A DNA stretch of 64,000 nucleotides from Sphingopyxis macrogoltabida (GTDB lineage Bacteria > Pseudomonadota > Alphaproteobacteria > Sphingomonadales > Sphingomonadaceae): assembly GCF_001307295.1 (NCBI RefSeq), contig NZ_CP012700.1:2731001-2795000 (forward strand). Direction: 5' to 3'. Of this stretch, positions 1 through 64,000 are shown piece after piece (positions within the stretch are counted from its first letter, which is position 1; every line of letters begins with the position of its first letter). A program made the translations under genes and the position numbers. The notes under the pieces are model-generated. The model was not told the DNA's origin. It worked only from the letters and a program-made list of their open reading frames with translations, and did not search any database.

Positions 1-1
1 C

Positions 2-367
2 ACGATGTTCCGCGATCCCAATTGCGGTTGTTGCCTGAAATGGGCTGATCACGTCGAGCACAAAACGGATGCCGAGGTGACCTCGGTCGATACGACCGAA
101 ATGGCACGGATCAAAACCGAGCGCGGCGTGCCGCAAGAGCTCTGGTCGTGCCACACGATGGAAATCGAGGGCTACATGATCGAGGGCCATGTACCGGCAG
201 ATGCGATCGAACGATTGCTGCGCGAACGGCCGGAGGGCGTCACCGGGCTGGCCGTTCCCGGCATGCCCGTCGGCTCGCCCGGCATGGAATTCGAAAACCG
301 GATTCAGCCATTCGATGTGATCGCCTTTGGACCTAGCGGCCAAAGCGTGTTCGCATCCTACCCCTGA
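2..367 (+). CDS. DUF411 copper-binding protein (CopG-like), 5' end outside window
   Basis: Small periplasmic metal-binding protein of the DUF411 family, to which the copper-resistance protein CopG of Pseudomonas belongs. The visible part holds the family signatures: a Cys-rich loop (DPNCGCC) followed by KW, a CHTMEIEGYMIEGHVP segment with Cys/His/Met ligands, and a later GMPVGSPGME motif. An ATG lies at 5-7, but it falls directly on the first strand of the fold and leaves no signal peptide, while the frame is open to the left edge. The true start and signal sequence are therefore probably outside the window. It sits beside csoR and copA, which fits periplasmic copper handling. The family call is secure; the exact role is inferred from the neighbourhood. 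Confidence 0.85.
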   Translation, partial: TMFRDPNCGCCLKWADHVEHKTDAEVTSVDTTEMARIKTERGVPQELWSCHTMEIEGYMIEGHVPADAIERLLRERPEGVTGLAVPGMPVGSPGMEFENRIQPFDVIAFGPSGQSVFASYP

Positions 368-540
368 AACTCAAACCCTATCGGAGAAACACGACGAGAT
401 ATCTTACGGCGATAAAAATGACGAGCACGAGAGACGGCGGAGGAGGACAAGCCGCGAGCGGGTCACGATCATCACTGATGCGAAACGCCGCCAGGGTCCT
501 TCCCCTCCAAATCCCCATGCCTTGGCGGCGTAACCGATAT

Positions 541-825
541 CTATTTGGCCATCTTTTCGACCAATGCGACAAGTTCGGCGACTTTCTCCGACTGATCGGC
601 CTTATCGTCCGAAGCGATCGCTTCTTCGATGCAATGTCGGGCGTGAATGTCGAGGACCTTGATACGCGCCTGCCGCGCCGCCGCTTCGAGCGCGATGATC
701 TGCTGGAGAATATCCACACAATAGCGGTCTTCCTCCATCATTTTGACAATACCGCGAGCCTGCCCTTCGACACGTCGCATGCGGGTTATGGTGTTCGCAA
801 ATTTGCTGCTTTTTTTGTCGCTCAT
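541..825 (-). CDS. csoR: Cu(I)-sensing repressor CsoR
   Basis: Metal-sensing transcriptional repressor of the CsoR/RcnR family, an all-alpha DNA-binding protein released from DNA by Cu(I). I start it at the ATG at 825 (MSDKKSSK), which has a GGAGA ribosome site just upstream, rather than at earlier in-frame codons. With this start (94 residues) the ligands fall at Cys36, His61 and Cys65 (YCVDIL and HARHC), the same positions as the copper ligands of Mycobacterium tuberculosis CsoR. That favours Cu(I) sensing over formaldehyde or nickel. The N-terminal RMRRVEGQARGI motif is the family hallmark. It is transcribed divergently from the DUF5676/copA genes across a palindromic operator. Confidence 0.93.
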   Translation of the reverse strand: MSDKKSSKFANTITRMRRVEGQARGIVKMMEEDRYCVDILQQIIALEAAARQARIKVLDIHARHCIEEAIASDDKADQSEKVAELVALVEKMAK

Positions 826-890
826 GGTCGTTTCTCCGTTGGCCGAGACCAATCCCCCAAATCCTAGACGCTTGCAATCCTGCATCGCAA

Positions 891-912
891 ATACTATACC
901 CCCCTATAGTAT
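891..912. promoter_or_regulatory. CsoR operator (perfect palindrome around a C-tract)
   Basis: A perfect 8-bp inverted repeat, ATACTATA and TATAGTAT, separated by six C residues. It lies between the divergent csoR and DUF5676/copA genes. CsoR-type operators are A/T-flanked palindromes with a central G/C tract, so this is the likely CsoR binding site controlling both directions. The base pairing is directly visible; binding is inferred. Confidence 0.8.
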
Positions 913-931
913 ATTTCAATTGGAGCTTATA

Positions 932-1204
932 ATGTCTGATACGCCTTTGAGAGCCTCGATCATGACTTGGGGATGGACGCTGAGCGTCTTCCTTCTCGCC
1001 AGCTACCTCATCTGCATTGGTTTTGGGTTGCTCGCCCCTGCGCAATTCCGCATGCACGAGGCCTGGGCGCCGTGGCTCCCTGGGTTTGAATGGCTCACGC
1101 TGACCGGTTTCATCGCCGGGGCGATCGGCAGCTTTCTTTACGGTTGGTACATCGCGGGGCTGGCCGTGCCGCTCTACCGCTTCTTCCGAGCTCGCAACCG
1201 ATAG
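932..1204 (+). CDS. DUF5676 family small membrane protein
   Basis: A 90-residue inner-membrane protein with two or three hydrophobic segments (about residues 10-32 and 52-78). It matches the DUF5676 pattern: an N-terminal WGWTLS motif, a central [11 protein letters not shown] loop and a C-terminal [16 protein letters not shown] segment. The ATG at 932 follows TTGGAGC and lies just past the CsoR operator. DUF5676 proteins are recurrent neighbours of copper P-type ATPases, but their biochemical role is not known to me. Co-regulation with copA by CsoR is likely. Confidence 0.75.
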
Positions 1205-1265
1205 CACTGATTGCATCTCGCTATCCGCAAGCTCGGTAGCATCATATGAACGAACGGAGCCGATA

Positions 1266-3473
1266 ATGGACCACGCTCATTGCGCGCATCAACATGGTGA
1301 CACCGCGGCAGCTGACGACGGACGATACGACGCCGTTCCAGCGGACTATGAAGGCCCGGTTTACACCTGCCCGATGCACCCCCAGGTTCGCCAACCCAAA
1401 ATGGGTTCGTGTCCGCTTTGCGGCATGGGGCTCGAACTTGAATCGGCCGCTATGGTCGAAGAGGGCCCCAACCCCGAACTCGTCGACTTTACCAGAAGGT
1501 TCTGGATCGGCGCGGTGCTCACACTCCCACTGCTGGTGCTCACAATGGGGCCATTTCTGGGCTGGCCAGGAGTGCGCGACATTCTGGGCGAGCGCGCCAC
1601 CTTGTGGACCGAATTCGTCTTGGGAACCCCTGTTGTTCTGTGGTGCGGATGGCCGTTTCTTGAACGGGGTTGGAACTCGTTCAGGACTTGGAACCTCAAC
1701 ATGTTCTCGCTCATCGCGATGGGCGTCAGCGCGGCTTGGATATTCAGTGTTGCAGCGATTGTTGCTCCCGATATTTTTCCCGACGGCTTTCGCGATGCCG
1801 AAGGCCACGTGGGTGTCTATTTCGAAGCGGCAGCGGTCATCGTAACTCTGGTCCTGCTAGGCCAGGTGATGGAGCTGCGTGCCCGTGAAGGCACCGGCAA
1901 AGCCATTCGTGCGCTGCTCGATCTCGCTGCTAAGACAGCCCGTGTGATCAGGGACAATGGCACCGAGGATGAAATCCCGCTCGAAGAGGTCGTTGTCGGC
2001 GACAGGATCAGAGTGAGACCGGGCGACAAAGTCCCGGTCGATGGCGTGGTTCTCAAGGGGCGCTCATCAATCGATGAAAGCATGATTACCGGCGAGCCCG
2101 TTCCGGTGGAGAAAGTCGAAGGGGACGGCGTCACAGGTGCAACAATCAATGGTACGGGCAGTCTCGTGATCGAGGCTAAGCGCGTCGGCTCCGATACGAT
2201 GCTTGCACAGATCGTCGATATGGTCGCCGCCGCTCAGCGCTCGCGCGCACCAATTCAGAAATACGCCGATAAGGTCGCTGGACTGTTCGTTCCGGCAGTC
2301 ATTGCGATTGCCAACCTCGCCTTCATCGCTTGGGCTGTCTGGGGACCGCAGCCTGCCTTGGCCTACGCGCTGGTAGCAGCTGTTGCCGTTCTGATCATTG
2401 CCTGCCCGTGCGCTCTTGGTCTTGCAACACCGATGTCGATCATGACTGCAACCGGCCGAGGCGCTCAGGTCGGAGTGCTCATCAAGAACGCCGAAGCGCT
2501 CGAGCGCTTCGAAACCATCGACACGCTGATTGTCGACAAGACCGGCACGCTCACCGAAGGAAAGCCCAGACTGGTTGCTGTCACCGCCGAGCCAGGGTTT
2601 GAACAAACGGAGCTGTTGCGCTTGGCGGCCTCGCTCGAACGCGGGTCCGAGCATCCGCTTGCAGAAGCGATCGTCCGCGGAGCCGAAGAGCGCGGTCTCG
2701 AGCTTGCAAGCGCGGAGGATTTCGAAGCGATTACCGGCAAGGGCGTGATTGGCCGCGTGGCCGACAAATCGGTTGCGCTCGGCAACCTCGCACTCATCAC
2801 CGATATGGGCCTTGATGGCAGATCGCTGAGCGAACAAGCCAATGTCCGGCGCGATGACGGTGAAACCGTGATGTTCGTGGTCGTTGGCGGCCAGATCGCA
2901 GGGCTCGTTGCCGTTGCCGATCCGATCAAGGAATCAACCCCGGATGCGATCCGTTCGCTTCATGAACTCGGTCTCACGATCATCATGGCTACAGGCGACA
3001 ATGAACGCACCGCACAAGCGGTCGCGGCCCGTCTCGGTATCGATGAGGTAAGAGCAGGCGTATTGCCCGAGGATAAGGCCAAGCTCATCCGCGATTTGCA
3101 AATGAAAGGCACCAAGGTTGCGATGGCAGGAGACGGGGTCAACGACGCGCCGGCGCTTGCGCAAGCCGATGTCGGCATCGCGATGGGCACCGGAGCCGAT
3201 GTTGCGATCGAGAGTGCGGGTATTACCCTGGTGAGGGGCAATCTCGACGGCATTGTGCGCGCGCGCAGGCTCGCGCAGGTTACGATGCGGAACATTCGCC
3301 AAAACCTGTTCTTTGCATTGATTTATAATGCTTTAGGCGTGCCGATCGCCGCAGGTTTGCTCTATCCTTTCTTTGGCATCCTGATCAGCCCGATGTTCGC
3401 GGCCTTTGCGATGAGCGCATCCTCGATCTCAGTGGTGGTCAATTCGCTTCGCCTGCGCGGCGCAAAGCTCTGA
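1266..3473 (+). CDS. copA: Copper-translocating P-type ATPase
   Basis: P1B-type ATPase that pumps Cu(I) out of the cytoplasm (735 aa). The His-rich N-terminus ([10 protein letters not shown]) is followed by a short heavy-metal-binding domain with CPMHP and CPLCGMGLE motifs, not the usual HMA ferredoxin-like domain. Core signatures are present in order: TGEPVPVEK (actuator), the membrane ligand motif [10 protein letters not shown], the phosphorylation site [20 protein letters not shown] (nucleotide binding) and [10 protein letters not shown] (hinge). The C-terminal helix pair has [11 protein letters not shown] and [15 protein letters not shown], both typical of the copper subclass. A GGAG site precedes the ATG. 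It lies 61 bp after the DUF5676 gene and probably shares the CsoR-controlled promoter. Confidence 0.95.
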
Positions 3474-3586
3474 CCAGCATGGGGCAGCATTGCGCAGTCA
3501 CACCTGTGGCCAATGTGGTGAATATCCAGCCCTGATAAGCGAGTCTTTATCCAGAAGATATTGATTGCTCGAAAATTTCTTGAGGG

Positions 3587-4981
3587 ATGCGATCGAAATA
3601 TTCGTACCGAGTCTTGAAACCTTCGCCCGCCTTGAGGCGAATCACGGGGACTGTTTTGCAAACGCACGAGCACGACGACCAGACGAGCGGCACTCGCTCA
3701 ATAAGCCTTCTTGGCGGTGTCGCGATGGGCACGGGCGTGATGATTGGCGCCGGTATCTTTGCCCTGACGGGCCAGATCGCGGAACTGGCCGGGCCGCTCT
3801 TCCCTCTATCATTCATCGCCGGCGCGCTTGTCACGTCGCTTGCCGCATACAGCTACATCAAGATGTCGAACCGCTGGCCTTCATCCGGCGGCATCGCGAT
3901 GATCCTCCAAAAGGCGTACGGCCCCGGCGTTGTTGCCGCATCGGCCTCGCTCCTAATGGCGCTGTCGATGGTTATCAACGAAAGCCTCGTCGCTCGCACT
4001 TTCGCCACTTATGCTCTGCGGCCGTTCGAGTTGGAACAAAACGGTTTGCTGGTTTCAGTCCTGGCGCTGGGGCTGATCGTCTTCGCCTACCTTGTGAACG
4101 CCGCTGGAAATCGATCCGTCAGCGGGTTCTCCTTGGTCATGTCAGCTATCAAGATCGGCGGGATCGCCGTGTTTGCTATAGCTGCAATCTGGGTCAGCGG
4201 CTTTGCCTCGGGCGCGTTCAGCGAACCTGCCACGACGTCTAGCGGCGAGGCTCTGTTAGCTTCGGTAGCGTTCTCGATCCTGGCGTTTAAGGGGTTCACC
4301 ACGATAACCAATAGCGGGGGCGAGATTGTCGATCCCCACCGCAATGTCGGCCGCACGATAATGATTTCGATCGCGGTTTGCGTCGTTGTCTATTTGCTGG
4401 TCGCGGTTGCTGTAGGCTCAAGTCTCTCGATCGCCCAGATCGTGGAGGCGCGTGACTATTCGCTCGCTGCTGCTGCAGAACCCGCGTTGGGAGACCTCGG
4501 CTTTTACTTCACCGTCGCAATCGCGATCACCGCTACGGCTTCTGGTGTCATCGCCAGCGTTTTCGCCGTGTCACGAATGCTGACCATGTTGACCGAGATG
4601 GAGATGATCCCGCATAGCCATTTCGGAATGAGTGGCGGCATACGCAGCCATATGCTTGTCTATACGGTGGTCGTTGCAGGCGCTCTTGCGGTGCTCTTCG
4701 ACCTCTCTCGCATCGCCGCCTTGGGCGCCTTCTTCTACCTTGTAATGGACATGCTCGTGCACTGGGGGGTGTTTCGAAACCTGCGTGAGGAAATCGGCGC
4801 GCGCGCATCCATTCTGTTGGCCGCGCTCGCAGCAGACGCGGTGGTTTTAAGCGCATTCACATGGGTCAAACTGAAAAGCGATCCGGCGATCGTCCTCTAT
4901 GCCGTTCTTGGAATTGGCGCTGTGTTCATCGCCGAGTGGTTCTACCTCGCGCGTAGATCGTCGCAGGCGCAAGATTCCTAA
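3587..4981 (+). CDS. APC-superfamily amino-acid/polyamine-type permease
   Basis: Integral membrane transporter of 464 aa with about twelve hydrophobic segments. TM1 carries the APC glycine motif (GTGVMIGAGIFALTG), and NRWPSSGGIAMILQKAYGP resembles the conserved loop between TM2 and TM3. TM6-like residues read SVAFSILAFKGFTTITNSG. The substrate cannot be deduced. The start is uncertain: the ATG at 3587 gives a charged 23-residue extension, whereas a TTG at 3656, preceded by GGGGA, would start close to a His/Glu-rich HEHDD segment and TM1. It lies 113 bp after copA with no evident terminator, so read-through is possible. Confidence 0.8.
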   Translation: MRSKYSYRVLKPSPALRRITGTVLQTHEHDDQTSGTRSISLLGGVAMGTGVMIGAGIFALTGQIAELAGPLFPLSFIAGALVTSLAAYSYIKMSNRWPSSGGIAMILQKAYGPGVVAASASLLMALSMVINESLVARTFATYALRPFELEQNGLLVSVLALGLIVFAYLVNAAGNRSVSGFSLVMSAIKIGGIAVFAIAAIWVSGFASGAFSEPATTSSGEALLASVAFSILAFKGFTTITNSGGEIVDPHRNVGRTIMISIAVCVVVYLLVAVAVGSSLSIAQIVEARDYSLAAAAEPALGDLGFYFTVAIAITATASGVIASVFAVSRMLTMLTEMEMIPHSHFGMSGGIRSHMLVYTVVVAGALAVLFDLSRIAALGAFFYLVMDMLVHWGVFRNLREEIGARASILLAALAADAVVLSAFTWVKLKSDPAIVLYAVLGIGAVFIAEWFYLARRSSQAQDS

Positions 4982-5040
4982 CCCAAGATCTCTGTTGAGG
5001 AAAGGTGGCGGCCACTCAACCGCGGCCGAGACCATGAGGA

Positions 5041-5063
5041 AAGTTTCATCAATTTTGAAACTT
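5041..5063. repeat. Short inverted repeat upstream of the glutaredoxin-MauE operon
   Basis: AAGTTTCA and TGAAACTT form a perfect 8-bp stem with a 7-nt loop, 57 bp before the next gene. The stem is A/T-rich and no T-run follows it, so an operator or weak attenuator is as likely as a terminator. Confidence 0.35.
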
Positions 5064-5119
5064 CTTCGGACGGTTTGGGTAAGAATCCACAACGTCGGAA
5101 TGAATGAAACGAGGCCTAA

Positions 5120-5869
5120 ATGACCACGAAAACTGCAAAAGTTTACCGGATGGTGATGGACGATCACACCTGTCCCTATGGAATCAAGACGGTCGATCTT
5201 CTCAAGCGCCAGGGCTTCGAAGTCGAAGACCATCACTTGACGAGCAGGGACGAGACCGATGCTTTCAAGGAAAAGCATCAGGTCGAAACCACACCGCAAA
5301 CCTTCATCAACGGAGATCGGATCGGCGGCTATGACGACGTGCGCGAACACTTCGGGAAAAGCCGCTCGCAGCCCGAAGAAGGCGAGACAAGTTATCAGCC
5401 TGTAGTGGCGATTTTTGCGGTCGCACTGCTGCTGGGGCTTGGCCTAAGCTGGTCGTTCTTCGAAACGCCTTTCACTGTCCGTGCAGCCGAGTGGTTCGTC
5501 AGCCTTTCTATGACGCTGCTCGCGCTTCAAAAGCTGCAGGATGTTCGCAGCTTCTCCACGATGTTCCTGAACTACGACCTGCTCGCCCAAAGGTGGGTGC
5601 CCTATTCCTTTATCTATCCCTTCGGCGAGGCAGCCGCCGGAATTTTGATGACTGCGGGCGCCTTGACGTGGCTTTCGGCACCGCTCGCGCTCTTCATCGG
5701 GACGGTCGGCGCAGTGAGTGTCTTCAAGGCTGTCTATATCGATAAACGTGAATTGAAATGTGCCTGTGTTGGTGGCGGGAGCAACGTGCCGCTCGGTTTC
5801 GTCTCGCTGACCGAGAACCTGTTCATGATTGGTATGGGCCTTTGGATGGGCTTCAAGGCCTTTGCATGA
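5120..5869 (+). CDS. Glutaredoxin-MauE/DoxX fusion membrane protein
   Basis: Two-domain redox protein (249 aa). Residues 6-75 form a glutaredoxin-like domain with a HTCPYGIK active site: one cysteine only (CPYG), so monothiol rather than dithiol chemistry is expected. TTPQTFINGDRIGG holds the cis-proline and glutathione-binding segment. Residues 90-249 are a four-helix MauE/DoxX-type membrane domain ending in a CACVGGGSNVPLGFVSLTEN motif, where two further cysteines could exchange electrons with the glutaredoxin module. The downstream ion-channel gene starts inside its stop codon (ATGA). The position in a metal-resistance island suggests thiol or metal redox handling at the membrane; the substrate is unknown. 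Confidence 0.8.
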   Translation: MTTKTAKVYRMVMDDHTCPYGIKTVDLLKRQGFEVEDHHLTSRDETDAFKEKHQVETTPQTFINGDRIGGYDDVREHFGKSRSQPEEGETSYQPVVAIFAVALLLGLGLSWSFFETPFTVRAAEWFVSLSMTLLALQKLQDVRSFSTMFLNYDLLAQRWVPYSFIYPFGEAAAGILMTAGALTWLSAPLALFIGTVGAVSVFKAVYIDKRELKCACVGGGSNVPLGFVSLTENLFMIGMGLWMGFKAFA

Positions 5870-6279
5870 TTGGCGCCCTGCTTCTCTCGGTTGCCCTCTT
5901 CTTGTTGGCGATTGCCTCACACTTAACGACGCTTGGTGCCGCGCACAGACTTGTCGATAGGCGAACCGATCTCTCTGCGAAGATGGCGGTTTCGCTCATG
6001 GTGCTGTTCTCGCACCTCCTGGTTGCGGCCTTGTTCGGTTTTGGGTTCTGGTTCGGCACCGCGTGGGGGCTGGGTAGCTTCGACACACCGGACGCCATGA
6101 CCTGGATGGACTACTTCTATTTCTCCCTCATCAACGTGACCACGCTCGGATTGGGAGACATTTATCCCACCGATCACCTGAGGGTGATCGCTGGAATCGA
6201 GGCCCTGACAGGCTTCGCTTTGATTAGCTGCTCGGCCCAATTGTTCTGGAAGATGATGACACAAGGAGAAACACAATGA
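5866..6279 (+). CDS. Two-TM potassium-channel-like protein
   Basis: Small membrane protein (137 aa) of the ion channel (Ion_trans_2) type. A long N-terminal hydrophobic segment is followed by TM1 (about residues 40-65), a pore-loop segment with [10 protein letters not shown], and TM2 (about 105-130). The filter-like TLGLGD differs from the canonical TVGYGD of K+ channels, so ion selectivity is open. The ATG at 5866 overlaps the stop of the glutaredoxin-MauE gene, indicating translational coupling. No ligand-binding domain is visible. Confidence 0.7.
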
Positions 6280-6530
6280 CCGATAAATCGCACTCCTCTC
6301 ACGAGGGTGGAGGAGGCAATTACTGGCGTTTCATGGCCATGGTCGCGACATCGACCGCGATCATGACCAGCGAGCGAGCAAGCCTCAAAGATCCCCGTGT
6401 GCGCGAACTCGCGAAAGCGATCATCGTCGCGCAGCGCCGGGAGATCGCTGAGATGAAATACCTTATCGACGACATCGAACAAAACGGTCCGCGGACCGAA
6501 GAACGTTTGCCTGAGGAGATCCAGCAATGA
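6276..6530 (+). CDS. Short DUF305-like protein
   Basis: An 84-residue protein whose middle part ([19 protein letters not shown]) matches the C-terminal helix of DUF305 domains, normally periplasmic ferritin-like four-helix proteins. It is much shorter than usual and lacks the first half of the domain and a clear signal peptide, although a weak hydrophobic stretch ([15 protein letters not shown]) could anchor it. The N-terminus is His/Gly-rich (HSSHEGGGG), perhaps metal-binding. It overlaps its upstream and downstream genes by 4 nt each. Confidence 0.6.
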
Positions 6531-7015
6531 GAAGCGCCGCTATCCTAACCCTGGCGACCCTTGGCCTCGCTGCGTGCAACACAAACACCGCCCCCGGCAA
6601 CGACCGCGAGGCACATCTCGATCCGCCCGTGCAAGCAGCTCCCATTGAAGATGCAAGCACCGCGCTTGCCAATCTCAGCCCTGGGCTGATGCTTCCTGAA
6701 ACCATGACTGATGCCGATCTGGCAGCCCTCGATGCAGAAGGCGATTGCCAATTCCGGCTCACCGAGGTCGCCTATCCCTCATTCGTGTATGACAGCGAAG
6801 GGCAAGGAGCGATGAAGATCAACGGTCGGCTCATCCCGGTCTCCAGAGATGAACAAGGGAACTATTCGAATGGCGAGCTTCGGGTGACCACCCGCTTGCT
6901 GGATGATGAAGGCACAGCTGGGCTCCGTATGCAGGAAATGATCGTCGTCGCGCCTCGTGCTTCTGATGAGTTTGGTTTCTGGGGCTATACTACTTGCGGG
7001 ACGGAAGGTGCATGA
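6527..7015 (+). CDS. Predicted lipoprotein of unknown function
   Basis: A 162-residue exported protein with a lipobox-like signal peptide (LATLGLAAC, Cys at about residue 16), so probably membrane-anchored. The mature part has no motif that I can assign to an enzyme family. Two cysteines (DCQF and TTCGT) could form a disulfide. The start overlaps the DUF305-like gene by ATGA, making it the fourth member of a coupled set with the glutaredoxin-MauE fusion and the channel. I have only a vague sense of a DUF family restricted to alphaproteobacteria and cannot name it reliably. Confidence 0.65.
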
Positions 7016-7043
7016 AACCGCGAGCGCTGATCATGATCGCGCG

Positions 7044-7068
7044 GCCTGATGTCGCGTTAGCGACAGGC
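7044..7068 (+). terminator. Possible hairpin terminator after the lipoprotein gene
   Basis: GCCT...GTCGC-GTTA-GCGAC...AGGC forms a bulged 9-bp G/C-rich hairpin 28 bp downstream of the lipoprotein stop. No clear T-run follows, so termination is uncertain. Confidence 0.35.
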
Positions 7069-7169
7069 TCTCATGAGATCGCTGAAGGCGGTCCCTGCCT
7101 CCTTTCTTGCAGAGAAGAGACAGGGCGGCTTGTGAAACCAGAGCTTAGCATTTAGCGTAAAGACCAAGC

Positions 7170-7535
7170 ATGGCTTTGTATCGAACCTTTCTGACGTTGT
7201 TCCTCTGTTTTGGCTTGATCTTCCAAGGGTCAGCGACAGCAGCTGCGATGCCTCAGACAGAGCCGATGCTGGCTTCTGATTGCGCTCAGATGATGCACCA
7301 CTCGGAAAAAGGTGAGGCCGCTCATCACCATGGCGATGATACTGACGCCCCGTGTGAGAACATGTCGGTTGATTGCTTGCTGGCCATGAATGCGGTTTCT
7401 GCTGTTTGGGTGGGGAGCGATGCGCCTTCGCATGTTGTTAAGCCATTTTCCGACGGCCCTGTGTATTTGTCGAACATTACCTCACCTCTGCTCAGTCGCG
7501 CTTCTGCGCCCGATTACCCCCCTCCACGAATCTGA
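7170..7535 (+). CDS. Exported His/Met-rich small protein preceding the Cus operon
   Basis: A 121-residue protein with an N-terminal signal peptide (about residues 1-27, ending ATAAA). The mature region is rich in His, Met and acidic residues (QMMHHSEKGEAAHHHGDD), as expected for a periplasmic copper chelator or sensor, and has three cysteines. It resembles the poorly described secreted proteins found in front of cusC/copB-type efflux genes in alphaproteobacteria. The function is inferred only from composition and position, 112 bp before the TolC-like gene. Confidence 0.55.
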   Translation: MALYRTFLTLFLCFGLIFQGSATAAAMPQTEPMLASDCAQMMHHSEKGEAAHHHGDDTDAPCENMSVDCLLAMNAVSAVWVGSDAPSHVVKPFSDGPVYLSNITSPLLSRASAPDYPPPRI

Positions 7536-7647
7536 CTTGATTGAATAACCTGAAGGCGAATTGCCCCTTCTGATTGCGCGGTCTCAGCGCTGCAATGCAC
7601 CGTCATTGCCGCCGGACCTCGGCACGCACATCAAGTGAGATTTTTCC

Positions 7648-8883
7648 ATGAAACGGTCCATAGGCGGTATCCTTGCCGCCGCCCTGATGCCAGCGCAGGT
7701 GGTGCTTGCGCAGCCAATTGGCTATGAAGAAGCCTTGCGAGCAGCGCGCGAAGATCAGCCGCTGCTCCAGGCCGCGCAATTGCGTATCGACGGCACGCGA
7801 GATGCCTCGGAAGCCGCAGATGAACTGCCCGATCCTGTGCTGCGTGGCGGGATTGCAAACTTGCCAATTACAGGGCCAGTAGCGTTCGAGTTTGATCGCC
7901 AGCTTCCAACGCAGATTGCTGTTGGCATTGAGCAACCAATCCCGAACCTGGCCCGGCGCAGAGCCCGTCGAGACGTAGCGGAGTCAGATGTAGCGCTCGC
8001 GCAAATGCGATTTGGGGTTGCGCAGCAGCGGATCGATATCGCCACGTCAACTGCCTGGATCGACCTGTATTATGCGGAGGAAAAACTCGCCTTCGCGCAT
8101 ACGGCTCTCAGCGATCTGCGCAGGCTTCAGCCGGTGGCGAACAGCGCCGTCGCTTCGGGATCGGCTCGTCCGGCCGAAAGCCTCGCCATTCGCCGAGAGC
8201 TTCTGGTCATCGAAGATGCGATCACAAGAATTGAAGCCGAGAGAGATGCCGCACGTGCCATGCTCTCGAGCTACATTCACACAGACGATCCCACTATCTC
8301 GGGAAATGCACCAGCGGCTGATGTCGACCAAGAAAGCCTCGAGCAAGCACTGGATCTCAACCCAGTCATTCGTCTTGCCGATGCCGCCACCGGACGCGCG
8401 CAAGCAAACGCGGACATGGCGCGCGCTGACTTGCGCCCCGACTTTGGAGTGAGCGTGAATTATGGGCGACGCGATCCAGCCTTCGGTGACGCCTTCTCTG
8501 TCATGGGATCGGTTACTCTGCCCATCTTCACCGATCGACGTCAAAAGCCGCGCATTCGTGCCGCCGAAGCAGAAGCCGCTGCAGCGCAGGCAGAGCGCGA
8601 TGATCGTTTGCGGGCTCTGCGGGTGCAATTCGAATCCGATCTCGCATCGTGGCGCAGTGCAAAGCGCCAATGGGAACGTGCGCGCGATGAATTGCTTCCG
8701 CTGGCCCGGCAACGGGTCGAACTGGAAACGGCAAGTTTTGCTGCCGGTAACGCAGACCTGATCGATGTGATTGCGGCAAAGGCGGACCTGGCCTTGCTCG
8801 ATCTTGAAATTTTCGAACGCGAGGCCGCCACGGTGGAATGGGCCGAGATGCTTCGCTTGACCTATGGGGAGCAACAGCCATGA
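7648..8883 (+). CDS. TolC-family outer-membrane efflux protein (CusC/CzcC-like)
   Basis: Outer-membrane channel subunit of a tripartite heavy-metal efflux pump (411 aa). It has a signal peptide (ending VVLAQP), then two outer-membrane efflux repeats (about residues 22-205 and 225-405) dominated by long Ala/Glu/Arg-rich coiled-coil helices. No lipobox Cys is visible, unlike E. coli CusC. It heads the operon with cusB (4-nt ATGA overlap), cusA and cusF. Confidence 0.88.
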   Translation: MKRSIGGILAAALMPAQVVLAQPIGYEEALRAAREDQPLLQAAQLRIDGTRDASEAADELPDPVLRGGIANLPITGPVAFEFDRQLPTQIAVGIEQPIPNLARRRARRDVAESDVALAQMRFGVAQQRIDIATSTAWIDLYYAEEKLAFAHTALSDLRRLQPVANSAVASGSARPAESLAIRRELLVIEDAITRIEAERDAARAMLSSYIHTDDPTISGNAPAADVDQESLEQALDLNPVIRLADAATGRAQANADMARADLRPDFGVSVNYGRRDPAFGDAFSVMGSVTLPIFTDRRQKPRIRAAEAEAAAAQAERDDRLRALRVQFESDLASWRSAKRQWERARDELLPLARQRVELETASFAAGNADLIDVIAAKADLALLDLEIFEREAATVEWAEMLRLTYGEQQP

Positions 8884-10373
8884 GCGATGCGGTCAACAGC
8901 TCGGGTCTCTCGAAACGGACCTACGCAATCATCGCAGCCGTCGCGCTTGTCAGCCTCGGTGCGGGATATGCGCTTTCGCTCGTAGTCGGTGACAGCGAGG
9001 GTGGGATGTCTGGTTCCGCTGAGGCAGAGTGCGAGGACGTGCTCTATTGGTACGATCCGATGGTGCCTGGCCAGCGCTTTGACGAACCCGGCAAATCCCC
9101 CTTCATGGATATGATGCTGGTGCCCAAATGCGCCGGAGAAGCTGCGGAAGCCGGAGTCCAGATTGACCCGGGGCTGGTCCAGAACTTCGGCATTCGCACA
9201 TCGGCAGCCGAATTCGGAGTCCTCGAGCCTGAAATCACCGTAACAGGTGTGTTGGCCTACAACAGCCGCAATGTTGCCATCGTTCAGCCGCGAGCGGGGG
9301 GCTATGTTCAACGGACCTATGGCCTTGCGCAGGACGATGTCGTCGGACGCGGCGCCCCGATCGTCGATATTCTGGTCCCTGACTGGGGCGGCGCGCAGCG
9401 CGAGTACCTCGCCGTACTCGATACCGGAGATCAGACGCTCGGCGATGCCATGCGGCAGCGCATGCGATTGCTCGGAATGACAAACGCGATGATCGCGTCC
9501 GTCGAACGCACGCGCCGCGTCCAGAACACGTTCACTGTCACCGCGCCTGCGGGCGGCGCTGTAACCATGCTCGGCGTGCGCCCAGGCATGACGGTGATGG
9601 AAGGTCAGACACTTGCAGAGATCACAGGCTTCTCGCCAATCTGGCTTGAAGCTTCGGTTCCTGAAACCCAGGCCGCAAGTGTTCGGCAGGGTCAGTCGAT
9701 CAGTGCGGCGCTGGCAGCGTTTCCGGATGAGCGGTTTGCAGGCCTGATTGTCGCGATCCTTCCGAGCGCCGATGCTGCGAGCCGAACGATCACCGTCAGG
9801 GCCGAGCTCTCGAACCCGCGCGGAAGATTGAAACCGGGCATGTTTGCGCAAGTGTCGCTTTCACCCGACACACGGCGAGCCTTGCTGGTCCCGTCCGAGG
9901 CCGTCATCCGGACTGGCCGCCGCAATCTCGTGATGCTCAAGCAGGATGAAGGTGCCTTCCTTCCCGCCGAGGTAGAAATCGGACGCGAGGCGAATGGCAG
10001 GACCGAGATTCTGAAAGGGCTCACCGAAGGCGAGCAGGTTGTCACCTCGGGGCAGTTCCTGATCGATTCTGAAGCAAGCCTCGCAGGGATTGATATCCGG
10101 TCGATCGACGGAACCATGAGCATGGCGGCCGACGGCCCGGCAAAGATGAAAACCTACACCGCCACGGGAAGCGTCACGAAGATCGCGGGCGCTTCGATCA
10201 CTCTCAATCACGCGCCGGTTCTCGAGCTCGAATGGCCAAGCATGGTGATGCCCTTTGCCCTAGCCGACGCCTCTCTGGTCGAGGGTCTCGAACCGGGCGA
10301 TGATGTCCAATTCACCTTCTCGCAGCATGACACCGGTCCGCGGATCGAATCCATCCGGAAGGTCGATCAATGA
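8880..10373 (+). CDS. cusB: Periplasmic adaptor CusB with C-terminal CusF-like domain
   Basis: Membrane-fusion protein of the Cus efflux complex (497 aa from the ATG overlapping the preceding stop). In order: an N-terminal membrane anchor (about 11-30), a heavy-metal-binding module (YWYDPMVPG...MDMMLVP), barrel-sandwich/lipoyl and beta-barrel domains, and finally a CusF-like OB domain (about residues 425-497) with the NHAPV...WPSMVMPF ligand pattern. That pattern supplies His, Trp and two Met for Cu(I)/Ag(I). The fusion places a chaperone domain directly on the adaptor even though a separate cusF gene follows. Its stop overlaps the start of cusA. Confidence 0.9.
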
Positions 10374-13300
10374 TCGCGCGGATAATCGATGCATCGATTG
10401 CCAACCGGTTCTTCATCGTTCTGGCGGCTATCGCGGTCACACTCGGCGGTTTCTGGGCGGTCCGCGCAACGCCTGTCGATGCGATCCCCGATCTGTCCGA
10501 CGTGCAGGTCGTGGTGCGCTCGAATTATCCGGGTCAGGCTCCGCGCATCGTCGAGGATCAGGTCACGTACCCTCTAGCAACCACGATGCTCTCGGTGCCG
10601 GGCGCTGAGACAGTGCGCGGCTATTCGATGTTCGGCGACAGCTTCGTCTATGTGATTTTCGAGGACGGGACTGACCTCTACTGGGCACGCTCGCGCGTGC
10701 TCGAATATCTCAACCAGGTGCAAAATGAGCTGCCTGAAGGTGTGACCAGCTCGCTGGGGCCGGACGCAACGGGCGTGGGCTGGATATACGAATATGCTCT
10801 CGTCGACCGAACGGGGAACAGCGATCTGGCTGACCTTCGCAGCCTTCAGGACTGGTTCCTTCGCTATGAGCTCCAGACCATTCCCGGCATCGCTGAGGTC
10901 GCCAGCGTCGGCGGTATGGTCAAGCAATACCAGGTCGTGCTGGAACCCTATCGGATGGCTTCGCTCGGCGTCACCCACAGCGATGTCGTGCGCGCGATCC
11001 AGGCGTCCAATCAGGAGGCCGGCGGCTCGGTTGTCGAAATGGGTGAGGCGGAATTCATGGTCCGCGCCTCGGGCTATCTCACGTCCCTCGAAGACTTCAG
11101 GCAAATCCCGCTCAAATAGGTCGGGAACGGTATCCCTGTCACCTTATCCGATGTCGCCACGATCCAGCTTGGCCCAGAAATGCGGCGCGGCATTGCCGAA
11201 CTCAACGGTGAAGGCGAGGTCGCAGGCGGCATCGTCGTCCTCAGGCAAGGCGAGGATGCACGCGCTACCATCGCAGCAGTTGAAGAGAGGCTGGAAGTAC
11301 TCAAGCCCAGTCTTCCCGAAGGGGTCGAGATTGTCACGACCTATGATCGATCGAAGCTCATCGACGCCTCGATCGACAATTTGACCGGCAAACTCATCGC
11401 CGAATTCATAATCGTCGCGATCGTCTGCGCTCTGTTCCTGTGGCACGTCAGATCCGCGTTTGTCGCCATCGTAACGCTCCCGCTAGGGGTTTTGGCCGCC
11501 TTCATTGTAATGCGTTTCCAAGGCGTGGATGCCAACATCATGTCCCTTGGCGGGATTGCCATCGCCATTGGCGCGATGGTCGATGCGGCCATCGTCATGA
11601 TTGAGAACGCGCACAAGCATATCGAGCATTGGGAAGAGGATCACCCGGATGAAGAGCTGTCCGATAACGAGCGCTGGAAGCTGATCGCCGAAGCCTCGAA
11701 AGAGGTGGGGCCAGCGCTCTTCTTCAGCCTTCTGATCATAACCCTCTCGTTCCTGCCGGTGTTCACACTGCAGGCTCAGGAGGGGCGCCTCTTTTCGCCG
11801 CTGGCGTTCACCAAGACCTATGCCATGGCAGCGGCGGCGATCCTGTCGGTAACCCTCGTGCCCGTCCTGATGGGCTGGCTCATTCGCGGGAAAATCCCCA
11901 AGGAGGATACCAATCTCCTCAACCGTGCTCTGACCAAGGTCTATCGGCCGGGTCTCGATTGGGTGCTCAGCCGGCCCAAGACCACTCTGGTCGTGGCAGG
12001 GCTCGTGTTCCTTACAACGCTGGTCCCGTTCACCCGTCTTGGCGGTGAATTCCTGCCACCGCTCGACGAGGGCGACTTGCTCTACATGCCGAGCGCGCTG
12101 CCCGGCCTGTCACCGGGTGAGGCCTCGGCCTTGCTTCAGCGGACCGATCGGTTGATCAAATCCGTTCCCGAAGTCGAGACCGTGTTCGGGAAGGCAGGGC
12201 GTGCGGACACCGCGACCGATCCGGCGCCGCTCACGATGTTCGAGACGACTATCCGTTTCAAACCTCGCGAAGAGTGGCGGCCCGGAATGACGCCGGAGAA
12301 GCTCGTCGAAGAGCTGGACCAGGCTGTGCAGGTGCCAGGCCTCGCCAATGTGTGGGTTCCGCCGATCCGTAACCGCATCGATATGCTGGCGACCGGTATC
12401 AAGAGCCCGATCGGGGTAAAAGTGTCCGGTGAAGACCTCGCCGAGATCGAGCGCGTGGCGTTGCAGGTCGAGAACGTCGCGAAACAGGTTCCCGGCGTCA
12501 GTTCCGCCTTGGCAGAGCGTCTTTCGGGAGGCCGCTATGTCGATGTGGACATCGACCGGGTCGCCGCAGCGCGTTTCGGGCTGAATATCGCCGATGTTCA
12601 GCAGATCGTGTCGGGTGCGATTGGCGGCGCGAATATCGGGCGGACCGTCGAAGGGCTGGCGCGATATCCGATCAATGTGCGCTATCCGCGCGAGATCCGC
12701 GACAGCATCGGTGAACTGCGCGCGCTTCCTTTGCTTACTCCGTCCGGGCAGCAGATTACTCTGGGTACAGTTGCGCAGGTGAGCGTCAGCGATGGCCCAC
12801 CGATGCTCAAGAACGAGCAAGGACGTCTGATCAGCGTGGTCTATGTCGACACACGGGGACGTGACCTCAGTTCTGTCGTAAGCGACCTTCAGGCAGCGGT
12901 GTCGGAGGGCGTCGATCTGCCTGCGGGCGTAAGCATCTCTTATGCGGGGCAGTTTGAGTATCTCACTCGCGCCAATGAACGGTTGCAGGTCGTCATTCCC
13001 GCAACGCTCGGCATCATTTTCGTCCTGCTCTATTTGATCTTCCGACGGTTCGACGAAGCGCTGCTTGTCATGGGCACGCTGCCCTTCGCCCTTACCGGCG
13101 GGTTCTGGCTGCTCTACCTGATGGGCTACAACCAGTCGGTCGCCACGTCGGTGGGTTTCATTGCCCTCGCCGGCGTGTCGGCCGAGTTCGGCGTTATCAT
13201 GCTGATCTATCTCAAGTCTGCGCTTGCCAAGCGCCGAGGCGAACTCGATGCGGAAGACGTGGGCGAAGCCATCAGGGAAGGCGCGCTGCTACGCGTCCGC

Positions 13301-13537
13301 CCCAAGGCGATGACGGTGGCCGTCATACTCGCCGGTCTCTTCCCGATCCTGATTGGAACCGGAGCGGGATCGGAGGTCATGAGCCGCATAGCCGCGCCGA
13401 TGGTCGGCGGCATGATCACCGCCCCGCTGCTGTCCATGTTCGTTATTCCCGCCGCATACCTCTTGATGCGGCGCCCCCGGCCCGAGCGGTCACCACAATC
13501 TGAAGGAGAAACTGAATGCGTACCTCAACCCTTATGA
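10370..13537 (+). pseudogene. cusA: CusA/CzcA RND efflux pump with internal amber codon
   Basis: Inner-membrane proton-driven heavy-metal RND pump; the 1,056-codon frame matches the family's usual length of about 1,050 residues. The N-terminal part reads [17 protein letters not shown] (TM1), and the central TM domain has [20 protein letters not shown], which contains the family's essential Asp. The C-terminal half repeats the fold to [12 protein letters not shown] single TAG at 11117-11119 interrupts the frame within the periplasmic porter domain, between IPLK and [15 protein letters not shown]. Both sides are well conserved and in the same frame, so only one codon is affected. It could be a recent nonsense mutation, a sequencing error or suppressible. 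An internal restart could occur at the ATG at 11180, but it would lack TM1. Confidence 0.88.
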
Positions 13538-13893
13538 TGCTGCTTGCTGCGCCCCTGGCCCTCGCTGCTTGCGATAGCGCGCAGGAAACAGAGACCATGG
13601 AAGACATGCCGATGGACGGGATGGCGATGGAAGGACACGACATGTCGGCGATGGATGCGGTTGATGGCGCAAAAACGGCCAGCGCTGTAGGAACCGTCAC
13701 CGCCATCGATGCCGAGGCAGGCACCATCACCGTCGATCATGAACCCGTTGCAGAACTGGGCTGGCCGCAGATGGTCATGGCATTTGATGCCAGCGAGGAA
13801 GTGCGCGGCGACATCTCGGTTGGCGATGCGATCAAATTCACGGTCGAGGCGACCGATGAAGGCAACACGATCACCGCGATCACGAAGCAGTAA
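13516..13893 (+). CDS. cusF: Periplasmic copper chaperone CusF-like lipoprotein
   Basis: A 125-residue exported protein. The lipobox-like signal peptide (LALAAC) is followed by a Met-rich linker ([13 protein letters not shown]) and a CusF OB-fold. The key ligands are visible: His in [10 protein letters not shown], Trp in GWPQM, and the Met pair in PQMVMAF, matching the His/Trp/Met/Met Cu(I) site of E. coli CusF. It delivers periplasmic Cu(I)/Ag(I) to the pump. Its start lies 22 nt inside the end of cusA, with GGAG upstream, and the operon ends at a strong terminator. Confidence 0.9.
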
Positions 13894-13924
13894 GCCTGCG
13901 AAACTTTTCGCACAAGAAAAGCGT

Positions 13925-13969
13925 CACCCTTGGCCGACCAACCACTGGCTCGGCCAAGGGTGCTTGTTT
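13925..13969 (+). terminator. Rho-independent terminator of the Cus operon
   Basis: A perfect 13-bp stem, CACCCTTGGCCGA pairing with TCGGCCAAGGGTG around a 12-nt loop that can itself pair (CCA/TGG), followed by CTTGTTTG. It sits 31 bp after cusF and separates the metal island from the conjugation region. Confidence 0.88.
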
Positions 13970-14154
13970 GGGATAGATTGTCGCAATTCCGATCGAAATA
14001 AGATCCGTATCGCGGCTCGATATGGCAATCGCACATGTTGCCTGATTTTTGTGAAACCGGAATTATCCGGATAATGTGCGCGTTATACGAGGCTAAACTT
14101 AGCCATGGCTTGATGCGTCAGCTCGATAGAGGAGCAAGCCCAGTCCAGACGCTT

Positions 14155-14397
14155 TCAAGACCTTTTGATACGAGCGATCCAGTCGTTGACTTCGGACTCC
14201 ACCCAGACGGTGCAGCGAGACCCGAGCGACCTCGATTGCGGAAACCGCCCTTCCCTCATTCTCTGGTAGATAGCTGTGCGCCTGAGGCCTACGCGCTCCA
14301 TGACTTCAGGAAGGCGCAACAGCCGCTCTGATGGCTCCGCAACATAGTCAACGGCGTTCGCCGGACCGCCCGAGAGTGGAGTTTCCGGTTTAGTCAT
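14155..14397 (-). CDS. AlpA-family DNA-binding regulator
   Basis: A small MerR-like helix-turn-helix protein (80 aa from the ATG at 14397). RLPEVMERVGLRRTAIYQRM and the following GRFPQSRSLGSR match the AlpA/phage-regulator pattern, in which this fold binds DNA near integrase or transfer genes. Its start lies 8 nt inside the end of the upstream HTH gene, so the two are co-transcribed leftward, away from the tra operon. A role in control of transfer is inferred from position. Confidence 0.8.
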   Translation of the reverse strand: MTKPETPLSGGPANAVDYVAEPSERLLRLPEVMERVGLRRTAIYQRMREGRFPQSRSLGSRCTVWVESEVNDWIARIKRS

Positions 14398-14872
14398 CGA
14401 CGCTCCCGTTGACGTTTTCGATATAGAGTGCGTCTCTTCGTTCGAGATCATCAATGTGATCGGAGAGGAGGCGTGCGAGCCTTTGCGCTGTTCCCTTCGC
14501 CCAGCGTGGCCGCACTTCCTGCAGCCTTGAGCCGAGTTCGCAGGTCAAGGCGACGGGTAGTCCGGTAAAGAATGCGCCGAGGAAGTCGCCGACCTCGGTA
14601 TCGATCCACTGGATCGCCTGGTCCGCGTCGGTCAGTATGAAAAGCGCAAGCGACAGCTTCGGATCGACCCCGCAGGCGTTCAATATGTGCGATGCTTCAG
14701 CAAGTGAGGCTGCCCGTTCGCCGGTCAGGATGCGGCGGAGCGCATCCTTATGGATTGATGTTTGACGGGCAATCTCGATGCGAGTCTTGCCGCTGTTCGA
14801 GACAGTGGCAGCCAGTAAGCTGGCGAGACCTTCATGCAGTTGTTTGCCTGCGGACTTGTCGGGACTGACCAA
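14390..14872 (-). CDS. Helix-turn-helix regulator next to the tra operon
   Basis: A 160-residue protein starting at a TTG codon with a good AGGAAGG site upstream. The N-terminal third is an XRE-like helix-turn-helix (TRIEIARQTSIHKDALRRIL, about residues 30-49, then ASHILNACGV). The C-terminal half is an uncharacterised helical region (WIDTEVGDFLGAF, RLARLLSDHIDDLE) with no recognised domain. It is transcribed divergently from traA across a 360-bp region, so repression of the tra promoter and of itself is plausible. Confidence 0.7.
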   Translation of the reverse strand: MVSPDKSAGKQLHEGLASLLAATVSNSGKTRIEIARQTSIHKDALRRILTGERAASLAEASHILNACGVDPKLSLALFILTDADQAIQWIDTEVGDFLGAFFTGLPVALTCELGSRLQEVRPRWAKGTAQRLARLLSDHIDDLERRDALYIENVNGSVDD

Positions 14873-15232
14873 TGGACCTTCCTAAGGATTGCTCAACTAA
14901 AGAGTCGCGCTAACCGAGCAGGAAGACTGTAGGAAAGTGAAAAGAACAAAGATAGAACTTATAGGATGAGGCGGATCGTCGCCGAATCTTGATTCGCGCA
15001 GAAGCCGGTCGTCAAAGCGCAATACCCGTCACCCGCGGCGCATATCTCGGTCATCGAGATGCAGGACCACGACCTGAGAGCGCAATTCGCAGCCGATCGC
15101 GGAAAATTGTCGCTTTTCGCCTGGTCATTGATCGGCCCAGTCACGATCGGAGTTTCCTACACCCTCCCTTTGGATCGAGGAAAGAACATACAGCGAACGC
15201 ATCGCTGCCAATGTTTGAAACGGAGTTCCTCG
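14873..15232. promoter_or_regulatory. Divergent control region between the HTH gene and traA
   Basis: A 360-bp stretch with no convincing gene. It separates the leftward HTH/AlpA pair from the rightward tra operon, so it should hold both promoters and operators. Short TAGGA-like words recur (in CCTAAGGATT, TGTAGGAAAG and TATAGGATGAG), but I see no perfect palindrome and cannot place the promoters with confidence. Confidence 0.45.
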
Positions 15233-15559
15233 ATGACCAAAGCAAGCACCCTTCCGCAACACCACAAGAACAGCGTTCGCGCCCGCGACTACTTTCTTCC
15301 CGCTGCCATAGCTCTTGCCTGCGCCAGCGCAGCCTATGCCGGCGCGGATACGACCTTCGACCCTGCGCTGCAGAAATTTACCGACTTCCTCGAAGGCTCA
15401 GGCGGCAAGATCATCACCGTCCTCAGCCTTGCCGGCGGCCTTATCGCGCTTGCTTCAGGCCGTTTCGCGCTCGGACAGGTCGCAGTGCCAGTGGGCGTCG
15501 GCATCGGTGTCGGCACCGGCGTTCCGATCGTCACTTCGGTCGTGACCGCGACCATCTGA
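15233..15559 (+). CDS. traA: TraA/TrbC-like conjugative pilin
   Basis: Pilin precursor of the F-type transfer apparatus (108 aa). A long leader peptide with a hydrophobic stretch ends in ACASAAYAGA. The mature pilin has two hydrophobic helices (FTDFLEGSGGKIITVLSLAGG and a Gly/Val-rich second helix GVGIGVGTGVPIVTSVV) joined by a short positively charged loop (SGRFALGQ), the usual F-pilin/TrbC arrangement. GGAG precedes the ATG at 15233. It is the first gene of the operon, directly before traL. Confidence 0.75.
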   Translation: MTKASTLPQHHKNSVRARDYFLPAAIALACASAAYAGADTTFDPALQKFTDFLEGSGGKIITVLSLAGGLIALASGRFALGQVAVPVGVGIGVGTGVPIVTSVVTATI

Positions 15560-15584
15560 TCGCAGGTCTCGACGGGAGGGCGGC

Positions 15585-15872
15585 ATGGCCGACACGTACC
15601 TTGTTCCACGGCGGCTCGACGATCCGGAGCTAATCGGCTTCTGGACAATCGACGAGTTCGCGGGACTGCTCGTCCCGTTCGCCTGGGGCATTCTCGCGCA
15701 GCACATCATCATCGGCACTGGCCTATCGGTCATAACCTGGTTCGCCTTGCGGAAGGCGAAAGCTTCAGGCGCAGGCTCGAAACTGGTGCACGCTGCCTAC
15801 TGGTACCTTCCGGGGAGTTTTCTCGGGCTGAAAGCCACGCCGCCCTCCCATTGCCGCCTGCTCGCAGGCTGA
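15585..15872 (+). CDS. traL: Type IV conjugative transfer protein TraL
   Basis: A 95-residue inner-membrane protein needed for F-type pilus assembly, the VirB3 counterpart. It starts with VPRRLDDPELIGFWTIDEF, the family's N-terminal signature, followed by two hydrophobic segments (about residues 26-52). The end is HAAYWYLPGSFLGLKATPPS, also typical. The gene follows traA by 25 bp with a GGAGGG site. Confidence 0.88.
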   Translation: MADTYLVPRRLDDPELIGFWTIDEFAGLLVPFAWGILAQHIIIGTGLSVITWFALRKAKASGAGSKLVHAAYWYLPGSFLGLKATPPSHCRLLAG

Positions 15873-15884
15873 GGGAGGACATCG

Positions 15885-16454
15885 ATGAAACACGAATTCG
15901 CCTACGAGGAAGCGCAGCGCCATCTGAAGCAGCGCAATCGCTTTGCGGCGCTTGCCGGATTGCTCGGTCTCACCACCGTGCTCGCAGTCGGCGCGGCAGC
16001 GACGCGCGACGACACGCTCGTGCTCGTGCCGATCACGTCAGAACGGGTCGCGCTCAGCAGCGGCGGTATCGAAGCGCAGTATCTGGAACTCGTTACGCGC
16101 GACACCGCGCTGATGCTCCTCAACCGCGCGCCCGAAAGCCTCGACTACTGGATGGGGCAGATCCTGGAGGTCGCCGATCCGGCAGCGCGCGGACAGCTCA
16201 AGGCCGAACTGGTCAAGATCGTCGACGAGCAGCGGGGCTCGGACATCAGCCAGGCCTTCGTCATCGCCTCGATGCGCGTCGATACCGAGGCGCTGACCTC
16301 TACTGTGACCGGCACGCTCAAGACCTTCGTCGGAGCGCAGGTCATCGCGAGCCAGGAGCGCAGCTTCGAATTCACCTGGAACCGCCGCGGTCTCAGCCTC
16401 GGCCTCTCGGGTTTCCGTCAGCTTCCCAACGCCAACGAGGAGGAAGACCTATGA
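15885..16454 (+). CDS. traE: Type IV conjugative transfer protein TraE
   Basis: A 189-residue VirB8-like inner-membrane assembly factor. A short cytoplasmic N-terminus is followed by one membrane helix (about residues 22-42) and a periplasmic domain. That domain contains NRAPESLDYWMGQILEVADP and a C-terminal GLSLGLSGFRQLP segment characteristic of TraE. GAGG precedes the ATG; the stop overlaps the traK start by 4 nt. Confidence 0.87.
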   Translation: MKHEFAYEEAQRHLKQRNRFAALAGLLGLTTVLAVGAAATRDDTLVLVPITSERVALSSGGIEAQYLELVTRDTALMLLNRAPESLDYWMGQILEVADPAARGQLKAELVKIVDEQRGSDISQAFVIASMRVDTEALTSTVTGTLKTFVGAQVIASQERSFEFTWNRRGLSLGLSGFRQLPNANEEEDL

Positions 16455-17206
16455 GTCTCCTTGCCCGACCCTTCCCGACCGCATTGACCAGCGTCGCGCT
16501 TGCTGCCCTGACCTGCGCTTTTGCTGCGCCAGCCCAGGCGGACCAGTTCGTCGAAGCCGCCGACGGCGCGACCATCGACTGCGTGCTGGCGCGCGGTGCG
16601 CTCACTCGCATCGCGCTCGTCGAAGACGGCTTTGCCAATGTCTCCAAGATGGCGAGCGGCTTTCCCTACAACGATTTCGAAGTGACGCACGAGCCGGTGC
16701 GCGGCGACATCTATGTCTCGGTGCCGCTCCAATATGCGAGCGCCCGAGTCAGCTTCTTCGCCACCAGCAGCGCGGGCCATGTCTACAAGTTCGCCTGCCG
16801 GGTCGAGGGTGAGGACGCGAGCCAGCTCTTCGTCACCAATCCGGCGCTCGCCAAGTCCGAGGCCGCCGACTGGGAAGAAGGCTCACCGAGCCGCGACGAC
16901 GCCACACTTCGCCTGATCGAGGCAATGGCGAATGACGCGGTGCTGCCCGGGTTTCGCGCAAGGGCTGCGCTTTCGCGACCGCGCCGGACGGGCAGCCTCG
17001 AGGTCCAGCAAGTCGCCGAATATGAAGGCGCCGAGCTGACCGGCCAGGCCTTCACCCTGCGCAACCTTGGTTCCGAACCCATCGATCTTTCCAGCGAGCG
17101 CGAAGCGCCTGCGGGTGCACTTGCCTTTGCCTATGGCCGCGATGCGCTTGCTCCCGGCGAGACGGCGCAAGCCTTCCTTGTCTTCGCCAAGGGAGGGCTC
17201 GAGTGA
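16451..17206 (+). CDS. traK: Type-F secretin-like protein TraK
   Basis: Outer-membrane core component of the F-type channel, VirB9-like (251 aa). The start at 16451 gives a clean signal peptide (AFAAPAQA). The mature part is beta-rich: DGATIDCVLARGALTRIALVE near the N-terminus and a C-terminal half with QQVAEYEGAELTGQAFTLRN and ALAPGETAQAFLV, as in TraK. It is expected to ring with TraV and TraB. The downstream traB ATG shares a base with this stop codon (TGATG). Confidence 0.86.
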   Translation: MSLLARPFPTALTSVALAALTCAFAAPAQADQFVEAADGATIDCVLARGALTRIALVEDGFANVSKMASGFPYNDFEVTHEPVRGDIYVSVPLQYASARVSFFATSSAGHVYKFACRVEGEDASQLFVTNPALAKSEAADWEEGSPSRDDATLRLIEAMANDAVLPGFRARAALSRPRRTGSLEVQQVAEYEGAELTGQAFTLRNLGSEPIDLSSEREAPAGALAFAYGRDALAPGETAQAFLVFAKGGLE

Positions 17207-18492
17207 TGGCCGACAATACTTCCCCGACATCAGGAAGCTCCCACGCCAAAGATCAAGGCGGGGCAAAGCGCTCGAATCTCAATTCTGCGATCGCGCAGCG
17301 CCAGAAGCTGCTGCTCGGCGGGATTGGTGCGGCCGCCCTGATCGCCGGATCGATGTTCATCTTCGGCGGCGACGATGCCCAGACCGGCGAAGAGGGAGGT
17401 GCAACCACCATCGACACCGGCGGCCTCGTCAATCGCAACCTGTCGCAGCGCGAGTTCGTTGCCACCTATGGCAACCGTCTCGACGCGCAGGGCAAGGCGA
17501 TCAAGGACCTCCAGGAAAGCCAGCTTCCCAAGAGCGCGATCGAGCAGGAGCTCGAAACGCTGCGCGGCGAGAACGCGCGGATGCTGAGCGATGGACAGGC
17601 CGCGATCGATGCGATCTCGGCGGAGAATGCGGCGCTGCGCAGCGAGCTCGAAACCGTCCGGGCCAATCCTCCCGCCACACCGGTTGCTCCTGCCGACCCG
17701 CGCCAGGGAGGCGGTTCGCCAGCTGCGCTCGATCCCACAGCGTTGGCCGAGCCCAAAGCCAGCTTGCTGAGTTTCGATGGCGAGAAAGCAAAGGCTTCAC
17801 CTGCGAGATCGAGCGATGGCTCGCCGCCGCTGCTGCTCGAGGCGAGCCGCGACTACCTGCCGCCTAACAGCTATGCACCCGCGACAGTTATCGTCGGCGT
17901 CGACGCATCGACCGGTGTTACCAGCCAGAGCGATCCCTTGCCCGTGGTGCTGCGCATCACAGGACCAGCCCGCTCGGTGCTCAAGGGCAATCGCCTGCTC
18001 ACAACCGATCTCACCGGCTGTCTCGTCAACGGTGCGGCGCGCGGCGATCTCTCGGCCGAGAAGGTCTACGTGAAGCTTGTGCGCATGACCTGCGCGCAGC
18101 CGGGCGGTCGCTACGCGGTCAGCGAGGTGAAAGGGTTTATCGCTTTTGCTGGAAAGTCCGGCGTGCGCGGACGCGTTGTCAGCCGCGAAGGCAGCCTTGT
18201 CAGCCAGGCGCTGCTCGCCGGGATCGTCGGCGGCTTCGGACGCGGTTTCTCGGCCAACGCCAACGGCGTCTTTGCAGGGCGTGTCGGCGAAGACGGCGCG
18301 CGCCAGGCACTGTCCCCCACCGACATCCTTGCAGGCGGCTTCGGGCAGGGCGCGGGCGAAGCGGCCGACACGGTCAGCAAATATCTCATCGAACGCGCAG
18401 AACAATACCAACCCGTCGTCGAGATGCCGACCGGCATCGCAGTCGAGATCGTCTTCCTCGACGGCGTCCATGTCAGGAGCACTTCCCAATGA
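17206..18492 (+). CDS. traB: Conjugal transfer protein TraB
   Basis: VirB10-like protein spanning both membranes (428 aa from the ATG; a GTG one codon earlier is also possible). It has one inner-membrane helix (about residues 33-52), a coiled-coil segment (ELETLRGENARMLS), a Pro-rich stretch and the C-terminal TraB/TrbI domain. That domain has YLPPNSYAPATVIVGVDAST and LPVVLRITGPA, with a late GFGRGFSANANG region. A 4-nt overlap couples it to the DsbC-like gene. Confidence 0.9.
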   Translation: MADNTSPTSGSSHAKDQGGAKRSNLNSAIAQRQKLLLGGIGAAALIAGSMFIFGGDDAQTGEEGGATTIDTGGLVNRNLSQREFVATYGNRLDAQGKAIKDLQESQLPKSAIEQELETLRGENARMLSDGQAAIDAISAENAALRSELETVRANPPATPVAPADPRQGGGSPAALDPTALAEPKASLLSFDGEKAKASPARSSDGSPPLLLEASRDYLPPNSYAPATVIVGVDASTGVTSQSDPLPVVLRITGPARSVLKGNRLLTTDLTGCLVNGAARGDLSAEKVYVKLVRMTCAQPGGRYAVSEVKGFIAFAGKSGVRGRVVSREGSLVSQALLAGIVGGFGRGFSANANGVFAGRVGEDGARQALSPTDILAGGFGQGAGEAADTVSKYLIERAEQYQPVVEMPTGIAVEIVFLDGVHVRSTSQ

Positions 18493-19358
18493 ATTTCAAT
18501 GAATTCCGGCCGGGTCTGAAGGCCCGCGTCGCCCACCTCTCGCTTGCCGCGGCCAGCGCAGCGGCGCTGCTTACCAGCGGAGTTGCGGTGGTTACCGCCA
18601 TGCCGGCTCAGGCCGCTATTGCGCGCGATGTCGCACAGGCATTGAAGCTGCGCCTGCCCAAAACGCCGATCGACGCGCTCGACTGCACGACGTTCGCGCC
18701 GTGGTGCGAGGTCGTCTCGGGCGAGAGCCTGTTCTATATCGACGAAGCCGCCCGCTATCTCTTCGTCGGGCGTCTCTACGACCTCGAAGAACGCCGCGAT
18801 GTGACGGCAGCGCGGCTGCTCGAGCTCAATCCGGACCTGCTCGCTGCCGGAGCGGCACGGGCGGCAGGCCGTGCGGAAACGCATTCTCCGGAAGCGCGAA
18901 CCGCGCCCGCCAAGACCATGGTGGACCTTTCAGGCCTGCCCAAGGATGGCGCGGTCCTCTGGGGCAACCGCAGGGGTCCACGGCTCGTTGTTTTCTCCGA
19001 TTTCCAGTGCGGCTACTGCCAGCGGCTGACGGGCGAGCTCGAAGCGGCCGCCGTGCTGGTCGAAGAACGCCCGATCTCGATCTTCGGTGCATCGAGCCGC
19101 CGCATGTCTGAAGGCGTGCTCTGCGCCAAAGACAAGGCAAAGGCGCTCCATGCTGCTTATGCCGGACGCGCGCCTTCGGCCCCGGCCAATTGCGACGTCG
19201 GCGAGGCGCTCGATACCAACGAAGCCTTCGCGCGTGCCAATGGCTTTGCCGGAACCCCGGTGATTGTGCGCGCAAGCGACGGCGCGGTCCTCCACGGCTA
19301 CCGCGATGCGGCAACGCTGCGGAAGTTCGCGAATGCCAAGCCGGGAGGCCGCAAATGA
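18489..19358 (+). CDS. DsbC-family thiol:disulfide interchange protein of the tra operon
   Basis: Periplasmic disulfide isomerase/oxidoreductase (289 aa). It has a signal peptide (about residues 1-43, ending AMPAQA), a dimerisation-like N-terminal region and a thioredoxin domain with active site FQCGYCQRL and cis-proline segment GTPVIVR. Extra cysteines occur (DCTTFAPWCE and LCAKD). Cys-rich partners TraN and TraU lie in the same operon, so the likely job is to fold them in the periplasm. F-like sphingomonad plasmids commonly carry a DsbC between traB and traV. Confidence 0.87.
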   Translation: MNFNEFRPGLKARVAHLSLAAASAAALLTSGVAVVTAMPAQAAIARDVAQALKLRLPKTPIDALDCTTFAPWCEVVSGESLFYIDEAARYLFVGRLYDLEERRDVTAARLLELNPDLLAAGAARAAGRAETHSPEARTAPAKTMVDLSGLPKDGAVLWGNRRGPRLVVFSDFQCGYCQRLTGELEAAAVLVEERPISIFGASSRRMSEGVLCAKDKAKALHAAYAGRAPSAPANCDVGEALDTNEAFARANGFAGTPVIVRASDGAVLHGYRDAATLRKFANAKPGGRK

Positions 19359-19936
19359 GCGCGCGGCTCATGAAACTCGGCACGCTGGCAAGCCTTGCTT
19401 TGACAATCGGCGGCTGCACAACGCTCGGCGGCAATGTCAAAGGCGATTTCGCCTGCCGCGCTCCGACAAGCAGCTGTGCGCCCACCTCCGCGATTGATGA
19501 GCAGGCAACGAATGCGATGCAACCGCAGGGCGCGAACGCACCTTCTTTGTCACCAGCGAATGGTCGCACTTTGCGTGTCGTCCTCGCGGCCTGGCGCGAC
19601 GCAAACGGCCGCGAGCACGAAGCGCGCGTTGTGCACGTGCCGCTTACAGAGAAGCCTGTATCGGACTGGCGCGCCCCACTTTCGACCGGCGATGTCCTGC
19701 GCGCGCTCGGCCGCGCCAGTCAGAACCCGGCCACCGCTACCGACACCGGCGACGTAGAAGGCGCCGCCACCGTTCCCTCTTCCCTCCCCCAGCAGCTTCC
19801 GGACCTCCTGGTTATCCCCTCCCAGGGCGCGCCGGAGCTGCCCGGCGCTTCGGCGCCGGACCAAGGGGCACCTGGCCGTTCCCCCTCCCCCGGCCGGGTG
19901 CCCCACCCTGTTTCGCCTGAAGGAGAGACGCGATGA
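19355..19936 (+). CDS. traV: Conjugal transfer lipoprotein TraV
   Basis: VirB7-like outer-membrane lipoprotein (193 aa from the ATG overlapping the preceding stop). The lipobox ends LTIGGC, followed by the TraV signature GGNVKGDFACRAPTSSCAP with its two cysteines. The C-terminal third is Pro/Gly-rich, low in complexity and probably disordered. It is expected to anchor the TraK/TraB core complex. It ends 4 nt inside traC. Confidence 0.85.
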   Translation: MSARLMKLGTLASLALTIGGCTTLGGNVKGDFACRAPTSSCAPTSAIDEQATNAMQPQGANAPSLSPANGRTLRVVLAAWRDANGREHEARVVHVPLTEKPVSDWRAPLSTGDVLRALGRASQNPATATDTGDVEGAATVPSSLPQQLPDLLVIPSQGAPELPGASAPDQGAPGRSPSPGRVPHPVSPEGETR

Positions 19937-22482
19937 ACCTTTCGCTTGCGTCCGCGCGCGATGCGCTGCTTTCCGGGCTATTCGGCGAAGCCAAGCGCGC
20001 CGACCATCCGCAGGCGCATTTCTCGCTCGACATGTTGTCAGACTGGCTGCCCTACCGCGTCTTCGACGAAGGATCCGGCCTCTATCGCAACGCGCATTCG
20101 AAGGGCTTCGTGCTCGAAGTCACCCCGCTGATCGGGGCGGACGAGCGCACCGGCGAGATCCTTGGCCAGTTCTTTTCCGAGAGCCTGCCGCAGGGGGCCT
20201 GCCTCCAAGTCCTGAACTTTGCGTCGCCCAGGATCGGGGCGATCGTGGCCCCGTGGTTTGGACCGCGCTACGAGCAGGGCGGCATCTACGAAGCCATCGC
20301 AAAAGCGCGTACAAACCGGCTCTACGATCTTGTGTGGCAATCGGGCTCGGCGCATGCACCGTTCCACGCGCGCCATGTACGCCTGATTGTCTCGCTAGGT
20401 GTCCCGGTTCCGGGCCATGTCACCGACGCAGAGCTAACCGAATGCAGCAACGGGCTCATGGGAATGCTCAATTCTCTAGGGCTCGCGTCGAACGCGCTCG
20501 AGCCGGCGGGCCTGCTCGAACTCGTCGATGAACTGACCTCGCCAACAACGGCGCGAGAACCGGAACGCACGCACTGGAATCGCGAGGACACGCTCGACGT
20601 TCAGGCCATCCGGCGCGACATCGAACTCGAGGTCGAGGACGACCGGCTGATCCTGCGCACCGAACGCTTCCGCGAGACGGGGCGCACCCGCGATGGCATT
20701 CCGAAGATGGGAGAATGCTATCCCGACCGCTTCGATGTGCGCCATTACGGCGTGCGATCGACCCCCGAACGCTGGGCGCCGTGGGAGTGCGCGCGGCTCA
20801 TCGGCGACATGTTCACCGACAAGCTGCGCTTCCCTTGCCCTGCCGCCACCATGCTGTGCCTGCACTATCCCGACCAGGAAACGGCATCTGCGCGCGCGGG
20901 CTACAAGTTCATGCGCACCACCAGTCTTTCCGAGACCAAGAGCGCGCGTTTCCTGCCCAGGCTCTCCGAGCAGTCGGCGGAGTGGAAACACGTCCAGGCC
21001 GAACTCCAGGCAGGCAAGAAGCTGGTCAAGCTCTTCTACGGCCTCACCACCATTTCGCCGCTCGGCGATGGCGATGCGCATGAGCGCACGGTCAAGGCGA
21101 TCTACAAGGCGGCCGGATGGGATCTTGCCGACGAGCGTTTTCTGCAATTGCAGGGTCTCGTCGCCGCCTTCCCCCTGAGCCTTGCCGACGGGCTCGTCCA
21201 CGACATGGCGCGTCTCAAGCGCTTCCGGACGATGCTTTCGACAACGGCGGCGAACATCGCACCGATGCAGGGCGAGTATCTCGGGGGCGAGATACCGCAC
21301 CTGCTGCTGCTTGGACGGCGCGGCCAGCCCTTCTTCTGGTCTCCCTTCGAGAACACAGCAGGCAACCACAACATCGCGATCTGCGGGAAGTCGGGCTCGG
21401 GCAAATCGGTGCTGCTGCAGGAGCTGTGCACTGCCTTGCGCGGTGCCGGCGCCAAGGTCGTCGTGATCGATGACGGGCGCAGCTTCGAGCACTCGGTCAA
21501 ATTGCAGGGCGGCCGCTTTGTCGAGTTCACACTCGCCTCGGGCTTCTCGTTGAACCCCTTCTCGATGGTCGACGATGCCCGCGCGCATGAAGACGAGGAC
21601 TACCGGCTCGATTGCTTTGCGATGATCAAGGCGATCGTGGGCCAGATGGCCCGGCCGAGCGCGGCACCCTCCGACACCGAACGCGGCCTCATCGACCGCG
21701 CGGTGACGCAGGTCTGGGAAGCGCTCGGCAGCGGCGGGGCGATCGACGATGTCGCGCACGCACTGCACTCAAGCGAGAACGAGGCGGGCAAGGATTTGGC
21801 GACCGCGATCGCGCCCTTCTGCCGCGGTGGCAGCTATGCCGGGTTCTTCTCCGGCAAAGCGAGTTTCGCGCTCGAGGACGATTTTACCGTGTTCGAGATG
21901 AGCGACCTTGCGAGCCGCGAGGAACTCAGAAGCGTCGTCCTTTCGGCGATCATGTTCATGACCGGCCAGGCGATGACGCGCAGCTCGCGCGCGACCAAGA
22001 AACTGCTGCTGATCGATGAGGCCTGGGCGATGCTCAAGGGCGGGTCGATGGGCGAGTTCGTCGAGACCTACGCCCGCACTGCACGCAAATATGGCGGCGC
22101 GCTTGCGACCGCCACCCAGTCCCTCAACGACTACTACAAGTCCGATGGCGCGCGCGCCGCACTCGAAAACAGCGACTGGATGCTGGTGCTCCAGCAAAAG
22201 CCCGAGACCATTGCCGATTTCCGCAAAGAAGCGCGGCTCGACATGGACGACCGGACCGAGACGCTGATCCGCAGCCTCAAGCGGTCGGGCACCGAATACA
22301 GCGAGATCTATCTGAAAGGTCCGGAGATGGAGGCCGTCGGACGGCTCGTGCTCGATCCGCTCTCGGCAACCATCTTCTCCTCCGATCCCGACACCTATGC
22401 CGAGATCCACCGCCATGTCGAAAGCGGGATGCCACTGGAGCGCGCGGTCGCGCTGGTCGCAGGTGTGGAAGGAGCTGCATAA
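19933..22482 (+). CDS. traC: Type IV secretion ATPase TraC
   Basis: VirB4-class cytoplasmic ATPase that powers pilus assembly and substrate transfer (849 aa). The N-terminal TraC_F region (about 1-430) includes SKGFVLEVTPLIGADERTGE. The nucleotide-binding domain follows, with Walker A GKSGSGKSVLLQ (about residue 485) and Walker B KKLLLIDEAWAML (about residue 690), then TATQSLNDYY, the motif typical of VirB4/TraC. The length matches the family. It starts within traV (ATGA) and its TAA overlaps the next ATG. Confidence 0.95.
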   Translation: MNLSLASARDALLSGLFGEAKRADHPQAHFSLDMLSDWLPYRVFDEGSGLYRNAHSKGFVLEVTPLIGADERTGEILGQFFSESLPQGACLQVLNFASPRIGAIVAPWFGPRYEQGGIYEAIAKARTNRLYDLVWQSGSAHAPFHARHVRLIVSLGVPVPGHVTDAELTECSNGLMGMLNSLGLASNALEPAGLLELVDELTSPTTAREPERTHWNREDTLDVQAIRRDIELEVEDDRLILRTERFRETGRTRDGIPKMGECYPDRFDVRHYGVRSTPERWAPWECARLIGDMFTDKLRFPCPAATMLCLHYPDQETASARAGYKFMRTTSLSETKSARFLPRLSEQSAEWKHVQAELQAGKKLVKLFYGLTTISPLGDGDAHERTVKAIYKAAGWDLADERFLQLQGLVAAFPLSLADGLVHDMARLKRFRTMLSTTAANIAPMQGEYLGGEIPHLLLLGRRGQPFFWSPFENTAGNHNIAICGKSGSGKSVLLQELCTALRGAGAKVVVIDDGRSFEHSVKLQGGRFVEFTLASGFSLNPFSMVDDARAHEDEDYRLDCFAMIKAIVGQMARPSAAPSDTERGLIDRAVTQVWEALGSGGAIDDVAHALHSSENEAGKDLATAIAPFCRGGSYAGFFSGKASFALEDDFTVFEMSDLASREELRSVVLSAIMFMTGQAMTRSSRATKKLLLIDEAWAMLKGGSMGEFVETYARTARKYGGALATATQSLNDYYKSDGARAALENSDWMLVLQQKPETIADFRKEARLDMDDRTETLIRSLKRSGTEYSEIYLKGPEMEAVGRLVLDPLSATIFSSDPDTYAEIHRHVESGMPLERAVALVAGVEGAA

Positions 22483-22886
22483 TGACGCTCGAAACCACCA
22501 CGCTCGTAGACCGCGTCCCGCTCCCGACACCAATGACGGCAAGGCCTGATCGTCAACCCATCGACTGGCTGGAGCTGTTTCAGGGCACCTGTCTCGTTCT
22601 GATCGAAACTACAGGCTTCGCAGTTACCACGCTTCTTCTGGTCCTCGGCCTGCCGCTGTTCGTGTTTTTGGCTGTAGCAGGCTGGGACCTGGGATTGCTT
22701 TTCGCTCAGCTCGGCAACCTCGCCGACCATTACCACACCGCCGAACCGATCGCGCGCCGCTTCTTTGCGCAGGACCTCCAGATCGCATTCCTCATTGCCG
22801 CCGGAGGCCTTGCCTTGCTGCGCATGCCCGCCTTCCTGCGCCGTCTCGATCGCCGCCTCAATGAAGGAGACCCTGCCCATGTCTGA
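22482..22886 (+). CDS. Small membrane protein between traC and trbI
   Basis: A 134-residue protein with two hydrophobic segments (about 38-62 and 98-112) and charged ends (LRRLDRRLNEGD at the C-terminus). I do not recognise a named Tra family. Its start overlaps the traC stop by 1 nt and its end overlaps trbI by 8 nt, so it is translated as part of the transfer operon. It may be an accessory assembly factor specific to this plasmid lineage. Confidence 0.65.
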   Translation: MTLETTTLVDRVPLPTPMTARPDRQPIDWLELFQGTCLVLIETTGFAVTTLLLVLGLPLFVFLAVAGWDLGLLFAQLGNLADHYHTAEPIARRFFAQDLQIAFLIAAGGLALLRMPAFLRRLDRRLNEGDPAHV

Positions 22887-23274
22887 TCAGGTCCACACTT
22901 CGCATTCGCTCGCTCTCAAACTGGTAGCCACCGCAGCCCTGGTTGCGGCGCTGCTCTGGGGCGCCTGGGTGACGCGCGAGATCGCCAGCTCTCCTGAGCA
23001 GCGCATCGTCACCGTCCGCCTTGCCGAAACGATCGGAACTTTTGTCGAAGAGGCTGCGCGCGCCGATGCCGATCCGGCGGCCGTCCAGGCCGCAAGCCTT
23101 GCCTACCTCCAGGCTGCGGAAAACGCGGTTGGCGAGATGGGGAACGATGGCCGCGTGGTGCTGATGGCCGAAGCGGTACTTGCCGGGGCCGCCGAGGACG
23201 CCACTCCCGAACTCGAACGCCGCATCGCCGAGAAGCTCGAACGCAAGCCACTCGAAGGTGGAGAGCAGCCATGA
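22879..23274 (+). CDS. trbI: TrbI-type F conjugation protein
   Basis: A 131-residue bitopic membrane protein. One helix (about residues 12-28) is followed by a periplasmic domain starting IVTVRLAETIGTFVEEAARA, the TrbI_Ftype signature. In F this protein affects pilus retraction. The start at 22879 keeps the MSDQ N-terminus and lies 8 nt within the preceding gene; the stop overlaps the S26 peptidase start. Confidence 0.78.
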   Translation: MSDQVHTSHSLALKLVATAALVAALLWGAWVTREIASSPEQRIVTVRLAETIGTFVEEAARADADPAAVQAASLAYLQAAENAVGEMGNDGRVVLMAEAVLAGAAEDATPELERRIAEKLERKPLEGGEQP

Positions 23275-23777
23275 GACTGCCGCTCCGCCTGCGTCGCCCC
23301 TTGCTCCTGTCCGGCCTCGTCCTGCTGCCTTTTGCATGGGCACCGCTCGATGCTTTCAGCAAGGACCACGCCTTCCTCATCAATGCCAGCCCGAGCCTCC
23401 CCAACTGGGCGTTCTGGCTCGATCGTGACGCGCCCATCGCGCGCGGCAGCCTGATCTTCTTCGAACCGCCGCAAAGCGAGCTCGTCGACACACATTTCGG
23501 TCAAGCACCGCAAATGTTCGGCAAGCGCGTGCTTGGCATGCCCGGCGATGTGGTGCGCCACGAGGACGATGGAGTGTTCATCAATGGCAAGAAGGTCGCG
23601 ACGCGGCTTGAGGTCACTCGCCTTGGCATTCCGCTCACGCGCGGTCCCGAAGGCGCGATACCGGACAATTGCTACTACACCGGAACGGGCCATCCGCGCG
23701 GGCTCGACAGCCGCTACGCAGAGATCGGCTTCGTCTGCCGCGGGCAAATCCTCGGCAGCGGGAGGGCGATCCTGTGA
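23271..23777 (+). CDS. TraF-type S26 signal peptidase
   Basis: Conjugation-associated signal peptidase of family S26 (168 aa). It has an N-terminal membrane segment, then the catalytic Ser in NASPSLPNW and catalytic Lys in GKRVLGMPGD, the two halves of the Ser-Lys dyad. The later YYTGTGHPRGLDSRY matches the conserved G(H)...S(F/Y)DSR box. It probably trims the TraA pilin leader. It is called TraF in RP4 nomenclature and is unrelated to the thioredoxin-like TraF further downstream. Confidence 0.87.
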   Translation: MRLPLRLRRPLLLSGLVLLPFAWAPLDAFSKDHAFLINASPSLPNWAFWLDRDAPIARGSLIFFEPPQSELVDTHFGQAPQMFGKRVLGMPGDVVRHEDDGVFINGKKVATRLEVTRLGIPLTRGPEGAIPDNCYYTGTGHPRGLDSRYAEIGFVCRGQILGSGRAIL

Positions 23778-24409
23778 TGCGTTCCCTCCTTCCGCTCGGC
23801 GCACTTCTACTCGCTGCACTCCCGGCCAGCCTGCAAGCGCGCGACTACGGCCAGCGCGGCGCGGTCTTCCCTGTCATCGAGCGCGACCTCTTGGAACAGA
23901 TCCATTCGCGCCTCACCGCAATGGAAAAGTCGGGCGAGACTGCCCGTCTCAACCAGGAATTGAAGCGACGCACCATCGCGCGGGTCAACCGGCCTGACCC
24001 AGTCGGCGGCCTGATCCGCGCGAGCGAAAATCGCAGCTGGCCGTTCGATCCGACGATCACGCTTGCCGCCGATATCCGCGGCGCCAAAGGCGAGCTGATC
24101 CATGCTGCCGGAACGCGGGTCAATCCGCTCGACAGCGTCAAGCTGCGTTCCGACCTCCTGTTCCTCGACGGCGATGATCCGGCGCAGATCCGTTGGGCGC
24201 TGAGGCAGGACGCCAATGCCAAGCTGATTCTCGTGAAAGGCGCGCCGCTCGAGCTAATGAAGGCACGCCAGCGCCGCTTCTATTTCGACCAGGGCGGCAA
24301 GCTCACACAAAAGTTTGGCATTAAGGCCGTCCCCGCGCGGGTGCGCCAAAGCGGGCGAATGCTCGAGATAAGCGAAATCGCGCTGCCGCCCCGAAAGGCC
24401 CAGCCATGA
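23777..24409 (+). CDS. traW: Conjugal transfer protein TraW
   Basis: Periplasmic pilus-assembly protein (210 aa). The signal peptide ends SLQARD. The rest has the TraW features: YGQRGAVFPVIERDLL near the start, TIARVNRPDPVGGLIRA, and a C-terminal YFDQGGKLTQKFGIKAVPARV segment. It functions with TraU and TrbC. The ATG overlaps the S26 peptidase stop (TGATG) and the stop overlaps traU (ATGA). Confidence 0.9.
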   Translation: MRSLLPLGALLLAALPASLQARDYGQRGAVFPVIERDLLEQIHSRLTAMEKSGETARLNQELKRRTIARVNRPDPVGGLIRASENRSWPFDPTITLAADIRGAKGELIHAAGTRVNPLDSVKLRSDLLFLDGDDPAQIRWALRQDANAKLILVKGAPLELMKARQRRFYFDQGGKLTQKFGIKAVPARVRQSGRMLEISEIALPPRKAQP

Positions 24410-25419
24410 GCAGCATCCGCGCCTTCCTGATCCTCGTTACAGCGGCATTGTCGCTCGCTCTTTCCTCACCGGCCTCGGCCGATGCCGGTCCGGGCAAATG
24501 CACCGGGCAGTTCGTCAATCCGATCACCGACATCTGCTGGTCGTGCCTGTTCCCGATATCTGTCGGCGGGCTCGAGATCTGGCCGAGCAATCGTCCCGAT
24601 CCGGACAATCCCGACCTGCCCGTGTGTCTGTGCGGGCTCCGGCCCGGCATCGCGATGGGGTTCTGGGAGCCGGTGCGGCTTGCCGATGTCAGCATGAAGC
24701 CGTGGTGCTTCGTGAACCTCGGCGGGATGAAGCTTGATCCCGGCTTCGACATCGGCTTTCGCTCGATCTCGGGTCCTTCGGCGGTGGGCGGAGCAAGCCA
24801 GTATTATTCGAGCTGGCACGTCCACTGGTATGCCTATCCGCTGATCTATTGGATGGAGATCGTCGCCGATTTCCTGTGCCTTGAGCCCGGCTCGATCGAC
24901 ATCCTCTACATCTCCGAGATCGATCCGCTGTGGCAGGACAGCGAGCTCACCGCGATCATCAACCCCGAAGCGGTGCTCTTCGCCAACCCGCTGGCACTGG
25001 CCGCCTGCGCTGCGGATTGCGCGGCATCGACCGCCAACCTGCCACTCGACGAGATGTTCTGGTGCGCGGGTTGCCAGGGTTCGATGTACCCCATGAACGG
25101 CAATGTTTCGGCCTCGATCGGCCACGTCCAGGCCTCGCGGCTCGTGCTCTCGCGCTTCGCCTACAAGCTTCACCGCGAACTCGTCTCGTGGGGGACGATG
25201 GGATCGAAGGGCCTGTGCGGCAAGTACCTGATGCCGGTGATGCGCAAGCAGCAATACCGATTCCAGGCCACCAACCCCAACCCCGCGACCAAGGGCCGCT
25301 TCGCCTGCCCGCCCATCGGTGCTTCCACCACCTTCCAGTCCCCCGGACAGGTCATCCCCGCCATCGGCGAAGACATGGGATACCTCGTCTGGCGCAAGAG
25401 GAATTGCTGCGCATTATGA
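24406..25419 (+). CDS. traU: Conjugal transfer protein TraU
   Basis: Periplasmic Cys-rich protein essential for DNA transfer in F (337 aa, standard length). The signal peptide ends SSPASA. TraU signatures are CTGQFVNPITDICWSCLFPI, SWHVHWYAYPLIYWMEI and WCAGCQGSMYPMNG. About a dozen cysteines suggest multiple disulfides, which the operon's DsbC would help form. ATGA overlaps join it to traW and trbC. Confidence 0.93.
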   Translation: MSSIRAFLILVTAALSLALSSPASADAGPGKCTGQFVNPITDICWSCLFPISVGGLEIWPSNRPDPDNPDLPVCLCGLRPGIAMGFWEPVRLADVSMKPWCFVNLGGMKLDPGFDIGFRSISGPSAVGGASQYYSSWHVHWYAYPLIYWMEIVADFLCLEPGSIDILYISEIDPLWQDSELTAIINPEAVLFANPLALAACAADCAASTANLPLDEMFWCAGCQGSMYPMNGNVSASIGHVQASRLVLSRFAYKLHRELVSWGTMGSKGLCGKYLMPVMRKQQYRFQATNPNPATKGRFACPPIGASTTFQSPGQVIPAIGEDMGYLVWRKRNCCAL

Positions 25420-26171
25420 GAAACGCCTTCCCCCTGCTTGTCGTTATCAGCCTGGCGACCGCCGCCGCCTTTGCCGCCGCTTCGGCGCAGGAGAGTTCGC
25501 CCGAGCTCGATCTTGCCGAGATCCGCGCACGCGCCAGTGAGCATACTGCCGATGCCGAAGCGCTCGCCACATCGGTGAGGACGAAAGCCGATGCGCTGGC
25601 AGAAGACGCGCGCGCAGCACAGCAAACGGCCCACGCGAACCGCGCTGCCTATGCAGAAACGGCAGAGACGACTCCCGACACCGGCCCGCTCGATCTCGAT
25701 GGCATGATCCGCGCCCAGGCCGATGCGGAAGTGGCGGCGATGGGCGAGACGCCCCGGTTCATTGCCTTTGCCTCGCTGGGAATGCCGGAACGTTCGCTCA
25801 AGGCGCTGGTTCGCGATGTCTCGAGAGCGGGCGGCGTCACCGTGCTGCGCGGATTTCCGCAAGGCGACAGCGTGCGCTTCAAGAATCGCATCGCTGCCAT
25901 CTGGAACGATGGCAGCGAAGCCGGTGCGCGCGGGATAGACCCGCGCCTCTTCCGCGCCTTCGATATCGAGGTCGCTCCGAGCTTCGTGATGATCGCGAGC
26001 GATTTTGCCCCCTGCGACGGGTTCGACTGCAGCGACATCCTGCCGCCGCACGACCGCATCGCAGGCAATATCAGCGTTGCCGAAGTGCTCGACACCTTCG
26101 CTTCGGGAGGCGGTCCGGGCGCGCAGCTCGCAGGCATGCATCTCCGCCGCCTCGAAGGAGAGCGGCCATGA
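25416..26171 (+). CDS. trbC: Type-F conjugation protein TrbC
   Basis: Periplasmic pilus-assembly protein (251 aa). After a signal peptide comes an Ala/Glu-rich helical region (about 25-90) and the TrbC_Ftype domain with FIAFASLGMPERSLKALVRD, VLRGFPQGD and PSFVMI. That domain has a thioredoxin-like fold without a CxxC active site. It stabilises TraW. Joined by ATGA overlaps to traU and traN. Confidence 0.87.
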   Translation: MRNAFPLLVVISLATAAAFAAASAQESSPELDLAEIRARASEHTADAEALATSVRTKADALAEDARAAQQTAHANRAAYAETAETTPDTGPLDLDGMIRAQADAEVAAMGETPRFIAFASLGMPERSLKALVRDVSRAGGVTVLRGFPQGDSVRFKNRIAAIWNDGSEAGARGIDPRLFRAFDIEVAPSFVMIASDFAPCDGFDCSDILPPHDRIAGNISVAEVLDTFASGGGPGAQLAGMHLRRLEGERP

Positions 26172-27889
26172 AGTTCACACACTCCCTTCGCTTGGCATTG
26201 CTCGCCCTTCTCGCCGTCGCCGCGCCCCTTTCCGCGCAGCAGCAGGATGCGCGGGCGGACGGAAAGGCCTTTGGCGAAAGCCTGCGCGGCGAAGCGCAGG
26301 CAGCCGCCAGATCGCAGCCCGACCCATCCACCCTCCCCAACTACGACCGCAATGCCGTGCGCGACCTCGAGACGCTCGCCGACGATCCCGACCGGATCGA
26401 GAGCAATGCGGCGTCAGCGGCCACCGGACACCAAGGCTATCGCGCCATGCGCGACAGCATCGCCAACCGTGCACGCTTCGACCCGCAGGACATTGAAAAC
26501 GTGATCGCGCGAAGTCTCGCGATCAACGAGACGCCGCTCGACTATACCAGCGGCATGGACATCTCCGGCGGCCAGGGCTCCTGCGTCCCGCTGCCGCCCG
26601 GCTCTGGCTCGGCGGGGACCTACACCGCGACCTGCAACACCGGCACGCGGATCGACCAGTCGGCGGGCCAATGCGCGGTGCCGCTCGTCGCCAACGTGAC
26701 TCAGCGCCAGCAATGGCATTACCTCTGCAACGACACCGGCATCTACCAAGGTCTTCCGTGGTGCTCGGCCTTCGATGGCGGCTCGTGCCGCATCACCGGC
26801 TATCGCCCCGGTCTCTGCCTCCAGTGGTGGGACAACGGGTTCAACCGATTCTGCTCCGAGCCGGGCGATCCCGTCGCCGAGATTTCCTGCGATGCGCCCG
26901 ATGCGCGCTTCACGCCCTATGCTGTGACCACCGACAGCACGGTCGATACCATTCCCGACGAGAGCCAGTGCACGGGCTTTGCAGACAATGGCGATTGCAC
27001 GCTCGATGCAGAGATCTGCACCGATGCCGACCCGCAGACCCGCATGATCGATGGCGTCTCGGTCACCCGGCCGTGCTGGGAATGGCAGCGCAGCTACACG
27101 TGCACGTCGCGCGAAGCGGCAACCGACTGCTCGGATATCGAGAGCCAGGGAGCCTGTCGGTTTGTCCGCGACGAATGTCTCACCGAAGAAACGCCTTGCG
27201 AGACCTGGGAGCGCATTTACGAATGCCCGCTGCCCGATACCGACAACACCACGCAATATGTGTGCGATGGCGATGTCTATTGCATCGACGGCAGCTGCGA
27301 GACGATCGAGCGCACGGCCAATGACGAGTTCAAACATGCGGTCACCGCGCTCCATGCGATGGACGAAGCGCGCGGGCAGTTCGATCCCAATACGCTGACG
27401 CTGTTCCGCGGCACCCGAAACACCTGCTCATCCAAGGTCTTCGGCGTGCTCAATTGCTGCAAGGGCAAGGGTTTCCCGCTCATTCCGGGGATCAGCCTGC
27501 TGGTCGCGCTCGGCTGCGACCGCGAGGAAGTGCTGCTCCACCAGCGCGATGCGCAGGGGCTGTGCGCCTATGTCGGGACCTATTGTTCGAAGAAGTTCCT
27601 TGGCGTCTGCCTGACCAAGAAGAAGGCTTATTGCTGCTTTGAGAGCAAGCTCTCGCGCATCCTCCAGGAACAGGGCCGCAAGCAGCTCCCCAAACCGTGG
27701 GACAAGCCCAAGGAAGAGCAGTGCGAGGGCTTCACCCTCGACGAGTTCGCGCAGCTCGATCTTTCCCGGATGGATTTCAGCGAAGTCTACGCCGAGTTCA
27801 CCGAAGCCGCGCGGCTGCCCGACGAACTCGAAACCAGCATCCTCATCCAGCAGAAGATTGACGACTACTACGCAAGGGGCGGCCAATGA
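26168..27889 (+). CDS. traN: Mating-pair stabilisation protein TraN
   Basis: Outer-membrane adhesin-like protein that stabilises contact with recipients (573 aa, near F TraN size). The signal peptide ends APLSAQQ. The body is extraordinarily Cys-rich, with segments such as CNDTGIYQGLPWCSAFDGG and CCKGKGFPLIPGISLLVALGC, and the TraN motif YCSKKFLGVCLTKKKAYCCF near the C-terminus. Folding probably needs the operon's DsbC and TraF. ATGA overlaps on both sides. Confidence 0.9.
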   Translation: MKFTHSLRLALLALLAVAAPLSAQQQDARADGKAFGESLRGEAQAAARSQPDPSTLPNYDRNAVRDLETLADDPDRIESNAASAATGHQGYRAMRDSIANRARFDPQDIENVIARSLAINETPLDYTSGMDISGGQGSCVPLPPGSGSAGTYTATCNTGTRIDQSAGQCAVPLVANVTQRQQWHYLCNDTGIYQGLPWCSAFDGGSCRITGYRPGLCLQWWDNGFNRFCSEPGDPVAEISCDAPDARFTPYAVTTDSTVDTIPDESQCTGFADNGDCTLDAEICTDADPQTRMIDGVSVTRPCWEWQRSYTCTSREAATDCSDIESQGACRFVRDECLTEETPCETWERIYECPLPDTDNTTQYVCDGDVYCIDGSCETIERTANDEFKHAVTALHAMDEARGQFDPNTLTLFRGTRNTCSSKVFGVLNCCKGKGFPLIPGISLLVALGCDREEVLLHQRDAQGLCAYVGTYCSKKFLGVCLTKKKAYCCFESKLSRILQEQGRKQLPKPWDKPKEEQCEGFTLDEFAQLDLSRMDFSEVYAEFTEAARLPDELETSILIQQKIDDYYARGGQ

Positions 27890-28698
27890 CCCATCTCTAT
27901 CGCATGGCGGCGCTGGCCCTGGGCATGACTGCTCTTCCCGTGACCTCAGCCTACAGCCAGGATCGGCAAGCCACCTCGTCAACCAACTCGGCCGATACGC
28001 TCTACTGCGAAGAGCGCAAGCTCGGCTATTGGTTCTACTGCGTGAAGCCCGTTCCCCAAGAAGAGCCGCAACAACCCGAAGCCGAACCGGTCCCGGCCAG
28101 CCAAGAACTCGACGCGATCACGTCCGAGCTGCGCGAGTTGAAGGCGCGAGCGATCCTCTATCCGACCGAGGCGAATGTCGCGGCCTATATTCGTTTCCAG
28201 CGCGCGCAGCTCGACCGCGCCTCTCTCTTCTCCGACGTCTGGCAACGCGCGATCTGGCAGGACCCCGAACTCGATTACACGCTCGAGCGGCCCGTCGGAG
28301 CGGTCGCGAAGAAGCAGTGGCAGGATGCCCGCAGCGCCGAACGGGACAGCGTCATGGCGACGCTCTCCGAGCGCTACGGCCTGTTCTATTTTTTCAGCGC
28401 CACCTGCGGCCCATGCGAAGTGATGAGCCCCATCGTCAAGGGAGTCGCCGACCGCTGGCGCATCACTGTGCGCGCCATCTCGACCGACGGCGGGCCTTCG
28501 CGCCATTTCCCGGACTACAAGGTCGAGACCAACCAGCGCGCCAGACTCGGTCTTGAAGGCAAGGCCACTCCGGCGCTTGTGCTGTGGGACAGCGTGACCA
28601 AGCGACCGATCCCGATCGGTTACGGCGTGCTCTCGGCCGACGAGCTCCAGAACCGCATCTACCTCCTCACCTCGAAGGAAGCCGGACATGATTTCTAG
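27886..28698 (+). CDS. traF: F-type conjugal transfer protein TraF (thioredoxin-like)
   Basis: Periplasmic protein with a thioredoxin-like C-terminal domain (270 aa). The N-terminal signal peptide is followed by CEERKLGYWFYC, a Pro/Glu-rich linker, a helical segment and the thioredoxin domain with FFSATCGPCEVM. Here the CxxC active site is retained, unlike F-plasmid TraF. The cis-Pro segment is KATPALVLWD. Retention of CGPC suggests real redox activity alongside the operon's DsbC. It overlaps traH by 11 nt. Confidence 0.88.
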   Translation: MTHLYRMAALALGMTALPVTSAYSQDRQATSSTNSADTLYCEERKLGYWFYCVKPVPQEEPQQPEAEPVPASQELDAITSELRELKARAILYPTEANVAAYIRFQRAQLDRASLFSDVWQRAIWQDPELDYTLERPVGAVAKKQWQDARSAERDSVMATLSERYGLFYFFSATCGPCEVMSPIVKGVADRWRITVRAISTDGGPSRHFPDYKVETNQRARLGLEGKATPALVLWDSVTKRPIPIGYGVLSADELQNRIYLLTSKEAGHDF

Positions 28699-30124
28699 CA
28701 TTCGCAATGCAGCGCTGACCCTCGCCGCTGCCAGCCTGGTCGCATCACCGGTCGCCGCCAACGTCGGCGACAGCATGGACAGGTTCATGGATGATATGGG
28801 CGCGGCGGCCAATGTCACCGGCCCGACCGCCTTCGAGGGCCAATCGGCGGGCTATTACAGCCTCGGCAATGTCTGGACGCGCTTCCCGCAAAAGACGACG
28901 AACATCGCCAATCTCCAGCTGCCCCGCGCCCGCGCGGGTTGTGGCGGTATCGACATCTTCGCGGGCTCCTTCTCCTTCATCAATGCGAGCGAGATGGTCG
29001 CGCTCCTGAAGGCCGTGGCGAACAACGCGGTCGGGTTCGCCTTCAGCTTGGCGATCGATACCGTTTGCCCCGAGTGCAACAAGATCATGCAGGAGTTTTC
29101 GCAGAAGGCGCAGCTCATGAATAATCTCTCGATCAACTCCTGCGAAATGGCGCAGGGTCTGGTCGGCGGCCTGTGGCCCAAGGGCGATCTCGCCGACAAG
29201 GCGATCTGCGAAGCGATCGGCAATTCCGAAGGCATCTTCACCGATTATGCCGCAGCGAAGCATGGCTGCGGCACGCGGGGGCAGCGCGCCTCGACCAATG
29301 AAGGCGCTGGCACTGACTATGCCGACGTCAATCCTGGCGTGCCGCGCAACTACACCTGGCACGTCCTGAAAAAGAGCGCCTTTTTCAATCCCGGCGGCAC
29401 TTTCGACCGCGAGCTTGCCGAATACGCCATGACGCTTATCGGCACGGTGATCTATGTGCCGCCCAAGGACGATGAGCCAGGCAAGTTCGTGCCTTTCGCA
29501 GGCGATGCGTCCTCGACGCTCGTGAGCGCGCTGCTCGACGGGACGCAGGGCCAGACGGTGCGCGTGTTTCGCTGCGACGAACCCGATCTCTGCCTCAATC
29601 CGACATTCGAGCAGATGAGCCTTTCCAATGCCAAGGCAATCCGCCCCCGCGTCGCACTCCTCATCGGCAACATGGTCGATGCAATCCGCACCGACACCGC
29701 AATCGGCAATGCTGAGAAGGAACTGCTGCAGGTGGCCTCGGTCCCCTTGTACAAGATTCTCACGGTGCAGGCCGCCTATGGTCGCGGCATGCCGACCGAC
29801 GACCGCGACACGCTCGCCGAAATCGCCAGCATCGATCTGCTCTATGCGATCCTCGACCGGATTGTGTCGGAAGCCGGGCGCTCGATGGCAAGCTTCATCG
29901 CCGCCGACGAAGCAAAGCTCGCGATATGGCGCGGCCAGGTCACCGAGGTGCGTTCGGGCCTCGTCCAGCGGCAGGCGACCGGACAGGCCAAGGTCTCGGC
30001 GATCATGCAAATCATCGAGAAGACTGCGATGATCGAGAACGCGCTTGCCGCCTCGATGTCACCCTCGATGTCCGCCGCGCTCGACTGGTCGCGCGGGCTC
30101 CAGTCGCGCTCGATCATTCCTTGA
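28688..30124 (+). CDS. traH: Conjugal transfer protein TraH
   Basis: Periplasmic pilus-assembly protein (478 aa; F TraH is about 458). The signal peptide ends SPVAA. Family segments include GQSAGYYSLGNVWTRFPQKT, GGIDIFAGSFSFINASEMV and NNLSINSCEMAQGLVGG, with a helical C-terminal half. It acts with TraF and TraW/TraU in pilus extension. It begins inside the traF stop region. Confidence 0.93.
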   Translation: MISSIRNAALTLAAASLVASPVAANVGDSMDRFMDDMGAAANVTGPTAFEGQSAGYYSLGNVWTRFPQKTTNIANLQLPRARAGCGGIDIFAGSFSFINASEMVALLKAVANNAVGFAFSLAIDTVCPECNKIMQEFSQKAQLMNNLSINSCEMAQGLVGGLWPKGDLADKAICEAIGNSEGIFTDYAAAKHGCGTRGQRASTNEGAGTDYADVNPGVPRNYTWHVLKKSAFFNPGGTFDRELAEYAMTLIGTVIYVPPKDDEPGKFVPFAGDASSTLVSALLDGTQGQTVRVFRCDEPDLCLNPTFEQMSLSNAKAIRPRVALLIGNMVDAIRTDTAIGNAEKELLQVASVPLYKILTVQAAYGRGMPTDDRDTLAEIASIDLLYAILDRIVSEAGRSMASFIAADEAKLAIWRGQVTEVRSGLVQRQATGQAKVSAIMQIIEKTAMIENALAASMSPSMSAALDWSRGLQSRSIIP

Positions 30125-30134
30125 GGCGAGCACC

Positions 30135-32837
30135 ATGGTCGAGATCTTCACCACCGGCGGCGGCGAATACATCGTCAATGTCCTGAACGCGGTCGCCGCA
30201 TGGACAGGTGCAGGCGGATACAAGAGCCTGATCCAGGTTGCCCTTGTCATGGGGTTCGCGCTCGCGGTGATCGTGGTGGCGTTCAACCAGAACTGGCGCG
30301 CATGGCTCAATTGGTTCCTCGGCGCGACGCTGATCTACATGTGCCTGATGGTGCCGCGGATGGATGTGCAGGTCACCGACCGGGTCAATCCGAGCCTCGC
30401 TCCGGCGACCGTTGCCAATGTCCCGCTCGGGCTCGCGCTGATGGCAAGCTTCACCAGCCAGGCGGGGGACTATTTGACGCGTTCGGCCGAGACGGTGTTC
30501 GGGCTTCCCGATGATCTCAACTATTCGAAGAACGGGATGATATACGGCGCGCGGCTGCTCGAAGCGACGCGGTCCCTGCGCATTGCCGATCCCGAATTCG
30601 CCGCCAATTTCGACGAGCATGTCCGCCAATGCGTGTTCTACGACTTGCTGCTCGGCCGCTACTCGATGAAGGAATTGTCGGAGAGCAACGATATCTGGGC
30701 GACCATCGCGCCCGGGAGCGCGGCGCGTGCGCAGAAACTCCTCACCCGGGAGGCCGATGACAGTGTCACGGCCTCCATCGTTACTTGCCGCGAAGCCTAC
30801 ACCGCGCTCTCGAACCAGTGGGCAGGGATGATCGACGACATGACGCTCGTTGCCGGCCGCCAGCTCTATCCCAAGCAGACCGAAGCGCTTGCCAAGGCCA
30901 AGCTCATCGCCGACCTGCCGGTGGCTTACCAGTATCTCACCGGCATCTCGAAGGACGCGAGCAGCATCTTTCGCCAGGTCCTGACTATCAACGCGATGAA
31001 CCAGGCGATGCATGGGTTCGCCGGAGCAAGCGGCGCCTCGAGCGTCGATGTGTTCGCGCAGACCCGTGCTGATATCCAGACCGAGCGGACCTATTCCTCG
31101 ATCGCGCACAATGCGATGAAATGGGTGCCGATCCTCAACGTGGTGTTGACGGTCGTCTTTTACGCGCTCTTTCCGGTGCTTTTCCCGCTGTTCCTGATGC
31201 CCACGACCGGACCGATCGCGCTGAGAGGTTATGTCACTGGGTTCTTCTACCTCGCCGCCTGGGGACCGCTCTTCGTCATCCTCCACATGATCCTGATGCT
31301 CAAAGGCGCCGGCGATGTTGCGGCAGCCGGCGGCGCGAGCGGCCTTACGCTCGCGACCTTCTCGGGGATGACCGACGTCAACAACGATATCGGTATTCTC
31401 GCTGGCTATCTCGTTGCCTCGATCCCGTTTCTTGCAGGAGGCGTTGCGCGCGGCGCGATGGCGATCTCGGGCCAGGCCACGAGCTATCTCAATCCGAGCC
31501 AGAATGCCGCCGAAGAAGCCGCACGCGAGGCAAGCACGGGCAATGTGTCGCTCGGCAACACCAATCTCGACAATTCAAGCGTGTTCTCGCGGCAGTTCGC
31601 TCAAGGCAGTCTCGCACCAAACATCGCTTATGGCGCGGCGCAGACAAGAGGAATTGGCGAGAGCGGCACTCAGACAACCGGCTTTCCGCAGGCGGAATTC
31701 GCGACCGTGCCGACCTCCAGCTATCCCTTCACCCCGACGCTCGGCCAAGATTTCTCAAGCAGGCTTTCAACCATGGCGAGCGAAAGCCGCAGCCAGAGCG
31801 AGACCTTCTCCAACCTTGCTCAGCAATCGACCAGTTCGGCGGTCACACGGTTCAGCGAACTGCGCGATGCCTACACCCGTTCTCGCTCGAACGAGACGGT
31901 CAGCGGAACGTCGACCAATGACAGCATTGGAAGAACATTCAGTGAGCTCGACAACGCGTCCAACACCTTGCAGCAGCAGTTTGGCCTGTCTCGCCGGGCA
32001 TCGGACGACATCTCGGTCTCATGGTTCCTGAACGGTGATGCGGGAGTGGGGGCGAAAGCAGAAGGAGACGTTTTCAGTGGTTCTGGCGGAATTAAGGGCG
32101 GGAGAAATCAGAGCTGGACCGACAGCGATATAGGGATCGCCTCGGAAGATCGCTCGCGTATCGAGAGTGCGCTCAGCCAAATTTCCGAAAGCTATAACTG
32201 GTCAAGTTCCAGAGAGGGCTTCTTCCGCGAGACCAGCTCAAGCTCAGAAGCGCTTGTTTCGAGTAGTGCAGCGGGTGTCACAACTTCGCTTACAGAAGCG
32301 AATAGCTACACAGTCGAGGCACGCCGCGCGGAAGAATTAGCCAATCGGCTTGAGAGCCAGGCTAGCTGGTATGAAAGCGCCAATGCTGCGGGTACGCTTA
32401 ACCTCAGCCAAGCCTATCGCGAATGGGGCATGGCGGAGATAGAAGCCAACCGCGATTACTATGGTCGAGCCCGCTTCGATGACATCGACTTCCAGATGAG
32501 CGCGCAAGGACAGCAGCTGCAAGCACGATTTGTCGAGAGCTACGCTGAAGGCCTCAATGATGAGATCGCGAGCGAACTTGAGTTGCCTGATGCAGCGCCT
32601 GTGACTCGCCCTAATGTAGGAAGCGCGAGCGGCGTGGGCGGCTCTGTTCGTCTTGGCGGAACACCAAGCTCTCTCGGGGATCCGTCAGATGGAAGGCAAG
32701 AGATCGCAGGCGATGTTAGTCGGAAGCAAAACGAAGGCTCTCGAAGCATCGAGCGGAGACGTGGAAGTCTTGATCGGACCACACGGGATGCACGAGGAGC
32801 ATCCGCTGAGGCAGCCGATGATGTGAAGAAATGGTAA
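30135..32837 (+). CDS. traG: Conjugal transfer protein TraG
   Basis: Large inner-membrane protein for pilus assembly and mating-pair stabilisation (900 aa). The start at 30135 gives the TraG N-terminus (MVEIFTTGGGEYIVNVLNAV). Several membrane helices lie at about residues 35-80 and 330-470. The C-terminal half is periplasmic, Ser/Thr/Ala-rich and helical, and is the most divergent part, as in F, where this end is linked to entry exclusion recognition. It is the last gene of the tra operon and ends 1 bp before a convergent small gene. Confidence 0.92.
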   Translation: MVEIFTTGGGEYIVNVLNAVAAWTGAGGYKSLIQVALVMGFALAVIVVAFNQNWRAWLNWFLGATLIYMCLMVPRMDVQVTDRVNPSLAPATVANVPLGLALMASFTSQAGDYLTRSAETVFGLPDDLNYSKNGMIYGARLLEATRSLRIADPEFAANFDEHVRQCVFYDLLLGRYSMKELSESNDIWATIAPGSAARAQKLLTREADDSVTASIVTCREAYTALSNQWAGMIDDMTLVAGRQLYPKQTEALAKAKLIADLPVAYQYLTGISKDASSIFRQVLTINAMNQAMHGFAGASGASSVDVFAQTRADIQTERTYSSIAHNAMKWVPILNVVLTVVFYALFPVLFPLFLMPTTGPIALRGYVTGFFYLAAWGPLFVILHMILMLKGAGDVAAAGGASGLTLATFSGMTDVNNDIGILAGYLVASIPFLAGGVARGAMAISGQATSYLNPSQNAAEEAAREASTGNVSLGNTNLDNSSVFSRQFAQGSLAPNIAYGAAQTRGIGESGTQTTGFPQAEFATVPTSSYPFTPTLGQDFSSRLSTMASESRSQSETFSNLAQQSTSSAVTRFSELRDAYTRSRSNETVSGTSTNDSIGRTFSELDNASNTLQQQFGLSRRASDDISVSWFLNGDAGVGAKAEGDVFSGSGGIKGGRNQSWTDSDIGIASEDRSRIESALSQISESYNWSSSREGFFRETSSSSEALVSSSAAGVTTSLTEANSYTVEARRAEELANRLESQASWYESANAAGTLNLSQAYREWGMAEIEANRDYYGRARFDDIDFQMSAQGQQLQARFVESYAEGLNDEIASELELPDAAPVTRPNVGSASGVGGSVRLGGTPSSLGDPSDGRQEIAGDVSRKQNEGSRSIERRRGSLDRTTRDARGASAEAADDVKKW

Positions 32838-32838
32838 G

Positions 32839-33048
32839 CTAGATCAAGCCATCGTAGACGACGACATAAACGATAAATGCGGTCACTGCGAAAGCAGTAA
32901 ATAAAAGGGCGCGACGCTCCCATGGGTCGGCCCAGGCCTTCTTCCAACGATACTCTGCTCGTCTGTTCTCAGCGATCGCGCGATCAATTTCGCGAAAGCC
33001 TTCCCAGTCCTTGTTGTCCTTGGGTGGTGTGTTTTGAGGTCCGCTCAT
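32839..33048 (-). CDS. Small single-pass membrane protein after traG
   Basis: A 69-residue protein starting at the ATG at 33048, chosen because GGAGAAAAAGC precedes it. The N-terminus is charged (AENRRAEYRWKKAWADPWER) and the C-terminus is one hydrophobic helix (LLFTAFAVTAFIVYVVVYDG). I know no family for it. Its end faces the traG stop (1-bp gap) and it is divergent from the nuclease gene. The position next to TraG would suit an entry-exclusion type peptide, but that is a guess. Confidence 0.6.
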   Translation of the reverse strand: MSGPQNTPPKDNKDWEGFREIDRAIAENRRAEYRWKKAWADPWERRALLFTAFAVTAFIVYVVVYDGLI

Positions 33049-33206
33049 CGCTTTTTCTCCTTCGCGAGAATAGGAGCCCCCCTCTTCTCCACTCTTCCAA
33101 CTGATCGATTGCACGAAAGTAGCTCAAAACTATCGGGAAAGCGAGTTCGCAAGGCTTGGCCATGTTCACGGAAAGTGAAAGAACACGCGATACTGAAGAG
33201 CGGATC

Positions 33207-33734
33207 ATGAGCACGAACGAGCCATCAGAACCAAACGTCGTCGATTTTCGCGGCGCAGCTGCCCGACAGAAGCGGGACAAGAGGCGCAAACTCTTGCTTC
33301 TCGTCGTGGGCGGATTGTTCGCCGGGGTTCTCGGGGGCGTGATCGGGATCAATTGGCCCTTCGGTTCCGCCAGCGCCGAGGCGCGAACCACCCATACCTT
33401 TGGCGTATGCGGGATGGTGAGGAAAACCTGCGTTGTCGATGGCGATACAATCTGGCTCGAGGGCGTAAAGATCCGCGTGGCAGACATCGATACGCCGGAA
33501 ATCTCGCAACCCAGGTGCGACTACGAATACGAACTCGGCATCAAGGCTCGCGACCGGTTGGTTACCTTGCTCAACCAAGGCGAATTCTCCGCGGTTCCGA
33601 TCGGCAACCGGGACGAAGACCAGTATGGCCGCAAGCTGCGTGTGCTAAAGCGCGACGGACGCTCTTTGGGCGATCAACTGGTTGCCGAAGGTCTTGCCAG
33701 GACCTGGACCGGACGCCGGGAGCCATGGTGCTGA
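33207..33734 (+). CDS. Membrane-anchored SNase-like thermonuclease
   Basis: Staphylococcal-nuclease-fold protein (175 aa from the ATG at 33207; an ATG at 33162 is an alternative). A charged cytoplasmic N-terminus is followed by one TM helix (LLLLVVGGLFAGVLGGVIG) and an exported SNase domain. That domain has VVDGDTIWLEGVKIRVADID, keeping the catalytic Arg and Glu (RVADIDTPE), and DQYGRKLR with the second Arg. It ends GLARTWTGRREPWC. Periplasmic nucleases of this type are frequent on conjugative plasmids. It is coupled to the next tiny gene by TGATG. Confidence 0.82.
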   Translation: MSTNEPSEPNVVDFRGAAARQKRDKRRKLLLLVVGGLFAGVLGGVIGINWPFGSASAEARTTHTFGVCGMVRKTCVVDGDTIWLEGVKIRVADIDTPEISQPRCDYEYELGIKARDRLVTLLNQGEFSAVPIGNRDEDQYGRKLRVLKRDGRSLGDQLVAEGLARTWTGRREPWC

Positions 33735-33865
33735 TGCGTGTCTGGCCGGATAGCGACGAACCGCTGGTGAGCGGCAAGAACGAGTGGAAGCTGAAGCTTG
33801 AAGCCTGGCTTCTCGGCATTCCGATCATCCTCTGTATCGCCGCAGCCATCTGGTCGCTGTTTTGA
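33734..33865 (+). CDS. Tiny membrane protein coupled to the nuclease
   Basis: A 43-residue protein (start MRVWPDSDEP) with one hydrophobic helix at the C-terminus (LEAWLLGIPIILCIAAAIW). The ATG overlaps the nuclease stop (TGATG) and its own stop overlaps the next start (TTGA). An ATG 9 nt earlier is possible. No family recognised; the tight coupling is the main reason to accept it. Confidence 0.5.
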   Translation: MRVWPDSDEPLVSGKNEWKLKLEAWLLGIPIILCIAAAIWSLF

Positions 33866-34056
33866 CACTCACTCGCGACCAGGAAATTTGGGGAATGGCG
33901 CTCTGGGTCGAGAAGCATCACGGCGATGGTGGACATGATTTCATCGATGCGAAGATCGAGGAGCTAGTCCTTGCGACCGAGATGGACGGCGTAAGACTTT
34001 GGGAGGAAGTTGCGCGTCGCTTGGAGCAGCTTGGCGAGCGCACTTCCCAATCTTGA
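33862..34056 (+). CDS. DUF6961-like small protein
   Basis: A 64-residue soluble protein starting at TTG inside the previous stop. The pattern TRDQEIWGMALWVEKHHGD...FIDAKIEEL...GVRLWEEVARRLEQL resembles the small alphaproteobacterial family that I recall as DUF6961, frequently found near plasmid or phage LexA-like genes. The function is unknown. Its 3' half overlaps a convergent gene on the other strand. Confidence 0.55.
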   Translation: MTLTRDQEIWGMALWVEKHHGDGGHDFIDAKIEELVLATEMDGVRLWEEVARRLEQLGERTSQS

Positions 34057-34249
34057 TTGCATCTCTGCCGTCCGAGCTTTCGACAGACGCGATATAGGCC
34101 TCCAGCCGTTCGATTGTTCTCCGGCGCGGCCGGCGGCCCAATCGCAAGTCGAGCACGAATCGCGGATCGCCGACCGCGCGCCTGCCAAAACGAGTCGCGG
34201 AAATATGATTATCTTTCAGATGCTTTTCAATCCGTTCAAGCAAGGTCAT
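33941..34249 (-). CDS. Small HTH-like protein divergent from the S24 repressor
   Basis: The first about 58 residues (MTLLERIEKHLKDNHISATR, then FGRRAVGDPRFVLDLRLGRR) follow a pattern seen in small alphaproteobacterial proteins thought to be XRE-like DNA binders. The arginine-rich tail after residue 60 lies antisense to the preceding small gene and may be an unconstrained extension. It is divergent from the S24 repressor across a 110-bp control region, so a Cro/CI-like pair is conceivable. Function unproven. Confidence 0.55.
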   Translation of the reverse strand: MTLLERIEKHLKDNHISATRFGRRAVGDPRFVLDLRLGRRPRRRTIERLEAYIASVESSDGRDAIKIGKCARQAAPSDAQLPPKVLRRPSRSQGLAPRSSHR

Positions 34250-34294
34250 GTCCTTTTCGCTCCGACTCGCAAATCCCTTGCGTTCTTGTTCTGT

Positions 34295-34334
34295 TCCTAC
34301 TAGGATCGTATCCGTGAGTCTAGGAAAATTCCTA
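34295..34334. promoter_or_regulatory. Paired inverted-repeat operators of the S24 repressor
   Basis: Two sites share the TAGGA half-site: TCCTA-C-TAGGA at 34295-34305 and TAGGAA-AA-TTCCTA at 34321-34334. They lie in the 110-bp divergent region, upstream of the repressor ATG. The spacing of the two centres is about 27-28 bp. The symmetry is directly visible; binding by the neighbouring repressor is inferred. Confidence 0.6.
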
Positions 34335-34359
34335 CGATTGAAATCGAAGGGCCACGTAA

Positions 34360-34995
34360 ATGGAACATGTCAGGGAAGAACTTGATCGGCTGATCACGCA
34401 GCGCGGTTATGGCTACGCGTCGATCTCGCGACTGCTTGGTCGTAACCCCGCCTACGTCCAGCAATTCATCAAGCGCGGTTCGCCCAGGAAGCTTGATGAC
34501 GAGGATCGAAAGACGCTCGCCTGCTTCTTCGGCGTCGATGAGCAAGTGCTCGGCGGTCCGGCCAATCCGGTCACCGACGGCATGGTCGAAATTCCCGTTC
34601 TCGATGTCGAAGCTTCAGCTGGCTTCGGCGCGGTCGCCGCCAGCGAGACTGCACATACCCGGTTTGGGTTCGACGAACGCTGGCTGCGACACCTAACTTC
34701 GGCGAAGAGCGCCAGCCTGTCGATCGTCGGCGTTAAGGGTGACTCAATGGAGCCAACGTTGAGCGATGGCGATGAAGTTTTGGTCGATGCATCAGATCAT
34801 GGTTCACGATTGCGCGATGGGATCTACGTCCTTCGCTCTGATGATTCGCTCGTTGTGAAGCGCATCGCGATCAAGCCGGGCGGCAGGCAGATCACCATTG
34901 CCAGCGACAATCCGGCCTACCCGACGTGGCGCGACATGGACCGGTCTGAGGTGCACGTTGTGGGCCGGGTCATCTGGTTTGGCCGAGCTTTGTAG
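34360..34995 (+). CDS. LexA/CI-like repressor with S24 peptidase domain
   Basis: A 211-residue transcriptional repressor. The N-terminal HTH (YASISRLLGRNPAYVQQFIK, about residues 19-38) is joined to an S24/LexA-like autoprotease domain with the catalytic Ser in GVKGDSMEPTLSDGDEVLVD and Lys in DDSLVVKRIAI. A plausible Ala-Gly-type cleavage region (EASAGFGAVAAS) lies between the domains. This is the architecture of phage-type repressors that self-cleave on SOS induction. The likely targets are its own promoter and the divergent small gene; induction of transfer functions by DNA damage is possible. Confidence 0.85.
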   Translation: MEHVREELDRLITQRGYGYASISRLLGRNPAYVQQFIKRGSPRKLDDEDRKTLACFFGVDEQVLGGPANPVTDGMVEIPVLDVEASAGFGAVAASETAHTRFGFDERWLRHLTSAKSASLSIVGVKGDSMEPTLSDGDEVLVDASDHGSRLRDGIYVLRSDDSLVVKRIAIKPGGRQITIASDNPAYPTWRDMDRSEVHVVGRVIWFGRAL

Positions 34996-35115
34996 AGGCA
35001 AAGCTTGGGCCGGTAGCGGAATGTCTGCTTGCAGGTCCTGCGCTGTTCAAAGCAGCCCAGTCCCCTTGATCAACTGAAGTAATTGAATCTCACATGTTTG
35101 CTCCCAACTTGTTGA

Positions 35116-35526
35116 GTGGTGGCAAACAATAAGAACCAGCATTTTGTACCCAAAGCATATCTTAGGCGTTTCAGCTGTGATCCGCCGGGTGCTGACCGTC
35201 GCCGCATCAACGCATATTTGATTGATCACGAGAGATTTATCGACGGGGCCTCGATTAGCGATCAGTGCTCCAAGAACAAGTTCTACGGCTCCGATGAAAT
35301 CTTTGAGGACTTCGTTCAACACTTTGAGGGCCGTTACGGAATTGCGATTGAAGCGCTAGAGGGCAATGGACAAATCTACACAGGCGATATCTCTAGGTTC
35401 TTTCTGCTTCAGTATCTTCGAACGCCGCATATGCTCGAGCAACGCAGGAAGACCATAGATCATGCTGAAAATCTAAAGATTGGCGGCATTTCTCGACCAG
35501 AGCCAATGAACTTCGTGCAATCAAGA
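35116..35526 (+). pseudogene. DUF4238 protein, 3' part lost to an IS6 element
   Basis: The N-terminal part of a DUF4238 protein (about 137 native codons from a GTG start). NNKNQHFVPKAYLRRFS is the family hallmark, followed by INAYLIDHERFIDGASI. Family members are usually about 300 residues. The frame runs directly into the left inverted repeat of the IS6 element at 35527, and the rest of the gene is not found beyond the element's other end, so this is a truncated gene and not a simple interruption. DUF4238 proteins are of uncertain function and often occur in accessory or defence regions. Confidence 0.75.
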
Positions 35527-36368
35527 GGGTGCTGTCAGTCTAACGCTAACTCGTCTCCGCCTAGCAGAATGGTCCCCACCCGCGTTCTCGATCAGGCGAT
35601 AAGGTTTTGCCACTCAGCCAGGGCGGCTGAGCGGCCTTCTTTGTAAGTCTGTCTATCGATGAGGTGGCGGTCTGAGTTGAAGTGATTGTGGACGTTGGCG
35701 TGAACTGAAGCGAACTTCTGTAGCGACTTCATTTGCCTGAACCTGAGCATGGCTCGCTCTCGTCTTCGAAACGGCAAGTGGGAGTTCTCCGCTCTGTTGT
35801 TCAGCCACCTGCCCACTTCTCTTCGTTCCAGGTTGCCGAGCTCGCGCATCGCTGCTGGGTAAGATTGAAGACCATCCGTGACGATCGCTTCGGCCTTCCC
35901 GTGACGCTTCAGCGTCTTCTTGAAGAAGCGAAGAGCGGCTGATTTGTCGCGCTTCTTTGTAACGTAGCTCTCGAGCACTTCGCCTTCGTGATCCACTGCG
36001 CGCCACAGATAGTGGGTCTCTCCGTTGATCTTCACAAAGACTTCATCGACGTGCCAGCGCCAGTTGCGAAACCCACGCATTCGGCTGATCCGTTGCCGCT
36101 TGATGTCAGCCGCAAACATCGGCCCAAACCTGTTCCACCAGAACCGAACCGTCTCGTGGCAAATATCAATGCCGCGTTCGGCCAGAAGATCTTCAACGTT
36201 CCGCAAGCTCAACGGAAATCGGACATACATCATCACCACAAGCCGAATGACTTCTGGTGACGAGTTGAAGCGTTTGAATGGACTGGGCGGTTTGGCTCTC
36301 GGCTTGCGGCTCATCCGAGCCAGCTAGCAGCCCTCGCCTGCTGCTGCCACGTTAGTCTGACAGCACCC
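35527..36368 (-). mobile_element. IS6-family insertion sequence, complete (842 bp)
   Basis: Bounded by inverted repeats GGGTGCTGTCAGTCTAACG (left) and its near-perfect complement at the right end (18 of 19 positions). It contains one transposase gene on the minus strand. The 8 bp on either side (AATCAAGA and GAAACGGG) do not match, so there is no target duplication. The flanks were therefore rearranged, as expected for cointegrate or deletion events of IS6 elements. Confidence 0.88.
35592..36314 (-). CDS. IS6-family transposase
   Basis: A 240-residue DDE transposase typical of the family in length. It has an N-terminal zinc-finger/HTH region (VEDLLAERGIDICHETVRFW) followed by the catalytic triad: Asp in WHVDEVFVKING, Asp in IVTDGLQSYPAA and Glu in NNRAENSHLPFRRRER. 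It appears intact and could mobilise the related relict ends that flank the catabolic island. Confidence 0.92.
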   Translation of the reverse strand: MSRKPRAKPPSPFKRFNSSPEVIRLVVMMYVRFPLSLRNVEDLLAERGIDICHETVRFWWNRFGPMFAADIKRQRISRMRGFRNWRWHVDEVFVKINGETHYLWRAVDHEGEVLESYVTKKRDKSAALRFFKKTLKRHGKAEAIVTDGLQSYPAAMRELGNLERREVGRWLNNRAENSHLPFRRRERAMLRFRQMKSLQKFASVHANVHNHFNSDRHLIDRQTYKEGRSAALAEWQNLIA

Positions 36369-36447
36369 GAAACGGGTTCTTGGTCGCAGTCATCCGTTCC
36401 GGCTAGCAAGCGAGCCGATCAGCGGCCATCCTTTTGACAGTACCCAG

Positions 36448-36559
36448 GCGACGAGTTGAAGCGCTTGAACGGGCTGGGCGGTTTAGCTCGAGATTTGCGT
36501 TTCATGACGGCAAGTTAGCAACCACTGCACTCTCCTGCCACGTTAGTCTGACAATACCC
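36448..36559 (-). mobile_element. Relict right end of a second IS6-family element
   Basis: A diverged copy of the right end of the intact element 80 bp to the left. On the minus strand it starts with the repeat GGGTATTGTCAGACTAACG, then the transposase start codon and about 18 codons (MKRKSRAKPPSPFKRFNSSP versus MSRKPRAKPPSPFKRFNSSP), where the similarity stops. Just left of it, TTTTGACAGTACCC (ending 36447) looks like the terminal repeat of a different element that removed the rest. Confidence 0.8.
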
Positions 36560-36635
36560 CTGAAGGCACTTCGGTAATTCCTTGGTTTTGCGAGGAGGCA
36601 CGCCACACGATCCCATGCCGCATCTCTTGCGCCTG

Positions 36636-37526
36636 TCAAACCATCTCCAGGCTACAGCCTCGCGCTTTTAGTATGGGCAACATTTCTCGATAGGCAGCCG
36701 GAGTGCGGGTTAATGGGATATAGGGGTGAAGGTGATGCACAATGTGATATTGCATGCCCATTGTTCCGATATTGCCAACCATTGACCTCCAGTTGCGGGT
36801 ATTGCCATAACGGCTTTGATCCTTACCGGGGTGATGGGGAACCCATGATAAGAAAAAATGCAGGTAGGAAAGTGCTAGGTGAAAGGGCAACCACCACAAT
36901 AAAGCCGCCTCCAAGGCATAGCCATTCCAGGCCAATATGCTCAATATTGCCAGGAAACCAAACCGATAAAGAACGGTCAATGTAATCAGGTCAGTGCGGC
37001 CAGCATTGGCCAAAGATTTCAAATAGTTTTGCCCATGCGACCCCTTTGGTTGGCGGCCCTGAATGCTGGCCCAAATGGCCGAAAAAGGACCCGGCGCCTT
37101 GGTGGAAATATCAGGATCTCTTTCGGAATCATTGGTGAATCGATGATGATCCAGATGCGTTATGCGAAAAACCTGAAATGGATAGACAATCATCCAGCTG
37201 GTTGCGTGGCCCAACAATTCATTGAGCCAGCGGTATTTTGAGCCTTTTTGTCCGATAATATCGTGCTGGGCTTCATGAGTAGGCAAGAACACCAGCGAAA
37301 GGCAGATGCTTGCAAGAATGAAACCCAGCCACAAAGGAATCACATCAAAAATGACCATTGGCCATAGCGCAATCCATGCAAACAAATTGCCAAAGCCCCA
37401 AATCACTATTTCCCAAGGCACATTGCCGCTATGCTTGCGCGCAATTTGATTTTCCAATTTACGCAGCTCAGCGTTGCTAAATGCGCCAAGATCATTTGGC
37501 ACGGTGACGTTTGAAAATTTGTTCAT
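36636..37526 (-). CDS. Membrane fatty-acid desaturase-type di-iron protein
   Basis: Integral membrane di-iron enzyme (296 aa). The three histidine boxes are intact: HEAQHD (about residue 91), HLDHHRF (about 128) and HIVHHLHP (about 262), with hydrophobic segments at about residues 42-78 and 195-230. The family includes acyl desaturases and hydroxylases; the substrate is not deducible. It is the last gene of a leftward operon headed by the FAD oxidase and overlaps the upstream small membrane gene by ATGA. Its A+T content is visibly higher than in the tra region. In this context it might hydroxylate or desaturate an alkyl or ether substrate. Confidence 0.85.
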   Translation of the reverse strand: MNKFSNVTVPNDLGAFSNAELRKLENQIARKHSGNVPWEIVIWGFGNLFAWIALWPMVIFDVIPLWLGFILASICLSLVFLPTHEAQHDIIGQKGSKYRWLNELLGHATSWMIVYPFQVFRITHLDHHRFTNDSERDPDISTKAPGPFSAIWASIQGRQPKGSHGQNYLKSLANAGRTDLITLTVLYRFGFLAILSILAWNGYALEAALLWWLPFHLALSYLHFFLSWVPHHPGKDQSRYGNTRNWRSMVGNIGTMGMQYHIVHHLHPYIPLTRTPAAYREMLPILKARGCSLEMV

Positions 37527-37717
37527 ATCCAGCGCCCTCTAATTTGCGCAAAAATTCCCCACGAACCGCCGATCATCAATCCAAGAGTTGTTTTTGACAG
37601 TCCAAATGGCGGCGTAAAAGTCAAGGCTTCCAGAATTTGGATCAAAAGGGGCGACAAGAAAGCGAAGCCAAAAATCAATGGCGTAAACTTGGCTACAATT
37701 TGAATTGTCGATTGCAT
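37523..37717 (-). CDS. Small two-TM membrane protein
   Basis: A 64-residue protein with two hydrophobic segments (TPLIFGFAFLSPLLIQIL and TTLGLMIGGSWGIFAQI). It is coupled to the desaturase by a 4-nt ATGA overlap, suggesting a partner subunit or membrane adaptor for it. No family recognised. A 185-bp gap separates it from the hydratase gene upstream; I see no gene in that gap. Confidence 0.6.
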   Translation of the reverse strand: MQSTIQIVAKFTPLIFGFAFLSPLLIQILEALTFTPPFGLSKTTLGLMIGGSWGIFAQIRGRWI

Positions 37718-37902
37718 AATTTCCTACCAATCTTGCTATTGGGGTCCGATCGAACAATCTCCAGATCGAAGAATTGCGCCTTCTTTTTCGTCAGATTGAC
37801 CCAGGCAATCTGCTCTGATCAGTGTGTTTCTTTCTGTTATTCAGCTGCAAATCCTTTTGATAAATGAACGGCGCGGGGTTGTATCGCCAGCATCAGCCCG
37901 CC

Positions 37903-38616
37903 CTATACCACTACGAAACTGAGCGAGCCCAGAGCGCCATAATCCGCTGTGTATTCGCCAATTTCCGCAGGGACAGCACGCCCGCAAGCCCCGGTTAAAA
38001 ACAAGGTTTGATCGCCAAGTGGGAAACCTCGCATCCCAGCCTCCTGCCACATCCACCGCGCAGCCTCCTCAGGCCCATTCAACGCTTCTTCCAAAGCCGC
38101 ATGATTGGCGCGCGCGCCATTGCAAACAAGCGTCACCCAAGCTGTGTTGAAACTTGCGCTCCATGGCTGCCAGGCGCCAACAATATAACTCTCGGCGCAT
38201 AGATTGCAGGCAATCAGACCAGAGGCCGTCATTTCAGATTGCCGGGCAAATTTGGGAAGGACAAACTCAATCGCCGGGGCAATCGAAACCGGAGCGCCCT
38301 CCTCGTTGACGAGAAGCGCCGCCTCGCATTCAATAAGCCTGCCTTCAACGTAAGGCAGTTTGCAATTATTGGGCAGCTTTGCATCAGCATAAAGGCTCCC
38401 AATCAGGGCGTGATCTATCTGAAAATATTCCTGTGATTTGCGGTTGGTAACGCCAGCCTTGATGCCTCCGATTTCGGCATTTGCTCTGAACCTCGATACT
38501 TCGTGTTGAAGCCGATAGGCCTGAGGCAAATCCAATTCTCGATCGAATACGGGCAGTTGTGATTGTTCTGCGATTGCCGATGCCATTGCCTTGGCGAGCG
38601 TGATATCAACTAGCAT
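37903..38616 (-). CDS. 2-keto-4-pentenoate hydratase-like protein
   Basis: A member of the MhpD/fumarylacetoacetase superfamily (237 aa, slightly shorter than the usual about 260). Typical features include YRLQHEVSRFRA, GIKAGVTN (for the GxKxG motif), ECEAALLV (metal-binding Glu pair) and SIAPAIEFVLP. The C-terminus has GDQTLFLTGACGRAVPAEIG, which resembles the conserved end. Such enzymes hydrate or decarboxylate enol-keto acids in ring or side-chain catabolism. It lies between the dioxygenase and small membrane genes of the leftward operon. Confidence 0.75.
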   Translation of the reverse strand: MLVDITLAKAMASAIAEQSQLPVFDRELDLPQAYRLQHEVSRFRANAEIGGIKAGVTNRKSQEYFQIDHALIGSLYADAKLPNNCKLPYVEGRLIECEAALLVNEEGAPVSIAPAIEFVLPKFARQSEMTASGLIACNLCAESYIVGAWQPWSASFNTAWVTLVCNGARANHAALEEALNGPEEAARWMWQEAGMRGFPLGDQTLFLTGACGRAVPAEIGEYTADYGALGSLSFVVV

Positions 38617-38631
38617 CGCACACTCCGCCTG

Positions 38632-39465
38632 TCAGTAAACAGTTACTCTGTGGAGCTCTCGCCTATACCCCTCATAACCACCTGTCGCCTTGTGAACGAC
38701 ACTGCGATTGTCCCACATCACCAACATGTTCTTTTCCCATTTCTGTTTATGGACAAATACCTCTGTTGATTGCCAGGCATTCAGCTCAGCAAGAGTGCGC
38801 AAGGCTTCGGATTTGGCTACCCCTTCCAAGCCGATAATGTACGCGCCTCCGCCAAAGATTCCGAGCCGTCCTGTTTCAGGATGTTCGAGTATCAAAGGGT
38901 GAGTGTGCTGCAAAACACCGCCCTCGTTCGGACTTCTGATGTCCATTGCTCCATGGCTGCTTGTGTCGCCATAAATTCCTTGAGCCGAATAAGTGGCGGC
39001 GGAAGAATGTATAGACTTCATTCCTTGCAAACGTATCTTTGCCTCATCGGGAAGCGATTCAAACGAAATTTGCTGGTTAGAAAAATGAGTGTCCCCACCG
39101 ACTGGAGGGATATCGACACCATACAGAACGGTACCTATTGGTGGGCTCTCCAGAAAGCTCCAATCTGAATGCCAGCCTTCCGCAAATATGCGGTTAGTAT
39201 CAGTCGCTTCGCGTTTGACGGCCGCAGTATATTTTCGCGCCGGCAGAGGGTTAAAGAATGGGTCTTCACTGAGTTCGCCGAATTGGCGGCAAAATGCTTC
39301 TAGCTGGTCAATATCCAACTTCTGATCCGGAAATGCCAATACATGATGAGTGAGCCAAGCCTTGCGTACTTGATCAATTTCATCAGCCGCCAACGACTTG
39401 CTTAAATCAAGACCTCGGACAGTTGCCCCACAAGAGGCACCCGAAGGTGTTACTGCTATAGCCAT
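38632..39465 (-). CDS. TauD/TfdA-family Fe(II)/2-oxoglutarate dioxygenase
   Basis: Non-heme iron dioxygenase (277 aa from the ATG at 39465). The facial triad is visible: His and Asp in EGWHSDWSF (HxD) and the distal His in DNRSVVHKATGGYEGYRREL, followed by the Arg that binds 2-oxoglutarate (RRELHRV). GATVRGLDLSK near the N-terminus is also typical. TfdA members cleave aryl ethers by hydroxylating the carbon next to the oxygen, an attractive chemistry for this island, but the substrate is not known. Confidence 0.87.
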   Translation of the reverse strand: MAIAVTPSGASCGATVRGLDLSKSLAADEIDQVRKAWLTHHVLAFPDQKLDIDQLEAFCRQFGELSEDPFFNPLPARKYTAAVKREATDTNRIFAEGWHSDWSFLESPPIGTVLYGVDIPPVGGDTHFSNQQISFESLPDEAKIRLQGMKSIHSSAATYSAQGIYGDTSSHGAMDIRSPNEGGVLQHTHPLILEHPETGRLGIFGGGAYIIGLEGVAKSEALRTLAELNAWQSTEVFVHKQKWEKNMLVMWDNRSVVHKATGGYEGYRRELHRVTVY

Positions 39466-39560
39466 CAAATTATTCCACGATATCTATTCAATTCTCAGGA
39501 TCCGTGCCGCAAAAAGGGTGTCAGCTTGGAAAACGTGCTGCTGGAGCTCAGCCTGGCTGA

Positions 39561-40247
39561 CTACTTCTTAGAGGCCGAAAACATGTTTTCCCATTCTTTG
39601 GAACCCGGCTTGGCATTCCATTTCATATTGTCCGAGAGCACGCTTAGGCCTTCAGAAATTGCCGGTCGCACTTTGATTGTATCGTACCACCGTTTCACAT
39701 TGGGGTAGTCATCAAGGTTTTGCCCCTGCATCTTGCGCGGTCGGACCCAGGTAAATGTAGCAATATCTGCAATCGAATACTCGTCGGCCAAAAAATCATG
39801 GTCAGACAATCGATTGTCTAGGATTTTGTACAGGCGTTCTGCTTCTTTGGTGTAGCGATTGATCGCATATTCAATTTTTTCTGGCGCATAGGTTCTGAAA
39901 TGATGGGTCTGGCCCAGCATCGGCCCCATACTGCTCACCTGAAAAAACAACCACTGGATAGCTTCTAAGCGCTTGAATTCAGATTTGGGTAGTAATTTCC
40001 CTGTTTTTTCCGCTAGATAGAGCAATATTGCTCCACTTTCGAATATCGTAACTGGCTTTCCGCCCGGACCATCGTGATCAATGATCGTAGGCACCTTATT
40101 ATTGGGGTTGAGTTCAAGATATGCAGGATCAAACTGTTCTCCAGACAGAATATCAATTGGCGTAACTTTGTCCAACAACCCCAGCTCGGCCAGAGTAATA
40201 GTTGCTTTGTAGCCATTTGGTGTCGGCCAGAAGAACAGTTCAATCAT
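39561..40247 (-). CDS. Glutathione S-transferase, copy 1
   Basis: A 228-residue GST of the Ure2/YfcG type. The thioredoxin-like N-terminal domain contains FFWPTPNGYKATI, NPNNKVPTIIDHDGP (cis-Pro) and ESGAILLYLAEKTGKL; the helical C-terminal domain has DEYSIADIATFTWVR. It differs from the second copy at 52506-53201 at about 35 of 228 aligned positions. Each GST directly follows a copy of the FAD oxidase, so the pair works and moves together. In Sphingopyxis macrogoltabida a GST beside PEG-carboxylate dehydrogenase was reported to take part in PEG metabolism (from memory). Confidence 0.88.
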   Translation of the reverse strand: MIELFFWPTPNGYKATITLAELGLLDKVTPIDILSGEQFDPAYLELNPNNKVPTIIDHDGPGGKPVTIFESGAILLYLAEKTGKLLPKSEFKRLEAIQWLFFQVSSMGPMLGQTHHFRTYAPEKIEYAINRYTKEAERLYKILDNRLSDHDFLADEYSIADIATFTWVRPRKMQGQNLDDYPNVKRWYDTIKVRPAISEGLSVLSDNMKWNAKPGSKEWENMFSASKK

Positions 40248-40268
40248 TGTAACTTTCCAATACTCTAA

Positions 40269-41912
40269 TCAGCCGACCATCTTGAAGTGCGCTGGTCGGT
40301 CAAGAATCATGCCAGGATTCATAATCCAATTTGGATCGATCGTGTTCTTCGCACCTGCGAGCATTGCGCGGTACAACGGATCCACTTCTTTGTCGTACCA
40401 AGGACGGAAGCTCCTACCCACCGCATGGTGATGCGTAATCGTTCCGCCAAGCTCGGTAAGCGCGTCAGAAGCTACATCTGAAAGTGCCTGATAATCTTCC
40501 AAACTCCTGCTGTGATCTGAAGGCGCAACAACTGTATAATATGGCGCCGGGCCATCCGGGTAGAGGAATGAGAAGCGCCGACAAACAATACCGCCGCCTG
40601 TGATCTCTTCCTGTGCCTTTTTGAGGCGGCGAATAACTTCGGTATCGATGGATTCGAACTTATCCCAAGTGTACGCGGTTTCGAAGGTAAAGCTAACCAC
40701 GCCCATCGCTGCACGCGTATGCATCATTCGCGGCAAATAGCGAAACTGCTTGCGCCAGTTGCCTTGAGCCCCGGAACGGCTGGATTGAAGCGCATCGCCG
40801 CCCGAGCCAGTTTTGGTTTCAACGCTGCCGCCATGGTCCTTACAAATTTCAATGCCGCGCTCCAACCATGCGTCGACCGGATGATCGGCCGATTCAAAGC
40901 CCAACAGCAACACCGATTTAGAGCCATCGCCGGCGCCATAAAATTTGGCATCCTGTTCATCAAGATAGCGCGCATTGGCAGGAAAGAGGCCAGCCTGAGT
41001 GATTTCACGAACGGCACCAGCACCTTGATAGAAACTGTCAAAAGTAATGGTTGCATTGGCGCGGAATTTGACCCGCCCCTGAAGGCGCATCCAAGCCTCT
41101 GTAATAATTCCCAAAGAGCCCTCAGACCCTATAAACAGGCGGTCTGGATCTGGTCCAGCACCAGAACCAGGCAGGCGACGATTTTCAATTGTACCCTTTG
41201 GCGTGACTACACGCAGACTTTCAACCGATTCGTCAATATGGGTCAGGTGTGTGGCATAATGTCCAGAAGAGCGTGTTGCAATCCAACCACCAAGAGACGA
41301 GAATTCCCACGATTGCGGAATATGCCGCAAGGTAAGCCCCTTAGGCTTTAATTGTTCTTCCAGCGCTGGGCCTAATATGCCGGCTTGAATCAAGGCGCAT
41401 CTAGAAACATCATCAACTTCAAGAATCTTGTTGAGATTGCCTAGATCAATAATCACTGCGCCCGGATAGTCTTCTGGACAACCAAATCCGTCGGTCACAC
41501 TAGAGCCGCCACCAAAAGGAATAGCGGCGTAGCCCTTGTCGCCGCACCAATCCAACACAGCAGCAATGTCTGCCTCATCTTTTGGATAGGCCACAACGTC
41601 AGGAGCATTGTCAAAATCGCGGCGGTAAATCTTGGTTAGATCTTTAAAGCTCTTGCCATAGGTATGGAAAACGCGATCCCATTTGTCGGTTGTACAAAAT
41701 GGCTGCAAAGAAGCCGGAATTTTGATCCGCGGCTCACGGAGCACAAGCTCTTCTAGTGTAGGATCTGGAAGAATAACCGGCTCATCGATATTGAGCCGTT
41801 GAGCCACCCTTTCCGCCATCTCTTTGACTTCTGCAGGCGTAATACCTTCATCCTCATAGCCCCAGCTGTGCCATTTCCGTCGCTTTCCGTAGTAACCTGA
41901 TTCGCCGCTCAT
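40269..41912 (-). CDS. FAD-dependent oxidase of alkyl-DHAP-synthase type, copy 1
   Basis: Flavoprotein of 547 aa with a PCMH-type FAD-binding domain: GYAAIPFGGGSSVTDGF is the pyrophosphate loop, and SWEFSSLGGWIATRSSGHYA the second FAD motif. The C-terminal FAD-oxidase domain contains ITHHHAVGRSFRPWYDKE, whose three His match the HHH of alkyl-dihydroxyacetonephosphate synthase. Relatives act on ether lipids or glycolate-like acids. The resemblance in context to the PEG-carboxylate dehydrogenase/GST pair suggests oxidation of an alkoxyacetate with release of glyoxylate. It heads the leftward operon, divergent from an araC gene. The paralogue is at 50843-52486. Confidence 0.82.
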   Translation of the reverse strand: MSGESGYYGKRRKWHSWGYEDEGITPAEVKEMAERVAQRLNIDEPVILPDPTLEELVLREPRIKIPASLQPFCTTDKWDRVFHTYGKSFKDLTKIYRRDFDNAPDVVAYPKDEADIAAVLDWCGDKGYAAIPFGGGSSVTDGFGCPEDYPGAVIIDLGNLNKILEVDDVSRCALIQAGILGPALEEQLKPKGLTLRHIPQSWEFSSLGGWIATRSSGHYATHLTHIDESVESLRVVTPKGTIENRRLPGSGAGPDPDRLFIGSEGSLGIITEAWMRLQGRVKFRANATITFDSFYQGAGAVREITQAGLFPANARYLDEQDAKFYGAGDGSKSVLLLGFESADHPVDAWLERGIEICKDHGGSVETKTGSGGDALQSSRSGAQGNWRKQFRYLPRMMHTRAAMGVVSFTFETAYTWDKFESIDTEVIRRLKKAQEEITGGGIVCRRFSFLYPDGPAPYYTVVAPSDHSRSLEDYQALSDVASDALTELGGTITHHHAVGRSFRPWYDKEVDPLYRAMLAGAKNTIDPNWIMNPGMILDRPAHFKMVG

Positions 41913-41998
41913 TGCGTTTTCCCTTGATTAGGTGATCCAAACTCCGAAGCAGTATTGACGATCCGTCAGCATTCTCCCATTGCCGCCAGCCTTCAATT

Positions 41999-42009
41999 AT
42001 TGACATTTT
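41999..42009. promoter_or_regulatory. Candidate AraC site ATTGACATTTT (copy 1)
   Basis: This 11-mer lies in the 121-bp divergent region between the FAD oxidase operon and the araC gene. The same word occurs in opposite orientation upstream of the GMC gene at 43169-43179. Sharing between two control regions of the island suggests a regulator half-site; binding is inferred. Confidence 0.4.
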
Positions 42010-42033
42010 CGATCAATTTGTTAGTCAGGAACC

Positions 42034-43080
42034 ATGCAGAAGACCAATAACAATTTGATAATTAAGCATTTTTCTAGAAAAAGAGAAGCCACCGCCTTGA
42101 GGCTATTGCTTGACGTCGCCGACAAACGAGGGGTTTCGACACCACATATTCTTGAAGGCACTCAAGTGACTGAAGCTGACCTGAGCGACCCCTATTTTGA
42201 AATCGAGGCCTGGCAAGAGCTAGTGGCAATTCAGAATCTGGTAGAGAGAGATGGTGACGCATCCCTTGGTATAATGTCTGGATTGCAGCAGCATCTAACA
42301 TGCTATGGCATTCTTGGTTTTGCCATGATGTCTTGTCGAAACCTTCTGCATGCGTTGGAGATTGCAGGGAAATTCAACAATATCTCTCTTTGGATAAATG
42401 ACGTGGATGTAGCCAGGCACGGTGACACGATAAAATTTCTTATTCTGGGCCATAGATTGCCCGAGTATTCGCAGAATTTTCTTGCAACCAGAGGCATGGC
42501 AGCATTGGTGGTATGGGTGAACGAATTGATTGGACGGGCGGTCATGCCTGTCACTTGCACATTCAAGATACCCAAGCCTGTCGATGCTCAGGAATTTGAA
42601 AAATGTTTTGGGCAGGGAATTCAGTTTGGGGCCAAGCAATATTCGATATCTTTCGAAAGATCGGTGTTTGCCGAGCCATTGAAATTTAGGAATAGATGGA
42701 CGCGAATGCGGTTGGAAAATGAACTTGAAACAACGTTGGAAAAAAGACGTTCCACCGTAAGCAACAAGGTCAGAGACTTATTGTTAAATCTGTCGGATCA
42801 GAAATTGTCCACTGAACCAGCTGTCTGTGCTGCCCTTGGACATTCGACCAGCACGCTGCGCCGCAGGTTGCACGAGGAAGATTGCACATTTCGGCAGATA
42901 CAGTCGGAAGTGATACATGAACGCGCCAGTCAAATGCTGCTGTCATCAACCATGACAATTGATCAGATAGCATATGCGCTGGGCTATTCAGAATCGGGCA
43001 GCTTTGGTCGCGCATTTAAGCGTCAGGCTGGGTGCTCTCCTGGAGCATGGCGTAAGAAACACACGCGTAAATTTAGCTAA
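42034..43080 (+). CDS. AraC-family regulator, intact copy
   Basis: A 348-residue transcriptional activator. The N-terminal part is the arabinose-binding-type regulatory domain of the OruR/ArgR subgroup (PYFEIEAWQELVAIQNLVER, HLTCYGILGFAMMSCRNLLHA). The C-terminal part is the two-HTH AraC domain (ALGHSTSTLRRRLHEEDCTF and TIDQIAYALGYSESGSFGRA). It is a paralogue of the disrupted AraC gene further right. Being divergent from the FAD oxidase operon and upstream of the GMC gene, it probably activates both in response to a pathway intermediate. Confidence 0.9.
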   Translation: MQKTNNNLIIKHFSRKREATALRLLLDVADKRGVSTPHILEGTQVTEADLSDPYFEIEAWQELVAIQNLVERDGDASLGIMSGLQQHLTCYGILGFAMMSCRNLLHALEIAGKFNNISLWINDVDVARHGDTIKFLILGHRLPEYSQNFLATRGMAALVVWVNELIGRAVMPVTCTFKIPKPVDAQEFEKCFGQGIQFGAKQYSISFERSVFAEPLKFRNRWTRMRLENELETTLEKRRSTVSNKVRDLLLNLSDQKLSTEPAVCAALGHSTSTLRRRLHEEDCTFRQIQSEVIHERASQMLLSSTMTIDQIAYALGYSESGSFGRAFKRQAGCSPGAWRKKHTRKFS

Positions 43081-43168
43081 TTCATTCGAACAATTTGACT
43101 TTGTCTAGTCGCTTCGATCGACAGTGTTATCGGTACAAATTTGAGCGAAAATGACGACAGAAACCCGC

Positions 43169-43179
43169 AAAATGTCAAT
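43169..43179. promoter_or_regulatory. Candidate AraC site AAAATGTCAAT (copy 2, inverted)
   Basis: The reverse complement of the 11-mer at 41999-42009, located in the 229-bp gap between araC and the GMC gene. I see no coding sequence in that gap. Candidate operator for activation of the rightward GMC/ligase genes. Confidence 0.4.
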
Positions 43180-43309
43180 GACCAAATCTACACAGACATT
43201 CTAGCCTATTTTTAAGTGATAGCCAGTTCAGCTGCTTTATATAGTGGCAGATGCCATGTTCTTTGTTGGACTGATGGCCTTGCCCTCGCGCTAAAATAGG
43301 AAACTTGGA

Positions 43310-44905
43310 ATGAAGAGGTTTGACTATGTTGTGGTAGGCGGGGGTTCAGCGGGCTGCACAGTAGCAAGCCGACTCTCGGAAAATGGAGAGTACTCAGTTG
43401 CACTCCTTGAGGCAGGCGGAACTCATAATAATCCACTCATTTCGATTCCATTCAATTTTGCTTTTACCGTTCCCAAGGGCTCTCACAATTGGAGTTTTGA
43501 AACGGTACCGCAACCTGGATTGAATGGGCGAATTGGCTACCAACCTAGAGGAAAAGTTTTGGGCGGCTCCTCGTCCATCAACGCTATGGTCTATATCAGA
43601 GGGGCCAAAGAGGACTACGATAACTGGCAAGCATTAGGGAACAGGGGTTGGTCCTATGAAGACGTACTGCCCTTTTTTAGAAAAGCACAAAACAGGCAAA
43701 AAGGCGCTAATGAATTTCACGGCATTGGTGGACCGCTAAGCGTATCTCCACCTCGCAGTCCCAATCCACTGAACGATACCTTTATCCAAGCAGGCGTGGA
43801 GTGCCAGATCCCACGCAATGACGACTTCAATGGTGCGACGCAAGAAGGTATTGGATTTTATGAATTGACTCAGGACAATGGGCGGCGTTGCTCAACCGCT
43901 CATGCTTACTTAACGCCAGCGAAAAATCGAGAAAATCTCACCATTTTCAAACGCTCCATTGCGGAAAAAGTAATGATCGAAAATGGACGCGCAATAGCGG
44001 TTAGAGCAAAAATCGATGGGCGGGCTCAGATAATCAGGGCGAACAAAGAGGTTATCCTATCTTGCGGTGCGTTTCAGAGCCCGCAATTATTACTGCTTTC
44101 TGGTATTGGTCCAAAATCCAAACTGGAAGAGCACAAAATCGATCAGGTCCTCGAACTTCCTGGAGTCGGTGAAAATCTGACTGATCATTTAGACTACAGT
44201 TTAATCTATGAATCAGATAGCGAATATTGCTTAGGAAGAAATGCCCGCTCAGTATTTCGTGTTGCTATGAATCAACTTCAATATCTGATTTTCAAGCGCG
44301 GTGTGATGACCACAAATTTTAACGAATCTGGGGCCTTTTACTACACTAATCCTGAAGAACCCTCTCCTGACATTCAACTGCACTTTGCCTTTAGCATGGT
44401 CGACCAGCATGGTCTGAAGAAACATGGGCGTGGCGGCTTCACCTGTCACATTTGTGTCCTGCGTCCGAAGAGCGTTGGCAGTGTAAAACTGGCAGATGCG
44501 AATCCGAATTCTCCACCTTTGATTGACCCGGCATTTTTAAAGGATGAGCGCGATCTTGATACAATGTTAGCTGGGGTGAAACAGGCTCAACAAATCATGC
44601 AAGCTCCGTCATTTGATGCACATAGAGGAAAGGCGCTCTACGCTGGCGCAAGCAACGATGACGAGGAGCTAAAAGAAGACATCCGCAACCGAGCCGACAC
44701 GATTTATCACCCCGTTGGTACATGTAAAATGGGCCCAGATAGCGATCCGAATGCTGTTGTCGATCAGAGGCTAAGGGTGCGAGGAATCAAGAGTTTGCGA
44801 GTTATTGATGCCTCGATCATGCCAAAAATAGTTTCCGGAAATACAAATGCCCCATCGATCATGATTGGCGAAAAAGGCGCCCATATGATCTTGGAAGATG
44901 CTTGA
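43310..44905 (+). CDS. GMC-family FAD alcohol oxidoreductase
   Basis: Glucose-methanol-choline oxidoreductase (531 aa). Signatures: the Rossmann FAD motif VVVGGGSAGCTVASRLSE, RGKVLGGSSSINAMVYIRG (GMC signature 1), GAFQSPQLLLLSGIGP (GMC signature 2), and the catalytic His pair region YHPVGTCKMG with NTNAPSIMIGEKGA. Family members oxidise primary alcohols, including choline and, in Sphingopyxis, polyethylene glycol (PegA, about the same size). The coding sequence is A+T-rich with many AAA/GAA/ATT codons, unlike the tra genes. The acyl-CoA ligase follows after a 273-bp gap in which I see no gene. Confidence 0.9.
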   Translation: MKRFDYVVVGGGSAGCTVASRLSENGEYSVALLEAGGTHNNPLISIPFNFAFTVPKGSHNWSFETVPQPGLNGRIGYQPRGKVLGGSSSINAMVYIRGAKEDYDNWQALGNRGWSYEDVLPFFRKAQNRQKGANEFHGIGGPLSVSPPRSPNPLNDTFIQAGVECQIPRNDDFNGATQEGIGFYELTQDNGRRCSTAHAYLTPAKNRENLTIFKRSIAEKVMIENGRAIAVRAKIDGRAQIIRANKEVILSCGAFQSPQLLLLSGIGPKSKLEEHKIDQVLELPGVGENLTDHLDYSLIYESDSEYCLGRNARSVFRVAMNQLQYLIFKRGVMTTNFNESGAFYYTNPEEPSPDIQLHFAFSMVDQHGLKKHGRGGFTCHICVLRPKSVGSVKLADANPNSPPLIDPAFLKDERDLDTMLAGVKQAQQIMQAPSFDAHRGKALYAGASNDDEELKEDIRNRADTIYHPVGTCKMGPDSDPNAVVDQRLRVRGIKSLRVIDASIMPKIVSGNTNAPSIMIGEKGAHMILEDA

Positions 44906-45178
44906 TCCATTCGGGACAAGACTCTTCTCTATTTGCAAAACGCAGTTGAACGAAAACGCTCTATTTCGAAATATTTCGTTGGTTTTTCGTAGGATGGCGC
45001 AACATTTTTCGAGCCGCATATTGGAATTGATTATTTCTGATCCGAACAGGTTTGTGACCCTCAATGCGAATCTTGGATGAATTGGTCGAAGATTTGTTTC
45101 ATTCGGCTCTGTCTATCAAGTGCCGAATTTGTGCAAAGTCGATGTCCAAAGCGATAGGATTTTTGGAAGGAAACCGAG

Positions 45179-46852
45179 ATGGATCGGACTGATGCGATTT
45201 CGAAATTGACTGCTCGAGGTGAGCAATTCGAGCTTCAGGATATTACGATCAATGGGAATGTGTGCAAATGGTTTGTAAACGCCCCGAGCACTTTGCCGCA
45301 AATGATCAAAGAATCGATCAGCGACCAAACTTTTTACGTTTATAAAACAGAACGATACACATTCAATGAAATGTATCAGCGGGCCTCGAGCTTGGCTGCC
45401 GAATTGATCGAAAAATATGGTATTTCGCCTGGAGATAGGGTCGCCATTGGCATGCGCAATTATCCAGAATGGCCAATCGCATTTACAGCGATCACATCAA
45501 TCGGGGGCATCGTAGTCGCGCTGAACGCCTGGTGGGAATCCGATGAGCTCGAATACGGACTGAATCACACCGGAACAAAAGTTGCAATTGTTGATCAAGA
45601 GCGGCTTGACCGTATAATTGGAAATGACCGCTTGAATGAAATGCACCTCATCTCGGTTCGATCCGAACCTGAAGAGAGAGCCCAACCGATCGAACCTCTG
45701 CTAAGTCGCAAAGTCGATATGCCAGAGGTTGAGCTGGGACCGGACGATGATGCCGTAATTCTGTTTACATCTGGATCAACAGGTCATCCTAAAGGTTCAG
45801 TGTCCACCCATCGAAATATCCTCGCCTCATTACTGTCATGGGAACTTGATTTAACTTGCATGGCGGTTTTGAAAGGCAGGACGAAATCTAAAAAAAATGG
45901 CAGCAAAGCGTATACCGATTCGACGCTATTAGGGATGCCGCTATTTCATGTGAATGGTTTATTGGCAGTCTTACTAGCCAGTTACCGTAAACAGCGAAAA
46001 GTGGTTGCCATGTACAAATGGGATCCCATGCGCGCGGTTGAGCTGGTTGAACGCGAGAAAATAATCAGCTTTGTCGGCACTCCGGCCATGACGGGAGATA
46101 TCATGCTGGCTGCCCAAGACACTGGTCATGATGTCGGAAGTTTGTTGGCCGTTGGCGGGGGCGGTGCTGCGCGCGCTGAATCGCAGGTCAAGGGCCTTGA
46201 TGACACATTCAAAAATGCTAAGCCTGGTACCGCCTGGGGTATGACCGAGACCAATTCCATCGGCACATCTATCGTAGGCGATGATTATCTGAGCAGGCCA
46301 TCGAGTTCCGGTCGCGTCAGCGCGGTTCTTGAATTGGGGGTGGTTGATGATGGCGGAAATTTTCTTCCATCAGGAGAGCGCGGAGAATTATTGATCCGAG
46401 GCACTTCAGTTATTCACAAATATTGGGAACGCCCAGACTCCATTGATGATTTTCTAGAAGATGGTTGGTTCCGAACTGGAGATATCGCATATATTGATAA
46501 AGAGGGCTTCTTGTATGTCGTCGACCGACTGAAACAGATCATCATTCGGGGTGGTGAAAATATCGGTTGCGCCGAGGTGGAATCGGCAATGTTAAACGAT
46601 CCGGCAATTATTGAGGTCAGCGTTTACGGCGTAGCCGACCAAAGGCTGGGCGAGGATGTTGCGGCGACAATATATGTTGATCGGGAAGTAGACGTCGACG
46701 CCATAAGATCAAATCTGAAGCTCAAGATTGCCGGTTTCAAAATCCCAAAGCACATCCGGGTCACAACCGAGCCATTGGTTCGTATCGCGTCCGGTAAGAT
46801 TGATAAGAAGACGATCCAAAAAGATCATCAAAAACTCCTAGATTTGGAGTGA
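45179..46852 (+). CDS. AMP-dependent acyl-CoA synthetase/ligase
   Basis: ANL-superfamily enzyme (557 aa) that activates a carboxylic acid to its CoA thioester via an acyl-adenylate. Motifs: ILFTSGSTGHPKGSVSTHRN (P-loop, A3), GTAWGMTETNSIG (A5), DGWFRTGDIAYIDKEGFLYV (A7), DRLKQIIIRGGENIG (A8) and the C-terminal catalytic Lys in RIASGKIDKK (A10). All key residues are present. A GGAAGGA site precedes the ATG. The gene is followed directly by an FMN-oxidase remnant. In a PEG-like pathway it would correspond to PegE, which activates the carboxylate. Confidence 0.9.
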   Translation: MDRTDAISKLTARGEQFELQDITINGNVCKWFVNAPSTLPQMIKESISDQTFYVYKTERYTFNEMYQRASSLAAELIEKYGISPGDRVAIGMRNYPEWPIAFTAITSIGGIVVALNAWWESDELEYGLNHTGTKVAIVDQERLDRIIGNDRLNEMHLISVRSEPEERAQPIEPLLSRKVDMPEVELGPDDDAVILFTSGSTGHPKGSVSTHRNILASLLSWELDLTCMAVLKGRTKSKKNGSKAYTDSTLLGMPLFHVNGLLAVLLASYRKQRKVVAMYKWDPMRAVELVEREKIISFVGTPAMTGDIMLAAQDTGHDVGSLLAVGGGGAARAESQVKGLDDTFKNAKPGTAWGMTETNSIGTSIVGDDYLSRPSSSGRVSAVLELGVVDDGGNFLPSGERGELLIRGTSVIHKYWERPDSIDDFLEDGWFRTGDIAYIDKEGFLYVVDRLKQIIIRGGENIGCAEVESAMLNDPAIIEVSVYGVADQRLGEDVAATIYVDREVDVDAIRSNLKLKIAGFKIPKHIRVTTEPLVRIASGKIDKKTIQKDHQKLLDLE

Positions 46853-46857
46853 CGCAG

Positions 46858-47043
46858 ATGAATATTCCAGGCTGTCACAATGTGACTGATTTTCATCGTC
46901 TCGCCCAGCGTCGAATTCCATTTCCAGTGTTCGATTATTTTGACGGCGCGGCCGAGTATGAAATCACGCGATGGCGCAACAGAGAGGCTTATGAGAGCTG
47001 CGACTGTTCCCCGTCAGCGTTCATGAGACAGATTAGCGGTTGA
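46858..47043 (+). pseudogene. N-terminal stub of an FMN-dependent alpha-hydroxy-acid oxidase
   Basis: About 60 codons starting 5 nt after the ligase stop with a GGAG site. DFHRLAQRRIPFPVFDYFDG and AEYEITRWRNREAYESCD match the N-terminus of lactate/glycolate-oxidase-type FMN enzymes (normally about 380 aa). Homology stops near 47004, where a sequence that recurs inverted at 49707-49721 begins, and a stop codon follows at 47043. It was probably the third gene of the GMC-ligase operon and was cut off by insertion or rearrangement. Confidence 0.72.
47005..47019 (+). repeat. 15-bp inverted match bracketing the araC2 region (left)
   Basis: TGTTCCCCGTCAGCG, found again in inverted orientation at 49707-49721. 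The sequences just inside both copies are also loosely alike (each has CAG...GAAGT.AGG). This looks like the ends of an unassigned mobile element around the disrupted AraC gene. Confidence 0.55.
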
Positions 47044-47497
47044 AGTTTAGGAGGGTTTTGGTTCTCGTCGTAGTGACGAAGGAACGAACATGAGAACCAA
47101 AAGTCGAGGTCGAAGCGCCCTGCCGAGTAGGTTGTAGCTTGAGCAGTGGAATCGCTAGGATGTATTCGCTTTGCGCCAACGACCGGGTGCCATTCCACCG
47201 ACCCGTTTAAAAGCTCGACAAAAACTACCTGCTTCAGAGTATCCAAGCGTGTAAGCGATCTGCTCTAATGTCATGGTTGATGATAATAAGAGCTGGCAAG
47301 CACGTTCAAAAATAACTTCGGACTGGATTTGTCGAAAATTTGTTTCTTCTGTATGCAAACGACGCCTCAGAGTACTCATTGAGCACCCTAAAGCTCGACA
47401 AATTTCTGGCTCAGTGGACAGCTTTTCATTTGACATCTGCAGAAGCATTTGTTAGCGTCCGCGCTCGTGGTGTAATTTCCGGTGTAGGCGATGGTGT

Positions 47498-47529
47498 ATT
47501 CCGGGGTGGGGCATGCCCCACCCCGGAAT
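47498..47529. repeat. 32-bp perfect palindrome inside the IS256-family element
   Basis: ATTCCGGGGTGGGGCA followed by its exact reverse complement, centred between the element's left end and the transposase start. Transcribed from outside, it would form a very stable G/C-rich hairpin. It recurs in copy 2 at 57063-57094. A role in blocking impinging transcription is inferred from analogous hairpins in other IS elements. Confidence 0.8.
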
Positions 47530-47607
47530 GCGGCGTCGCTGGTGGCCACCGGGTTCATCGTTATGGTGGAGTTTGCACACTTCAACCGTGACGAAGAGGA
47601 GTTCCCG

Positions 47608-48822
47608 ATGACCGAGGACAGATTACTGATCGAAGAGCTGGCTGCAAAGGGCGGCCAACCGGATTTTTTGCGCACCATCGCCGAGAACGTGCTGCAGCTG
47701 ATCATGGAGGCCGACGTTGATGGCCTGATCGGCGCGGGTCGCCACGAACGCAGCAGCGAGCGCGCGACCTGGCGCAACGGCTATCGCGACCGTTCGCTGG
47801 ATACCCGGGTAGGCACGCTGAACCTGAAAATCCCCAAGCTGCGTGCTGGGTCCTATTTTCCGGGCTTCCTTGAGCCCCGCAAGATGGTCGAGAAAGCGCT
47901 GGTTGCGGTGATCCAGGAAGCGTGGATCGGCGGGGTCAGCACCCGGCGGGTCGATGAACTCGTCCAGGCCATGGGCATGACCGGCATCTCCAAGTCCACC
48001 GTCTCCAAGCTTTGCAAGGACATTGACGAGCGCGTCCATGCCTTTCTGAAACGCCCGCTCACCGGCGAATGGCCGTATCTCTGGCTCGATGCCACCTATC
48101 TCAAGGTACGCGAAGGCGGGCGGATCATCAGCGTTGCCGCAATAATCGCCATGGCCGTCAACACCGAGGGCCGGCGCGAGATCGTCGGCCTGCATATCGG
48201 CCCCTCGGAAGCGGAGGTCTTCTGGTCCGACTTCCTGAAGGACCTTGTTCGGCGCGGTCTTACCGGCGTGAAGCTGGTCATCTCCGATGCTCACGAGGGC
48301 CTCAAGGGCGCGATCACCCGCGTCATGGGCGCCACCTGGCAGCGCTGCCGGGTGCACTTCATGCGCAATGCCCTGTCCTATGTGCCCAAGGGCCAGAACA
48401 CTGTCGTCGCCGCCGCGATCCGCCAGGTCTTCCTGCAGCCCGATCAGAAAAGCGCAACGCAGGTCTGGCGACAGGTCGCCGACCAGTTGCGCACCCGTTG
48501 GCCCAAGCTCGGCGCCTGCATGGACGAGGCCGAAACCGACGTGCTCGCCTACACCGGCTTCCCCACCCAGCACCGCACGAAGTTACACTCAACCAATCCG
48601 CTCGAGCGGCTCAACAAGGAGGTCAAGCGCCGCGCCGACGTCGTCGGAATCTTCCCGAACGAAGACAGCATCATCCGCCTCGTCGGGGCTGTGCTGATGG
48701 AGCAGAACGACGAGTGGCAGCTCCAGCACCGATACATGCAGATCGAAGGCATGGCCGAACTCAACCAACCCATGATCGAGGAGGAAAATCAGCCCCTACA
48801 CATCACCGCCAAAGCCGCCTGA
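47608..48822 (+). CDS. IS256-family transposase, copy 1
   Basis: Mutator-type DDE transposase (404 aa from the ATG at 47608, which has a GAGGAG site). Catalytic residues: Asp in LWLDATYLKVREGG, Asp in LVISDAHEGLKGAI and Glu in STNPLERLNKEVKRR, with the family's WQRCRVHFMRNAL motif between. Intact and identical in sequence to the copy at 55770-56984, so it is likely active. Confidence 0.95.
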   Translation: MTEDRLLIEELAAKGGQPDFLRTIAENVLQLIMEADVDGLIGAGRHERSSERATWRNGYRDRSLDTRVGTLNLKIPKLRAGSYFPGFLEPRKMVEKALVAVIQEAWIGGVSTRRVDELVQAMGMTGISKSTVSKLCKDIDERVHAFLKRPLTGEWPYLWLDATYLKVREGGRIISVAAIIAMAVNTEGRREIVGLHIGPSEAEVFWSDFLKDLVRRGLTGVKLVISDAHEGLKGAITRVMGATWQRCRVHFMRNALSYVPKGQNTVVAAAIRQVFLQPDQKSATQVWRQVADQLRTRWPKLGACMDEAETDVLAYTGFPTQHRTKLHSTNPLERLNKEVKRRADVVGIFPNEDSIIRLVGAVLMEQNDEWQLQHRYMQIEGMAELNQPMIEEENQPLHITAKAA

Positions 48823-49706
48823 CGATGGCCCACGGCCACAGCCGAAATTACACCACCTTGACGGACGCGACCAAGCATTTCCTTGACTCTGTTTTTTGTA
48901 CTTGAGTGGCGCCTTTCAAGGGTGTTGCTCAGCTTGTCCTCTAATCTCATGCGTGACCAACGGTCATCGAATTTCAATTGCATACGAAACAAGCTGCGAT
49001 TGAATGAAATTGAATAGTTTTTCTGCCCAAATAGCGTTTCTGTTCCAAACGCCTTTCCAACCTCATCCATATTGTCCGGTCTATCGTTCTTGAATGAAGT
49101 TTGGCATGGATATACTTCGGAATTGGTTAACTCTTGGACCCAGGTAACCAGGGCAGCCATGCCTCTTGTAGCTAGAAAGTGTTGACTGAATGGTGGCAGC
49201 TTGTGCCCAAGAATCACGAATTTGATGGTGTCAGGATCTCGGACAACGGAAACTTCGTTGATCCACAAAGATATCTTGTAGAATTTGGCGCCAATCGTTA
49301 GCGCTTGTTCCAGCGTGCGGCTAGCCATCATGGCGAAACCTAGTGTTCCATAACAGGTCAGGTGTTGGCGCATTCCCAAAATCACGCCGTTGGCAGGATC
49401 ATCGTCTATCTCCAGCAAGTTTTGAATTGCTCGGAGTTCTTGCCAGACCTGAATTTCGCAATATGGGTCTTCAATATCATCCAGATCTAATTCCGTTCCT
49501 TTCAGGATTTCGAGGGCTGGAATGTCGTGTTCGCGCGCGAAATCAACAAGGAGTCTCAACGATGTAACTTGTCGAATATCTGAAAATTCTTTTTTGTATG
49601 AGATGTGGGTCATTTTCGCGTCACCAAAGTTGAGACCACTTGTCTCCGATTGGAGCGGCAATGACAAGACTTCACCTGACTTCGGATCGATGAACTGGGC
49701 CATAGG

Positions 49707-49721
49707 CGCTGACGGGGAACA
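49707..49721 (-). repeat. 15-bp inverted match bracketing the araC2 region (right)
   Basis: The reverse complement of the 15-mer at 47005-47019. It lies upstream of the AraC gene (49613/49703 start). No matching direct repeat is seen outside the two copies. Confidence 0.55.
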
Positions 49722-49760
49722 TTGAGATTGAAGACATTGAAGTGAATAGCGCCTAGTGAT

Positions 49761-50713
49761 CTAGACGCCTTCATTGTTTGTTTTTTGCTGTCGTTCGAAG
49801 TTCACAGGTGACAACATGGGGTTTGTGGCGTGCTTTCGCACGGGGTTATAGAATTTCGATGTAGTCGAACTCATCCTGCCGAGCTTCTGCGCGGGTTTTT
49901 TATGTCCGCCTTCGGATCCGTTCGCGTTTGAGCAGGTTAAGGAAGCTCTCAGCGAACGCATTATCATGGCAGTTCCCGCGCCTGCCCATTGAGTGCTTGA
50001 GATTGTGGGCATGGAGGAGCCAGGTTCATTCGCGGGAGATAAACTGTGAGCCCTGATGGAGTGGATCAGAACTACGTTCTTCGGCTTTCTGCGCCACACC
50101 GCTATCAGCAGTGCCTGGCAGACCAGATCAGCGGTCTGCCGACTTTGTATCTGCCAACCAACCACCGCCGTGAATAGAGATCGATCACCACTGAGAGGTA
50201 AGCGAAGCCCTCATGCGTTCTGATGAAGGTGGTGTCTGTTACCCATGCTGCGTCGGACGCTGACACTGCAAACTGGCGATCCAACGTATTGTCGATCACA
50301 ACTGATGGCGTGCCACAATAGCTGTCTGGACGCCGCTTATAGCCAACTTGAGCTTTGATCCCGGCTTGCCATGCAAGGCGAGCCACACGGTTGGGACAGC
50401 TCTGCTCACCCTGATCAAGCAGAACATCATGCAGATGCGGTTGCCGTACACCCTGCCACTCTTCCCGTGCCTCGTGGATGAGCTTGGTCTGTCGGGCATC
50501 TTCCTGCGCCCTCTGAATCAACTTATGAGACCTGACCCTGGCTGGGAAGTGTCTCGGGATCGACGCTGGAGCCAGACATGCAACGGTTCCTAACAACGAA
50601 TCACTTCGCAGGCAGCGACCGCGAGCAGTTGAATTGGCTGATGGGCTTCTCGCGCCTGAACATGAGGCCTGTAGCAGCCCGCAATAGCCGAGGTTCTTGT
50701 CTGAATTTTCCAA
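49761..50713 (-). pseudogene. IS3-family transposase relict
   Basis: Pieces of an IS3-family OrfB in shifted frames on the minus strand. The upstream piece reads RQTKLIHEAREEWQGVRQPH and ASDAAWVTDTTFIRTHEGFA (first catalytic Asp), then VVIDLYSRRWLVG. A frameshift leads to HSMGRRGNCHDNAFAESFLN with the catalytic Glu, and another to FDYIEIFYNPVRKHATNPML at the end. The segment before RQTK (about 50500-50713) is too degraded to assign. Several disabling shifts make it inactive, in contrast to the intact IS256 and IS1380 copies. Confidence 0.8.
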
Positions 50714-50842
50714 TCCAAGGGAGATCCCGGCCGCGCACGAAGTTGAATGAATCTGTCAAAAAACTGACTTCAATGGCAATAGAATAGGTTCGTCGACCCG
50801 TTAACTTCTGGTGCTCAAACTGATTTCTGAGGGCATTGAATC

Positions 50843-52486
50843 ATGACTGAGCAAGCTGGCTACTATGGTAAGAGGCGCAAATGGCATAGCTGGGGATACG
50901 AAGACGAGGTCATTTCCCAGGCTGAGGTCAAGGAAATGGCCGTTCGCGTTGGCAAACGCCTGGGCATTGATGAGCCGGTGGTCTTGTCTGATCCAACGCT
51001 CGAGGAAATCGAGTTGAGGGAATCGCGGATCTCCATCCCTGCTTCCTTGTCGTCTTTTTGTAATTCAGACAAATGGGATCGCGTTTCTCATTCCTACGGC
51101 AAGAGCTTCAAGGACCTGACGCGCATTTTTCGGCGAGATTTTACCAATCCGCCTGATGTGATTGCCTATCCTCGCAACGAGGCCGAGGTTGCCGCAGTTT
51201 TGGATTGGTGCGGTGATAATGGCTATGCGGCAATTCCATATGGCGGCGGATCAAGTGTCACGGACGGCTTTACTGCCCCGGAGGATTGCGACGGTTCGGT
51301 AATTATCGATTTGGGGAACATGAACCAGGTGCTGGAGGTTGACCCGGTCTCCCGCTGCGCACTTATCCAGGCAGGTACGCTTGGGCCTTCGCTTGAAGAT
51401 CAGCTAAAGCCGCACGGCCTCACATTGAGACATATTCCGCAATCCTGGGAGTTTTCATCGCTTGGCGGCTGGATTGCGACGCGTTCTTCGGGCCACTATG
51501 CTACCCACCTTACCCATATTGACGATATGGTGCAGAGCCTCAGGGTCGTAACGCCGCGCGGAACGATAGAAAATCGCAGATTGCCGGGATCAGGTGCCGG
51601 CCCGGATCCCGACCGCCTCTTTATCGGTTCTGAAGGCTCGCTCGGGATTATCACACAGGCATGGATGAAGCTTCAGGGGCGAGTGGTCTTCCGGGCGAAT
51701 GCGACCATCACCTTTGACACGTTCTATCAAGGTGCCGCAGCCATTCGGCAGATCACACAGGCAGGCCTGTTTCCTGCGAATTGTCGTTATCTGGACGCGC
51801 AAGATGCCCAGTTTTATGGCGCTGGTGATGGCACAAAATCTGTGCTGCTGCTTGGCTTTGAATCTGCGGATCATCCCGTGGATGTCTGGCTGGAGCGCGG
51901 CGTTGAAATTTGCCAGGACCACGGCGGTGAAGTCGTGACCAAGACCGGATCGGGCGGCGATGCCTTGAAGTCAAGCCGCAGCGGCGCGCAGGGGAATTGG
52001 CGCGAGCAATTCCGTTACCTGCCGCGATTGATGCATACGCGCGCTGCGATGGGCGTGGTCAGCTTTACCTTTGAAACGGCCTATACCTGGGACAAATTCG
52101 AAGCCGTGGACACGGAAATTATTCGCCGGGTCAGCGAGGCGCAAAAAGCGCTGACCGGCGGTGGCATTGTTTGCCGCAGATTCTCCTTCCTCTATCCCGA
52201 TGGGCCGGCGCCCTATTATTCCGTCGTTGCGCCTTCCACGCACGAGACGAGCCTTGAACATTACCAGGCGCTTTCCGACGTGGCTTCTGATGCGATATCG
52301 GAGCTTGGCGCGACAATCACGCACCACCATGCGGTCGGACGCAGCTTCCGTCCGTGGTACGACAAGGAAGTGGACCCGCTTTTCCGGGATATGTTGGCTG
52401 GCGCAAAGAATGCTGTTGATCCAGATTGGATTATGAACCCGGGAATGCTTCTCGACCGTTCGAATCATCTCAAGATCGTCGGATAA
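50843..52486 (+). CDS. FAD-dependent oxidase of alkyl-DHAP-synthase type, copy 2
   Basis: A 547-residue paralogue of the protein at 40269-41912, collinear over its full length without gaps that I can see. The same FAD motifs (GYAAIPYGGGSSVTDGF, SWEFSSLGGWIATRSSGHYA) and the ITHHHAVGRSFRPWYDKE active-site region are present. Its codons are noticeably more G+C-rich than those of copy 1, so the two have probably evolved in different hosts before meeting here and are not a recent tandem duplication. It is followed 19 bp later by its own GST. Confidence 0.83.
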   Translation: MTEQAGYYGKRRKWHSWGYEDEVISQAEVKEMAVRVGKRLGIDEPVVLSDPTLEEIELRESRISIPASLSSFCNSDKWDRVSHSYGKSFKDLTRIFRRDFTNPPDVIAYPRNEAEVAAVLDWCGDNGYAAIPYGGGSSVTDGFTAPEDCDGSVIIDLGNMNQVLEVDPVSRCALIQAGTLGPSLEDQLKPHGLTLRHIPQSWEFSSLGGWIATRSSGHYATHLTHIDDMVQSLRVVTPRGTIENRRLPGSGAGPDPDRLFIGSEGSLGIITQAWMKLQGRVVFRANATITFDTFYQGAAAIRQITQAGLFPANCRYLDAQDAQFYGAGDGTKSVLLLGFESADHPVDVWLERGVEICQDHGGEVVTKTGSGGDALKSSRSGAQGNWREQFRYLPRLMHTRAAMGVVSFTFETAYTWDKFEAVDTEIIRRVSEAQKALTGGGIVCRRFSFLYPDGPAPYYSVVAPSTHETSLEHYQALSDVASDAISELGATITHHHAVGRSFRPWYDKEVDPLFRDMLAGAKNAVDPDWIMNPGMLLDRSNHLKIVG

Positions 52487-52505
52487 GGGGAGCAGGTCGC
52501 ACGCT

Positions 52506-53201
52506 ATGATCGAACTGTTTTTCTGGCCTACTCCCAACGGATACAAGGCGACGATTGCTTTGGCGGAATTGGGATTGCTTGGCAAAGTTACGCCAATCAA
52601 TATTCTGGCCGGTGAACAGTTCGATCCGGCATTTCTTAAGATCAGTCCAAACAACAAGGTTCCCGCCATCATCGATCACGATGGTCCAAATGGCGAGCCG
52701 GTTGCGATATTCGAATCTGGCGCCATATTGCTCTACCTGGCTGAAAAGACCGGAAAGCTTCTTCCCAAGTCTGAAGTGAAAAGGCTGGAAGCCCTGCAAT
52801 GGCTTTTCTTCCAGGTGAGTAGCATGGGGCCGATGCTCGGGCAGGCACACCATTTTAGAACATACGCGCCCGAGAAGATCGAATATGCGGTAGACCGCTA
52901 CACACAAGAGGCCGCTCGCCTTTACAAAGTGCTCGATAACCGGCTGGCGGATCATGAATATCTGGCGGACGAATTTTCGATAGCCGATATAGCTACGTTC
53001 ACATGGGTCAGGCCCCGAAAAATGCAGGGCCAGGACCTTGAAGATTATCCAAATGTGAAACGTTGGTATGACCAGATCAAGGTTCGCCCGTCTGTCTCTG
53101 AGGGCCTGAGTGTTCTGTCCGACAAGATGAAATGGCAAGCTAAGCCCGGTTCCAAGGAATGGAAATCGATGTTCTCCGGCTCGGAGAAAAAGTCAGATTG
53201 A
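52506..53201 (+). CDS. Glutathione S-transferase, copy 2
   Basis: A 231-residue Ure2/YfcG-type GST, about 85% identical to copy 1 by direct comparison. It keeps PTPNGYKATI, PNNKVPAIIDHDGP, ESGAILLYLAEKTGKL and SIADIATFTWVRPRKMQGQ. It follows the second FAD oxidase by 19 bp, so the pair forms an operon. It may handle glutathione adducts or CoA thioesters of the oxidised substrate, as proposed for the GST of PEG-degrading sphingomonads. Confidence 0.88.
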   Translation: MIELFFWPTPNGYKATIALAELGLLGKVTPINILAGEQFDPAFLKISPNNKVPAIIDHDGPNGEPVAIFESGAILLYLAEKTGKLLPKSEVKRLEALQWLFFQVSSMGPMLGQAHHFRTYAPEKIEYAVDRYTQEAARLYKVLDNRLADHEYLADEFSIADIATFTWVRPRKMQGQDLEDYPNVKRWYDQIKVRPSVSEGLSVLSDKMKWQAKPGSKEWKSMFSGSEKKSD

Positions 53202-53369
53202 TCGGTCGGGCTTGCAATGCCTGCAATGAATTGCCCGAGAATCGCCCCACCGACGAGTTCGGGATTGTGAAGCAGGCAAAGTTGCCGGTCACGGCGACAT
53301 TGATGATTCATCGGCATTCGGACAGAAGCCCATGATTTCACATCATATTTTTGAACAGGATTTGCCGCG

Positions 53370-53561
53370 ATGCCTTATATCAATGTCCAGTTTACCAAGG
53401 GCGCTACCAAGGAAGCCAAGCGAGAGATCGTAAAAGGTGTCACAGATTTAATGGTGGAGCACCTCGGTAAGAGGCCCGAGCACGTCCATGTCGTGATTCA
53501 AGAAGTTGAATTTGAAGATTGGGGGTTCGCCGGAAAACTCGTTGCGGAGCTGTCAGACTAA
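53370..53561 (+). CDS. 4-oxalocrotonate tautomerase-family protein
   Basis: A 63-residue member of the 4-OT family. The initiator Met is followed by Pro (MPYINVQF), which becomes the catalytic N-terminal proline. ATKEAKREIVKGVTDLMVEH is the helix, and RPEHVHVVIQEVEFEDWGFAG the second strand and C-terminal turn. The length is typical. Such enzymes tautomerise or hydrolyse unsaturated keto acids, consistent with the hydratase in the same island. It is the last gene of the island. Confidence 0.87.
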   Translation: MPYINVQFTKGATKEAKREIVKGVTDLMVEHLGKRPEHVHVVIQEVEFEDWGFAGKLVAELSD

Positions 53562-53590
53562 CTGTACCTGATTGAAAATTGGACCCAATT

Positions 53591-53682
53591 GGGTGCTGTC
53601 AGACTTGCTACAGCTCGTCTCCGATTGACAGAGCCATGGCAAGGTCGCGCTGAGATTAGGCAGCAAGAAACTGCCACTCGCC
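53591..53682 (+). mobile_element. Relict left end of an IS6-family element
   Basis: Begins with GGGTGCTGTCAGACT and continues with CTCGTCTCCG, AGATTAGGC and CTGCCACTCGCC, which align with the first about 90 bp of the intact IS6 element (CTCGTCTCCG, CGATCAGGCG, TTGCCACTCAGCC). The remaining element is missing. With the relict right end at 36448-36559 it brackets the catabolic island in the same orientation. I see nothing else between here and 53873. Confidence 0.75.
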
Positions 53683-55719
53683 AAAATCGGCCGTTACTCG
53701 CTAATCTAACTCAGCTTCACCAGCAGCAGCTACTGCGTTCGGTGTGCCCTCCCATTTCCCATATTCCCCCACGTGACCAGTTATTTCGCCGGTTCGTTCT
53801 GAAGGGCTTTTCCAACGTCTTTCCAACGGATCTCCGCGCCCTCGCGGCGAAGGATCCCTCATTCTGGGTAGCACTAAGTCTCAGCCTCGACTGACGATCG
53901 TGCAATCGCAATGGCCTCTTCAAATCTTACTCTTGTCGGCTGGCGAAGCCGCGCCAGTTTGAATGCTTTGGAGTAGTGCGCGAGTATGTCTTCGGTTGAT
54001 TTCTTTGATCGGATTCCGGGCAGCGCCAAGCTGGCCAACTCGATCAATGGGATATCCCGATGCGATCTCCAGTCGGATCGTGAGGGCCTCAAGGGTACGA
54101 TCATATGTGGGCTCGAATGCTTGGGAAAAAGGACAAGGCGATTTCCGTCATACGCCCGACGGCACTCAGCTGGGATCGCCGAAACAACTCTCTCCTGAAT
54201 AATCCGTCCCGCCTTTTGCTTCCCATGCGCACGGGCGACCCGTTCGACGACAAGGTCGAGATAGACGGGCCCCTCACGTTCGATGACCTCCTCGACGATT
54301 GTTTCGAGACGTCGCTGATATGCATCTTCATAAAGCAGATCGCCATCACCTTCAGGCACTGAAAGTTCGGAAAATTGGTACTCTTGGCCCACCTCGTGAG
54401 GAGGCAAACGATAAACCGTTTCATGCGGTTGCCGTGATTGATCACTCGAAATGTGCGTCTCATCTTTACCGCATGAGGATGTAAGCTGGTGCAGCCCCCT
54501 GCCTCGACTTTCGACCAAACCGCGCGAATGCAAAGAGTTGCTCCGGGATGGGGAGAGCGCGTTGTTTACAAGCTCCTCCCACCTCTCCTCATGCGGCCTG
54601 AAAGCCGCAGGTGCGCGGTCTGCTGACGACAGCGGGAGGTGGTCAGGCAACGCTTTCTTCAACTGGGAATTACTCCAGACTTGTCCATCTGACATCAGCT
54701 GCAAGATCTGCTCTTGAACCTGAGCTTCAGTAACCCGAGCGGAGTCCTGCTCCTCATCGTCAGAAGGCACAACGGTAGCAAGTTCTTCGCTCGAATGGTC
54801 TGCTTGGCCCTCACAATTCTCAACGGGTTCAGTAGGTAGATCGACTTCGTCTTGCGCGTCATCCTCAGTCGAGTCAGAGGAACGCCAAGCTCTTAGTTCT
54901 ACATGTCGACTGGTCCACTCATCTGAACCGCCAACTGGCTGGATACCACGCTCGGATAGGAACCCGACCAGTTCCTCCATCACCTGTCTTTGATCCCTGA
55001 CGAAACGAGATGCGAAGCACCTCCAAACTGTCCAACCAGCCCTTTCCAAGATGCGCTGCCGGTTCATGTCGGAGGCCCAACGATCAGGTCCGTGATATCG
55101 GTCGCCATCGCATTCGATTGCGACGCGGCGGTCATTCTCACCTTCGACCACGAGGTCGATCCTAAAATCGCCTACTTTGACTTGGGTGTCGACTCTATAG
55201 CCTCGCTCAACCAACAGATCGTACATCTCGCGCTCAAAATCGGACTCGCACTTTTCCCGCCGGTCCTTGGCCTCTTGACCATCAGACGGGAAGGGCATCC
55301 GGAAATGGTCCAGCAGCGCGCGGCGAAGCTGATCGGCATGTCCAAGGGCTTCAACGTCTACTGAGCGAACCAAATACGTTCGATCACATGCTCGCGAAAG
55401 GGCGACGTTGAAGCGTTGCTCAAATCGGACTCCCGACAGAGCGCTACCACCCGCTTGAGCAACCAACGATATGAACATGATGTCTCGCTCGTCACCCTGA
55501 AAAGCTGTGGGATCGCCCACGCGCAGGTGGTGCTGTTCGATCACCTCTGGTCCGAGTTTTTGCTCGATCAGGCCATAAATGTGAGCTGCCTGCTTTTGAC
55601 CCAATAGGGTTGTTACGCCGATTGTCCGCGTTGCCATCTTTGGGTCGGATGCGATTCTCTCAATCTCTTCGACGATATATGCCGCTTCCGGAGGATTAAT
55701 GTCTCCCTGTCGATATCCG

Positions 55720-57141
55720 GGTCGCGTCCGTCAAGGTGGTGTAATTTCGGCTGTGGCCGTGGGCCATCGTCAGGCGGCTTTGGCGGTGATGTGTAGGGGC
55801 TGATTTTCCTCCTCGATCATGGGTTGGTTGAGTTCGGCCATGCCTTCGATCTGCATGTATCGGTGCTGGAGCTGCCACTCGTCGTTCTGCTCCATCAGCA
55901 CAGCCCCGACGAGGCGGATGATGCTGTCTTCGTTCGGGAAGATTCCGACGACGTCGGCGCGGCGCTTGACCTCCTTGTTGAGCCGCTCGAGCGGATTGGT
56001 TGAGTGTAACTTCGTGCGGTGCTGGGTGGGGAAGCCGGTGTAGGCGAGCACGTCGGTTTCGGCCTCGTCCATGCAGGCGCCGAGCTTGGGCCAACGGGTG
56101 CGCAACTGGTCGGCGACCTGTCGCCAGACCTGCGTTGCGCTTTTCTGATCGGGCTGCAGGAAGACCTGGCGGATCGCGGCGGCGACGACAGTGTTCTGGC
56201 CCTTGGGCACATAGGACAGGGCATTGCGCATGAAGTGCACCCGGCAGCGCTGCCAGGTGGCGCCCATGACGCGGGTGATCGCGCCCTTGAGGCCCTCGTG
56301 AGCATCGGAGATGACCAGCTTCACGCCGGTAAGACCGCGCCGAACAAGGTCCTTCAGGAAGTCGGACCAGAAGACCTCCGCTTCCGAGGGGCCGATATGC
56401 AGGCCGACGATCTCGCGCCGGCCCTCGGTGTTGACGGCCATGGCGATTATTGCGGCAACGCTGATGATCCGCCCGCCTTCGCGTACCTTGAGATAGGTGG
56501 CATCGAGCCAGAGATACGGCCATTCGCCGGTGAGCGGGCGTTTCAGAAAGGCATGGACGCGCTCGTCAATGTCCTTGCAAAGCTTGGAGACGGTGGACTT
56601 GGAGATGCCGGTCATGCCCATGGCCTGGACGAGTTCATCGACCCGCCGGGTGCTGACCCCGCCGATCCACGCTTCCTGGATCACCGCAACCAGCGCTTTC
56701 TCGACCATCTTGCGGGGCTCAAGGAAGCCCGGAAAATAGGACCCAGCACGCAGCTTGGGGATTTTCAGGTTCAGCGTGCCTACCCGGGTATCCAGCGAAC
56801 GGTCGCGATAGCCGTTGCGCCAGGTCGCGCGCTCGCTGCTGCGTTCGTGGCGACCCGCGCCGATCAGGCCATCAACGTCGGCCTCCATGATCAGCTGCAG
56901 CACGTTCTCGGCGATGGTGCGCAAAAAATCCGGTTGGCCGCCCTTTGCAGCCAGCTCTTCGATCAGTAATCTGTCCTCGGTCATCGGGAACTCCTCTTCG
57001 TCACGGTTGAAGTGTGCAAACTCCACCATAACGATGAACCCGGTGGCCACCAGCGACGCCGCATTCCGGGGTGGGGCATGCCCCACCCCGGAATACACCA
57101 TCGCCTACACCGGAAATTACACCACGAGCGCGGACGCTAAC
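55720..57141 (-). mobile_element. IS256-family element, copy 2 (1,422 bp)
   Basis: The same element as at 47451-48872 in opposite orientation, inserted in the helicase-nuclease gene. It is flanked by the 8-bp direct repeat GATATCCG (55712-55719 and 57142-57149). The identical length and predicted proteins indicate very recent transposition between the two sites or from a common donor. Confidence 0.94.
55770..56984 (-). CDS. IS256-family transposase, copy 2
   Basis: A 404-residue Mutator-type transposase, the same residue for residue as copy 1 as far as I can compare. Asp/Asp/Glu lie in LWLDATYLK, LVISDAHEG and NPLERLNKE. It starts at the ATG at 56984 after GAGGAG. The 32-bp palindrome lies upstream at 57063-57094. 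Confidence 0.94.
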   Translation of the reverse strand: MTEDRLLIEELAAKGGQPDFLRTIAENVLQLIMEADVDGLIGAGRHERSSERATWRNGYRDRSLDTRVGTLNLKIPKLRAGSYFPGFLEPRKMVEKALVAVIQEAWIGGVSTRRVDELVQAMGMTGISKSTVSKLCKDIDERVHAFLKRPLTGEWPYLWLDATYLKVREGGRIISVAAIIAMAVNTEGRREIVGLHIGPSEAEVFWSDFLKDLVRRGLTGVKLVISDAHEGLKGAITRVMGATWQRCRVHFMRNALSYVPKGQNTVVAAAIRQVFLQPDQKSATQVWRQVADQLRTRWPKLGACMDEAETDVLAYTGFPTQHRTKLHSTNPLERLNKEVKRRADVVGIFPNEDSIIRLVGAVLMEQNDEWQLQHRYMQIEGMAELNQPMIEEENQPLHITAKAA

Positions 57142-60100
57142 GATATCCGTCTTCAATTCGAACGTCGATCAAGGGAGGATCAAGCCGTTCCGAAGCAGTC
57201 GGTAGCCGCAGAGGATTCAGCCTGTGATTGTAGAACTGCGCCTTGGAAAATTCGATGATGGGCGCGACACAACGGAAATGTTCGGTAAGCATGATCGCCC
57301 CACCGGCGAAGACCACCTTGCCAAGATCGTACAGCGATTGTTCCTCGCGTAGCGAAGCCCGATAATCGGGGACTTGCCCAGAAAGGTGTCGTACCGCGAG
57401 TTCATCTGCACGCGTCTGGTCGCGTCCGACAAGGTCCGGACTGACCTGCTTATCATCGCCAACGATGAGGATTGTCTTGGCCCGTAGTAGGGCGGGTAAT
57501 GCCGCTACCGTCGATTGCGATGCTTCGTCAACGATCACGAGATCGAAGAGTCCCAAATCTGCTGGAAGGGACTCTGAGACCCGGTAATGCGGCATAATCC
57601 AGCATGGCAAAGCGCCCTTGGCGCGATCGGATGCCTCACGCGCCTGGCGCCTGTATCGGCCAGCACGTTTCCCAGTACCTCGTCCAATTCTTCGAACTGC
57701 ATCTGCATAGGCGGCAAGTGCCGCCTTGACCCCATCACTAGCCTTCTTGCTGAGCTCCAACCAGGTTCGCAGTTCAATCGAGCGTTCGTATGCTCGTTTG
57801 AGGAGAACCTCCTTCTCGCTGCGATCAGTGCCGAGTTCCCTAAGGCGGTGATGCTTGTCGTTCGTATCCAGCCACCCCTCTAGGCGACGAAGACGCCAAC
57901 GGTTTTCCCAATCACCGGGTAGAAGTTCGTCCTCAACACCATTGACCGGATTGGACCTCAAGCGCCGAGCCCATTTTGGCGCACCTGACATCTCAATGAG
58001 GTCTGTCACCTCCGCAATCTTCGCGAAAGCGTCGTGTTTCCCTTTTACTTCTCTCAGACGCGTAATGAACGAATTCCACGCTTCTGCCAGTGCATCAATT
58101 GATACTTCCGGGCTGCCCAAACGCGTAGCCGCCAGGGCACGAAGCTCCGCGCTGATTTCGTATTCACAGGGCTCTAGCTCGGAGAGGAGAGAGGTCCGCA
58201 AACCTTCAGCATCAGCCAATCGATATCGCAGAAGATGAGCATCGACGGCTTCAAGCAGACCGCGAATTGCCTGCTGATCACCATCCCGCAACGCAGGGGA
58301 CGAAACAAAAGTAGCATCGACCGCAGCATGGATCTCTCGACGACTTGCGATCAATGTATTAGCAGCGTCAATATGATCGAACTGGCGTCTTGCGAGTTGC
58401 GCCACGCCCAACTCTTGTCCTTCCAGACGATCACCGATCCCGCCAGCCACCACGTTGTTCCACGCTGTCTGAAATCGCCGAATTGAAGCCCGTGCTGTAA
58501 CAAATCGTTGAACGTCGCTCCATTCGTCGGCAGTTGAAGCTGGTTCGCCCAATACAGTGACCTCACCCAGCTGAGCCTTGAGTTTGGAAGCGAATAACCC
58601 GCCAACGAGCCCGACTGCCGGTTTACCTTCGGCCTCTTTCTCAATCGCAACAAGAAACTTCGGATCGCTAAGCGCTTCTTCCGGCACGAAAACCGGTCTG
58701 GTCAGGAAGTATTGATACTCGGCTCCAAGCCTTAAAGCCTCTTCGCGCAAGCTCTCCAACGCGGTTAGACGGTCGTCCGGTCCGGTTTGCCCAAGACAAA
58801 GAAGCAGCTCATCAGTCCATGCAAAGGGTGCCCCTGATACCCGTTGCTCCTCTGCAGATAGTGACTTCAGTTTTGCCGTCAGGTCTCGCAGGCGCGAAAC
58901 AGTGTCATCCCGGTCCTCTCGCAAAGCCGGAAGTTCGCCCTTGCTTATCCTCTCCCTTATCTGCTCGGCTTTAGACAGATCCTTGTGGGCATTGAGGAGC
59001 GTTTCGACTGTGGGAAGGCGCTCAAGGTCCGGAAGGCACGCATTCAGATAGGCGAGGTCGTCACCAACTGCCTTCCGAGCCGTCCTGAGTTCGGCAATGT
59101 CAGCATCGGAAAATGCTGGATCGCAGGTTGATGAAACCTCCAGATCATCAGGCATCCAAGCTGTTAGTTCCGGCGAGGCTGCGACCATTCTAGCGGCGCG
59201 CATTGGCTCGTAAGTGTCGCCATCCAGCGTGATTGGCGAAATTGCCGCGCGTCCGATCTTGTCGACTTCTGTATCGATTAGCGCCAATTGCCGGTGCAGC
59301 CTGTCAATCTGCTCGTCCAGATCATCAATCTCGTCCTGCAACTCATGCCGCCGCAGCCGTTGCAGTTTTTCGCCGATGATATCGACGGATTCCTGAAACT
59401 GCTTAAGGCCGTCGCGATCGCTTTCAAGGAGGCTCACTGCAAGAGGACGCACCGCTTCTGGTAGCTTGTCGCGAAGAACCCTCAGTGCGGGCGCTTTCTG
59501 AGATGTCACGAGCACCCGCTTGCCAAGGGCGAGGTAGTGACTGATTATATTTGCGATCGTGTGCGTCTTGCCGGTACCCGGCGGCCCCTGAACAACTACT
59601 CCCGGGCGCACTTCCAGTCGCTGCACCACTTCGACCTGCTCACGGTTGAACGGCAATGGAAAGAACAGATCCTTCCCCTCCCCGCTAGAAGTGGTGACGC
59701 CCGGAATGCTGGAGATGCCGCGGAACTCGGGATACTCTTCTTCGCTCACCGCATTAGCAGGCTCAACAAGCAAGGAGGCCACTGCCTTCGGCAGTTCTGT
59801 TGTCTCTTCTCCATCTTCGAGAAGCGCGCGGAACTGACGCAAATCTTCCATCAATTGAGTGGCACGACGCTCTCGCTGAAAGAATGCAAACGCATCGCCG
59901 ATCCTGAACTGCGTTTCAATCGAAGGGATAATCCCGGGCTGCGCTGGATCTTGGTCGGGTAAGTACACAGCATCAGGATCAAGCAAAGCGGCGGCCTGGC
60001 GTAGCGGTGGCGCGAACGTCTCCGGGGCAAATGGAGACAGGCTTTCTTCCTCAAGTTCACCAAGGAATTTCTCAGTCGCGGAGCGCCATTGGTCCAGCAC

Positions 60101-60908
60101 GCCCAGCCCCATCTTATCCAGCGCGTCCAATTCGAGACCGGGGTCCGCTTCCATACGCGGTCGCACCTCAATCGCGTGGGTCAACTCGTTCAGACTGATT
60201 TCCTGCGAGACCGTAAGCAGCGGATACCGCAACCGCTTCCCGTCTCGAAACAGCGTGGCAAAACCGATGCCGCAGGTCAGCTCAAGCGGGATATCGCTGA
60301 CACCTTCGAGCTGTTGGCGCAGCATGAACAACGCATTGTAGAGCGCAATTGTCTCACGGCGCGGGGTTTCGGTCTCGACCCAATTCGACCAGGCATTCTT
60401 AAGCCAGTACTCGAACAAAAGCTCGACCATCTCACGCTCGGCAAAATGTTCCAAGGAAACATGCTCGGGTGCATCTTCGGCGGGGATCAGGCCAGCCTCT
60501 ACAAGGACAGCCCCTGAGATTTCGGACTTAAGTCGCGGCTCGCTTTTGGGATCGTCGCGATAGGTCAGCCAGACGGATAGCTCTACGTCCTCTGGTGCTG
60601 GCGGTGCCTTCCTCGGCAGCCGGTCGACACGCAACCATATCGGATCGTCATCGCGCCCGACATCGAGTGCGACACCAGGAAATCCTTGAAGCTCCGCCCC
60701 GGTTTTGCGGAAGGCCTTGTGATCCTGATAATCCAGAACCGTTTTCAACTTATCGCGCTCGGTGGCCTCGACGTAGTCGATCAGGTTAAGAAGGCGTTCT
60801 TGCTCTGCTGTCAATCGAGGCGACTCTTCAGTACTTGGCAGCAAGGGGTCCATGTCGAAATTCGGATCATCCTCCTCATCTATCGGAAAATCACGAATAT
60901 TGTTTAAA

Positions 60909-62579
60909 CCTGCATTCCCCAAGTGGCGTGGCGTTTGAGGTGAAGATCGCCTGTATCCGAGCGCTAGACAAGGATTTTCTGCCGCAAGCGGCACCTGCGG
61001 TCGCGCAGACTGCTGGATCTGGACGGATCAGACCGCGAAGCCGCTGTTTCCTTGCCCAGGGGCGGCGTTTTTCAGCGCAGCGGACAGATCTGTCCAGCCG
61101 CTTTCGTTCAGTTTGAGCGTGGATCGCGATCATGCGCATAGCGGTGGCGCTCGCAATCGGCGGATAGCGGCGAGGATGGCGCGTACCATCGTGCCGGTGA
61201 CAGCGACCTCGGCCAGCTGGAAGGTGATGGTGCGGGCGTGACGGACCACACGTGCCCCGATCTTGATCAGCTTCAGTTGCAGGCTGGTCAACGACCAGTC
61301 GGCCATGGCCTCGGGCAGCTCGATGCAGCGCAAGAAGGTGGCCAGGTTGTACGCCAGGGCGTGCAGTTGCAGCCGCACCTCATTGTCGCGGAACTTCCGG
61401 CACGACAGCCGCGTCCAGCGAAAGGCGTATTTGCCCTCTTTGATGTGCTGCTCGGCGGTGCCGCGCTGGTTGTAGAACCGCACCACCCAGTCCGGCTCCA
61501 TCGGCAGGTTGGTGACGATGAAGCCGACACGCGGGAACAGTTCGCCCGGATGCCATTCGATCTTGGCGATCACCCGGCGTTCCTTGTCCCAGGACGCCGC
61601 CTGATACTCGAATTCCTCGAAGAACCGCTTGACCTTGGTCAGTGACGGCCGCCCGACAGGGCGCGTTAGCCGATGCGCGATCTTGTCCTTGAGGACCGCG
61701 TTTGCGGGCAGCCGGATGGCGTAGAAGAACCGCGCTTCTTCCAATCGCTCATAGATCGCCGGGATCGCGTAGGCAGCATCGGCCCGGAAGAACCTGCCAC
61801 CAAGGTCGCGCTCCGCGTAGCGCGCAATGACGGGGTCGAGAACATCACGCCAGCCATCGGCGCTGTGGACGTTGCCATGGCGCAGGGCGCAGCGTTCCAG
61901 CATCCCGAACTGGTTGAACAGAAAGTTGGGGTGATAGCAGCTACAGTCGAAATGGCCATTCCAGGCGGACCCTTCCTGGTCGCCATGGGTCGGGCTGACC
62001 GAGCTGTCCATGTCCAGAACGATGTACTTCAGCCCGTTACGGTCATGGAACCGGTCGATCCATTGCCCGTTCAGGTCGGCCAGCGCGGCACGGTTCCCGG
62101 CCAGAGCCAGCGTCTCGGTCTCGAACCGTCCCATCTGCGATGCCGAGGCCGCTTGTGCATCGACCGCTCTGCCGCCGACAACTTGGCGCATGACCGGATC
62201 GCAGGCGAGACGGTTGGCGTCGTTGACATCCTCGTATCCGGCCAGCCGCCCAAAGACTGATTGCCGGAACAGGCCGTCGAGCCGATGGACCGTGTTCTTG
62301 CCAGAGCGAGTATCGCGCAGCGCCGCTGACGCCAAATCGGACAACCCGAGCGCGTCATCAAGCTCGCGCATCACCAGAAGGCCGCCGTCGGAACTGAGCT
62401 GCGTGCCGCGAAATTCCAGCCGCACGCGAGGGTCGAAATCCACCCGATCTGCCCGTTGCAAGCCCGCACCCTCTGGGTGATCCATGAAACGCGCCCCTCG
62501 CAGCCTTCAACACCATGTTTTATATAGGAAATATAATGGTCAGGACAGCGAAATCAGCGCCTTACTTGGGAAATGTGGG
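60909..62579 (-). mobile_element. IS1380-family element (1,671 bp)
   Basis: Inverted ends CCTGCATTCCCCAAGT (left) and, on the other strand, CCCACATTTCCCAAGT (right), flanked by the 5-bp direct repeat TTAAA (60904-60908 and 62580-62584). The length of about 1.67 kb and the 4-5 bp duplication fit the IS1380 family. It is inserted near the 5' end of the helicase-nuclease gene. Its left end fortuitously supplies an in-frame ATG at 60994 for the downstream part of that gene. Confidence 0.92.
61130..62485 (-). CDS. IS1380-family transposase
   Basis: A 451-residue DDE transposase. Family signatures: LSSDGGLLVMRELDDALGL near the N-terminus, first Asp in VLDMDSSVSPTHGDQEG, second Asp in RADAAYAIPAIYERL, and Glu in YNQRGTAEQHIKEGKYAFRW (YREK-like region). 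No internal stops; it appears functional. Confidence 0.93.
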   Translation of the reverse strand: MDHPEGAGLQRADRVDFDPRVRLEFRGTQLSSDGGLLVMRELDDALGLSDLASAALRDTRSGKNTVHRLDGLFRQSVFGRLAGYEDVNDANRLACDPVMRQVVGGRAVDAQAASASQMGRFETETLALAGNRAALADLNGQWIDRFHDRNGLKYIVLDMDSSVSPTHGDQEGSAWNGHFDCSCYHPNFLFNQFGMLERCALRHGNVHSADGWRDVLDPVIARYAERDLGGRFFRADAAYAIPAIYERLEEARFFYAIRLPANAVLKDKIAHRLTRPVGRPSLTKVKRFFEEFEYQAASWDKERRVIAKIEWHPGELFPRVGFIVTNLPMEPDWVVRFYNQRGTAEQHIKEGKYAFRWTRLSCRKFRDNEVRLQLHALAYNLATFLRCIELPEAMADWSLTSLQLKLIKIGARVVRHARTITFQLAEVAVTGTMVRAILAAIRRLRAPPLCA

Positions 62580-62780
62580 TTAAATGCCCGTCGATTCTTT
62601 CGACTATCGATCGCGCCCATGGATGATGAAACTTTTCAAACTCACTTCGAACCGAATTAAGTCTCTCTGCGTCGTCGTAGTGAAACTCAACAAGGTCTTC
62701 GATCGCTTGAAGATTGTCCTCAAGGGCCATCGCGCCCGATAGGCCCAAAGCTTTCATTGCTGTCAGCAGGTCTATCCGGC

Positions 62781-63803
62781 TCACGCCGATACCCTTTCCT
62801 GATTAAGGCGGAAAAGGCGCGCGAGGATTTCGTCGTCAGTTAGGGTTCCAGCGCGATAGTCGTCGCCCCAGCCGTAGGCTTCGGCAACGGCTTCATCGAG
62901 CGCGCGATGGGCATGGTCGAGCCAAGCGGGGCGGGTGTTGTAGAGATTGGTGAGAGTGCGTTTTTTCAGTTCCTTCGCGGCAGCCTCGTCCTTGGGCAGG
63001 ATGCGGTCGGGATAGCCTTCGACCACTTCGGGCACTCGCTCGATAAGCTCAGGCGGGTTGAGCCAGTTCTCGCGCAACTCGTTGAGCCGCGCCGCCGCTG
63101 CCGCAATAGCCTGCGCGCGTGGATCATCGGCGTAGTCGGCAGTGGGGATGTCGGGGGTCAGACCTTCGGGAAAGGGGAAGGTCAGGTACACATAAGATGC
63201 GTTGTAGCGCCTCTGATTGCCTGCCCCAATTCGATTGCCAAAGTACGTACACCAATTCTCGTGAAACCGACTTTGCAACACTCCAAAACCTTCCAATCCA
63301 ACGCCAGGAAAAGCGTAGAGGCTTTTGTCAGGCACCGTCCCTGCTGGAAGAAATCTAAAGACACGATGCTCGGTTGTTTCGGCTGTGGCAAGATAATCAC
63401 CAGCATTCACAAGTCGATTGCGGAGTGCAGGCCTAGCCCGATGCGGCTCCCACCACGAAGAGTTTTGGCTGTCAGTATCTGTCCGATAGTCAACATAGTT
63501 AACAAGCTCACCGTCGCGATGTGGATCATATTTCGCAGCGCGAAGGTGTTCGAACGGAAGCTCGAAAGCGCTCGCTTCGGCTTCACCAAGTCCGCTGGGA
63601 AAATCGATAAGAAAGTTCTCAGACGGGCGGCCAACAATATCATCTGTTGCGACATAAGCCGAAAGAATGGCCGAGTTGGGCACTCCATTCGGATTGGTCG
63701 GTGCACGTAGCCATTCTACCGCCCTGTCTCTGTCAACTGTTAGCGGCCCGCTCTGCTGAACACCGATGAAGACAGAGCTCGCATTCTCATTCAATCGCGC
63801 GAC
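62781..63803 (-). pseudogene. C-terminal part of an MmeI-like DNA methyltransferase
   Basis: About 340 codons of the target-recognition and C-terminal regions of a large class I N6-adenine methyltransferase of the MmeI/type IIL-like kind (normally about 900 aa). Recognisable parts are FHENWCTYFGNRIGAGNQRR, SYVYLTFPFPEGLTP and the conserved end TLTNLYNTRPAWLDHAHRAL...EILARLFRLNQER. The catalytic NPPY and SAM-binding regions are missing. The coding frame (VARLNENASSVFIG) abuts the end of an IS6-type element at 63804, which removed or displaced the 5' two thirds. The stop overlaps the helicase start by 4 nt (ATGA), showing that the two formed one operon. Confidence 0.82.
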
Positions 63804-64000
63804 GGCGTTGTCAGGTTAAGCGACGCGGGGCGAGCTAAAGTGCGCTGCTGAAATTTCACCCATTTGGAGCGGACACGGCGTGCCACTCGGCGAAAGCACG
63901 ATCTCGGTATTTTCGCATTGTGTTTCGGGAGACGAGGTGACGCTCGATATTGAATGTGTTGTAGATTGCTGAGTGGGTTGAGGTGAAACGCTGCGCTTGG
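63804..64000 (-). mobile_element. IS6-family element, left end only (runs off window)
   Basis: Starts with GGCGTTGTCAGGTTAAGCGA, an IS6-like terminal repeat different from that of the element at 35527, and includes the 3' end of a transposase. The element continues beyond the window. Its insertion point coincides with the truncation of the methyltransferase gene. Confidence 0.75.
63856..64000 (-). CDS. IS6-family transposase, C-terminal fragment in window
   Basis: The last 47 codons of an IS6-type transposase: RFTSTHSAIYNTFNIERHLV and RKYRDRAFAEWHAVSAPNG, aligning with FASVHANVHNHFNSDRHLID and RSAALAEWQNLIA of the complete transposase at 35592-36314. The 5' part lies outside the window. Confidence 0.78.
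   Translation of the reverse strand, partial: QAQRFTSTHSAIYNTFNIERHLVSRNTMRKYRDRAFAEWHAVSAPNG

What the first reader, a model, noticed from the sequence alone, without database searches (positions are those of the whole stretch)
53874..62784. A giant helicase-nuclease gene split by two different IS elements can be rejoined exactly into 1,935 codons
The IS1380-family insertion (60909-62579, TSD TTAAA) and the IS256-family insertion (55720-57141, TSD GATATCCG) both sit in one minus-strand gene. Subtracting each element and one TSD copy from 8,911 bp leaves 5,805 nt, divisible by three, with no stop at either junction (IDGHL|NNIRD and EDGYR|QGDIN). The encoded protein has an SF1 ATPase, a very long helical insertion, a Vsr-like/MTES_1575 nuclease and a DUF3320-like end. 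That is an architecture related to the DUF4011-helicase-Vsr proteins reported as antiviral (I recall the Hhe system). Two independent, recent hits in one gene suggest that selection favoured its loss in this replicon.
Basis: partly seen in the sequence, partly recalled or inferred. Interest (0 to 1): 0.85.

Follow-up and report, generated by a model that had tools for sequence, protein, structure and literature searches.

The report
Broken helicase-nuclease gene of phage-defence type
A very large bacterial gene that probably helps fight viruses by travelling along DNA and cutting it has been split into three pieces by two jumping genes, and whole copies in related bacteria show that the pieces were one gene; such a break in a stretch full of jumping genes is ordinary, but the habit of this gene's relatives of sitting next to quite different defence systems is worth a look.

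Summary
Pieces 62784-62581, 60904-57143 and 55712-53874 (minus strand) are one gene of 1,935 codons with the stop; the IS1380 duplication is TTTAA, not TTAAA. Five relatives have the N piece fused to the middle piece; 59 of 78 run through the second junction without indel, 19 with one or two extra codons. The protein is a UPF1-like SF1 helicase with a long coiled-coil insertion, a Vsr-like nuclease (MTES_1575) and winged-helix domains. It is not Hhe: no DUF4011, scores far below the cut-off. Nearest profiles are NCBIfam ProA (below its cut-off) and PADLOC candidate PDC-S37. Upstream lies the 3' third of an MmeI-like (type IIL) methyltransferase whose catalytic part is gone from the genome; in intact relatives it and a DUF262 gene form an operon with the helicase. 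"Selection favoured its loss" is not shown: 6 of 18 contig-C1 copies of these two IS lie within 77 kb, and given that, two hits in this gene have P about 0.07. Broken copies elsewhere keep the idea alive. Some relatives follow type IIL, type III, McrBC or BREX genes or sit beside ter genes; for 57 of 80 loci I found no such neighbour.

The parts
62581..62784 (-). N piece of the helicase-nuclease gene (68 codons; GTG start overlaps the methyltransferase stop as GTGA)
   Evidence: 62-67% identical to the N-termini of L007, L100, L101, L104, L105
60909..62579 (-). IS1380-family insertion, 1,671 bp
   Evidence: NF033539 E 1.6e-116; 3 near-identical copies in the genome
62580..62584 (-). target-site duplication TTTAA, first copy
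60904..60908 (-). target-site duplication TTTAA, second copy
57143..60904 (-). middle piece (1,254 codons): N-terminal region, RecA1 with Walker A and B, coiled-coil insertion
   Evidence: PF13086 AAA_11 E 9.1e-15
59564..59587 (-). Walker A GPPGTGKT
   Evidence: invariant in the 65-row alignment A3
57740..59356 (-). long coiled-coil insertion between Walker A and Walker B (placed from the L007 model, residues 585-1123)
57518..57532 (-). Walker B VDEAS
55720..57141 (-). IS256-family insertion, 1,422 bp
   Evidence: NF033543 E 4.1e-104; 19 full-length copies in the genome
57142..57149 (-). target-site duplication CGGATATC, first copy
55712..55719 (-). target-site duplication CGGATATC, second copy
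53874..55712 (-). C piece (613 codons with stop): end of RecA2, nuclease, winged helices
55368..55700 (-). second half of RecA2 (AAA_12), UPF1/Sen1-like
54963..55238 (-). Vsr-like nuclease domain MTES_1575
54477..54713 (-). Mrr_N-like winged helix (below Pfam cut-off)
54192..54341 (-). DUF3320
   Evidence: PF11784 E 1.1e-12
62781..63797 (-). 3' remnant of an MmeI-like (type IIL) methyltransferase gene: target recognition and C-terminal parts only
   Evidence: matches residues 639-969 of the 970-aa L005 protein
47451..48872 (+). another identical IS256 copy in the same IS-rich stretch
   Evidence: G000:C1:2778451-2779872

Best explanation
This is the wreck of a horizontally acquired operon of anti-phage restriction type. 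Its last gene encoded a DNA-translocating helicase-nuclease: a UPF1-like SF1 motor whose RecA1 carries a long coiled-coil arm, followed by a Vsr-like PD-(D/E)xK nuclease and winged-helix domains. The most likely action is that the winged helices and N-terminal part engage foreign DNA, the motor pulls it, and the nuclease nicks or cuts it, backing up the system in front of it (here a type IIL MmeI-like enzyme and, in intact relatives, a DUF262 gene with an HNH-like end). In this genome the operon was hit at least three times: the methyltransferase gene was cut off next to an IS6-like element, losing its nuclease and catalytic domains, and the helicase-nuclease gene received an IS1380 and an IS256 copy. 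Shown: gene structure, insertions, domains, conserved motifs, the operon in relatives, loss of the methyltransferase core. Inferred: defence role, DNA as substrate, cooperation with the partner genes, and the order of events.
For: Pieces and junctions. Domains. Walker A, DEAS, GDDKQ, the FQGDERD and nuclease motifs are invariant or nearly so in the 65- and 56-row alignments. Operon DUF262 / MmeI-like / helicase-nuclease with TGATG overlap in L005 and L006, same order with interrupted ORFs in L004. The L005 MmeI-like protein keeps D64-x9-E74-x-K76, DPACGSGNF and NPPF (read). Only its residues 639-969 match anywhere in this genome. Defence profiles on intact L005 and L007: ProA E 2.7e-84 and 1.6e-82, PDC-S37 E 7e-72 and 1.5e-74. 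Former function: pieces without stop or frameshift, dN/dS 0.118 (middle) and 0.12 (C) against L005. Patchy: full-length relatives in 2 of 80 genus genomes, its own included (14 others gave only short helicase-motif matches), and 4 of 396 order genomes, its own included, at E <= 1e-60.
Against: I saw no tested function for any member of this subfamily. The partner may be incidental: MmeI-like genes near 4 of 80 loci, one at 27% identity, and few PADLOC hits among 50 upstream ORFs. The remnant's own Pfam scores are just under the cut-offs (26.8 and 24.9 against 27). The model of the N-terminal 1,200 residues gave no Foldseek match at E <= 0.001, so the helicase N-terminal region is unexplained.
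Confidence: 0.6

Rival explanations
1. The three pieces are separate genes or fragments that only happen to be in frame.
For: The N piece is absent from 79 of 80 loci, and L005 and L006 start after it.
Against: Five relatives have N directly fused to the middle piece; 59 of 78 run through the second junction without indel; both elements have target duplications.
Confidence: 0.02
2. Selection actively favoured inactivation of the helicase-nuclease (for example because the methyltransferase was lost first and the nuclease became self-toxic, or because it hindered uptake of useful DNA).
For: Broken copies recur: L100 has an IS1380-family element in the same gene (annotation) that has no blastn match to ours and lies elsewhere in the gene; L102 is 5'-truncated; L004 has an in-frame stop. 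With the window that is 4 of 11 assessable sphingomonad copies (window, L004-L008, L100-L102, L104, L105; L013 is cut by its contig end and left out; L007, L101 and L104 are near-identical). Of 20 Acinetobacter plasmid records 9 match only in part in one place; two of these (H25, H28) touch the record's end and may be cut only there.
Against: The hits fall in a 77-kb stretch holding 6 of the 18 copies of these two IS on contig C1 (20,000 random placements, P 1e-4); within it, two or more hits in 5.8 kb have P 0.07 (boundaries chosen after seeing the data). L004 is a metagenome assembly. 76 of 80 loci have no MmeI-like gene and none a type III Mod or PglX match at 1e-12 (other methyltransferases not sought), so loss of a methyltransferase need not be toxic.
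Confidence: 0.25
3. The methyltransferase and the helicase-nuclease are independent systems stacked in one island, and the helicase-nuclease acts alone.
For: The L005 MmeI-like protein carries its own D-x9-ExK motif and looks like a complete type IIL enzyme; 76 of 80 loci lack it; PMC3710099 (passages) argues that related giant proteins act without modification genes.
Against: Start and stop codons overlap (TGATG in L005 and L006, GTGA in the window). The last about 120 codons of the methyltransferase are 77-91% identical in nucleotides to L005 and L006 and run into the helicase gene, while the 210 before are 47-62% (a final one-codon bin left out).
Confidence: 0.4
4. The protein acts on RNA, as its UPF1/Sen1 likeness could suggest and as the CoCoNuT authors propose for CnuH systems.
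For: Best solved matches of RecA2 are Sen1, UPF1, IGHMBP2 and spliceosomal Aquarius; PMC11090510 (passages) predicts RNA targets for CoCoNuTs.
Confidence: 0.2

Closest known systems
PADLOC candidate PDC-S37 (profile PDLC05009)
   Same: Best PADLOC profile for middle and C pieces and for intact relatives; stretches 298-430 and 733-1533 of 1,550 align.
   Different: Window type is longer (1,934 against 1,550), has the N extension and a methyltransferase in front; whether PDC-S37 was ever tested is not known to me.
Anti-phage protein ProA (NCBIfam NF058533)
   Same: Best NCBIfam profile; same order of helicase halves and nuclease; E 2.7e-84 on L005, best stretch 635-1788 of 1,903.
   Different: 284 bits against a cut-off of 1,500. 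I found no paper on ProA in the library.
Hhe (DUF4011-helicase-Vsr)
   Same: SF1 helicase and Vsr-like nuclease align.
   Different: No DUF4011; 138-155 bits against a cut-off of 2,000.
MTES_1575-type giant proteins (HEPN-transglutaminase-SF1 helicase-Vsr-two wHTH; PMC3710099, passages)
   Same: Same nuclease family (PF18741) and DUF3320/wHTH tail.
   Different: No HEPN or transglutaminase hit; a methyltransferase is in the operon here, whereas the paper says modification genes are lacking there.
CoCoNuT CnuH helicases, type III-B (PMC11090510, passages, section 16)
   Same: UPF1-like SF1 helicase, helical insertion after Walker A, Vsr-like nuclease fused to it.
   Different: No McrB or McrC match in the flanks of L004-L006 (canonical queries only; CnuA not looked for); the McrBC-linked relative L008 has an NTAD, that is NxxD, McrB, not NxD.
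MmeI / type IIL restriction-modification enzymes
   Same: Upstream partner in L004-L006; remnant in the window.
   Different: MmeI itself needs no helicase-nuclease (recalled).

Membership tests
Hhe | DUF4011 domain | tested here: not met
   No DUF4011 at E <= 0.01 in the three pieces or in intact L005 and L007
Hhe | NCBIfam NF042953 curated cut-off 2,000 bits | tested here: not met
   76.6 and 56.7 bits on pieces; 154.7 and 137.7 on intact L007 and L005
ProA (NF058533) | curated cut-off 1,500 bits | tested here: not met
   113.4 and 162.7 bits on pieces; 277.8 and 283.7 on intact L007 and L005
PDC-S37 | PADLOC profile PDLC05009 | tested here: inconclusive
   E 1.3e-35 and 8.3e-34 on pieces, 1.5e-74 and 7e-72 on intact L007 and L005; the tool gives no PADLOC threshold
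MTES_1575 nuclease family | PF18741 above gathering score | tested here: met
   110.1 bits against 38.2
HEPN-transglutaminase-helicase-Vsr giants (PMC3710099) | N-terminal HEPN and transglutaminase domains | tested here: inconclusive
   No such Pfam hit at E <= 0.01 in pieces, L005 or L007, but the N-terminal region has no Pfam match at all, so a divergent domain is not excluded
CoCoNuT type III-B | UPF1-like helicase with post-Walker-A helical insertion and fused Vsr-like nuclease | tested here: met
CoCoNuT type III-B | NxD motif in the associated McrB (CnuB) | tested here: not met
   L008, the one McrBC-linked relative, reads NTAD
CoCoNuT type III-B | CnuB, CnuC and CnuA in the operon | tested here: inconclusive
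   tblastn of L008's McrB and McrC matched only L008 among 80 loci; CnuA and divergent forms not sought
Type IIL (MmeI-like), for the upstream remnant | MmeI target recognition and C-terminal domains | tested here: inconclusive
   26.8 and 24.9 bits, cut-offs 27; PADLOC REase_MTase_IIG E 1.9e-70
Type IIL (MmeI-like), for the upstream remnant | nuclease and methyltransferase catalytic domains | tested here: not met
   Only residues 639-969 of the L005 protein match in the genome
Any anti-phage system | protection against phage in an experiment | not testable with these tools
   needs bench work

The most novel reading that the evidence does not exclude
The family is a plug-in effector: one helicase-nuclease that evolution attaches to chemically unrelated self/non-self systems. 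Within one well-supported clade of nine tree rows the gene in front is a type IIL MmeI enzyme (window, L005, L006), a type III pair or its restriction subunit (L007, L101, L104, L105) or McrBC (L008); further out it follows BrxL in BREX-1 operons (L103, L109, L110) and sits beside terD genes in two separate clades (Sphingomonas and Pseudomonas types). The N-terminal extension of about 98 residues, present in some and absent in near-identical copies, would be an exchangeable adaptor.
Probability: 0.25. Interest if true: 0.7.

Novelty: new member of a known kind. Interest (0 to 1): 0.42.

Why it matters
It turns a guess from raw sequence into a placed gene: one broken member of a helicase-Vsr nuclease family near ProA and PDC-S37, with intact operons named in other genomes that can be tested. 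If the partner exchange holds, the family would be a shared cutting engine used by restriction, BREX and ter systems, which would help explain why giant UPF1-like helicase-nucleases recur in defence islands. The recurrent breakage makes the cost of such genes testable.

Tried and rejected
Literature. Five searches for ProA, DUF3320, Hhe/DUF4011 and MTES_1575 as defence proteins: the listings show no paper that I recognise as being about this subfamily; PMC3710099, the one paper with DUF3320 and 'defense', treats the related giants. Two searches for a ter link (the second listed 20 of 29): of these I read only passages of PMC3710099 and PMC11090510, so I cannot say that the ter link is unpublished; the 2012 Ter paper that I recall is not held. 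A term search of PMC9122589 gave 'helicase' only in a reference and no 'downstream of brxl', 'aaa domain' or 'p3abaye'.

A separate small gene carrying the N piece: none among the small ORFs tested beside helicase starts. The N extension matched in 1 of 396 order genomes, its own, and in 1 of the 120 listed of 213 related proteins (P0001, E 9e-27; P0074 at E 0.008 is taken as chance).

A second copy of the gene or the missing part of the methyltransferase in this genome: no further match at E <= 1e-3. A DUF262 relative at 55% identity is on contigs C5 and C6.

Fold of the first 1,200 residues: no Foldseek match at E <= 0.001; the VIA-align rows reflect the coiled coil, so no family is named from them.

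Two hits in one gene as proof of selection: dropped. That count used, whose first look scored only 40 candidates; pattern searches confirm 19 IS256 and 3 close IS1380 copies.
Full report
What was checked first. The window is bases 2,731,001-2,795,000 of a 4.76-Mb contig. On the minus strand the three pieces are 62784-62581 (68 codons), 60904-57143 (1,254) and 55712-53874 (613 with the stop), none with an internal stop; they add up to 1,935 codons. Transposase models match clearly. I translated and searched the pieces apart and joined nothing.

One gene. A scan of GTDB species genomes gave 95 relatives of the middle piece, of which the best 80 were kept as loci. Hits of the middle and C pieces begin in one ORF in 75 of 80. 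Of the 78 where both sides of the second junction can be placed, 59 have no indel there and 19 have one or two extra codons. L005 and L006, 95% and 91% identical over the middle piece, read EDGYRQGDINPPEAAY straight through. The N piece is in only one of the 80 loci, L007 (Sphingobium ummariense), contiguous with the middle piece in an ORF of 1,937 aa; among 13 plasmid records examined it is in four, again contiguous (L100, L101, L104, L105). At the same time the N piece and the next 25 or so residues are an optional extension, missing from the two closest relatives.

The operon and its other wounds. Directly upstream, 62781-63797 is the 3' part of an MmeI-like methyltransferase gene, matching residues 639-969 of the 970-aa L005 protein; no other part matches in the genome. 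Its upstream end abuts a transposase that I read as IS6-like by eye (no model run), into which an identical IS256 copy has jumped with its own duplication CGCCATCG. I saw no duplication flanking the IS6-like element, which fits a deletion next to it. In L005 and L006 the order is HipA, DUF262 (HNH-like C-terminus by eye), MmeI-like enzyme, helicase-nuclease; L004 has the same order with interrupted ORFs. The last two genes overlap (TGATG; GTGA in the window). The L005 enzyme keeps D64-x9-E74-x-K76, DPACGSGNF and NPPF (read; their meaning is recalled). Against L005 the remnant is 47-61% identical in nucleotides over its first 210 codons, then 77-91% over the next 120, while the helicase pieces are 93-94% identical; so the specificity region differs in front of a stable helicase-nuclease.

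Was it functional, and was its loss selected? Against L005, dN/dS is 0.118 (middle) and 0.12 (C); L005 against L006 gives 0.071. With no other lesion in the pieces, inactivation looks recent, as do the elements: 17 of 19 full-length IS256 copies score identically and 2 of 3 close IS1380 copies do, six more being 85% identical; an internal pattern of each finds the same 19 and 3. On contig C1, 6 of the 18 IS256 and close IS1380 copies lie within 77 kb around this gene (20,000 random placements, P 1e-4 for any such cluster), and given six hits in that stretch, two or more in 5.8 kb have P 0.07. I left out four IS256 copies on other contigs and the six 85% copies; the boundaries were chosen after seeing the data. 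Local IS density therefore explains most of it. For selection speaks that other copies are broken: an annotated IS1380-family element at another place in the gene of Rhizorhabdus wittichii DC-6, without blastn match to ours; a 5'-truncated copy in Sphingobium fuliginis KK22; an in-frame stop in L004, a metagenome assembly. Of 40 plasmid records, 21 cover at least 80% of the L005 protein in one place; of the rest, nine (H32-H40) are distant, one is KK22, and nine are Acinetobacter, two of which touch the record's end. Of those nine I read H23 and H30, which list no CDS over the match in a gene table known to be incomplete.

What it sits next to. Type III modification and restriction genes precede it in L100, L104 and L105, and the restriction subunit in L101 and L007; McrBC in L008; BREX-1 genes ending in brxL in L103, L109 and L110, and brxL upstream of interrupted copies in L111 and L112. 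In the two Variovorax records with annotation (L106, L107) no such system is named next to it. terD lies within the flanks in 17 of 80 loci, divergent in the sphingomonads and co-directional in Pseudomonas, while TerD is found in 7 of 196 order genomes; one of these, G205, is also one of the four with a helicase relative and has both on one contig, 0.2 kb apart at the nearest. In a tree of 82 rows (quick method, several long branches; 15 of the 17 ter loci long enough to enter) the ter label needs two changes and well-supported branches force two; the clade of the window, L005-L008, L013 and three plasmid copies (nine rows, support 100) shows three partner kinds. Against generality: tblastn for 13 context proteins touched 23 of 80 loci, so 57 show none, though 18 loci hold under 3 kb upstream; PADLOC on 50 upstream ORFs (L004 and L006 not in that set) found one type IIG, one type III, PDC-S05 profiles and two amino-acid-transporter matches at E 1e-10.

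Comparison with known systems. Hhe requires DUF4011 and 2,000 bits: neither is met. ProA is the best NCBIfam profile but requires 1,500 bits: not met. PDC-S37 is the best PADLOC profile, threshold unknown. The MTES_1575 giants of PMC3710099 (passages) share nuclease and tail but have HEPN and transglutaminase domains and are said to lack modification genes. CoCoNuT CnuH type III-B (PMC11090510, passages, section 16) has the same helicase-insertion-Vsr plan but comes with NxD McrB; L008's McrB is NxxD. I therefore file the gene as a broken member of the UPF1-like helicase-Vsr nuclease kind, near ProA and PDC-S37, and not as Hhe.

Verdict. Observation confirmed with a small correction. Interpretation partly supported. 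The gene itself is an ordinary casualty in an IS-rich zone; the part with some reach is the family's choice of partners, which remains correlational and covers a minority of the loci examined.

Noticed in passing
L002, about 10812-13055 (window numbering about 63811-66054, beyond the window end): By eye: IS6-like transposase split by an identical IS256 copy with duplication CGCCATCG; it cuts off the methyltransferase and borders a truncated TonB-receptor-like ORF.
   Followed up: partly
window 15851-32837: F-type conjugation genes (TraK, TraC, TraU, TraN, TraH, TraG) in the same region, so the stretch may be an integrated plasmid or ICE.
   Followed up: no
L010, L011, L012, L014-L017, L068, L070, L071 and L037, L039, L044, L048, L072, L076, L078: Relatives of the helicase-nuclease lie beside terD genes, 17 of 80 loci, in two separate clades. 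Whether this is published I could not tell: of the listings I read passages of two papers only.
   Followed up: partly
L103, L109, L110 (Acinetobacter plasmids): A relative about 30% identical follows brxL in BREX-1 operons; 9 of 20 Acinetobacter plasmid records match only in part in one place, two of them at the record's end.
   Followed up: partly
L068 and L071, gene start near 10001: In two Sphingomonas genomes the gene's ORF stops matching at the same place (middle-piece residue 976); perhaps a natural two-gene version.
   Followed up: no
G000 contigs C5 and C6: The same-scoring DUF262 relative (55% identical to the L005 one) is found on two small contigs.
   Followed up: no
window 11180-13537: RND-efflux ORF whose match starts at position 268 of the 1,021-position ACR_tran model, possibly 5'-truncated or split.
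   Followed up: no
L106:7786-7986 and L107:7801-7998: In Variovorax plasmids a 65-66 aa ORF, ribbon-helix-helix-like by eye, overlaps the helicase start by four bases.
   Followed up: no
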